A stretch of 38,451 nucleotides of DNA from positions 1-38,451 of the forward strand of contig JAITHA010000083.1 in the NCBI GenBank assembly GCA_031280235.1, given 5' to 3'. Positions 1-38,451 of this stretch are shown one piece after another. The notes beneath the pieces are model-generated. The model saw only the letters and a list, made by a program, of their open reading frames with translations. It searched no databases and was not told the DNA's origin. Within the stretch, counting starts at the first letter, position 1; each line of letters begins with the position of its first letter. This DNA comes from Puniceicoccales bacterium (lineage in GTDB: Bacteria; Verrucomicrobiota; Verrucomicrobiia; Opitutales; UBA953). A program made the position numbers and the translations under genes.

Positions 1-885
1 ATTGAAAATATCCAATATCCCCAAGCCGCCAGTATTTGGATTGATTTGGTCAAAAAAGAAATAGTCAAAGTCGAAGAAACAAAGATTCCGCATTTCACGA
101 TGCTCAATCCATATTTTTCAAAACCCGAAGATCTTAAAGAAATCGAGAACATAAAAAGAAAATACGGGGAAATCAACATAGGCCCTTGGAATATGAGCAA
201 AGTTTCTGTTGTGGGAGATGATTGCAAGAATAAAACAGCCGTTGTCTTTTGTGCCTTCATCAGTTCCCTAAAAAGGGGAGGTGAAGAACTGTTGGATGCT
301 TTTCACGGGCGCACACCAATTCCTTTTCGGAGCAATATTCCTAACATGTATGTTCAAATTGCCATCGATGAGCAAAGCAAGTATATCCTTTGGCATGGGA
401 TTTGCAATAGGAAAATTTTTGCCATCATGAAACATGAAGACAAATATCACGCTCTTGCTCTATCCTCACGATATACCACCCCGGAGGGCATTGTGGAACT
501 TTCTTTGATTTCCGGTTCGCCTGTTGACACGGAATTGCGAACAGAAAAAATCATTCCATCCAACGCAAAATTAACTCTGATTGCCTTGCGAAATCTTGTT
601 TTTCAAAGTTCTTCCAAGGATCCCCTTGATACAAGTGGGGAGCAAATATTATCGATGTCCCCGGAATGCGCAGAGGTATTTTCTCGATTTATAAAGCTTT
701 TAGACTCTGCAGAATACAAGTACTCGGCGCAATTGCAACTCAGCGAGTTGATTCCTACGAAGGACGGGAAATACTACATGGATTTCGAGATCCTCAATGG
801 CTCATCAAACAAAAAATCAGAGAAAGAATCACTCTTGCTTGATCTGAAGAATAAAATTGTCTCCAAACCAACAAAGTCCAGTTAA
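1..885 (+). CDS. Unrecognised protein, C-terminal part (gene enters from the left edge)
   Basis: The frame is open from base 1 (it reads IENIQYPQAA...), so the 5' end lies outside the window and the TTG at 46 need not be the start. I do not recognise the family. The visible ~294 residues are soluble-looking, with no signal peptide or membrane segment; they contain alternating hydrophobic strands (KTAVVFCAFI, KYILWHGICN, KLTLIALRNLVF) and end in a Lys/Ser-rich tail. The stop is TAA at 883-885, 79 bases before the ATG of the next gene, and the TTG alternative of that gene (857) would overlap this one. By position it probably belongs to the glycosyltransferase operon that follows. Base composition is AT-rich, like the first half of the next gene. 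No function is proposed. Confidence 0.6.
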   Translation: MENIQYPQAASIWIDLVKKEIVKVEETKIPHFTMLNPYFSKPEDLKEIENIKRKYGEINIGPWNMSKVSVVGDDCKNKTAVVFCAFISSLKRGGEELLDAFHGRTPIPFRSNIPNMYVQIAIDEQSKYILWHGICNRKIFAIMKHEDKYHALALSSRYTTPEGIVELSLISGSPVDTELRTEKIIPSNAKLTLIALRNLVFQSSSKDPLDTSGEQILSMSPECAEVFSRFIKLLDSAEYKYSAQLQLSELIPTKDGKYYMDFEILNGSSNKKSEKESLLLDLKNKIVSKPTKSS

Positions 886-964
886 AACCAATATCGGGAC
901 GCTCTCTCACAACGAACTAAAAGTCTTTGATTTTCTTTTTTCCGCTGACCATAAGCCATCTGCC

Positions 965-3900
965 ATGTCTATTAAAAAAGCAAAAAGGAACAACAATACC
1001 CCCCAAAGGCACATCCGTGTCTTGGTTGGGATATGCACAGCGCGCCCCTATCTGAATAGGCGCCAAGCCATCCGCGAGACTTGGCTTTCAAAAGAAGTGG
1101 AAAATGTGCACGCAGTATTTTTCCACGGCAAAACCGAGATTCCGACCGAAAACCCCGCTGATACTGTCGAACTAAATGTTCCGGACACCTATGATTTGTT
1201 GCCCACAAAGGTGCTTGCTTTTTTTCGTTATGCCTTGGAGCACTATGATTTTGAATGGATTTTCAAGTGTGACGATGACACTTATCTGGCGATGGAGCGT
1301 GTGGTCTCCATGCTCGACGACAATTATGGCCTGATAGGAGACCGCATGTTGGAAAGTCGCGGGGCACCCAGCGGCGGGGCGGGGTATTTTCTTTCTCGCC
1401 GAAGCATAGAGCAACTACTTGAACAACAAGAAGACATCGCTCAGAGCGGTCCCGAAGATTTGATCATCGGACGCTTCGCTTCCGATCGCTTGAAGATCCC
1501 CTTTCTTGCTTCCAAACGGTTGTGTTCAAGCTATTCACAAATTCCACGCAAGGATAATGATTTTGTGTCTGCACATTGGTGTTCTCCTCAAAAATTGAGG
1601 ACTATCCACGCAGTTTTCTCGTGTACTCCAATCGCCATTTGCGAAGGCATTCACACTCATTGGTCTGACAGGGTCCTTTTCTTCAGCAATGGCCTTTATT
1701 GTCGTTTTTCTACTGGCTGTACCGGTCGCTGGTCATTCAATGCCCAAGGTGCCTTGTCGCTACGCTGGGATGAATGGCGTACAGAAATTTTGGCAACCGA
1801 TGGTGAAAATTATGTTTGCTCAGGTTTTACTCTGCGCCTCGTTCAAGGAGAGTTGCCTGTACGAATCGAAGAAAACACATTTACTTCCTCAGACTCATCA
1901 TTGACATATGGGAAACGCGTACTTTTGTTTCGCTGCCATACACACTGGGAAAAATGCCGCGAGACGCTCAAAATATTAAAGCATTTCAACCCGACACTGC
2001 CTATCTATATTCTATATGGAGGGCCGCGCCAAGGCGAGTCTTCTGCCCGAAAACTGGCGGCTGAATTTGCCGAAGGTTTTTGGAGTTATCAAGCGGATGA
2101 AATCTCTGCCCACTGGAAATGGCAACACGGGGATGAGATGATCAGAGCATGGTATGAGCATTATGGATATTCGGTGGATTTTTCCCACATTTATTCCTAC
2201 GAATGGGATATCCTGCCTGTTGCCCCATTGGAAGAAATTTATCCCAAGTTTGAAGCTGACGCTGTTTACATGAGTCCCCTCAGACCGTTCACGCCCAGCT
2301 ATGAAAAACAGTGGGCTTGGACGGCAAATGGAAAATGGCGTGATTCCAGCTTCATGAAATACATGAAAACGCATTATGGAGTCTCTCGCCCAAAATACTG
2401 TACCTTAGGGCCCGCCGTGGTGTTTTCACGTAAATTTCTTGAACTTTCTCGACATCTGCCAAACTTGTCTGGTGTGCACGAAGAAATAGCCATCCCTGCT
2501 CTCGCCGAGGCTTTCGGTCTTCCACTTTACGACACCGGTATTTATACTCATCCACGCAACAAAAATCAGCATTTTTGGAACACCACAGACTCCATCAAAC
2601 GAACACGACTGCAAAATGAAGTATCTTCTGTGACCGGGATGCAAATTTTCCACCCTGTAAAATATATTGTGACACTGGAGGAGGTGCTTGCATGGAAAAG
2701 GATCGCATCTGCTCAAAAGACAAATGAAGACGTTGCACTCGCCTCGACCGAGGGAGGGGCTGTTGCCGCTTTTCGTGCTCTCAATACTCAACTCTATTCC
2801 CAATTTGACCCTACTTGGAATTTTCGCCATAACCTCTTACGACGCGAGATGCGGAAATTGAACGCATTGGGGCGTCCCGTTCATATTTTGGAGTGGGGAA
2901 GTGGAACTTCTACAGCCATTCTTTGTGACGGGCTCAAAGAAGGAAGTCACGTTTTATCAATTGAGCACGACGTCGTCTACCGCCTCGGCATCCCAGAAAA
3001 ATGGCGCACCCGACTCACTCAAAAAATACTGGCTACACAGCGCCCCTACGGCAATTCCGAGAATTATGTGACCTATCCCCTGCTAAAACATCTGCAGGAC
3101 GGAATTAAATACGACCTCATTCTCATTGACGGAAGAAATCGTGCCGATTGTCTTGCCGTAGCCGCCCTGCTTCTGGCAGATGACGGGGTTGTTTTTCTCA
3201 ACGATGCCGAACGTAATATTTATCAATGTAACTTTCCATTCTTCCAAGAAGTCAACGAAGAGAAAGCCCCCGAATCTCACCCATCAATCGCCGTCCTGCG
3301 AAAACCTCTTTGCATATTTGACAAAAAAGAAATTTCAACATTTCCTGCGCTGCTTTCTCCAAGCGAAAATAACGCGCAAACAAGCTGGGGCATCTGCACT
3401 GTGACACTTCCTCGCGAATCCCAACCTTGGCTGCGCGATTGGATAGAGCATCACGTCAAAGCAGGCGCCAGCAAAGTCGTCGTCTATGACAACACAGGAA
3501 GCACAGGAAGCTTGCGCCCAGGAACAGTATTTGCAGGAGGAAGACTACAAAAAACGCAAGTGAGCAAACGCGGAGAAGAATATGGACGCCTCACCCGCCA
3601 TTTGAGTGACGAAGAAATAAGTCAGGAACTACGCGACATCGCCGCCACGTTTCCAAATGATCGCGTAGAAATCATCCGCTGGCGCCCACGCAATCCAAGA
3701 AACAAACAAATTATCCACGGACAAGTTGAAGCCTATTGTGATTTTATCCGACGTTTTCGCGATCTTCTCACTTGGGGCACATTTCTGGATATGGACGAAT
3801 ATTTATACTGCGCCCCAGGCCTAACGGTCCAAAACATGCTCGCGCAACTCGCCAAGGAAAACCCCACGGTGGGCGCCCTCCAACTCCAATCTTGGGGTTT

Positions 3901-4276
3901 TGAATGTCGCTGGGGAACAGACGGCCCAAAAAATATCCGTGACCTCGCCACCTGCATTCCTGCCGCATCACAGTTTTCCGACAAATCATTCGTCCGCATG
4001 TCCGACGTCACCCATGCCAACATCCACATGAACTGGCGCTTCCGCAACGATGTCGAGAAACTGCGCGCGAATCCCCAAGATTTTGCTTTCTGCCATTACA
4101 ACCTCTCTCCCGGCGAATTGCACAAAGCAAAAGAATACATTCTCCCGCGCGCCTTTTTGGAAGCGCCCCCTGAGCCGATCATGCGCTTGCGAACATCCCC
4201 ACCCACATCCATCGTTGGTGAAGGCCCACTCGAACCCATGCAAGTGGACACAGCAAAAGTCCTCCAAATAGACTAA
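965..4276 (+). CDS. Giant multi-domain glycosyltransferase: GT31-like + W-rich domain + unknown GT-like domain + methyltransferase-like + GT92-like
   Basis: Numbered from the ATG at 965 (1103 aa). An in-frame TTG at 857 would add 36 residues; neither start has a clear ribosome site, and the ATG lies just before the first domain. Residues ~17-185 look like a GT31 beta-1,3-glycosyltransferase: IRETWL, DTYDLLPTK, the metal site KCDDDTYL (DDD 103-105), GGAGYFLS, and the EDLxxG motif. Residues ~233-275 form a short Trp/Gly-rich domain (HWSDRVLFF, GRW, LRWDEW). Residues ~318-545 form an unknown GT-like domain (LPIYILYGG, YEWDILP, VVFSRKFLE). Residues ~610-780 resemble a class I methyltransferase (LEWGSGTST, LSIEHD, LILIDGRNR). 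Residues ~808-1045 resemble GT92/DUF23 (LRDWIEHHVKAGASKVVVYDN, with DMDEYLY as the DxD-type site). No signal peptide is visible, so a cytosolic or inner-face enzyme adding several sugars and possibly a methyl group is inferred. The 3' half is visibly more GC-rich than the 5' half. Confidence 0.8.
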   Translation: MSIKKAKRNNNTPQRHIRVLVGICTARPYLNRRQAIRETWLSKEVENVHAVFFHGKTEIPTENPADTVELNVPDTYDLLPTKVLAFFRYALEHYDFEWIFKCDDDTYLAMERVVSMLDDNYGLIGDRMLESRGAPSGGAGYFLSRRSIEQLLEQQEDIAQSGPEDLIIGRFASDRLKIPFLASKRLCSSYSQIPRKDNDFVSAHWCSPQKLRTIHAVFSCTPIAICEGIHTHWSDRVLFFSNGLYCRFSTGCTGRWSFNAQGALSLRWDEWRTEILATDGENYVCSGFTLRLVQGELPVRIEENTFTSSDSSLTYGKRVLLFRCHTHWEKCRETLKILKHFNPTLPIYILYGGPRQGESSARKLAAEFAEGFWSYQADEISAHWKWQHGDEMIRAWYEHYGYSVDFSHIYSYEWDILPVAPLEEIYPKFEADAVYMSPLRPFTPSYEKQWAWTANGKWRDSSFMKYMKTHYGVSRPKYCTLGPAVVFSRKFLELSRHLPNLSGVHEEIAIPALAEAFGLPLYDTGIYTHPRNKNQHFWNTTDSIKRTRLQNEVSSVTGMQIFHPVKYIVTLEEVLAWKRIASAQKTNEDVALASTEGGAVAAFRALNTQLYSQFDPTWNFRHNLLRREMRKLNALGRPVHILEWGSGTSTAILCDGLKEGSHVLSIEHDVVYRLGIPEKWRTRLTQKILATQRPYGNSENYVTYPLLKHLQDGIKYDLILIDGRNRADCLAVAALLLADDGVVFLNDAERNIYQCNFPFFQEVNEEKAPESHPSIAVLRKPLCIFDKKEISTFPALLSPSENNAQTSWGICTVTLPRESQPWLRDWIEHHVKAGASKVVVYDNTGSTGSLRPGTVFAGGRLQKTQVSKRGEEYGRLTRHLSDEEISQELRDIAATFPNDRVEIIRWRPRNPRNKQIIHGQVEAYCDFIRRFRDLLTWGTFLDMDEYLYCAPGLTVQNMLAQLAKENPTVGALQLQSWGFECRWGTDGPKNIRDLATCIPAASQFSDKSFVRMSDVTHANIHMNWRFRNDVEKLRANPQDFAFCHYNLSPGELHKAKEYILPRAFLEAPPEPIMRLRTSPPTSIVGEGPLEPMQVDTAKVLQID

Positions 4277-4313
4277 TGCTTTAAAATATTTTTTCTAAAC
4301 TTTCCAAACTCCG

Positions 4314-5360
4314 GTGTCCCTTTCCATTCCACGTCTTTTTGTTTATGGATTTCCCGGACTCTATGGCGGGGCAGGGACAGAGTTGCACCATCAGATTATC
4401 GTCTGGCTAAGGATTGGGTTGGAAGTTCATATCATACCCAGCGACGCGGGGTATGCCAACGAGCTCCTTTATCCGGAGATGATATCGCTTGGTGTAAAAA
4501 TCCACCCTAAAGATGCGTGGGACGCGCTCCACCCGGGCGATCCTATACTCGGTTTCTGCAACGCCGAGTTTTTAAACTCACTCCCCGAAATACACAAACA
4601 CACACGCCGGACGGTCTTTCTTAATTGCATGACATGGCTCTTTGAGCGCGAAAAAGAACGCATGGCCCAAGGAATGATTGCCATGTTTCTTTATCAAAAC
4701 AAAACCGTCTGTGAAAAACACAAACCCGTCCTCCATGCGCTCAATCCCGGGGCCAAGGCTCGTTTTCTCACATTCAAGCCCTACTTTGATAGTTCCCGTT
4801 TTCCCTTTATCGAAGAACGCACCACAGAATATTTTGGTTGCGGACGCATTTCACGGCAAGACGCCGACAAATTTGCCCGGAATACCCTACATATCTACGA
4901 GTATTTTGTCGCTCCGGTTTTCAAGCGGGGCCTCTTCCTTGGGTTTGACCACCGTAGCGAAGCCAAAATCGGCAAGCCCTACGACTGGATACGCACCGCC
5001 TCAAACCAGACAGAAGTCTCCCAACAAGATTTCTACAAACACTGCGAAATCATTCTGCAGCCCACGGACACCACTGAAAACTGGCCGCGCGTTGGATTTG
5101 AAGCCATGGCAAGCGGAAGTGTCCTCATCGTGGACAACCGAGGCGGCTGGCAACAAATGATTGAACACGGCAAAACTGGCTGGCTCTGCAAACACGAACG
5201 CGACTTTATTTACTACGCTAGCAAAATGGCCTACGAACCCGCGCTGCGCCACGAAATTGCCCACGCTGCCCGCGAACGCGGCCAACTCCTCGGCGGCCTC
5301 GACGCCTCCCTCGCCAGCTGGATGTCCGTCCTCAAAGAACTTTCCACACTCCCCGAATAA
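4314..5360 (+). CDS. GT4-type (GT-B fold) glycosyltransferase
   Basis: The protein has 348 aa starting at GTG 4314, 37 bases after the previous stop. The N-terminus reads LFVYGFPGLYGGAGTELHHQ, the glycine-rich loop that opens many GT-B enzymes of family GT4. The C-terminal half has the donor-binding signature ENWPRVGFEAMASGSVLIVD followed by MIEHGKTGWL, where the E-x7-E region contacts the nucleotide-sugar in this family. Its role is to transfer a sugar from a nucleotide-sugar to a glycan or lipid-linked acceptor in the cytoplasm; the specific sugar cannot be read from sequence. It lies between two giant glycosyltransferases, with only one base between its stop and the next ATG, so it is almost certainly co-transcribed with the second. 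No better start with an SD motif is visible. Confidence 0.82.
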   Translation: MSLSIPRLFVYGFPGLYGGAGTELHHQIIVWLRIGLEVHIIPSDAGYANELLYPEMISLGVKIHPKDAWDALHPGDPILGFCNAEFLNSLPEIHKHTRRTVFLNCMTWLFEREKERMAQGMIAMFLYQNKTVCEKHKPVLHALNPGAKARFLTFKPYFDSSRFPFIEERTTEYFGCGRISRQDADKFARNTLHIYEYFVAPVFKRGLFLGFDHRSEAKIGKPYDWIRTASNQTEVSQQDFYKHCEIILQPTDTTENWPRVGFEAMASGSVLIVDNRGGWQQMIEHGKTGWLCKHERDFIYYASKMAYEPALRHEIAHAARERGQLLGGLDASLASWMSVLKELSTLPE

Positions 5361-5361
5361 A

Positions 5362-8300
5362 ATGAATCCACGCACTCTTATCCTGGTAAAAACTTCGCCA
5401 GCCAATCACGGACAACGTGACGTCTGTCATCAAACTTGGCTTTCTTTGAAAAAACCAGATCAGCAAATTATCTTTTTTTCTGAAGAACCATCTCCAGACA
5501 AAAACATTATCCATCTGAAACAAAATACCGCTGGGAATCTAATAGAGAATGTGGTACTCTGGGCTTATGAACGCTTCCAATTTGAGTATTTGTTTATTTG
5601 TAAAGACGACGCTTATATACGCTTGGATAAATTTAATCTGCTTGAAGCTTATTGCGATGAGCAAGGCGGGGCCATCGGAGAAGCAAGATTTCCTCTGGTG
5701 ATGTTTTCCAACGCGGCGTGTCGCAACACTAAAGTTTTCTCCAATTTACGACCATGTGCGGCTATTTCTAAAGAAGGCGGTATGCCGAGCGCCTCAATTG
5801 TGGCAAGCATACCCGGAGACCACCATCGTATTGTTCATCGACTAAGGGAAGTAAAGATTATTGCAGAAATGGAGTTCTGTCACAATGTGTGGTCGGGAGA
5901 TGTGTTTTTTTTGAAAAATGGCATTTTTGCCAGATCCAATGAAGCACGCTTTGGAAAATGGGAATATGATGGCGATACACTTACACTTGACTGGTTCGAT
6001 TGGGGAATTGAGAGGCTCCGAAATGAACGGGGAATTTTCCAAGCTTCTTTTTCAACGGCTATTTTGTTGAATGGACAACTACCTATCACCGTGCAAAGAA
6101 AAATGCAAAAGCGTGTTTTTGATGTCAAAGAACATCTTATTGTCTATAGATTTCATGAAAATTTTAATGTCGTCCGCGAACGCATAGCCAATTTAGCCGA
6201 ACTGAACCCAGGCATCCAAATCCATGCGCTCTACGGCGGTTCAATTGAACGGCTTGATGCTGCAAAAAATGCTGTAGAAAAGTATGTAGAACGCTTCTAC
6301 TATCCTGAATTTTATAGAGCTTCGACTCCACAGTGGATGAAATGGGCCAATCCAGGATTGATAGGAATTCGACAATGGTGGGAAGCTGAGGGAAAGACAA
6401 CAAGTGCCCGCTTTTTCCATCTTCATGAATCGGATATTCTGGCACTTGGGCCATTTTCTGAAATGTATGACGGTTTCGCCGACGATCTCATTCTTTCAGG
6501 GAATAGTGTCATGTTCGACGGAAGCGATTGGGCCCGATCCTATTACAGCAGTAATGGACAAGAATTGATGGACTGGTTCCGAAAACAGGGACTTGCAGAG
6601 CCGCCGCTAAGGTTTCATATTTTTGCGGGAACAGTCTATCCGCGGAAATTCTTGGAGGATGTTTCGAAAGCACCAATGTGCATCGGTATTTCTGATGAGG
6701 CAGACACTGCCTTTTTTGCCGAATTATTCGGATACACAATTGAGCGGATTGGAAATGCGTTTTTTGGAAGCTGGTCCTTTGTTAATGTAGAGGGCGACGT
6801 TCTTGGACAAATTAAAGAAGGAAAGAAGTTCTTCCATTCTGTGAAAAGATCCCTCAAAGCATTAGAAGATGAAGTTCGATTTCGGCTTCCGCTTGAAACT
6901 CGTAGGAAAGCAGAAATCTATTGGGCCCAAAAATGGCAAGAATCTAAAAAAACTGGACCAGAACAAGATTTGCCCATTGTGGGAGCAGAAAAATTGCAAA
7001 AAGCCGAACATGTGACTCTTGTCTTTACGGGAGATGCAGGCTATTTGAATAAAATCAGTTATTGTCTCGCCGGTATCTTTGCAAACACTAGAGCGAGTTT
7101 GAGAGTGATTTATGTTTCCAATGAAATTCCAGATCAATACGATCTCGCAAGGGTAGAAGCGAAAATTCTACAGAACAATGCCGAATTTATATTTATTCAA
7201 GATCCCGAAAATTTTCGAGGTGTTTCCAAGTCTGATTATTTTGCGCCTTGCTGGCACCGTTTGCGATTGCCTTGGCTTCTCCCCGAGGAAGATGTCATTA
7301 TCACAATGGATCCTGATGTTTTTGTTCGTGAGGATATCGCTTTTTTACCAAGCCTCATCCTTGACAATTCTGCAATCGCTGCCGCCTTCGATAGTGGGTT
7401 CTATAACGGCGATGACAAATTGCCCGCGCTTGCAAGGCACGTCAAAACAGGAACCATTAACGCGGGTGTTATGGTAATGCGATTAAGTTGGTTTAGAAAA
7501 AATTGGCAATACTCAATCACGCGTGAAAGTGCGAGGCATACCTACGAAGATTTGGCATGCCCGGAACAACAATTTCTGCAAGTCACAACATGGCAGAATA
7601 TCAATTACATTGATCTCCAAATTGTGGCAAACAACCTTAATTTCCGCCAGCGTTTCTTTGATTCTTTTGGATATCAAGATCGATTTGCCGCTTTCAACGC
7701 ACCTTTTGCTCATTGCCTCTGGAGTAAACCGTGGCGATTCATTAACAATCTGGAATCACACAGCTATCACTGGCAAAGACTCATGAAGCGCTACTTGACT
7801 GAAGAGACACTACGCCCTAGAAAATGGGCACCTCTAATAAAGTGTACTCTTCCACACGCCAAAATATTTGTCGTTTTTGATTCTCGTCGTGCACATGTTG
7901 CCCGTAGAAACTCCATTCGGGAATTATCTGCGCAGAATCTCGCTCCAGAAGTACGAGTTTTCTTTCTCTGCGGCAGAGGGGATTTTGCGCTTGAAAAGGC
8001 CAAAGACATCATCGAAGTCGACTGCGATGACAATGATGCTTGTGCCACATTACGCTGCAAATTGCTTTTCAACATCTTGCAGGAAAAGGTGCCCGAAGCT
8101 GACCTCTTTCTCGCCGATGAAGACGCTTGCGTTAAATTTGGAGCGATAAGTATACTTGCAGGGACGCAATCTCTCGTCTCTGGGCGCCCCGGGCACATGG
8201 AGGGGATCCTGAGTCGCTACGCACCCGAACTCGGTGGCGGATTCTTTGTTCCTTCCAAAGTATTACAGGACTTGAAAGAAGCCGAAATCAGAAAGTTCAC

Positions 8301-8448
8301 TCGCCCAGGATGGTGGATTTGTGAGTCATCCGAAGACTTGGGACATTCCTTGACTTTGTCCCCTGAAATTTACAATTATGCCACTATCGAGCAGCCCGGA
8401 GCTTTGTCTTATTTCCCCGAAAGCAACAAACAAACTATAGCATCATGA
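5362..8448 (+). CDS. Giant multi-domain glycosyltransferase: GT31-like + W-rich domain + unknown GT-like domain + GT8 + second GT31-like
   Basis: The ATG at 5362 follows the previous stop by one base and gives 1028 aa; the frame is open to 5161, but that stretch overlaps the GT4 gene. Residues ~5-165 are a weak GT31-like domain (CHQTWLSL, FICKDDAYIRL). Residues ~176-218 repeat the Trp-rich domain of the first giant protein (WSGDVFFLKNGIFAR, GKW, LDWFDWGIERL). Residues ~258-475 repeat its unknown GT-like domain (IQIHALYGG, HESDILALGPFSEMY, AGTVYPRKFLED). Residues ~550-800 are GT8: TLVFTGDAGYL, the metal site MDPDVF (649-654), and INAGVMVM (699-706). Residues ~833-1000 are a second, shorter GT31-like copy (RRNSIRELS, FLADEDACVKF, GGGFFVPSKVL). 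The protein ends in ATGA, overlapping the next start by 4 nt. No export signal. A processive or multi-step glycan builder is inferred. Confidence 0.8.
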   Translation: MNPRTLILVKTSPANHGQRDVCHQTWLSLKKPDQQIIFFSEEPSPDKNIIHLKQNTAGNLIENVVLWAYERFQFEYLFICKDDAYIRLDKFNLLEAYCDEQGGAIGEARFPLVMFSNAACRNTKVFSNLRPCAAISKEGGMPSASIVASIPGDHHRIVHRLREVKIIAEMEFCHNVWSGDVFFLKNGIFARSNEARFGKWEYDGDTLTLDWFDWGIERLRNERGIFQASFSTAILLNGQLPITVQRKMQKRVFDVKEHLIVYRFHENFNVVRERIANLAELNPGIQIHALYGGSIERLDAAKNAVEKYVERFYYPEFYRASTPQWMKWANPGLIGIRQWWEAEGKTTSARFFHLHESDILALGPFSEMYDGFADDLILSGNSVMFDGSDWARSYYSSNGQELMDWFRKQGLAEPPLRFHIFAGTVYPRKFLEDVSKAPMCIGISDEADTAFFAELFGYTIERIGNAFFGSWSFVNVEGDVLGQIKEGKKFFHSVKRSLKALEDEVRFRLPLETRRKAEIYWAQKWQESKKTGPEQDLPIVGAEKLQKAEHVTLVFTGDAGYLNKISYCLAGIFANTRASLRVIYVSNEIPDQYDLARVEAKILQNNAEFIFIQDPENFRGVSKSDYFAPCWHRLRLPWLLPEEDVIITMDPDVFVREDIAFLPSLILDNSAIAAAFDSGFYNGDDKLPALARHVKTGTINAGVMVMRLSWFRKNWQYSITRESARHTYEDLACPEQQFLQVTTWQNINYIDLQIVANNLNFRQRFFDSFGYQDRFAAFNAPFAHCLWSKPWRFINNLESHSYHWQRLMKRYLTEETLRPRKWAPLIKCTLPHAKIFVVFDSRRAHVARRNSIRELSAQNLAPEVRVFFLCGRGDFALEKAKDIIEVDCDDNDACATLRCKLLFNILQEKVPEADLFLADEDACVKFGAISILAGTQSLVSGRPGHMEGILSRYAPELGGGFFVPSKVLQDLKEAEIRKFTRPGWWICESSEDLGHSLTLSPEIYNYATIEQPGALSYFPESNKQTIAS

Positions 8449-9497
8449 CTCCTATATCTACCACGCTCTCTTTTGTACAGAGGCCCCACATTCGCCCAGG
8501 GTCACCTGAGTTCCCAATGCAACCGAGGACGGACGCTGTACACATTGCTCAGTTTGTCACAGATGACCAATCGCAGGTTATTATTGATTGTCTGGCATCC
8601 ATTGTTGAAAACACAATGCGTCCATTGAAGTATACTGTCTTTACTCATGGTCATTTTTGTGGCGACGGTGTTGTGCTGCGAGGCGTAGAGGTTTTCTGCA
8701 AGAAGTATAGAATTGCCTATGAACACATCCTCATTTCTTCAGCCTATGCATCATCAGCTGACATCTTAAAATTTGAAATTCCATTTCTTCTTGAACACGA
8801 AGAACGAGTAATAATTTTAAACACAAATACCCTTGCATTCGATGACATTGGTCGACTATGGGATCTGGACATGTATGATCTCCCGATTGTAGCCCTAAAC
8901 GAAAGCCAATATCCTTGGGATGCGGATGGGCAACAAGTTTTGATCCCTGACGGGGAGGGAGCGTTTCAAACGGGTGTCTATCTCATCAATATCCATAGAT
9001 ACATAGAAGTCTTCTCGCAGAAAGGTGACCAAAGAGCTGCCTACCATTTTATGCATGGTTTGGGAGGTAGCCAACCACTTTTTAATCATCTGTTTTCAGG
9101 AGATATTTACTACTTGCCACCAGGATGGGGACATCTACTTTGTATAAATCATAATAAGCTCTCTCCTAAACTATCTGAGGCGAATGCACATCCGTCGCTG
9201 GATTACTTATTTGAGAAGCCGCTTTCAGGGAAAGGACAATTTGATCCTATCTATCGCTCCATGAGGCGACGACGGGAAATATTGCACATCGGTATTGTGG
9301 CGCTGGATTTGGTGGCCACATTCTGTATATTTTCCCTGACGAACATCGTCGAGAAAAAATTATACAAGAGCTGGGCGATGACAAAAACCCTCTTATTGCA
9401 GTTGAGCCATATATCCGAAGAATTGATGAGAGATACGATTTGTCTCACATCAGAGATGGCTATTTTGACAAATAATTGTCTCAGGTGGAAAATCTAA
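8445..9497 (+). CDS. GT8-like glycosyltransferase with degenerate DxD and probable C-terminal frameshift
   Basis: The ATG at 8445 overlaps the preceding stop (ATGA). The first ~270 residues resemble GT8: HIAQFVTDDQSQ, SSADILKFEIPFLL, RVIILNTNTLAFDDIGRLWD and FQTGVYLINIHRY. In GT8 enzymes the metal-binding motif is DxD; here the equivalent is N-T-N (126-128), so catalysis is doubtful or altered. Around 9285 the coding signal seems to switch frame: the annotated frame becomes hydrophobic and odd (HIGIVALDLVATFC), while the frame with codons beginning at 9287 reads HRYCGAGFGGHILYIFPDEH and then a charged, natural-looking sequence to a TAA at 9473-9475. The gene is therefore either frameshifted in nature or affected by a sequence error. 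It is probably the last gene of the glycosyltransferase operon. Confidence 0.65.
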   Translation: MTPISTTLSFVQRPHIRPGSPEFPMQPRTDAVHIAQFVTDDQSQVIIDCLASIVENTMRPLKYTVFTHGHFCGDGVVLRGVEVFCKKYRIAYEHILISSAYASSADILKFEIPFLLEHEERVIILNTNTLAFDDIGRLWDLDMYDLPIVALNESQYPWDADGQQVLIPDGEGAFQTGVYLINIHRYIEVFSQKGDQRAAYHFMHGLGGSQPLFNHLFSGDIYYLPPGWGHLLCINHNKLSPKLSEANAHPSLDYLFEKPLSGKGQFDPIYRSMRRRREILHIGIVALDLVATFCIFSLTNIVEKKLYKSWAMTKTLLLQLSHISEELMRDTICLTSEMAILTNNCLRWKI

Positions 9498-9534
9498 CAC
9501 CTTCCACACACTTTTTTGAACTACACAAACAACC

Positions 9535-10935
9535 ATGAAAATATCAATCCGTTTGGAAAGAAAAACTCTGGGAGCAGCCTTGTCTGGTGCGCTTCTGGTG
9601 TTGCTTGCGGGCGTCCCAGCGTGGGCACAGTCTGTCAATAAGGGCTCTGCCCTTGATCAGGCCTTGGCGTCGGTTTCCGAAGTAAGCGGGATAAAACTTC
9701 CTGACAAAAATCGCGTGCTTGTCGTTGAGCGCAAGAGATCGATAAGTGATGAGCACGCCATCTACAAGCTGGGAGCTCCTTGGAGCCCGTTTCAGGCAAC
9801 GGGCTTTGTTGCCGAAAAAGGCAAGCCTTTCACGGTTTATTTGATTATTGATCCCGATGATGTGTGCCCGAATCTGGACATCATCAATCTGGGCAAGTAT
9901 AATTGGGACGACCAGGTTGGCCAAACATTAAAACCGGGAAAAAATGAGATAACCCCGACGAAGAGCGGTATCATGTATATTGCGAACCCGCATCAACAAA
10001 AACGTCCGCCTGTTGTTTATTTTGCGGACAGCCCAATGATGCCGCTTTATCGGCATGGGAAGACGACGCGAGAGGAATGGAAAACAATGTTGAAAAAAGA
10101 AAATCCGTACGGAATGGTGGAGATTGTCACTCAGCGAACAATGTTCACGCTCACTGCTGAAAAATTTAAGAAGACCCCCCCTAATATTGAAAAACTCTGC
10201 GAAACGCTCGAAGAAATTATGAGTGTTTACGCTCGCCTGCTGGGTCTTTCTGAGAAAAACCCTCCGCCTAACGATATTCCCCAGAATGTGATGCATATTA
10301 TCGAAGTGGACGCGGGCTATATGTACGCCACAAATTGTCGCATCGCATTCCATCGCGATGTGATACATGAAATCCTTGATTACCAGAATAATCGGAAAAG
10401 TGGGTGGGGGCTTTGGCACGAAATCGGGCACATGCATCAAGTACAGGAATACAAATTTAATGACATGTCAGAAGTGACGGTAAATATTTTCTCCCTTGAG
10501 GCGCAAGCTCATTTCAAAAACCGTGCGCGGATAGACTCTCCTGAAATGCGTACAGCCATTCAGAAACATCTCGCTTTACCTAGGAATAAACGTGATTATC
10601 ATAAAATTGGGGATGTCTTTATAAAGTTGGCCATGTTTTGGCAACTCCGGCTTGCCTTCGGGGAAGATTTTTATCCCAAATTGCACAGGTACAATCGTGA
10701 ACACAATCCAGAGCAGGAAGATAGACAACAGTATTTCATCCAGCTTTCGTCCCGGATTTCAGGCTATGACTTGAGGCCGTTTTTTGAAGCGTGGGGCCTG
10801 TCTGTCAGCCCCCAAACAGAGGATGCTATCTCAAAACTGAAACTGCGAAAACTGACCCAACAAATCTGGCGAAATTTGAATTTCTCCCAAGTAACGTCCA
10901 AGGGGCGCGTCGGCGTTGCTCCTTCAAAATATTAA
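9535..10935 (+). CDS. Secreted M60-like (enhancin/mucinase-type) zinc metallopeptidase
   Basis: The protein has 466 aa. The N-terminus is a clear Sec signal peptide: basic start, hydrophobic core GALLVLLAG, and an AWA-QS cleavage site near residue 31. The catalytic signature is GWGLWHEIGHMHQ (HEIGH at 295-299) followed by EVTVNIFSLEA, where E313 is the expected third zinc ligand. The combination HExxH...E with the VNIFSL phrase is typical of peptidase family M60/M60-like, whose characterised members cut O-glycosylated, mucin-like proteins. The ~290 residues before it probably include the family's beta-rich accessory domain. It acts in the periplasm or outside the cell. It lies 37 bases after the GT8-like gene on the same strand; no SD or promoter is obvious. 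Whether it acts on host mucins or the cell's own glycoproteins is not visible. Confidence 0.8.
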   Translation: MKISIRLERKTLGAALSGALLVLLAGVPAWAQSVNKGSALDQALASVSEVSGIKLPDKNRVLVVERKRSISDEHAIYKLGAPWSPFQATGFVAEKGKPFTVYLIIDPDDVCPNLDIINLGKYNWDDQVGQTLKPGKNEITPTKSGIMYIANPHQQKRPPVVYFADSPMMPLYRHGKTTREEWKTMLKKENPYGMVEIVTQRTMFTLTAEKFKKTPPNIEKLCETLEEIMSVYARLLGLSEKNPPPNDIPQNVMHIIEVDAGYMYATNCRIAFHRDVIHEILDYQNNRKSGWGLWHEIGHMHQVQEYKFNDMSEVTVNIFSLEAQAHFKNRARIDSPEMRTAIQKHLALPRNKRDYHKIGDVFIKLAMFWQLRLAFGEDFYPKLHRYNREHNPEQEDRQQYFIQLSSRISGYDLRPFFEAWGLSVSPQTEDAISKLKLRKLTQQIWRNLNFSQVTSKGRVGVAPSKY

Positions 10936-11072
10936 CCCGGCATGAGCATTTTCATAGAATGATCTTGCATTATTTATCGGGGGAAGCATTATCTTTGAGC
11001 CATGGAAATAATAGAAAAACAGGATTTTAGAACTGTCTGTCCAGAGCTCAGGGTGGCAATTCGCAAGCGCGG

Positions 11073-11091
11073 AAAGCGGGTGTCCCGCTTT
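11073..11091. repeat. Perfect hairpin (8-bp stem, 3-nt loop)
   Basis: AAAGCGGG-TGT-CCCGCTTT. It is followed on the + strand by TGTCTG rather than a T run, so it is at best a weak terminator for the M60-like gene 140 bases upstream. It may be part of a dispersed repeat. Confidence 0.6.
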
Positions 11092-11137
11092 GTCTGTAAT
11101 TTCGTTCCAAGCCTCTGAGGCGGGAACCTCGATCGGG

Positions 11138-11158
11138 CCGGGCTGGCGAACAGCCCGG
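11138..11158. repeat. Perfect hairpin (8-bp stem, 5-nt loop)
   Basis: CCGGGCTG-GCGAA-CAGCCCGG. It is GC-rich, without a T run on either side, and embedded in a GC-rich patch quite unlike the AT-rich surroundings. A REP-like element is the best guess. Confidence 0.6.
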
Positions 11159-11279
11159 TGCCCAATGCCCAATCCCTCTCCATTGGGGAGGGGCGGGGGC
11201 AAAACATCGAGGGTGAGAAATCTTGATAAGATGCTCGGAACAGGGTTGGCTTGAATGGGCTTAACAAAACAAAACAACT

Positions 11280-11351
11280 ATGACCAAGCATCAAGACAGC
11301 CCTATCAACTATGACGATGACATTGTCAACGCCTTTATTAACCCGGCATGA
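11280..11351 (+). CDS. Possible tiny ORF or gene remnant (23 aa)
   Basis: An ATG at 11280 runs to TGA at 11351 and encodes MTKHQDSPINYDDDIVNAF followed by INPA. Composition looks protein-like (acidic, soluble), but there is no ribosome site and no known match. Its last 15 bases repeat the sequence at the end of the M60-like gene, which favours a fragment left by duplication over a working gene. Confidence 0.2.
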   Translation: MTKHQDSPINYDDDIVNAFINPA

Positions 11352-11412
11352 ATATATTTTACCCGACATCCTGTATTTATCAAGGCTTGTCGCTGAAAAA
11401 TTATGAATAGAT

Positions 11413-11563
11413 ATGTTGTGATATTATTTCCAGTCTCAATAAAGATTTTTCACTGTGCGTAAGTGCCGATAAGAGGCCCGAAAGTTGTCAAAAAACTATC
11501 ATTTTGAGCCAGAAATTTGGTGTGTTTTTTGAGTTATTGAGGCGAGCGTTTATATCACAACAT
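11413..11563. repeat. 12-bp perfect inverted repeats bounding ~150 bp
   Basis: ATGTTGTGATAT at 11413-11424 is exactly inverted as ATATCACAACAT at 11552-11563. The enclosed 127 bases are AT-rich and have no ORF. This could be a MITE-like relic or a structured RNA; no flanking target duplication is obvious. Confidence 0.45.
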
Positions 11564-11620
11564 GTTAATGAACAGCCCTTTGTTCCCGGTATTCACACGC
11601 TAAGATCAGGGTTTTTCAGA

Positions 11621-11651
11621 ATCGCCCAATCTCGTTTTGAGAGTGGGCGAT
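11621..11651. repeat. Long hairpin
   Basis: ATCGCCCA at 11621-11628 pairs with TGGGCGAT at 11644-11651, and the interior TCTC/GAGA extends the stem. No T tract follows on either strand, so a terminator role is unlikely. It abuts sequence shared with the 19.5 kb spacer. Confidence 0.55.
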
Positions 11652-11738
11652 GTTCCGGTTCGCTTCGCGCTCCATAATTGCCGTAACCCCCCATCGCCGC
11701 GCCGTTGATGCGCTCTCTTAAAAATCTCTCTCTTTTTT

Positions 11739-11844
11739 TAAAAAACCAGCACGCCGAGATAGACGCTACAAGGATTAGTCGTACTCCTGCCAAGAGACAC
11801 CTTTGTCTTTCACTTGTAGCGCCTATCCCGGCGCGCCGTTTTTT
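11739..11844. terminator. Bidirectional intrinsic terminator with a 21-bp stem
   Basis: Arms 11752-11772 (CGCCGAGATAGACGCTACAAG) and 11813-11833 are inverted copies with two mismatches; a small nested hairpin (GAGACACC.../TGTCTTTC region) lies in the 40-base loop. On the - strand the stem is followed by GGTTTTTT (A run 11740-11745), directly after the end of the PEP-CTERM gene. On the + strand it is followed by a T6 run at 11839-11844, which reaches the first base of that gene's stop codon. The element can therefore stop transcription from both converging directions. Confidence 0.75.
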
Positions 11845-14800
11845 CAGTTCTGGCAATTATATTCGTGCTTTTGCTCGCATTTTTCCGCTTTCTTATTTTT
11901 CCGACGTCGGTGCCTGTAGGCAAGCAGCCCTAACAAACCAAGGCCACTGAGAAGTCCGTAGGTACTAGGTTCGGGAATGATGGCCGTAATCTGCATCCAC
12001 GTATGATCGCCGTCACTAAAAATTTTATATTTGAAGGCATAGCTGTTTTTTAATTCCTGATCAGAGTTCGCCAAGGCTGTGTAGCCATAAGTATCTGTCC
12101 AGAGAATATCGTTTGCCACCGCTACGGAGGTGCTGCCGTCTATCAGCGTGAACGTGTCGCCAACTTTTATGGTGTAATTGCTCACAACGAGGGAGAGGCG
12201 AACATTACCGCCTGCGTTACTGGCCAAGGTGCCACTACCATCAAAGTGCAAGCCCGTGTTTATCGCACCACCGCTGCCGTCGCCCATTATTTGGACGAGG
12301 AAGGTAGCGCCGTACGATAGGACCACTGAGCCCCCGTCGGAGATCGTCATCTGTTGGCGTTTTCCCGAGCTGTCATTGGCAACAAGCGCCGCACCATCGC
12401 CGCTGACACCGGGAGCAAAGACAGCGCCGACACCTTGGAGCGTGATATTGCTGAGATTATTCAAAGTGCCTTTCCCGCCAAGGGTTCCTCCGTGTTCGAC
12501 TACCCAGCCGCCTGGATTGTCAGCTGATATGGCACCAGGATCTGTATAAGTGCTCGTCCCTGACACGATGAAATTCGGATTCGTCGTTGTCCCGTTGATA
12601 TAGAGGCCGCCACCGCCCCTGTCCACAAATACGCTGCCGGTTGAAATGTTGTCGCCTGTCAGGATCACTTTACCGCCGCCGTTGGTATGCACGGCCCCTG
12701 CTCCGGAAATCACTCCTCCATAGGTGTAGTTGTGGCCCCAAGCACGTGAGAAGGTTAGCGTGCCGCTGTTGAGTATGCTCATCACGGGGCGAGCGGCTGG
12801 AGTAAATGTCCCCAAACTGTCCAGCACAACCGAGCCCGTTCCCCCTATTGTCAGGCTGTATCCTGTATAGTCTCCCCCTGATTTCGTGTGCCCTTTTGAG
12901 CCAACGGCATTATTGAATACAACTGCGCCATTGACGACGATGTCTTCCATATCAACCACGTTGTTGAAACGGGCGGAAGCCCCTGTCTCTATCGTCAGGC
13001 GACCCTTGGTGGGAACGGTACCCGCGCCCTGTGCAAGTTCCCACGCACTGCCAACAATATTGCCTCCGCTGAAGACGAAATTGGTTCCTACCACGAACAT
13101 ATCGCTGACGATGACCCCTCCACTATCTGTTGTAACGTCGACATTCTTGGTAATGTCGATCGCATCCTCAAAGCGAACCGTGTCCAAGTTGTAGAAAAAG
13201 TCGTCGGAATAGGGAGAGGCCGTGCGCTTCCAATCTTGGTCGGTTCCGGCCCTTACCCATGTGCGGCTCCCAGCGCCAAAATAGTTCCAAGTCAGATCTG
13301 TGGAAGGAGCACTTTTGGTCTCAAAGACTAAATCCGTGCCATTCTCGATGCTTAATTTCCCAGCCAAGCGAACGCCTGAGGCTGCATAACCATCAATTGA
13401 TATGCCCTTGTATTGTAAAGTGGTAGCGGCCAAATCTGCCGCAGTTGTGTTGTTTATACCCTCGTCTGCATGTAGTATCACATATTTACGATCCGTCGCC
13501 CACGGGGTGCCCGGGGTATGCACGCCCCCCGTAGCATTCATGTCGCTCACATCGATGATGTTGCGGTTCGCCTGTGTTGCCGCGCCTCCGCTTCCGAATG
13601 TAGCGCTTCCAGGAACGCTTATCAAATCCGTTAGATAGTAGCCTGAGCCTGCCCCCCCGACCTCGACGTTGTGATCCACATCTAGCTTATAAATAATGCC
13701 TTCAAAGTTTGTCGTGCTTCCGCTCTTGCCGAGTGTGAACGTCCCCACAGTGCCCGCATGGTGAATGCCGTTGAAGTGGTCGTGCTCAGAGCTGGTACCG
13801 GGTGAGATAACGATGCCGGCGGCAAAGGTGGGATTAACTATCGAGCCAGAGCCTTCAAGCACACCAGCCTGCATGGAAAATGGTGCTGCTATTGCGCCAT
13901 CAACACCGAGAGTGCCAGGGCCTGTTTTTACAACGGCGCCTGTGCGTATCAATCCGCCAGAGAGATCGTAGTCTTGTTGTGTAATGGTGTTGCCTGTGCC
14001 AAGCCATTGCAGAGAGCCCGGTGTCGGCGTAGAGAATGTCAAAACAGAGCCGTCTTCTATGCCAATGGCACCCTTGTAACCTCCATTCACATTATCAGCC
14101 AGACGGCCTGAAACGGTCAGATTCCCCGAGCGTATTTCGATGTTAAGCGAACCCTCTAGAGGCGTCCCCGTCAGGGTGCTGTTGCCGGTGAGCGTCAAGT
14201 CGCCTATCCCCGTCTTCTTTATCGAGCCTGTCGCCAAGGAATTGCTACCGCCAAACTCCGCCGGGCCAGAAGACATATTCAAGGCGCTCAACGACGCACC
14301 AAGGTCGGTGTCAATCGTCCCGCCAGCAACTGGATCCACAGCCCATGGCTTGTTAGAAACAATGTCGGAAAGTTCGACAAAGCGAAACGTGCCACCAATT
14401 AAATAACGCTTGCCGTTGAGTGCATTGAGCGCATCATTTTCGGCAATACCTAAAACAGAATGCGCCCCCACGGCGATATCACCTAAGAATCCAAAATTAC
14501 TCCCAGTAAGCAGGAGTGTAGCCACGCTGCCAGCACCCACACCTGAAATAAACAACGTGTTTTTCCCTCCGTTGATGCCTGCCGGTCCAGAAATGTCTCC
14601 AGCAAACATCTGCTCAGTCGCGCTCCTCACCGTGAGGGTCGTCTTCACCCGATTGCTATTTCCAAAAATGATATCTCCCGAGTAGACATACCTGCCAGCG
14701 ATAAAACTGCCCAAATTGGCCGTGCTTAGCAGATTCAGGCCAGCCACATTGCAATCCGCGTCCGGGGTCCCGGTGATGTTGAAATCAAAATAGATATCCC

Positions 14801-17800
14801 CTGTGAATTCATTTTGCCCGGCAAGGTTCAAGACGCCGCCTCGTGTTGCGGCATAATAATTCCTCAACGTCAAATCGCCACTGCCCTTGAGGTTCCCGTT
14901 AAAGAAACTTTCCCTGTCCCTGAAAAGGGTGCTGGCACCGGCATTCTGGCCCGCCGCAATAAGATTTGTGTACACAGTTAGCGACCCGCCCAAAGGGATG
15001 TTTATTATGCCGCCAGGATTTGATACATCCGAATAAATAGTGTTCACACTTTGCGCGTACACCCCAGTATCAAAAGTCGCACCAGGCTTCACCCATAAAA
15101 CAGAGCTGGTGCCTATCGCATCTGCCACACCGCCCTGCAAAGTGCCCGTATAAACAACTGTCGCACCAGAATAGGAATTTTGCGCGTGAGAAAGGACAAG
15201 TGCCGGTCCTCCTGCTCTACCGACAATCCCAAGATGCCCTGCGCCGGAAATCTTCGCAATGAAGTCATTGCCGCCCGAGTGTGAATAAGTTGAGGCGTTG
15301 TCAAACAGGGTTATCTTATCTTGTTGCAGATTCAACTCACTTAATTTGGTGCCGAGATAAAGCCCATCATTGCCTGGCCCTGTGTTGAGATTTGCAGCTG
15401 TCGTGTCGATTATCTTCTTGGCTGTGATATTTTGAGCATTTGCGGTAACCGATGACCCAAAAGATTGCGCAAAATCAAATTCATAGACGTTGAGACCGGT
15501 GGACGCCCCCTGATCGAGATCAATCCCGCTTGCGGAGCTGGGCACATAAACATATGGGACATACTGATTTGGAATACTTGGGTGCTTGACCTGTACGATC
15601 ACATTATTAACACCGCCCGTCGTCGTGCGTGCGCTCGCAAGCTGTCGCAAATTGCCATAATTATCTTGTAGCAAAAGTGGCGTGGTGTTTGGCTGATTAT
15701 TGGAGCCTTCGATAACATCCCTGACATCGTCCGCCGTTCCCTCAAGGCGAATGTAACTCACGGGATCCGTGCCGTATGTTCCCAACGCGAGCACACCCTT
15801 CGGAGAGACCGCCATCGCATCGACAAAGCTCTTCATTCGAGGGTAAGACGTCACAATTGGAAACTGGTAGCCAAGATCCGTGAAATGCAAAATACCGCCT
15901 GCAAGATTCAAACCCGCCATCTTCGTATCACCCGTAGGAACGGTGATAAAACTACCGGGGCCGACGATTAAATTTGCGTTCGTTATGGCCTTTGCCGCCG
16001 AGCCAGAGGTCAATACATATTGCAAATTCCGCAAATGGAAATCGCCCTTGAAATTTTGCATGTTCTCCGCAACAAGCGTATTTTGATCTGGCAAGCCCGT
16101 TAAACTACTCGGTACCCGGGCCAAGTCCACATACACCTCACCTCCCGTTGTCGTACTCGTGGTGATCGCGTTATTTATCGTATAAGTGCCGTTGACATCC
16201 AAGGGTGCTAGATCAATCGCTAAGCGCCCGTACGCGCCAGCAGGAGAATCGGCATTTACCTCCACTGCCCCAGTACCAAGAGAGAATGTGGATTTGCTCG
16301 CAAGAGCATCCCCTTGGCCAAAATCCGATACCCGTAAAGTGCCATCCCAGATCGCCGTTCCTCCCGTATAAGTGTTTTTATTGCGTCCTGTGGTGTCAGG
16401 GAAAGTGAAGCCGTTCGCATAAAAAGTCCCTGGCCCTTCCTTGTGTAATTTCCCTGATCCAATGATTCCCGCCTGTATTATTGCGGTCGAAGACTCCAAG
16501 CGGAAATTATCTCCGGCATTCGGCGTGGTAAGGTAGAAATTATTGCCAGCCCCTCCTGTTGTGATGGCAATCGGGTTCTGACTGGCGTTCTCCAACCTGA
16601 CAATACCATGCCCGCCAATCCCTGCATTGTTATTCACAGTCAAACCACCGCTACCAACCTGCACGGCGAGCAGAGAATCATCTTCGACGATAATACGGCC
16701 ATCAGCGTTCAGCACAAGCTTTTGCGATTTAAACCTCGTCCCTGTTCCTCCGACAATTGCCGCAAAACCTGTGCCATTTCCCACCGTAAGCGTCCCCCCA
16801 CTCGTCGTACCAAATTCGATAACCGGCGAGAGAAATTGTTCATTCTCTAACACCAAGCGCCCTCGATTCACATTCGTGGTAATCGTCGGGGTACTGCTGT
16901 AATCATAAAATATCAGATCCCCGGTACCATTCTTGTTGATCGTGGCTGCAGACCCGGCTATCGGATCTTTAAACATCACCTTCGAAGTTTCGGATGTAGA
17001 AACATTAAGAGTTGCAGCACCACCAAATTGAATCGCATTGCGTGTCCCGCCAGTCCAAGAGTAAGAATTTCCGCTACCACTCCAAGTTGGATTTGCTACA
17101 TTGCCTTCAAAAAGAATGTCCCCCGTACTATCTGCCGTCAGTGAGATGGTGCCACCACTCATGTAAATCGCCCCACCGCTAGTTTGGGCTGCATTGCCCA
17201 CAAACTGCGACCCAGGCCCAAGATTGATTACTGCATTTGATACAAAATGAAAGATGGCACCTCCGTGTCCTTGCCCGCCACTTGGCGAGAGAACATAATT
17301 GCCAGTAAAGACCGCTGCCTTGCTGAAATTAAATACGAACTGACCTCCACTGTCTTTACGGGAAGCGCTTATCGCGCCACCACCCGACCCGCTCCAGTCA
17401 CCCGACCCGTTCATCGCAATGACCCGATTCCCAGTAAAAGCCACTCTTTCGTTAAAGTTCAAAGTCACGTATCCATTTAAAGCGCCAACATTTATCGCCC
17501 CCCCACGCTGCCACTTGTTTGCAGAATCCCAGTTTGGTGTAGTAAAGCTGGTTTGGTTATCATTAAGATATTGAACGTAGTTGTTGATAAACTCTGTTTC
17601 TCCATTAAAATTAGCCGTTGCATGGGCCCCAAAAAAATCTATGGCACCACCGTAAAAGTTGGAACTATTTCCGATAAAGCTAAGTGTTTGCCCAGCACTC
17701 TGATTAAAATTGAGTATGTTCCGCCCAGTCTGGCTCGCACTTCCTGTGTTGTAACCGTGAACGATAATAGCACCACCAAAGTTCCCTGTTCTGTTATTTA

Positions 17801-18536
17801 GAAAGGCAACATTCCCGCTCATATTTAAGGTCCTGTTTGCATATCCGGATAGATTATCCGCAGAACCCAAACCTATCACACCACCCGTGTTCTGTGAACC
17901 ATAGTTTCCTTCAAATACGACTCCAGCGGTTCCACCGTTGATATTAAGGGTTACGGCACCGCTTGATTCTATCGGCGAGAAGACCGCACCCCTCCGAGTT
18001 GTGCCAGTATAACTTTGGTTAATACCCTTGATAACGCTTCCGTCCAGATTGTACGTTGCCGTTCCGTTGCTTACAAACAAAGCATTGCTTTGCGCGCTAC
18101 CACTCCGGGTGAGCTCCACGTTATAGAGATTAAATATGTCGCCTGTACTATTCAGCGCTTGCCCGCTTGACGAGGACGTCACAGTAAGAATGGGCTTTGA
18201 AACCGAAGGGTCAGGATAGGCTCCTGGGTCTGCTTGAATCGTATAAGTACCACTAATGCTCTTGGAACCAGCCCAAGTCGCGTTCCCGAGGAGTTCGTAG
18301 GATCCAGTGGTGCCGGGCACGTTCGTGCCTGGGTTAACAGTTACCGCCTTGATTTCGGGCTGCCAAAGTACCGCACATGCGGCTGCCGCGAAGAGAGTCG
18401 CGACACAAAGCACACGCTTTTTGCCGGGCGGACAAACCGGGATGGAAACACTTGTCTTTCGTTCCTTCTTCGTGGAAGAAGAAGCCGCAGCGCACGCGGA
18501 GTTAGATCTTAGTCCAAGGGATTTTGTGTCTTTCAT
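11844..18536 (-). CDS. Giant PEP-CTERM surface protein with Pmp-type and autotransporter-type beta repeats
   Basis: 2230 aa. The ATG at 18536 has a purine-rich AGGCAGGAC just upstream. The N-terminus has a long basic/polar stretch (~40 residues) and then a hydrophobic core (VLCVATLFAAAACAVLW), that is, an extended signal peptide. Residues ~150-560 contain repeated GGAI and FxGN/FINN motifs like chlamydial Pmp repeats (GGAIDFFG, GGAINVG, GGAIFHF, GGAIYMSGG). The middle carries autotransporter-associated beta-strand repeats (SYSGATVVYTGTL, KTGIGDLTLTGN, KTGPGTLGVDG), predicting a long beta-helix. The C-terminus is a PEP-CTERM tail: PEPSTYGLLSGLGLLGLLAY then RHRRRK, the signal for exosortase-type sorting. 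There is no autotransporter barrel. Unusually, ~17 further polar residues follow the basic cluster. It is probably an adhesin or surface/matrix protein, located outside or on the outer surface. Confidence 0.88.
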   Translation of the reverse strand: MKDTKSLGLRSNSACAAASSSTKKERKTSVSIPVCPPGKKRVLCVATLFAAAACAVLWQPEIKAVTVNPGTNVPGTTGSYELLGNATWAGSKSISGTYTIQADPGAYPDPSVSKPILTVTSSSSGQALNSTGDIFNLYNVELTRSGSAQSNALFVSNGTATYNLDGSVIKGINQSYTGTTRRGAVFSPIESSGAVTLNINGGTAGVVFEGNYGSQNTGGVIGLGSADNLSGYANRTLNMSGNVAFLNNRTGNFGGAIIVHGYNTGSASQTGRNILNFNQSAGQTLSFIGNSSNFYGGAIDFFGAHATANFNGETEFINNYVQYLNDNQTSFTTPNWDSANKWQRGGAINVGALNGYVTLNFNERVAFTGNRVIAMNGSGDWSGSGGGAISASRKDSGGQFVFNFSKAAVFTGNYVLSPSGGQGHGGAIFHFVSNAVINLGPGSQFVGNAAQTSGGAIYMSGGTISLTADSTGDILFEGNVANPTWSGSGNSYSWTGGTRNAIQFGGAATLNVSTSETSKVMFKDPIAGSAATINKNGTGDLIFYDYSSTPTITTNVNRGRLVLENEQFLSPVIEFGTTSGGTLTVGNGTGFAAIVGGTGTRFKSQKLVLNADGRIIVEDDSLLAVQVGSGGLTVNNNAGIGGHGIVRLENASQNPIAITTGGAGNNFYLTTPNAGDNFRLESSTAIIQAGIIGSGKLHKEGPGTFYANGFTFPDTTGRNKNTYTGGTAIWDGTLRVSDFGQGDALASKSTFSLGTGAVEVNADSPAGAYGRLAIDLAPLDVNGTYTINNAITTSTTTGGEVYVDLARVPSSLTGLPDQNTLVAENMQNFKGDFHLRNLQYVLTSGSAAKAITNANLIVGPGSFITVPTGDTKMAGLNLAGGILHFTDLGYQFPIVTSYPRMKSFVDAMAVSPKGVLALGTYGTDPVSYIRLEGTADDVRDVIEGSNNQPNTTPLLLQDNYGNLRQLASARTTTGGVNNVIVQVKHPSIPNQYVPYVYVPSSASGIDLDQGASTGLNVYEFDFAQSFGSSVTANAQNITAKKIIDTTAANLNTGPGNDGLYLGTKLSELNLQQDKITLFDNASTYSHSGGNDFIAKISGAGHLGIVGRAGGPALVLSHAQNSYSGATVVYTGTLQGGVADAIGTSSVLWVKPGATFDTGVYAQSVNTIYSDVSNPGGIINIPLGGSLTVYTNLIAAGQNAGASTLFRDRESFFNGNLKGSGDLTLRNYYAATRGGVLNLAGQNEFTGDIYFDFNITGTPDADCNVAGLNLLSTANLGSFIAGRYVYSGDIIFGNSNRVKTTLTVRSATEQMFAGDISGPAGINGGKNTLFISGVGAGSVATLLLTGSNFGFLGDIAVGAHSVLGIAENDALNALNGKRYLIGGTFRFVELSDIVSNKPWAVDPVAGGTIDTDLGASLSALNMSSGPAEFGGSNSLATGSIKKTGIGDLTLTGNSTLTGTPLEGSLNIEIRSGNLTVSGRLADNVNGGYKGAIGIEDGSVLTFSTPTPGSLQWLGTGNTITQQDYDLSGGLIRTGAVVKTGPGTLGVDGAIAAPFSMQAGVLEGSGSIVNPTFAAGIVISPGTSSEHDHFNGIHHAGTVGTFTLGKSGSTTNFEGIIYKLDVDHNVEVGGAGSGYYLTDLISVPGSATFGSGGAATQANRNIIDVSDMNATGGVHTPGTPWATDRKYVILHADEGINNTTAADLAATTLQYKGISIDGYAASGVRLAGKLSIENGTDLVFETKSAPSTDLTWNYFGAGSRTWVRAGTDQDWKRTASPYSDDFFYNLDTVRFEDAIDITKNVDVTTDSGGVIVSDMFVVGTNFVFSGGNIVGSAWELAQGAGTVPTKGRLTIETGASARFNNVVDMEDIVVNGAVVFNNAVGSKGHTKSGGDYTGYSLTIGGTGSVVLDSLGTFTPAARPVMSILNSGTLTFSRAWGHNYTYGGVISGAGAVHTNGGGKVILTGDNISTGSVFVDRGGGGLYINGTTTNPNFIVSGTSTYTDPGAISADNPGGWVVEHGGTLGGKGTLNNLSNITLQGVGAVFAPGVSGDGAALVANDSSGKRQQMTISDGGSVVLSYGATFLVQIMGDGSGGAINTGLHFDGSGTLASNAGGNVRLSLVVSNYTIKVGDTFTLIDGSTSVAVANDILWTDTYGYTALANSDQELKNSYAFKYKIFSDGDHTWMQITAIIPEPSTYGLLSGLGLLGLLAYRHRRRKNKKAEKCEQKHEYNCQN

Positions 18537-18676
18537 GTCCTGCCTTTTTCGGTATAGTTCTCAGTAGACGCGGGCACGATAAATGCTCGCTTGAGGTTTT
18601 CATTTTCTTGGCAGGAAATGTTGAGTTGACTAAAAATGCTATGTTGCGGGAAAACGGGAACAGCGGGGCAAGGTGG

Positions 18677-18695
18677 CGGGAGCATCCTGCTCCCG
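18677..18695. repeat. Perfect hairpin (8-bp stem)
   Basis: CGGGAGCA-TCC-TGCTCCCG. No T run adjoins it. It is probably one unit of the local non-coding repeats. Confidence 0.55.
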
Positions 18696-18778
18696 TCATC
18701 GCCAGAAGAACCTGAAACAAGGATCGGGAAACTCCCGTCTCCTTGATCAGAACTGTTCGAAAACGCTTGCTTAAATTC

Positions 18779-18794
18779 CCTGCCTTTCGGCAGG
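18779..18794. repeat. Perfect hairpin (6-bp stem)
   Basis: CCTGCC-TTTC-GGCAGG, a REP-like unit (CTGCCTTTCGGCAG). It lies within the same spacer as the other hairpins and has no T run. Confidence 0.5.
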
Positions 18795-18866
18795 CGAATG
18801 CTAGGTTTGCTCGCAAACGGACGGGAAGGGTGCAATTGCGACGAAGCGGTAAAGCACACCGTGAGA

Positions 18867-18894
18867 CTGGAGTCCCGCACTCCATAACAGGACG
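18867..18894 (+). repeat. 28-bp spacer repeat, copy 1
   Basis: CTGGAGTCCCGCACTCCATA and eight further bases (ending GGACG) match 19556-19583 at 25 of 28 positions. The inner GGAGTCCCGCACTCC is itself nearly palindromic. Likely a dispersed non-coding element. Confidence 0.6.
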
Positions 18895-19259
18895 TAAAGC
18901 GGCGCGACGGGAGCGCCCTACCTGAATCCGACGGCACTGCGCGCGACCTACCTGCGCCATTTCTGGAATAGACTGGAACAAGAAATCGATAAGCACTGTC
19001 CCTTCGCTTGAAACCATCGAAGCCGATGGGGAAGTGGAAGCGCGCTCCACTTTGACAGATAAAACGCCCGCCCTGCCTCCTGGTATTTGGAGGCATTCAA
19101 AACTTTTCAGAGACCTGATTGTAGCGTGTGCAGGCATTGACAAAGGGAAGAGAATGTTTCGTGGCAAGCGGTCGTCCGCGCTGGCTTTCACCTGGCAGAA
19201 GCGGATGAATGTTCCGGATATGCGAAACAAGCGCAAGTCTTTTTTTGCGACTTTTATCA

Positions 19260-19277
19260 TTTTTTTTTGGGGGGGGG
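19260..19277. repeat. Homopolymer junction T9G9
   Basis: Nine T are followed by nine G. It lies in the non-coding spacer, more than 700 bases upstream of the PEP-CTERM start, so a phase-variable promoter role is possible but not supported by placement. It is also a common site of sequencing error. Confidence 0.6.
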
Positions 19278-19483
19278 AATACTCGGCAATGAGGAATGTC
19301 GCAAAGCGTGTCAGAAGCGAAGGCGCGAGGAGCACAGCCAACCCATCAAGACCCGACACGAAAGCGCTGAGGGAGGAAATGAGTCTCACGCAAAGACGCG
19401 AGGGAAGGCACGCCAACACGCTTGCTGTGAGTGCGCCAGGGATGGAGTGCGGAGATGGTTCGGTTCGCTCCGCGCCCGGTCTT

Positions 19484-19524
19484 GTCGCCTTTGATCGGAA
19501 CATCTCCGCTTTCTCAAAGGCGAC
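19484..19524. repeat. 10-bp inverted repeat with 21-nt loop
   Basis: GTCGCCTTTG at 19484-19493 is exactly inverted as CAAAGGCGAC at 19515-19524. It sits next to sequence shared with the 11.6 kb spacer and the second 28-bp repeat. Confidence 0.55.
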
Positions 19525-19555
19525 TCATCGCCGTTTCCTCACTCCAAAAGCGTGG

Positions 19556-19583
19556 CTGAAGTCCCGCGCTCCATAACAGAACG
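19556..19583 (+). repeat. 28-bp spacer repeat, copy 2
   Basis: Matches 18867-18894 at 25 of 28 bases. Its core CGCGCTCCATAA also occurs at 11666-11677. Confidence 0.6.
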
Positions 19584-19633
19584 CATTCGAGAGTGCATCA
19601 ACGGCGCTGTGCGGCGAGTGGGTGGCGAAGCAA

Positions 19634-20938
19634 CTATGCTGCATTCCCCCGGGTTGTTTCTTTCAGCAGGTTCAGGGTGCGGTCTGTTGCACCCTGGTTG
19701 GCGATGAGCCAGCGGTGTGCGTCTTCACCCAAACAGAGGCGTCTCTGTTTATCCTCCAGCAGCGTGAGCAGGAGTTGTTTGGCTTCTTCGGCGTTGCTGG
19801 CGCGGAAGGCGATGCCTGCAGTTTCCAAGCTCCGGCAAATGTCCCGAAAATTATCCATTCGCGGCCCATAAACAACAGGCACGCGACACGCCGCGCACTC
19901 GATGGGGGATTGGCCACCGGAATGGGGTGGAAGGCTTTTGCCGACAAAGGCGACTGAGGCCAACTGGGCCAGTTGGCTCAGCTCGCCTGTGGTGTCCGCC
20001 ACGCAAACGTCGGCGGGGTGGGGAGCGACGGGGTGGACAGAGCGCAGAAACCAGCGCCAGGGTGTGCCTTTGAGCAGGGCGGCGACTTGGGCGCGGCGTT
20101 CTGCGTGGCGTGGCACGAGCAACAGGCGCAGGGAAATGCCCGCAGCGCGGGCGCGGGCCAACACGTCGAGCAACATGGCTTCTTCCCCGTGCCAAGTCGA
20201 GGAACCGAGCAGGATGGGCGCATCCACGGCGTCGCTGAAACCAAGGGAGGCGTGCAACTTGCCGAGATCTTCCGCTCCGTTGCTGATGCCGATGGCAGCG
20301 TCAACTTTCAGATTGCCAGTCACGCGGATCCTGCCTGGCGGGACGCCAAGTTGAGTGAAGCGTTGCGCATCTTCGGCGGCAGCGACACCAATGCTGCTGA
20401 GGAGCGAAAAGATGTGCCGGGAAATGACAGGAGCGAAGCAGTAGCGGCGGAAAGACTGATCGGAGAGGCGCGCGTTGATGAGTGACACAGGCACCTGGCG
20501 CTTGCGGGCTTGGTGCAAGTGCTCCGGCCAGAGCTCGCCTTCCATGAGCACGATGCTGTCTGGCTGGATGCGCTCCCAAGCGCGGTGGCTGAATGGGGCG
20601 AAATCCAGGGGGAAAATGCCTGAGGCGCAGAGGAAGGGCGCGAGTCTTTCCCGCACGATGGCATAGGCGGTGCTCGTCGTGGTCGTCAGCACAAGCTCGG
20701 TTTCGCCCTGCGCGGCCAATTGGCGCAAGAGTGGTTCGATGGCCTTCACCTCGCCCACGGAGACGGCTTGGAACCATATCCTGTGCTTGCCGGGCGCCTT
20801 GGGCGAGAGCGGGCCAATGGCGCCCAGACGGTGCGAAAAATCCCGGCCATACCCTCCGCGCCGCAACATGCGCAGCAGGTAATATGGGGCGGCTACCCAC
20901 AGTACCGGGAGAAACAAAAGGCGATAAAACCAAATCAT
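19634..20938 (-). CDS. waaA: 3-deoxy-D-manno-octulosonic acid (Kdo) transferase, GT30
   Basis: Starting at the ATG at 20938 gives 434 aa, normal for the family; the open frame continues to 21181, but that part looks non-coding and runs under the leader of the divergent RRM gene. The N-terminal hydrophobic anchor MIWFYRLLFLPVLW fits the usual inner-membrane attachment. The region around residue 55-65 reads WFQAVSVGEV, with E63 as the expected catalytic glutamate, followed by EGELWPE and LINARLSDQSFRRY. The C-terminal half has the GT-B donor region (VAFVGKSLPPHSGGQSPIE). It adds Kdo from CMP-Kdo to lipid A precursor at the cytoplasmic face, showing that the organism makes lipopolysaccharide. 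An alternative start is ATG 20965. Confidence 0.9.
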   Translation of the reverse strand: MIWFYRLLFLPVLWVAAPYYLLRMLRRGGYGRDFSHRLGAIGPLSPKAPGKHRIWFQAVSVGEVKAIEPLLRQLAAQGETELVLTTTTSTAYAIVRERLAPFLCASGIFPLDFAPFSHRAWERIQPDSIVLMEGELWPEHLHQARKRQVPVSLINARLSDQSFRRYCFAPVISRHIFSLLSSIGVAAAEDAQRFTQLGVPPGRIRVTGNLKVDAAIGISNGAEDLGKLHASLGFSDAVDAPILLGSSTWHGEEAMLLDVLARARAAGISLRLLLVPRHAERRAQVAALLKGTPWRWFLRSVHPVAPHPADVCVADTTGELSQLAQLASVAFVGKSLPPHSGGQSPIECAACRVPVVYGPRMDNFRDICRSLETAGIAFRASNAEEAKQLLLTLLEDKQRRLCLGEDAHRWLIANQGATDRTLNLLKETTRGNAA

Positions 20939-21211
20939 GCGTACCGGCAAATTGCAGAGAGCCATTGTAGGGAGAAGGATAAAAGCACACAGCCCTTGGC
21001 TGGCTGGGCCCTCGTGTGCACAGAGGGCGCCTGGTGTGGGCGTTTTTTTCTTCTTGTAAGCGAAGGCAAAAATCTCCCTGATGCGCGTTGGCTTGAAAAA
21101 AGCCAACCTGTGCAGCTGGTGGAATGCCTGTTGGCGTTGGTCAAAGGCAAATCGAAATCCGATGGTCGGAAACAGTCGCACGGGTCAACAGAAGAACAGA
21201 GAGTAAGTGTA
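20939..21211. promoter_or_regulatory. Divergent leader region between waaA and the RRM gene
   Basis: This 273-base divergent spacer must hold promoters for both genes; no confident -35/-10 pair was seen. It contains a perfect 8-bp hairpin at 21087-21107 (GTTGGCTT-GAAAA-AAGCCAAC) about 105 bases upstream of the RRM start. It also contains a T7 run after a GC-rich imperfect stem near 21026-21053, which could act as a leader terminator on the + strand. Confidence 0.35.
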
Positions 21212-21694
21212 ATGGATAACAAGTTATTCGTCGGTAACCTCGCATGGGGTGCCGCGGAAGAAGATCTTCAGCAATACTTCGGCCAGTTTGGGAAAATCCA
21301 ACAAATCGAGGTCATGCGTGATCGTTTCACAAATCGCGCCCGAGGCTTTGCCTTCGTGACTTTCGAGACACCGGAGGAGGCGCTAGCGGCAGCAAACAAC
21401 ACGGAAGGGAAGGATTTCATGGGACGCCCGTTGAAGGTGAACGTGGCCCGCCCGCGTGAAGACCGCCCCCAAGGCGAGCGCCGTTTTAGTGACAACGGCC
21501 CACGTGGCGGCGGTAGCAATCGTGGCGGCTCCTTCCGCCCTCGCCGCTCTTTCAACGGCGGCGGTGGCGAACGTGGTGGCAGTGGCTACGGGGATCGCCC
21601 ACGGCGGCGCTTCGACCGCGATGACCGCGGCAACCGTGGCGGCGGTGACTACGAAGGCAGCAGCGGCGGCTATCATCAAGACAACAACTACTGA
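21212..21694 (+). CDS. RRM-type RNA-binding protein with Gly/Arg-rich tail
   Basis: The protein has 160 aa from ATG 21212; the upstream extension of the frame is rejected because the RRM begins exactly at this Met. Residues 1-80 form a single RNA recognition motif with RNP2 KLFVGNL and RNP1 RGFAFVTF (the conserved aromatic residues are present). Residues ~85-160 are rich in Gly and Arg (RGGG, GGSNRGGS, RPRRRF, RGNRGGG), the glycine-rich tail seen in bacterial and cyanobacterial RRM proteins that are often cold- or stress-induced. It should bind single-stranded RNA in the cytoplasm. A purine-rich AGAGAG stretch lies ~8-12 bases before the start. It is monocistronic, ended by a strong terminator. 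Confidence 0.9.
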   Translation: MDNKLFVGNLAWGAAEEDLQQYFGQFGKIQQIEVMRDRFTNRARGFAFVTFETPEEALAAANNTEGKDFMGRPLKVNVARPREDRPQGERRFSDNGPRGGGSNRGGSFRPRRSFNGGGGERGGSGYGDRPRRRFDRDDRGNRGGGDYEGSSGGYHQDNNY

Positions 21695-21726
21695 GGCCCC
21701 TGCCGCAGTCCGCAAAGATTCAACCA

Positions 21727-21762
21727 AGAATGTCGCTGTATTTACAGCGGCATTCTTTTTTT
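21727..21762 (+). terminator. Intrinsic terminator of the RRM gene
   Basis: AGAATGTCGCTG-TATTTA-CAGCGGCATTCT forms a 12-bp stem with one G-T wobble, immediately followed by TTTTTT. It lies 32 bases after the RRM stop and separates this gene from convergent nadD. Confidence 0.9.
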
Positions 21763-21785
21763 ACGCCCACCGTGGGGCAGCGCCA

Positions 21786-22400
21786 CTACGGACGGTAAAG
21801 CCCCTGGCGGCGGATAATGTCGGGAAGCGGCGGGGGCAAAAACAGATCGACAGGCGCCCCTTGCGCCAGACGCTGGCGAATCTCCGTCGAGCTGATGTCC
21901 ATGCGCCGCGCGGGCAATTCGACGAGGGAAATAGCGGGGTCTAGGGCGGCGGGCCGAATACCTGCGAGGCTGCCTAGGCGGCAGGCGACGGCGAAGGTCA
22001 CGCGCTGGGCCAGTTCGCCAATGCGATGCCAGGCGTGGAGCTGGGCAAGCTGGTCGGCGCCGATTATCCAGAGCAACTCCGCGCCGTGAAAATATTCGTG
22101 CAAATGGCAGGCTGTATGGAGCGAATAGCTGGTGCCACCCTGCTGATGCTCCCAGGCAGACACCTCCCAAGCCGGGCGCCCGGCCACGGCGGCGCGCACC
22201 ATCGCAAGTCGTGCCTCAGCGGAGGCCACCGGGGGGCAGGGTTTGAGGGGGGCCGTGGCTGCGGGGACAAAGACGACGCGGTCGAGGTGGAGACTCTCTT
22301 GGGCATCCTGCGCAAGCAGAAGATGCCCGATGTGCGGCGGATCGAAGCTACCGCCCATCACCCCGACTCTCTGGCGCACCTGCTGGCCCATGCGGCTCAT
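21786..22400 (-). CDS. nadD: Nicotinate-nucleotide adenylyltransferase
   Basis: 204 aa from ATG 22400, which overlaps the adk stop as ATGA (translational coupling); ATG 22412 is an alternative. The N-terminus has GVMGGSFDPPHIGHLLLA, containing the (H/T)xGH nucleotidyltransferase motif, and the C-terminal ISSTEIRQRL is the second signature. It makes deamido-NAD from nicotinate mononucleotide and ATP in NAD synthesis. It is the last gene of the minus-strand operon starting at ribH and is followed by a convergent terminator region. Confidence 0.93.
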   Translation of the reverse strand: MSRMGQQVRQRVGVMGGSFDPPHIGHLLLAQDAQESLHLDRVVFVPAATAPLKPCPPVASAEARLAMVRAAVAGRPAWEVSAWEHQQGGTSYSLHTACHLHEYFHGAELLWIIGADQLAQLHAWHRIGELAQRVTFAVACRLGSLAGIRPAALDPAISLVELPARRMDISSTEIRQRLAQGAPVDLFLPPPLPDIIRRQGLYRP

Positions 22401-23113
22401 TTGCCGCAGCAACCCAGCTGTGCGACAATGCGTTGCCGGACTTCTTCGATGGTGCCGGTGGTGTTGACGATGTGGAAAGGGAAGAGATCACGCAGAGCCC
22501 GAAGCGGCTCGATCGTCTGCTCCATGAAAACGCGGAAACGCTGGCGCGCGAGCTCGGGGTCGAGGTCGGTCTTGCGGACGGCCTGAGACCCACCCGATGT
22601 GCGCAAGGTTTCCTGCCCGCGCTGCATCTGTCGGCGGACGCTCTCCTCCTCGTCAACAAACAGCACGAAGATGTGAAAGCGGGGCGGCGGGCCGCATTGG
22701 CTGCGGTGGGCCACGAGGCGCGCGTGCAAAAGGCGCAAAAATTCGGCCTGGATGCGCGTGCGCGGGAAGCCGTCCACGACGACACCCTCCCGGTGATGAG
22801 GTTCGCTCAGAGCGCGCAAGACGATGGAGGACACTTCACGATCTCCGACGAGCTGGCCCGCGTCGATAAGCGCACGCGCCGCCTGTGTTTTCAACAGGTC
22901 GCTGGTGACGACAGGCGATGACCGATAGCCGAGGTGCTGCATGAGCGCCGAAGTATGCGTGCCCTTGCCTGAACCCGGCGCGCCGTTGAGCCAGAAAACT
23001 TCCCGTGGGAGAGCGGAATGGCCCGCCACGCAGCGCGCCTCAACCTCGGGCCAGACGGCATCGAGCAAGGCTTGGGATGTGCCCAGATTGTTTGCTTCTT
23101 TTGAGGGAATCAT
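22397..23113 (-). CDS. adk: Adenylate kinase-family nucleoside monophosphate kinase
   Basis: 238 aa. The P-loop WLNGAPGSGKGTHTS is preceded by ~40 extra residues compared with classical Adk. VVTSDLLKTQ fits the NMP-binding part, VVVDGFPRTRIQAEFL is the family signature, and FVLFVDEEESVRRQMQRGQ leads into a short lid (ETLRTSGGSQAVRKTDLD). The lid lacks the Cys cluster of zinc-binding forms and is short. The family interconverts AMP + ATP and 2 ADP. Because of the N-terminal extension and short lid, a related NMP kinase specificity cannot be excluded. It lies 33 bases after aroK and is coupled to nadD by a 4-nt overlap. Confidence 0.78.
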   Translation of the reverse strand: MIPSKEANNLGTSQALLDAVWPEVEARCVAGHSALPREVFWLNGAPGSGKGTHTSALMQHLGYRSSPVVTSDLLKTQAARALIDAGQLVGDREVSSIVLRALSEPHHREGVVVDGFPRTRIQAEFLRLLHARLVAHRSQCGPPPRFHIFVLFVDEEESVRRQMQRGQETLRTSGGSQAVRKTDLDPELARQRFRVFMEQTIEPLRALRDLFPFHIVNTTGTIEEVRQRIVAQLGCCGK

Positions 23114-23146
23114 TGCCTGCGGTGAATGAATTGTGAGAGGGTCACC

Positions 23147-23743
23147 TTACACAGAGGAGGCACTTCCCTGAAGACGGACGGCAGCGGGCGCGTCCTTCCA
23201 GCCCTTGGCCTGTCGCCTATAGATGCGCTCCACGGCAATAGCGAGCTCGGAGAAGCAGCGCCCATCTGTGTACACCCCGGCTCCGGCCCTCAGGTACACT
23301 TCCTCCCTCTGTGCCATTAATTCGCGAATGCGCGCCTCGGGCTCTGCCGCGCACAACAGGGGGCGCACAACGGAATGACTCGTGCGCCGGAGTACCGTTT
23401 CCGGCCTGGCAAAAAGGCAGATGATGATGCCGATGGATTTGAGCAGTTCCAGCATCCCCGGCGGCATGACAAGGCCACCCCCACAAGCCACCACGGCGTT
23501 CGCCCGGGGAATCCATTTCTCGATGCACTGCCGCTCCAGCTCACGAAACCCCGCCTCGCCCGATGTCTCGAAAATTTTGGGGATGGACATTTGGGTGTGC
23601 CCCTCAATGAGCAGGTCGGTGTCAGCGTACGGGCGCCTCCAGCGTTCGGCAAGAATACGCGCCAGCGTGGATTTACCTGTTCCCATGAACCCCACAAGGA
23701 ATAGGTTGGGAGGTGCGCACTGTGCGGCTGTCTTGGGCTGCAT
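23147..23743 (-). CDS. aroK: Shikimate kinase
   Basis: 198 aa from ATG 23743; the frame's earlier TTG at 23779 is less likely. The protein has LFLVGFMGTGKSTLARILA (P-loop), the shikimate-binding aspartate motif YADTDLLIE, VVACGGGLVMP (the GGG shikimate site) and RPLLC (lid region). It phosphorylates shikimate in the aromatic amino acid/chorismate pathway, which also feeds menaquinone (a menE-like gene is at 33.4 kb). It sits mid-operon, 70 bases after the Mpv17-like gene and 33 bases before adk. Confidence 0.93.
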   Translation of the reverse strand: MQPKTAAQCAPPNLFLVGFMGTGKSTLARILAERWRRPYADTDLLIEGHTQMSIPKIFETSGEAGFRELERQCIEKWIPRANAVVACGGGLVMPPGMLELLKSIGIIICLFARPETVLRRTSHSVVRPLLCAAEPEARIRELMAQREEVYLRAGAGVYTDGRCFSELAIAVERIYRRQAKGWKDAPAAVRLQGSASSV

Positions 23744-23813
23744 GGCCGCACATGGAAGGATTCGCGCCCCGTGGCGCAACGATTATTCGCCCCGCGCTAA
23801 GAATATTTGCCAC

Positions 23814-24527
23814 CTACCTTGGCCGCCCGCCTGCTGCGATGGTGATGCAGAGCAGCGACCAGAAACAGCCAATGAGATTGGCCATGGGCACCTGAAGAAG
23901 CGTGGGCAGGCTGTAAACAAGGGCAATACCGGGCGTCCAGAGCATCCAATTCGGGACGAGGTTTGGCATGACGATTTTGCGATACCAATTGCCACGCAAG
24001 GCCTCGCGCGTGCGGATAAAGGAGAACTCATTTTCCTTCCACAAATGGGAAATGGCGTTGAGGGGCGCCGCCGTAATGGGCGTGAAAATCAACATATCGC
24101 AAGCGGTCTTTAGGATGACAGTGCCGACGGAATTCTCCGCGCCCCAGAACATGGCCTGCCCGCGGTAAAAGGCATCCGTGCCCATGCACATCGCGGCCCA
24201 CCAGAGCAGGCTGAAGACGAGGTCCCCCCAGAGGCGGCGCGGACGCAACGAGGGAATGGCGACGCGGAAGAACCACGGCAGGAGACCGCAAAAAAACGCG
24301 CCCGACGTGGCCGAATATGCAAAGCCAACGCGGTCTTTCAGGCGAGCAAGCTCATCAAGCCGAGCACCTGCGGCGTCGTTGGTGTAATAAGTGACGACGA
24401 GGGCGAGCGCGACGGCCTGCAAGATGAGACCAGGGATGAAGTTGGCACGGGCGGCAACCCAACCCATGCGCCACGGAGAAATCACCCCTTGCGCGCCATC
24501 CTCTGGCATGTCTTTGGCCTCGGGCAT
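23814..24527 (-). CDS. Multi-pass membrane protein resembling the Mpv17/PMP22 family
   Basis: 237 aa with several hydrophobic segments (ANFIPGLILQAVALALVV, SATSGAFFCGLLPWFF, LVFSLLWWAAMCMG, ITAAPLNAISHLW, LWTPGIALVYSLPTLL, ANLIGCFWSLLCITIA). The C-terminal third reads WYRKIVMPNLVPNWMLWTPG...PMANLIGCFWSLL, which resembles the NW-x-LWP...W signature of eukaryotic Mpv17/PMP22 peroxisomal/mitochondrial channels and their bacterial relatives. Function in bacteria is not established. It is an inner-membrane protein placed between nusB (23-base gap) and aroK in an otherwise housekeeping operon. The family call is a pattern match only. Confidence 0.55.
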   Translation of the reverse strand: MPEAKDMPEDGAQGVISPWRMGWVAARANFIPGLILQAVALALVVTYYTNDAAGARLDELARLKDRVGFAYSATSGAFFCGLLPWFFRVAIPSLRPRRLWGDLVFSLLWWAAMCMGTDAFYRGQAMFWGAENSVGTVILKTACDMLIFTPITAAPLNAISHLWKENEFSFIRTREALRGNWYRKIVMPNLVPNWMLWTPGIALVYSLPTLLQVPMANLIGCFWSLLCITIAAGGRPR

Positions 24528-24550
24528 TATGATGGGCAGGGTGGGCGGCG

Positions 24551-25054
24551 CTACTTGATGGCCTCGCGAGACGGGCGACCCGTGGCTTCGCGAAGACGGT
24601 CGAGAACACCGTTGATGAAGCGCTTCGACTCAGCAGCGGAAAACTCTTTCGACAACTCAATGGCCTCGTTGATGGTGACGACGGGCGGGATGTCGTTGCG
24701 GCGGGTTATCTCGTAGGTGGCGGCGCGCAAGATGGCGAGGTCCACCTTGGAGATGCGCGAAAAGGACCAGTTCTGGGCATAGGTGCGGATGGCCTCGTCT
24801 ATCTCGTCAATGTGCTCGACGACGCCGTGCACGAGCTCGCGAGCAAAGGAAAGGTGGTCCTCGGGCAGCTCCGCCGCATGGGCCTTGAGAAAAAGGCGCA
24901 CAGACTCGGCAAGATTTTCTGGGCGCACCACGTCCCAGAGATAAAGGTACTGCATGGCAACGATACGGTTGGCATGGCGACGACGCGGCATGGACGCCTT
25001 GGACACGTCAGGTAAAGGGATGTTCTCGGAATCGCGAGGAGCAGGAACAGTCAT
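24551..25054 (-). CDS. nusB: Transcription antitermination protein NusB
   Basis: 167 aa from ATG 25054; the longer frame (to 25213) would run into ribH and is rejected. RRRHANRIVAMQYLYLWDVV begins the helical NusB fold; the C-terminus has VDLAILRAATYEI, PPVVTINEAIELSKEFS and KRFINGVLDRL, all diagnostic. It binds boxA RNA with NusE (S10) in rRNA antitermination. It is slightly longer than usual because of a ~25-residue polar N-terminus. It starts 10 bases after the ribH stop, the common ribH-nusB pairing. Confidence 0.93.
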   Translation of the reverse strand: MTVPAPRDSENIPLPDVSKASMPRRRHANRIVAMQYLYLWDVVRPENLAESVRLFLKAHAAELPEDHLSFARELVHGVVEHIDEIDEAIRTYAQNWSFSRISKVDLAILRAATYEITRRNDIPPVVTINEAIELSKEFSAAESKRFINGVLDRLREATGRPSREAIK

Positions 25055-25064
25055 GCGCGCAAGG

Positions 25065-25667
25065 TCAGTTTTTATGAAAAGGAGAACGGCCTGGATTGAA
25101 ATCGCCATCCTCATCGTCGCTGTCGAAACCGAGGAAATCCTGTGCCTCGGCGGCCATGGCTGAGCGCTCATACTCGGCGTCAAGGCTGTCGAGATAATCG
25201 CCAAGCTGCACACGATGCCAGGCCATCTCTATCGCCGCACGGGCAAACTCCGCCCCACGGTCCGTCTTGCCGTTGACGCGCTCCTCGGCTTGTTCGCGCG
25301 TCTCCACGCTGAGAATGCCGTTGATGACCGGTATTTCCGTGCGCGTGGCGATGGCCTGCAGCTCTATCGCCGTGCTGTGAGCAAGCACCTCGTTGTGATT
25401 CGTGTCGCCCTTGACGACGACCCCGAGCGCAATCAGGCAATCATACTCGTCTGTGTGCGCGAGCATACTGGCGACATAGGGCACCTCGGCAGCCCCGGGA
25501 ACGCGGAGCACCTTTATCGATTTCTCTGAGACGCGTGCCTCGCGCAACGTGGCGCGGACACGCTTAATGAGCGCCTCAACAAGCTCGTTGTTATAGCGCG
25601 CGGCAACGATGCCGAAGTAAAGGTCGGTACCGTCAACAGAAGCTTTCTTGGGTTTATCCTGACTCAT
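25065..25667 (-). CDS. ribH: 6,7-dimethyl-8-ribityllumazine synthase with acidic C-terminal tail
   Basis: 200 aa from ATG 25667. The core has FGIVAARYNNELVEAL, KVLRVPGAAEVPYVA, ALGVVVKGDTNHNEVL (active-site loop with the catalytic His region) and PVINGILSVETREQAEER, where most homologues read TxEQAxxR. It makes the riboflavin precursor from 5-amino-6-ribitylaminouracil and dihydroxybutanone phosphate, usually as an icosahedral or pentameric assembly. The family is typically ~155 residues; here ~40 extra residues include an acidic FDSDDEDGDF segment, which could be displayed outward from the assembly. First gene of the ribH-nusB-...-nadD operon. Confidence 0.92.
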   Translation of the reverse strand: MSQDKPKKASVDGTDLYFGIVAARYNNELVEALIKRVRATLREARVSEKSIKVLRVPGAAEVPYVASMLAHTDEYDCLIALGVVVKGDTNHNEVLAHSTAIELQAIATRTEIPVINGILSVETREQAEERVNGKTDRGAEFARAAIEMAWHRVQLGDYLDSLDAEYERSAMAAEAQDFLGFDSDDEDGDFNPGRSPFHKN

Positions 25668-25765
25668 GAATGTGGGCGGGAAGAGTGTGAAATGATGAAA
25701 TGAAAAGAGAGCAGGAACCACGACAAGCCAAGCGCACGCCGCGTTCCCTGCCCTGCGCGAATCTG

Positions 25766-25882
25766 TTAGCGGATCTGCACACCCTGCGGGCGGGATTCGT
25801 TCTCAAGACGAATCTCCCTTGCGCAACCAGCGAAGCTGGCGGCACACACACAAAAGAGCAGGAACAGTATGAAATTTTTCAT
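25766..25882 (-). CDS. Possible small lipoprotein (38 aa)
   Basis: The ATG at 25882 encodes MKNFILFLLFCVCAASFAGC and then an 18-residue polar tail (AREIRLENESRPQGVQIR). Lys/Asn start, hydrophobic core and SFAGC lipobox are what a lipoprotein signal peptide needs, so a 19-residue mature lipoprotein is predicted. No SD is visible upstream. It lies 98 bases before ribH on the same strand and could be the first gene of that operon. No family recognised. Confidence 0.45.
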   Translation of the reverse strand: MKNFILFLLFCVCAASFAGCAREIRLENESRPQGVQIR

Positions 25883-26069
25883 GAGGCGAAGAGGTGAGGT
25901 ATGCTCATGCGTGCGGCCCGCCGGGTCAATGCGTTTCAAAAAAAACGGTGAAAAAGCCCGGCCCACGCCAGACAATGCCCACCCGGGTGTTTTTTCGTTG
26001 AGGCACATGCCAAAAAAGCAAGCCTGCGCCACAGAACTCGCGAAACCGCCCACACCAAGACACCGCGAA

Positions 26070-26483
26070 ATGGAACCGACCGAAAACTCACCCTTCGCAC
26101 ACGACCACTATACGGACGTCTTGCGAGCAGACATCGACGCCAACAACCACGCCAACAACATTGTTTACCTGCGCTGGGTGCAAGACGCGGCCACCAACCA
26201 CTGGCAGACGGCCGTACCAGCCCACATCGCCAACCCGCACACGTGGGTCGTCGTCCGCCACGAGATAGATTACAAAAAAGCTGCGTACCTCGGCGACCGC
26301 ATACGCGTGCACACATGGGTCGCCACCATGAGCGCACTCACCAGTGAGCGCCACTGCCGTATTTACCGCGACAGCGACAACACTCTCCTCGCCTCCGTCA
26401 AGACACGCTGGTGCTCCATCAACCCAGCCACCGCACGCCCCAGCCGTCTCGACCCCCGCATCCCCGCCTGCTTCGGTCTTTAG
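26070..26483 (+). CDS. Hotdog-fold acyl-CoA thioesterase (4HBT/YbgC-like)
   Basis: Starting at ATG 26070 gives 137 aa, the normal size; the frame is open further upstream, but that part overlaps the antisense lipoprotein frame and is low-complexity. The motif VLRADIDANNHANNIVYLRW is the 4HBT-type signature (the catalytic Asp is in the D-x-x-x-H region), followed by VVVRHEIDYKKAAYLGDRIRVHTWV, the second strand set of the fold. It should hydrolyse an acyl-CoA or acyl-ACP thioester in the cytosol; the substrate cannot be read. It is followed by frr 117 bases on. Confidence 0.85.
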   Translation: MEPTENSPFAHDHYTDVLRADIDANNHANNIVYLRWVQDAATNHWQTAVPAHIANPHTWVVVRHEIDYKKAAYLGDRIRVHTWVATMSALTSERHCRIYRDSDNTLLASVKTRWCSINPATARPSRLDPRIPACFGL

Positions 26484-26600
26484 CCATGCACGCGCGCACA
26501 CCTTGTCTTGCCAACCAACACCCGCGTGTTAGACAGCTCCGCCTTTCCCAAGAAAAAGGGAAACTCCACATACCTTCACACAACCATCCAACATCTTCCC

Positions 26601-27155
26601 ATGGACACCAAGGCCATCATCTCCTCCGGCGCAAGCGCCATGCAAAAAACCGTCGAACACACACGACACGAGCTCGCCGGCCTCAACACAGGCAAGGCCC
26701 AGCCATCAATGGTCGAAAACGTAGCCATCGAAGTTTATGGCACACAAGTACGCCTCAAAGACGTCGCCACCATCTCCACGCCCGACGCACGCACCATCTC
26801 CATCCAGCCATTTGACAAAAACGCCACCAAGGACATCGTCCAAGGCATTCAGGCCGCCAACCTCGGCTTCAACCCAATCCCCCAAGGCAACACCATCCGC
26901 TGCCCCATCCCTGAGCTCACCGGAGAGCGTCGCGCCGAGCTCGTCAAAGTAGCCTACCGCCTCGCCGAAGAAGGCCGCGTGCGCATACGCAACGCCCGCC
27001 GCGAGGCCCTCGAAACCCTCAAAAAGGGCCTGAAGGAAATCTCCGAAGACGACTTCAAACGCAGCGAAAAAGAAGTCCAGAACCTTACCGACAAATGGGT
27101 CGCCGAAATCGACAAAACCCTCAAAGCCAAGGAAAGCGACTTGCAAAAAATCTGA
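26601..27155 (+). CDS. frr: Ribosome recycling factor
   Basis: 184 aa from ATG 26601. Typical features: the N-terminal helix ending [20 protein letters not shown], the domain II segment [20 protein letters not shown], the phrase [16 protein letters not shown], and [16 protein letters not shown]. It splits post-termination ribosomes with EF-G. Length is normal. The leader has no SD; a short hairpin TTTCCC...GGGAAA lies at 26544-26563. Usually frr sits near pyrH/tsf; neither is here. sucC follows after 56 bases. Confidence 0.95.
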
Positions 27156-27211
27156 CAGCCCAACACCCGCGCGGCACACACGAAAAACGACAGCCACCCA
27201 AACGACACCCA

Positions 27212-28399
27212 ATGAACATCCACGAATACCAAGCCAAGCAACTCTTCGCCTCCTACGGCATCGCCGTCCCCGAAGGCTACGCCGCACATTCCGCAGACGA
27301 ATTCGTCACCGCACTCGCCCATTTCCCAGACGGCCCCATCGTCGTCAAATCTCAGATCCACGCCGGCGGGCGTGGCAAAGGCGCCTTCACCAACGGCCTC
27401 CAAGGCGGCGTCAAACTCGCCCAGTCCAAAGCCCAAGCCCGCGAACTCGCCAGCAAGATGCTCGGCAACACCCTCGTCACGCGCCAGACAGGCCCTGAAG
27501 GGCGCAAAGTGCAAACCGTTTACTTCGATTGCGCCGCAGCCATCAAAAAAGAATACTACCTCGCCGTCCTCCTCGACCGCGCCTCCGCACGCCCCACCAT
27601 CATCGCCTCCACCGAAGGCGGCACATCCATTGAGGAAGTCGCCGCAAAAACACCCGAAAAAATCGTCAAAATCCACATCGACCCAAGCCTCGGCCTCCAA
27701 GACTACCAAAAACGCAAGATCGCCTTCGCCCTCGGCTTCAAAGGCGACCTCCTCAAGCAATTCGGCAAACTCGTCACAGGCCTATACCAACTCTTCTGGG
27801 AAAAAGATTGCTCCATCGTCGAAGTCAACCCCCTCATCACCACACTCGATGACAAACTCGTCGCTCTCGACGCCAAAGTCGGCTTCGACGACAACGCCCT
27901 TTTCCGCCACCCCGAAATCAGCGCCCTGCGCGACCTTGCCGAAGAAGACCCCAAGGAAATCGAAGCCTCCAAATACGGCCTCAGCTACATCGCACTCGAC
28001 GGCAGCATCGCCTGCCTCGTCAACGGCGCAGGCCTCGCCATGTCTACCATGGACATCATCAAATACTATGGTGGCGACCCCGCCAACTTCCTCGACGTCG
28101 GCGGCAGCGCCTCCAAAGACGCCGTCGCAGCTGCCTTCAAGATCATCCTCGGCGACTCGCACGTCAAAGGCATCCTCGTCAACATCTTCGGCGGCATCAT
28201 GGACTGCGACATCATTGCCCAAGGCATCGTCGAAGCCGTCAAAGAAACCTCTCTCAAACTGCCCCTCGTCGTCCGCCTCGAAGGCAACAACGTCATCAAC
28301 GGCAAAAAAACACTCGCGAACTCCGGCCTGCCAATCATCTCCGGCAACGACATGTCAGACGCCGCCCAAAAAATCGTCGCCCTCGTCAAGGAAACATAG
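27212..28399 (+). CDS. sucC: Succinyl-CoA synthetase (ADP-forming) beta subunit
   Basis: 395 aa from ATG 27212. It begins [20 protein letters not shown], followed by [14 protein letters not shown] (ATP-grasp), [43 protein letters not shown] and [19 protein letters not shown], all conserved in SucC. It works with the alpha subunit SucD in the TCA cycle to interconvert succinyl-CoA and succinate with ATP formation. The usual partner sucD is not next to it: downstream is a convergent MCE gene. A malate dehydrogenase gene (36197-37198) is in the same window. Confidence 0.95.
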
Positions 28400-28501
28400 G
28401 CTGCCCCTCCTGCGCCCAAACCCGATCACCACCGATCCGGCAGATCAGCCCGAACTGGTCGGTTTGGCGCGTATCTCCTGCAGGGCTGCCAAGACCGGCT
28501 G

Positions 28502-29539
28502 TTATTTTTTCCCCACAGGCACGTCTGCCGATTCCGCGTGCTTGATGCCAGCCTTCCCGGAAACGATGGCCCCTGGGTTGCGCTCCAGATAGTCAGCCAA
28601 AGCGCGCACTGCCCAGGCAGCCTCGGCAATCTGTCTCAAGGCTTCCTCCAATGGCACGCGTAACCCAGAGCCCGGTTTCACCAACTGGCGTAAACTCTCG
28701 GCTGTGCGATCGATTTGGGCCAACGCTTTGCGCATTTCCTCCGTGGTCATTTTCAACTCGGCGGCAACGGGATCGACCTGCCCTTCCAGTTTCCGCGAAA
28801 GCTCGCGAATTGCCGCCAAAGTCGCGTTTATGTTTGCCGGGAGAGTGGTCACCTGAGGGTCTTGCAAAATGTCGTTTGCGGCCTTTGTAAGTTTAAGTAT
28901 GCTTTGGTTGATGGCCTTGAGATCAATCAAGGCCACGCTGGTCTCTACTTGCGCGAGAATACGGTCCATTTTATTGCCCATTGCGACGAACTCTATCTGG
29001 CTGAGTTGTTCGACCGTGCGCGTCGCCGCTCGCATGAGTGTCCCAAAGTGAGATGCGAGAGTGGGCACTTCCGGCAAGCCGTCGTCGGGGTCTTTTTTAT
29101 GGAAAACAGCGGGCGTGCCAGGGTGAAAATCGAGGTCCACAAAAAGCAGCCCTGTGACCATGGACACTTGCTGGAGACGGGCGCGCAACCCATTTTCCTG
29201 GACGGCTTTCTGTTTGGCAAGCTGCCCGATGTGCTCGGCAACGCCGCGCTGCGATAAACGCCGGTCGTCTATCTCGATAATGACTGGCACAGTGTTGTCT
29301 CCTTCAGCCTGGACTTGCGCGCGCAACAAAACAGCGGAAACCTTGCCTATGGTGACACCCTTGAACTTCACTGGCGCGCCAGGCTCAAGACCGTTGACGG
29401 AGTCCTCAAAAAAACAAATGAAATTCACTTTTTTGGAGCTAAAAAAGCCTGCGCCAAAGAAACCTATACAGGTAACAACAAGTAAGATTCCACCGAGGAC
29501 GAAAGCCCCAATAAGTGAAGTATTGGCATGGTTTCTCAT
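28502..29539 (-). CDS. MCE/MlaD-family lipid transport protein
   Basis: 345 aa from ATG 29539. A short N-terminal anchor (LIGAFVLGGILLVVTCIGFFG) puts the body in the periplasm. The MCE domain follows: FEDSVNGLEPGAPVKFKGV, IGKVSAVLL, then residues leading to LLFVDLDF. The remaining ~150 residues are long amphipathic helices (IRELSRKLEGQV, EEMRKALAQIDR), as in PqiB/MlaD-like proteins that form phospholipid-transfer tunnels. The permease and ATPase partners (MlaE/MlaF) are not adjacent, so this looks like a solitary gene. It converges with sucC. Confidence 0.85.
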   Translation of the reverse strand: MRNHANTSLIGAFVLGGILLVVTCIGFFGAGFFSSKKVNFICFFEDSVNGLEPGAPVKFKGVTIGKVSAVLLRAQVQAEGDNTVPVIIEIDDRRLSQRGVAEHIGQLAKQKAVQENGLRARLQQVSMVTGLLFVDLDFHPGTPAVFHKKDPDDGLPEVPTLASHFGTLMRAATRTVEQLSQIEFVAMGNKMDRILAQVETSVALIDLKAINQSILKLTKAANDILQDPQVTTLPANINATLAAIRELSRKLEGQVDPVAAELKMTTEEMRKALAQIDRTAESLRQLVKPGSGLRVPLEEALRQIAEAAWAVRALADYLERNPGAIVSGKAGIKHAESADVPVGKK

Positions 29540-29701
29540 ACCAGCCGCAACATGGCCACCAACGCACCCCCTGCAATGGGAAAAAAAGCGCACGCCATGC
29601 ACTGCATGGTTTCTTGCAAAGGTCGTTATCGTCGAGGCAAAAGCCGGAATCTCGCGACGCCGGTAAGCGGGCTACACGCTCCTTGACATCTCCCGCCTCC
29701 T

Positions 29702-30289
29702 ATGGGTAGTTGCCCGGGAATGTGTCCTACGCAAGAGGAAGTTTTACAAATTTTTCGGGAATCGGGTGCGTTGCTGGATGGGCATTTCGTCCTGCGCAGC
29801 GGCTTGCACAGTGCGCATTTTTTCCAGTGCGCACAAGTATGCCAGCACCTTGGAAAGGTGACGCGCCTGGTGGAACTGCTCCGCCCCAAACTCGCCGCCT
29901 TTGATGTGTCGCTGGTGCTCTCTCCGGCAATGGGCGGGCTAGTGCTCGGCCAGGAAGTGGCGCGACAACTCGGTGTGCGCTTCATCTTCACAGAAAAAGT
30001 AAACGACGCGCTCGTGCTGCGGCGTGGCTTCAGGATTGGGCCCCGGGAAAAAGTGCTCATCGTGGAAGACGTGGTCACCCGGGGCGGGCGCGTGCGAGAG
30101 TGCCTCGACATCGTTCAGGCGACAGGCGGGGCAGCGCAGGCTGTCGCGGCGCTGGTTGATCGCTCGGACGGCAAAACGCAATTCTCTGTACCCTTTGTGT
30201 CGCTGCTCGAATTGAGCTTCGCGACTTATCCGGCAGACGCCCTGCCACCAGAATTAGCCACCCTGCCCGCCATCAAACCCGGGAGCTGA
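29702..30289 (+). CDS. pyrE: Orotate phosphoribosyltransferase
   Basis: 195 aa from ATG 29702 (a second ATG at 29720 is possible; neither has a clear ribosome site). It contains GHFVLRSGLHSAHFFQCA, LSPAMGGLVLGQEVA, FTEK, and the PRPP-binding loop VLIVEDVVTRGG. It converts orotate and PRPP to OMP in pyrimidine synthesis. It is followed after nine bases by trmB, suggesting a two-gene operon. It is divergent from the MCE gene. Confidence 0.9.
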   Translation: MGSCPGMCPTQEEVLQIFRESGALLDGHFVLRSGLHSAHFFQCAQVCQHLGKVTRLVELLRPKLAAFDVSLVLSPAMGGLVLGQEVARQLGVRFIFTEKVNDALVLRRGFRIGPREKVLIVEDVVTRGGRVRECLDIVQATGGAAQAVAALVDRSDGKTQFSVPFVSLLELSFATYPADALPPELATLPAIKPGS

Positions 30290-30298
30290 ACGACCTCC

Positions 30299-30940
30299 AT
30301 GTCCGATGAAAAACGGTTCGCCATCGAGGCAGCACGAAAAGCGCGCGTTGAGGCTTTGCGTACACGCATGAGCGCGGAGTTAGCCGGGGTGACGGGCGTC
30401 GTCCTGGAAATTGGCTGTGGGCACGGGCATTTTCTCGCGGCCTATTCTGCTGCCCATCCGGCGGTCTTTTGCCTCGGCCTAGACCTCATCTCCAAACGCA
30501 TCGAGCGCGCCTTGCGAAAACGCGACCGCGCAAACCTTGCCAACTTGACCTTCATCAAAGCCGATGCCTTTGAGCTCTTGGAAGCCCTCCCGGACAAAAC
30601 GCAGCTCCAAGCCATTTTCCTGATCTTCCCGGACCCCTGGCCCAAAATGCGCCATCACAAGAATCGGCTCATCCAGCCGGGGCTGCTTGACCGCCTTGCA
30701 GAGCTCTCAACGCCTGAGCACACACGCCTGCATTTTCGCACAGACCACGACGGTTATTTCTCCTGGGCACACTCCCTGCTAGCCCAGCACCCAGCCTGGC
30801 ACCTGCTCCCGGAGGAAATCTGGCCTTTCGAGCACGAGACCTTCTTTTCCCAACGCCTCCCCATCCACCATTCACTCATCGCCAAGCGTCAGGAACGTGC
30901 CTCTTTGCTGCAGACGCCCGCTGATTCTCCTGCAAAGTAA
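30299..30940 (+). CDS. trmB: tRNA (guanine-N7-)-methyltransferase
   Basis: 213 aa. The SAM-binding motif VVLEIGCGHGHFLAAYS and the family signature FPDPWPKMRHHKNRLIQ are both present, as is LHFRTDHDGYF. It methylates G46 in the variable loop of tRNAs. A GGGAG at 30281-30285 inside the end of pyrE may serve as ribosome site. The gene begins nine bases after the pyrE stop. Confidence 0.94.
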   Translation: MSDEKRFAIEAARKARVEALRTRMSAELAGVTGVVLEIGCGHGHFLAAYSAAHPAVFCLGLDLISKRIERALRKRDRANLANLTFIKADAFELLEALPDKTQLQAIFLIFPDPWPKMRHHKNRLIQPGLLDRLAELSTPEHTRLHFRTDHDGYFSWAHSLLAQHPAWHLLPEEIWPFEHETFFSQRLPIHHSLIAKRQERASLLQTPADSPAK

Positions 30941-31014
30941 AATAGGCAAACCGCGCGAAGCACAGGCCATTTCCGCATTCCCTTTTGCTCCGCTCCCCAT
31001 TTCCTGCGCACACG

Positions 31015-32118
31015 ATGAAACACGACATCCGATCGATCTTTGCCAACTTCAACATCCCCGGCGACTTCGTCTCTGCCAGCCCCCACGGCAATGGCCACAT
31101 CAACGACACCTACGCGATAACCTGCGACCAAGGCGCAAGCCGCCTGCGCTACATCATCCAGCGCGTCAACCACAACGTATTCAAAGACGCGGCAAGCGTC
31201 ATGAAAAACACCGCACGCATCTGCCGCCACTCGCGCGACAAACTCCGCGAGGAAGGCATCCGCGACACCACACGGCGCACCCTAACCCTTGTCCCGACCA
31301 ACAACGGAGCAGACTGGTTCGTGGATGCCAGCGGAAACCACTGGCGCTGCTTTCTCTTCATCGAGCGGGCACGTTCCTATGACATCATCGAAAATACCGG
31401 ACAGGCCTACGAAGCCGCGCGTACCTTTGGCACGTTCACCCGCCTCCTCGCCGACCTGCCCGGCGAGCGTCTTGTGGAGGTCATCCCCAACTTCCATAAC
31501 ACACGCAAACGCTACGAAAATTTCCAAAAAACCCTCGCCGCCGATAGCCTCAACCGCGCCACCAAGGTCAAGGCCGAGATTGCTTTCCTGCAGCAACGCG
31601 AGACCGATTGCTCCGTCGTCGTGGACGCCATCGCACAGGGCAAAGTGCCGGAGCGCGTCACCCACAACGACACCAAGCTCAACAACATCCTCCTCGACGA
31701 CTACTCCCAGCAAGGCCTCTGCGTCATCGACCTCGACACTGCAATGCCAGGAAGTGCCCTCTACGATTTCGGCGACATGGTGCGCTCCGCCACCACTCCC
31801 ACGAGCGAAGATGAGACCGACCTCGCACGCGTGGTCTGCCGTCAGGAATACTTTGAGGCCCTCGCACGCGGCTACCTCGACGCCCTCGGCGACACACTGA
31901 ACACCGAAGAAAAACACCTCTTGGCCTTCTCCGGCAAGCTGCTCACACTCGAAGTCGGGATGCGCTTCTTGACGGATTACCTCGCCGGGGACACCTACTT
32001 CAAAATCGCTCATCCGGAACACAACCTCGAACGCTGCCGCAACCAGTTCGCCCTCGTCGCCTCCATTGAGCGGCAATTGGATGCGATGAACGCCCTCGTG
32101 GAAAAACTACTACACTAG
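31015..32118 (+). CDS. NahK-like sugar kinase (aminoglycoside phosphotransferase fold)
   Basis: 367 aa from ATG 31015. The early segment has ASPHGNGHINDTYAI and LRYIIQRVNHNVF (nucleotide-binding lobe). The catalytic loop is VTHNDTKLNNILLD, with CVIDLDTAMPGSALYDFGDMVR as the metal-binding D-x-D region. This order matches N-acetylhexosamine 1-kinases (NahK), which phosphorylate GlcNAc/GalNAc at C1 in salvage of mucin or milk glycans, and related proteins of unknown substrate. It is followed 72 bases later by a TIM-barrel isomerase, so it probably belongs to a sugar-salvage pair. Exact substrate is inferred. Confidence 0.78.
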   Translation: MKHDIRSIFANFNIPGDFVSASPHGNGHINDTYAITCDQGASRLRYIIQRVNHNVFKDAASVMKNTARICRHSRDKLREEGIRDTTRRTLTLVPTNNGADWFVDASGNHWRCFLFIERARSYDIIENTGQAYEAARTFGTFTRLLADLPGERLVEVIPNFHNTRKRYENFQKTLAADSLNRATKVKAEIAFLQQRETDCSVVVDAIAQGKVPERVTHNDTKLNNILLDDYSQQGLCVIDLDTAMPGSALYDFGDMVRSATTPTSEDETDLARVVCRQEYFEALARGYLDALGDTLNTEEKHLLAFSGKLLTLEVGMRFLTDYLAGDTYFKIAHPEHNLERCRNQFALVASIERQLDAMNALVEKLLH

Positions 32119-32157
32119 GCGCGTGTTTGATATTTGTTGCCATCGCTGAGGCACAAG

Positions 32158-32183
32158 GTAGATCCCGAACACTCAGGATCTAC
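32158..32183 (+). promoter_or_regulatory. Inverted repeat over a possible ribosome site
   Basis: GTAGATCC at 32158-32165 pairs perfectly with GGATCTAC at 32176-32183 (10-nt loop). The AGGA at 32175-32178, 12 bases before the ATG at 32191, overlaps the right arm, so the stem could hide the ribosome site of the isomerase. It could also be a palindromic operator. Confidence 0.4.
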
Positions 32184-32190
32184 TCTCACC

Positions 32191-33240
32191 ATGAATAGCA
32201 ACAACTATCCCAAATTGCACAATGCCCTCTGGCCGGGCATTGTGGGCAAGGGAACCCCAGGGGCCGAGCCTACTATCTCCCTCGACACGATGCTCGACCT
32301 CACCGCAAACGCTGAGATCAACGGTATCCGCTTTGATGGCGTCGATATGAATCTGGCCTCGCCCCACTTTGACATTGATTCGAGCGATGACGACATCAAG
32401 CGCCTCGCCGAAAAAGCCAGCAGCCGCAAGCTCGCCATCGGCTCCGTGGGCGCGCCCGTGTGGCCCGCAACGGGCGGTGGCTCCGCGATGGGCGACGCCG
32501 ACTCCCGCAACCGCTTTCTCACACAAGTACGCAAGGCCTGCGCCATAGGCAAACGCCTGCGAGAACTGGGGGTGAGGCCGGACGGCATCGTCCGCATTGA
32601 CTCGGCTTGCTCCGTCGAGGAGTGGGCAAAGAACCCGTGGGACAGCTTTACCTTGATCGCGAACACCTTCAAGGAAGCCGTTCGCATCGCCCAAGACCAC
32701 GGTGAACGCCTCGCCGCCGAAGGTGAAATCTGCTGGGGCGGGATGCACTCTTGGGAGTGCATGCTCCAGATGCTTGAAGCAGTCGGCCAGCCCGAAGTGC
32801 TCGGCTTTCAGGCAGACATGGCGCACACCCTCCTCTACACCCTCGGCTACAATGCCCCAGTCTCTCACTGCCTCGTCAAAAAAGATTTCAGCTGGCAACC
32901 CGATCAATTCCACAGCGCCATGAAAAAAATGACCAAGTTCCTGCGCCCATGGACAATCGACTTCCACGTCGCCCAAAACGACGCCACCGTCAAAGGTTCC
33001 GGCATGCACGACGTGACTGGCCGCCACTGCCTTCCGGACGACCTCAACGGCAAACTGAATATTGGGCGCGATGCGGGCTACTGGCTGCGCGATGGCAAAA
33101 ACGGCGTCACCCGCAAATGCCGTCACATCTGCTGGGACGGGTGCATGTTCCCCAACGACGTCCTGCAAAAGCCCGAAACCTGGCGCAAAGTGCTCTCCGT
33201 CATGCTCCAAGTGCGGGCAAACCACGGCTGGGCAGAATAA
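32191..33240 (+). CDS. Sugar isomerase/epimerase-like TIM-barrel protein
   Basis: 349 aa from ATG 32191. The sequence has the alternating strand/helix pattern and the scattered acidic/His ligands of the xylose isomerase-like (AP endonuclease 2) fold: NGIRFDGVDMN, EGEICWGGMHSWEC, GFQADMAHTLLY, TIDFHVAQND and GRHCLPDD. Metal-dependent isomerisation or epimerisation of a sugar or sugar acid is expected, but the substrate is unknown. It probably acts with the upstream kinase. No signal peptide. Confidence 0.7.
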   Translation: MNSNNYPKLHNALWPGIVGKGTPGAEPTISLDTMLDLTANAEINGIRFDGVDMNLASPHFDIDSSDDDIKRLAEKASSRKLAIGSVGAPVWPATGGGSAMGDADSRNRFLTQVRKACAIGKRLRELGVRPDGIVRIDSACSVEEWAKNPWDSFTLIANTFKEAVRIAQDHGERLAAEGEICWGGMHSWECMLQMLEAVGQPEVLGFQADMAHTLLYTLGYNAPVSHCLVKKDFSWQPDQFHSAMKKMTKFLRPWTIDFHVAQNDATVKGSGMHDVTGRHCLPDDLNGKLNIGRDAGYWLRDGKNGVTRKCRHICWDGCMFPNDVLQKPETWRKVLSVMLQVRANHGWAE

Positions 33241-33259
33241 AAAAACAGCACATCGACGC

Positions 33260-33319
33260 CGCTGGGATGGGTGTTGACTGTTCTCTCCCGGCGACGAGAG
33301 TGCGGCGACACACCCAGCG
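33260..33319 (+). other. Compact multi-stem structure between two + strand genes
   Basis: CGCTGGG at 33260-33266 pairs with CCCAGCG at 33313-33319; GTGT (33271-33274) with ACAC (33309-33312); CTCTC (33283-33287) with GAGAG (33296-33300). The nested stems form one bulged hairpin ~60 nt long. No T run follows, so it is not a classical terminator. It lies 100 bases before the menE-like start and could be a leader structure. Confidence 0.35.
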
Positions 33320-33418
33320 TTGCTGCCATATGAACCACGATACGCTCTGCGAATGCGGTACCCATGCGGAGGATGCCGTCTATGGGCAAGCAATCTTCCC
33401 ATCCTGAGTCCACCCCGC

Positions 33419-34714
33419 ATGTTCGCCGCAGACAACATCCGGCAATTCCTCCGCAAACAACTTTTCCCAAGCCAGGCCGGAGAGCGCGCACAGGCTGCGT
33501 TTGAGGCGTACTCGGCAAACGCAACAGGTGGCCCGCTGCTGGTAAAAACCGACGACGTGGCCAAGTACATCGGCACATGGCTGGCGGGCATGGCCACCGG
33601 GCGCAGCGTCTTTTGCGCAAACCCTCGTTGGAGCCCACACGAGTGGCGAGAAGCCCATGCGGCAATTTTCACCCCAGGCAACTCGCCTACCGCGCGCCCC
33701 CTGCTCCACATCCCGACAGGCGGCACAGGCGGAAGAATCCGTTTCATCTCGCACACGCACACCACGCTGGCGGCAGCCGCACGCGCCCAGGTGACCGCGC
33801 TGGCGGGCAGGCGACAGCTCAACGCCGTCTCCCCACTACCCCCGTGGCACATCAGCGGCCTCATGCCCATCGTGCGCGCGCTCACTTGCGGGGGAACATT
33901 GCTCCTGTGCGACGGCAGCTTTCACGCCCACGCCCCAGCAAGCGCGCCCCTGCCCCACCTACCCAATGCCTCAGCAAAAAATGCGCTCCAAATTTCCCTC
34001 GTTCCCACACAGCTCTTTCGCCTGCTCGCGCTACCCGGTGGTACACGCTGGCTGCGTCGTTTCGACTGCGTGCTCCTCGGCGGCGCTCCCCCAACAGCCT
34101 CTCTGCTCGCCACTGCGCATCTCGAAAAACTACGCATCGCTATCGGCTACGGCATGACGGAAACGGCAGCTTTCATCGCCTTGCACTCGCCGGAAGAGTT
34201 TACTGGAGAATGGCCCGTAACGGGGCACATCCTGTCCCACGCACAAATTCAGATTCTCGACACAGCAGGGGACACGCAACCTCTGGGCACACCGGGACTC
34301 ATCGACATCAAGGCCACATCGCTCACGCCCGAGGCCAACGGGCACCTCACCACCCAAGACGAGGGAATTCTCGAAAACCACCGCCTGCGCGTGCTCGGGC
34401 GCGTGGACAGATTCATCATCTCCGGCGGTGAAAAAACCGACCCACGTCGCGTAGAGGCCGCCCTACTCGCAGTCCCCTGGGTGCGCGCCGCACACGTGTC
34501 CGGCATTCCAGACAACGAGTGGGGACAACGCGTCGCGGCCCTAGTCGAGCTCAGCGATGCTGCTGCCGGAGACTGGCAAGAAAAGCTGGCAGACATCACC
34601 CGCGCCACCCTGCCCAAACACAGTGTACCAAGTCGCTGGGCGCGCATCCCCGCCCTGCCCTTCGACGAGCGCGGCAAAATCTCTCCAACCACATTGGCGC
34701 GCCTCCTCGCATAA
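33419..34714 (+). CDS. menE: AMP-forming acyl-CoA ligase, o-succinylbenzoate-CoA ligase-like
   Basis: 431 aa from ATG 33419. ANL-superfamily features in order: a phosphate loop HIPTGGTGGRIRFISHT, LPPWHISGLMPIVRAL, LLGGAPPT, IGYGMTETA, the hinge GRVDRFIISGGEKTDPRRVE, and a C-terminal lysine region FDERGKIS. The short form and the HISGL/ISGGEK phrases fit MenE, which activates o-succinylbenzoate with ATP and CoA in menaquinone synthesis. No other men gene is adjacent, so another small acid substrate cannot be excluded. It converges with hemL, with a 30-base gap. Confidence 0.75.
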   Translation: MFAADNIRQFLRKQLFPSQAGERAQAAFEAYSANATGGPLLVKTDDVAKYIGTWLAGMATGRSVFCANPRWSPHEWREAHAAIFTPGNSPTARPLLHIPTGGTGGRIRFISHTHTTLAAAARAQVTALAGRRQLNAVSPLPPWHISGLMPIVRALTCGGTLLLCDGSFHAHAPASAPLPHLPNASAKNALQISLVPTQLFRLLALPGGTRWLRRFDCVLLGGAPPTASLLATAHLEKLRIAIGYGMTETAAFIALHSPEEFTGEWPVTGHILSHAQIQILDTAGDTQPLGTPGLIDIKATSLTPEANGHLTTQDEGILENHRLRVLGRVDRFIISGGEKTDPRRVEAALLAVPWVRAAHVSGIPDNEWGQRVAALVELSDAAAGDWQEKLADITRATLPKHSVPSRWARIPALPFDERGKISPTTLARLLA

Positions 34715-34744
34715 ACACGGCAATAACGCCCAGCCCCCACGCCA

Positions 34745-36049
34745 TCAAAGCGAGCGGATGGCACCATCCAGCACCTCGGCAGTCTGCGCAATCGCCGCCT
34801 CATCGTGCGCCGTGCTAATGAAGGCACTCTCGTAGGGCGACGGCGGCAGGAAGACACCATGCTCCAGCGCGTACCGGAAAACGGCCTGATAGCGCGCCGC
34901 ATCACAAGCCAACACATCGGCAAGATTGCGAACCGGGCTTTCCTCCTCGCGAAAAAAGAGCGTGAACATCGATCCGCACTGGTGCACCTGAAGTGGGATG
35001 CCCTTAGCCCGGGCAGCTCCGGCAGCCGCAGCTGCAAGAGTTCCTCCAGCAAACGCAAGGCGCGCGTAGGGATCGACGCGACGCAGCTTTTCCACAGCGG
35101 CAATTCCCGCCGCGAGGGAAAGCGGATGCCCGCAAAAAGTACCCGCCTGATAAACCGGGCCTAACGGCGCAAGTTGATCCATGATCTCAGCACGCCCCCC
35201 CAAAGCACCGACGGGTAACCCACCACCGATGATTTTCCCAAGACAAACAAGATCGGGGCGCACCCCGTGCAACCCCATCGTGCCTTGCAGGCTGAGGCGA
35301 AAACCCGTCATCACCTCGTCAAAAATAAGCACAGCACCGTGACGCGTGCACACTTCGCGAAGCTTTTCCAGAAAACCCGCCACAGGCTGCAGCAAGCCTA
35401 CATTGCCAGGATAAGGCTCCACGATGATGGCGGCCACCGACTCGTCCATCGACTCCTCGACAGCGGCAACGTCGTTGTACGGCAATACAAGGGTGTCTGC
35501 CGCCGCACCCGGCGTCACACCTGCACTGTCCGGATGCCCAAAAGTCAACGCACCCGAGCCAGCCTTGACGAGCAGCGCATCCACATGCCCATGAAAACAC
35601 CCGGCGAACTTGATAATCCGCTGCCGCCGCGTAAAACCGCGCGCCAAACGAATGGCCGACATCGTGGCTTCCGTCCCGCTATTCGTCATGCGGACTTTCC
35701 CGATAAACGGCAGGCACTCTTGCAAAAGCTCCGCCATGCGCAGCTCCCTGGGGTGGCAAGTACCAAAACCCAAGCCCTCTGCAGCGGCGCCCACAACGGC
35801 AGCACGAATGTCCAGATCGTCGTGCCCATGTATCGCCGGCCCCCAGGCGAGCACGAAATCCACAAGCTCCGCGCCCTCCACCGTGCGCAAACGGCAGCCC
35901 TTTGCCGAAGCCGTGAAAAAAGGCAAACGCCCAATCTGTCGGAACGCCCGCACGGGCGAGTTGACGCCGCCAGGAATGAGCCTCTGCGCCCCAGCAAAAA
36001 GCGCCTCCGAGGACGCATAAGAAACATGGAAAGAAGTGGACGATTTCAT
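34745..36049 (-). CDS. hemL: Glutamate-1-semialdehyde 2,1-aminomutase
   Basis: 434 aa from ATG 36049. It contains [59 protein letters not shown] (PLP-binding Asp) and the PLP-lysine region [17 protein letters not shown]. It converts glutamate-1-semialdehyde to 5-aminolevulinate in the C5 haem pathway. The usual GTLSGNP stretch reads [13 protein letters not shown], a small departure. It is divergent from mdh. Confidence 0.95.
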
Positions 36050-36196
36050 GATGAATTGGAATGTATTTGCCTGCCCCACACACAAGATAGCCACCGCCCA
36101 ACGGTCAAAGGCGGAGATGCGCCCCAAAAATCAAATTTCACATTTACACGCCCCGCCCATCCGCCAACCTCGCCCCCTTTCGTACACATTCCTTCT
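36050..36196. promoter_or_regulatory. Divergent promoter region between hemL and mdh
   Basis: This 147-base intergenic stretch separates two divergently transcribed genes and must carry both promoters. It is A/C-rich on the + strand, and I found no confident -35/-10 pair, operator or ribosome site (mdh is preceded by CACATTCCTTCT). Confidence 0.3.
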
Positions 36197-37198
36197 ATGG
36201 CAAACAAGCAACCCATCCGCGTGGCCGTCACTGGTGCCGCCGGACAAATCGGCTACTCGCTCCTGTTCCGAATCGCTTCAGGAGCTGTCTTCGGCCCAGA
36301 CCAGCCTGTCGCGCTGAGTCTCATCGAAATCGAGCCAGGCATGAAGGCCCTCTCCGGCGTTGTAATGGAGCTCGACGACTGCGCCTTCCCGCTCCTCTCC
36401 GAAGTAACCGCCACCAGCGACCTGAAAGTCGGCTTCTCCAATGTGAACTGGGCGCTGCTCGTCGGCTCCGTTCCGCGCAAACAAGGCATGGAACGCAAAG
36501 ACTTGCTGGGCATCAACGGCAAGATCTTCGTCGGCCAAGGTCAAGCCATCGCCGCAAATGCCGCCAAAGACGTACGTGTCCTCGTCGTCGGGAACCCGTG
36601 CAACACCAACGCCCTCATCGCCATGCGCCACGCCGCAGGCGTCCCGGAAGAACGCTTCTTTGCCATGACGCGCCTCGACGAAAACCGCGCCAAAAGCCAG
36701 CTCGCCACTAAGGCAGGCGTGCATAACAGCGCCGTCGCCAACGTCACCATCTTCGGCAACCACTCCGCCACACAGTATCCCGATTTCTACAACGCCACGA
36801 TCAACGGCAAACCAGCAAGTGCTGTCATCACCGACACCGATTGGCTCCAAGGCGCATTCATCAGCACTGTGCAAAAACGCGGCGCCGCCATCATCGAAGC
36901 ACGTGGCCTCTCCTCTGCGGCATCCGCAGCAAACGCCGCCATCGACACCGTGCGCGCCCTCGTAACCCCAACACCCGCCGACAAATGGCACAGCGTCGGC
37001 GTCATCTCCAAGGGCGAATACGGTACTGAGCCCGGCCTCATCACTGGCCTGCCCATCCGTACCAAAACCGACGGCTCGTGGGAAGTCGCCCAAGGCTTGG
37101 AGATAAACGAATTCTCCAAGGCAAAAATCACCCTCTCCGTAAACGAACTCCGCGAAGAACGCGACACCGCCGCCGAAGCCCTTTGCACAAAACTCTAA
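36197..37198 (+). CDS. mdh: Malate dehydrogenase
   Basis: 333 aa from ATG 36197; the frame continues open to 35267 under antisense hemL, which is rejected. [20 protein letters not shown] is the NAD-binding site, [13 protein letters not shown] the conserved strand, [14 protein letters not shown] the substrate Arg region and [13 protein letters not shown] the catalytic His loop. It is the ~330-residue malate dehydrogenase type rather than the LDH-like type. It oxidises malate to oxaloacetate in the TCA cycle. An IS remnant begins directly after the stop, so its native terminator may have been displaced. Confidence 0.95.
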
Positions 37199-37199
37199 A

Positions 37200-37216
37200 A
37201 GGTTGTTCACGATCTT
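37200..37216 (+). repeat. Terminal inverted repeat of the IS element (mdh side)
   Basis: AGGTTGTTCACGATCTT; core TGTTCACGATCT matches the opposite end exactly. Confidence 0.75.
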
Positions 37217-37217
37217 C

Positions 37218-37999
37218 TTAGCAATATACACATAGGAAAGCCAAGTGCATGAACTGCAGGCTGGAATTGAGCAGACGCTCAGCGTTCTTCCAAAGTCTCC
37301 TCGACTGTTCAAGCCAAGCAAAGGAGCGCTCGACGATCCAGCGCTAAGGCATCACCGCAAAGGTATGCAATTCGTTGCGTTTGGCCACCTGGACGCCCGC
37401 TCCCAGTTTCTCGTAAATGATCTTGGCAAAGGGTTTACCCGTGTAGCCGCCATCAACCAGTAAGCACTTAACCTCGTTTAGATTTTTCGCTCAGCGTTCG
37501 CCCGCTTGCAGCGCTCCGGCTCGATCCGTGTCCTCTGCCGTTGTGACAAGCACTGCATGTGGAGTCCCCTGCGCATCAACCGCAATATGGCGCTTGATGC
37601 CAGGGACTTTCTTGCCCGCATCATAGCCTTTGTGCCTCGCACTCGCTGCGTTCTTCACGCTCTGCGCATCGACGATCAAGAAGCTCGTCTTTGCGCGGCA
37701 TCCCAATTCCGTACGGGCCACGCCCACCTGATTTTTTTAAAGCCCGCTCCAAGACGCTCACGCCATCCCGGTCGGGCTCACTCCTCTTCGCAAAGTACGA
37801 ATGCACAGTACGCCACTTCGGGAACTCACTGGGCAGCAGGCGCCACTGACAACCACTCTTGAACAGATGCTGCACACCACAGAACACTTCGTGCAGGTCG
37901 ATCTTGCGCGGCTTGGATTCACTTGCGCACACTTTCCAGCAAGGGCCTGATCTCTTCGAACTGCTCTCAGCTTATATCACTCGGGTATTTTTTTCTCAT
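37218..37999 (-). pseudogene. IS5-family transposase pseudogene
   Basis: Read from ATG 37999: MRKKYPSDIS, then a TGA at 37967-37969, then EQFEEIRPLLESVRK. A frameshift near 37935 leads to SKPRKIDLHEVFCGVQHLFK and RLLPSEFPKWRTVHSYF. A second shift at the A7 run (37732-37738) leads to NQVGVARTELGCRAKTSF then LIVDAQSVKNA (first catalytic Asp). A TGA at 37491-37493 follows, then LLVDGGYTGKPFAKII (second Asp), a TAG at 37344-37346 where a Lys codon is expected, and RWIVERSFAWLE (catalytic Glu). The three nonsense codons and at least one accidental shift make it non-functional. The A7 shift could be a site used in active relatives. Confidence 0.85.
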
Positions 38000-38021
38000 T
38001 ACCATAGCCTACATTTTCGCA

Positions 38022-38038
38022 GAGATCGTGAACAGCTT
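38022..38038 (-). repeat. Terminal inverted repeat of the IS element (transposase start side)
   Basis: GAGATCGTGAACAGCTT on the + strand; read inverted it matches the other end at 14 of 17 bases. Confidence 0.75.
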
Positions 38039-38140
38039 CTTACATATCAAACCATCCGGGACGCGACAACTATCGAAGGCCGGGCGCCCATGCTGAACCC
38101 CAAACGCCGTTCCGGGTTTCATGTCCGTTTTTTGTTTGCA

Positions 38141-38451
38141 TCACGTGCGGGAGTATTTTCGCCAGTCGGCGAGGTGGGAGATGTCGTGGGCGTAGGCAGG
38201 GATGTCGGCTTCGCCGATGAAGCCGCTGACCCGGCGTCCGTCGGCGAGTTCGATTTTGCCGAGGCCGAGAGGGGCTGGAATGGCGGCGATGAATCGGGCG
38301 AAGGCCTGGGCACTGAGTTCGTAGAGTTCGAGATGGCAGGCGACGCCACCTGCGGGGGTTCGCAGCATGGCGGGTTTTTGAAGGGTGCCGTCGCTGAAGG
38401 CATACATTTTGTAATGCGGGGCGCTGGTGGTGGCTTCGAGAAAAACGGCGC
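38141..38451 (-). CDS. Allophanate hydrolase, C-terminal domain (gene continues past the right edge)
   Basis: The frame is open from the window edge (AVFLEATTSAPHYKMYAF...) to TGA at 38141. KMYAFSDGTLQKPAML, LELYELSAQAFARFIAAI, PAPLGLGKIELADGRRVSGF and ADIPAYAHDISHLADWRKY match the small C-terminal domain of allophanate hydrolase (AtzF/urea amidolyase type). In the family the N-terminal amidase-signature domain splits allophanate to CO2 and ammonia in urea use; that part lies outside the window. The internal Met at 38407 is not the true start. The gene is on the - strand and ends ~100 bases from the IS remnant. Confidence 0.85.
   Translation of the reverse strand, partial: AVFLEATTSAPHYKMYAFSDGTLQKPAMLRTPAGGVACHLELYELSAQAFARFIAAIPAPLGLGKIELADGRRVSGFIGEADIPAYAHDISHLADWRKYSRT

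Follow-up and report, generated by a model that had tools for sequence, protein, structure and literature searches.

The window, a stretch of 38,451 nucleotides from a Puniceicoccales bacterium, encodes two giant proteins, P1 and P2, and raises the question of whether they share a new type of glycosyltransferase. A preliminary description had proposed that both carry, in the same order, a short W-rich domain and a ~220-residue domain, and that this pair is a candidate new glycosyltransferase family. The phrases cited from the two proteins were all found, in the claimed order. In P1, HWSDRVLFF (1658-1684), GRW (from 1724) and LRWDEW (1760-1777) are followed by FNPTLPIYILYGG (1985-2023), YEWDILP (2198-2218) and VVFSRKFLE (2417-2443). 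P2 carries VWSGDVFFL (5887-5913), LDWFDW (5986-6003), LNPGIQIHALYGG (6202-6240), HESDIL (6424-6441) and TVYPRKFLED (6631-6660). The residue numbering used earlier agrees with starts at 965 for P1 and 5362 for P2. The region itself, placed at 1763-6790, had to be widened: the pair begins near 1616-1658, ~100 bases earlier, and its P2 copy reaches ~6861, ~70 bases later. We call the second shared domain, of ~260 residues, the EWD domain after its motif.

P1 (857-4276; like all features given here, on the + strand) was delineated from its ORF and Pfam matches, and the ATG at 965 is a possible start. Its GT31-type (Galactosyl_T/Fringe) domain (1004-1606; PF01762, E=1.9e-13; PF02434, E=1.2e-6) matches solved GT31 enzymes and contains the motifs CDDDTY, SGGAGY, ED and VSAHW, which are invariant in the GT31 alignment. 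It is followed by the W-rich module (1616-1891), defined by a 22-row alignment and an all-beta AlphaFold2 model, and by the EWD domain (1904-2671), a predicted GT-A glycosyltransferase according to its homologues, model and PDB fold matches. Further downstream are a Rossmann methyltransferase-like segment with LEWGSGTST (2888-3205; Methyltransf_24, E=3.3e-4, under the curated cut-off) and a GT92 domain (3413-4102; PF01697, E=3.3e-15). Between P1 and P2 lies a gene for a GT4-type glycosyltransferase (4314-5360; PF00534, E=5.3e-9). The P2 ORF opens at 5161, and the true start is most likely the ATG at 5362, immediately after the GT4 gene. As judged from the ORF, Pfam and BLASTP, P2 (5362-8448) comprises a degenerate GT31-like part, a W-rich module (5863-6096, from the alignment to P1), a divergent EWD domain (6130-6861, from the alignment; family profile E=1.6e-74), a GT8 domain (7018-7614; PF01501, E=2e-9), and a C-terminal GT31-like domain with D-E-D and SED (7855-8340; BLASTP against P1 GT31, E=2e-8; sub-threshold in Pfam). 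A stand-alone GT8 gene (8445-9497; PF01501, E=6.4e-8) comes next.

The resemblance between P1 and P2 far exceeds chance. BLASTP aligned 578 residues at 23% identity (E=2e-33), and the z-scores from 500 shuffles were 20.7 for the W-rich module, 26.3 for the EWD domain, and 15.7 for the N-terminal GT31-type domain. As the similarity extends into this last domain, the common unit consists of three domains, GT31, W-rich, and EWD. Downstream of it the proteins diverge, P1 continuing with the methyltransferase-like segment and GT92, and P2 with GT8 and the second GT31-like domain. The similarity of the N-terminal GT31-type domains had been missed in the preliminary description.

The W-rich module is ~90 amino acids long and has no Pfam match. 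When the phylum was searched in six frames with the P1 stretch, 20 of 388 genomes gave a match: the window's own genome, one genome with EWD only (G124), and 18 with the W-rich module only, 16 of these being from one genus in another family of the same class. Motifs common to the 22 aligned copies are H-x-x-W, F-x-x-N-G, R, G-C-x-G-x-[WY], L-x-L-x-W-x-x-W, and E. In every relative checked, ten proteins of differing architecture, a Galactosyl_T (GT31) domain directly precedes the module. The partner domains vary and include Gb3_synth/DXD, Methyltransf_11, GT11, pyruvyl transferase, and GT2 plus GT25, while in L006, L013, L015, and L022 the module is the terminal domain of the protein. Since it always follows GT31, with changing partners, it can be regarded as an accessory module of the bacterial GT31 unit. 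The W-rich and EWD domains co-occur, in the same order, only in P1, P2, and L024, and elsewhere in the genomes seen each is found without the other. They are therefore separate modules, fused in this lineage only among these genomes, and the notion of a domain pair does not hold. Their identical order in the three proteins might suggest one functional unit, that is, a single new enzyme; this is highly improbable and largely refuted by the distribution, as each domain lacks the other in all remaining genomes and the W-rich module alone trails GT31, even at the end of a protein.

Of five AlphaFold2 models of the W-rich module, computed from three sequences, the best one has eight strands and pLDDT 78, against 37-56 for the rest. 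Foldseek yielded weak matches, with small beta-barrel proteins first (best E 0.024). Two small 8-stranded beta-barrels, TP0435 (4u3q) and Atu4866 (2jmb), resemble the model in the all-beta strand order, with Foldseek probabilities of 1.00 and 0.97, respectively, although the E-values are only 0.024 and 0.22 and no sequence similarity is shared. We treat the description "small beta-barrel" as a lead. Given the model, the W-rich domain probably has no catalytic role and is a small, all-beta accessory to the GT31 part. A sugar-nucleotide enzyme was also considered and dropped because of the all-beta model and the constant GT31 neighbour. A W-rich profile matched none of 148 Bacteroidota genomes, a result of little weight, as this search had no positive control.

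The EWD domain has a different distribution. When 84,980 species genomes were scanned once for its patterns, eight loci were obtained, a lower bound, as the scan demands short exact patterns. These loci come from a Puniceicoccales MAG, where the P1 orthologue has 78% identity, and from Chlorobiota, Bacteroidales, a cyanobacterium (Stenomitos), Azospirillum, Acidimicrobiales, and one other Verrucomicrobiota genome, of another class; the family is scattered over at least six bacterial phyla. All members other than the P1 orthologue are stand-alone proteins of 264-311 amino acids. In Bacteroidales, Chlorobiota, Stenomitos, and the other Verrucomicrobiota genome, their genes adjoin those of GT1, GT2, GT4, and WecG-type glycosyltransferases. 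When whole genomes were searched with the EWD profile, matches were found in 4 of 82 genomes of the Azospirillum order and in 2 of 198 of the Acidimicrobiales order. The query genome stood alone among 244 Cyanobacteriota, and likewise among 247 Bacteroidota, and the window's genome was the only match among 223 genomes of its own order. The family is thus rare and patchy in distribution. The viral contigs, phages, and plasmids searched held no relatives, so that a phage or plasmid origin is unsupported.

Neither the EWD domain nor the stand-alone members had a Pfam match above chance, and none was obtained in NCBIfam or PHROGs; an unambiguous hit to a family already described, set beforehand as the refuting outcome, was looked for in these three collections and not found. 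In the PDB, sequence searches gave chance hits only, whether the query was a single domain or the EWD profile, and no description of the family or of such fusions was found in the open-access literature. Some CAZy families have no Pfam model. The EWD domain could belong to a family of this kind, already described and merely devoid of a Pfam or NCBIfam model, but this seems unlikely to us, as neither a single sequence nor the profile matched solved structures and the three collections were negative.

The AlphaFold2 model of the EWD domain, built from ten sequences, had pLDDT 87.1 and pTM 0.87, and the domain is predicted to have a Rossmann-like GT-A fold. At E<=0.001, Foldseek gave 132 matches in the PDB; the 50 listed were without exception GT-A glycosyltransferases of several families, with no unrelated fold among them. 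In particular, they include GT8 glycogenin, LgtC, LARGE1, XXYLT1, UGGT, GnTI, mannosylglycerate synthase, and xylosyltransferase, the best match listed being glycogenin (E 2.6e-6). Named matches in a viral library also include many GT8 and other glycosyltransferases. The matches are distant (TM about 0.4-0.5, 8-14% identity), and hence point to the superfamily rather than to a reaction. The claim of a new glycosyltransferase family can thus be retained for the ~220-residue domain, given the GT-A model and the negative Pfam, NCBIfam, and PHROGs searches, and is not supported for the W-rich domain, the all-beta addition to GT31. The novelty is at the family level, inside a known superfamily, as judged against these three collections.

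The best structural matches, GT8 enzymes such as glycogenin, LgtC, and the N-terminal domain of LARGE1, resemble the EWD domain in its predicted GT-A fold, its putative metal site, and its C-terminal His. Unlike them, the EWD domain has E/Q-W-D in place of D-x-D and an invariant Glu at the xED position, and the identity in structural alignments is about 11%. The GT8 model PF01501 was matched neither by the isolated EWD domain nor by the stand-alone members at E<=10, and P2's GT8 hit belongs to a separate domain. GT31 enzymes (Fringe, C1GalT1, B3GNT2) also have the GT-A fold, GT31 is the fused neighbour, and the G-loop and the ED region are in register; however, the EWD domain did not match PF01762 or PF02434, and the profile comparison was not significant (hhalign probability 0.7%). 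An origin of the EWD domain as a duplicate of the adjacent GT31 domain was rejected on the same value.

Four active-site marks are known in GT-A enzymes: DxD, the G-loop, xED, and the C-His (PMC7185993). In ten EWD sequences (~25% identity), N-P, L-[YW]-G-G, W-K-W, the Asp of W-D, F, and the Glu at alignment position 196 are invariant, and a broader set of profile matches confirms the conserved residues. The motif [EQ]-W-D follows a strand and is the putative counterpart of the DxD metal/donor motif; in P1, the candidate site, supported by the alignment and the profile matches, is E449-W450-D451 (2201-2209). The earlier suggestion that E-x-D is a DxD-like metal site fits its position and the invariant Asp (the motif is E-S-D in P2), while the first acidic residue proved not to be strict, being Q in the Azospirillum, cyanobacterial, and Acidimicrobiales members. 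A G-loop of the form L-G-P-[AG] or similar (L-G-P-x-x-V-F) is present in P1, L024, L028, and the Bacteroidales and Chlorobiota members; in the Azospirillum, cyanobacterial, and Acidimicrobiales branch its Gly is absent at the same column or shifted. The invariant Glu 196 (P1 Glu 543, 2483-2485), a candidate base at the xED position according to the alignment, model, and profile matches, lies at the start of the helix 195-205 after the G-loop region and replaces the expected Asp. In GT-A enzymes, the xED acidic residue opens helix F. The His at alignment position 252 (P1 His 599, 2651-2653, in F-H-P), a candidate C-His metal ligand from the alignment and profile matches, is near-invariant and is found in every row reaching that position.

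In the non-significant hhalign comparison with the GT31 alignment, Glu 543 falls on the Asp of ED, and the G-loop on that of SGGAGY. The xED Asp is also replaced by Glu in GT43 and GT14 (PMC7185993), although no sequence relation to these families was detected, and GT14 has lost the DxD, of which the EWD domain keeps an altered form. As all four marks have counterparts, the G-loop in part of the family, the register with GT31 agrees, and Glu occupies this position in GT43 and GT14, we infer a metal-dependent transferase that is probably inverting. A retaining reaction is a serious rival, since the nearest folds, glycogenin and LgtC, are retaining GT8 enzymes. In that case the mechanism would be GT8-like and the invariant Glu would serve elsewhere, for example, in acceptor binding. 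Moreover, a metal-binding C-terminal His is known in LgtC, and stereochemistry has arisen repeatedly within GT-A (PMC7185993). Still, we consider a retaining enzyme rather doubtful, as the acidic residue is invariant at the helix start, the base position of inverting enzymes, and retaining families are variable at the xED position (PMC7185993).

The P1 and P2 copies differ in their state. Comparison of the P1 EWD domain with its L024 orthologue gave a dN/dS of 0.067, which indicates purifying selection; synonymous changes were close to saturation. In the tree, the two copies cluster with support 97/95, although the P2 branch is very long (2.27) and may affect the join. The grouping fits a duplication of the GT31 - W-rich - EWD unit within one lineage, followed by partner swapping. 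In P2, the Asp has been lost from W-K-W..G-D and the Trp from E-W-D, and no Pfam model matched the GT31 part at the N-terminus. Given these losses and the degenerate N-terminus, P2 may be partly a scaffold, and its EWD copy may be impaired. There is a precedent for a non-catalytic GT-A-like scaffold in COSMC, which serves the GT31 T-synthase (PMC7185993). That the EWD domain is such a scaffold, at least in P2, nevertheless appears improbable: P2 retains the E, the D, the invariant Glu, and the His, and the full residue set is present in P1, its orthologue, and the stand-alone proteins.

We are thus fairly confident that the EWD domain is a nucleotide-sugar-dependent GT-A transferase, most likely inverting and metal-dependent, from a family absent from Pfam, NCBIfam, and PHROGs, and that it acts as a station in a fused series. 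It would bind a UDP- or other NDP-sugar via a divalent metal, with the invariant Asp of [EQ]-W-D and the C-terminal His as ligands, and the sugar would be transferred with inversion, with the invariant Glu as the base. In P1 the domain would be one station in the series GT31 - EWD - methyltransferase - GT92, and in P2 in the series GT31-like - EWD - GT8 - GT31-like, and the two series might make successive linkages of one surface glycan. We lean slightly towards a broader reading, in which the EWD domain is the founding member of a new family at the CAZy level, marked by its [EQ]-W-D metal site and Glu base, that has spread horizontally over at least six phyla and has become a station of fusion enzymes here.

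The EWD family would then be a small, patchy, and sequence-coherent addition to the GT-A superfamily. Its free-standing members, of 260-310 amino acids, lend themselves to expression, and the predicted metal site and base can be tested directly. In addition, bacterial GT31 domains have a recurrent accessory module of their own, and are shuffled among many partner enzymes in fusions.

Three of the stand-alone genes for the EWD domain, a predicted GT-A-fold glycosyltransferase domain, have a recurrent neighbor. In each of these loci (L025, L026, and L027), the EWD gene is immediately preceded on the same strand by a gene encoding an otherwise unrecognized protein with a sulfotransferase-like start (FTISTGRTGTHYLSKLF; 4108–4905, 4246–5097, and 7134–7985, respectively). 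The L025 copy had no match in Pfam.

The units formed by a GT31 domain and the W-rich module, predicted to be all-beta, are fused to many different enzymes in the genomes of relatives (loci L005–L022), the partners being GT11, methyltransferase, pyruvyl transferase, GT25, and DXD-type. Most of these fusions come from one genus of the same class as the genome studied here.

Directly downstream of the glycosyltransferase cluster, the window carries a gene (9535–10935, forward strand) for an M60 (enhancin/mucin-type) metallopeptidase (PF13402, E = 1.4e-54) with the HEIGH motif. The reverse strand at 11844–18536 encodes a surface protein of 2230 residues, which contains PATR repeats of the autotransporter type and ends in a PEP-CTERM sorting motif.

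Unlike the window, L024, a related Puniceicoccales locus, contains an additional ORF of 533 residues (979–2577), located between the upstream gene and the orthologue of the fusion enzyme P1, and without a match in Pfam. The G+C content is ∼45% over the glycosyltransferase cluster (1–11000), compared with ∼56–62% in the right half of the window (20000–38451), and L024 has a step of the same kind, from 42 to 66%. Together, these steps suggest that the cluster is a glycan island, either foreign or fast-evolving.
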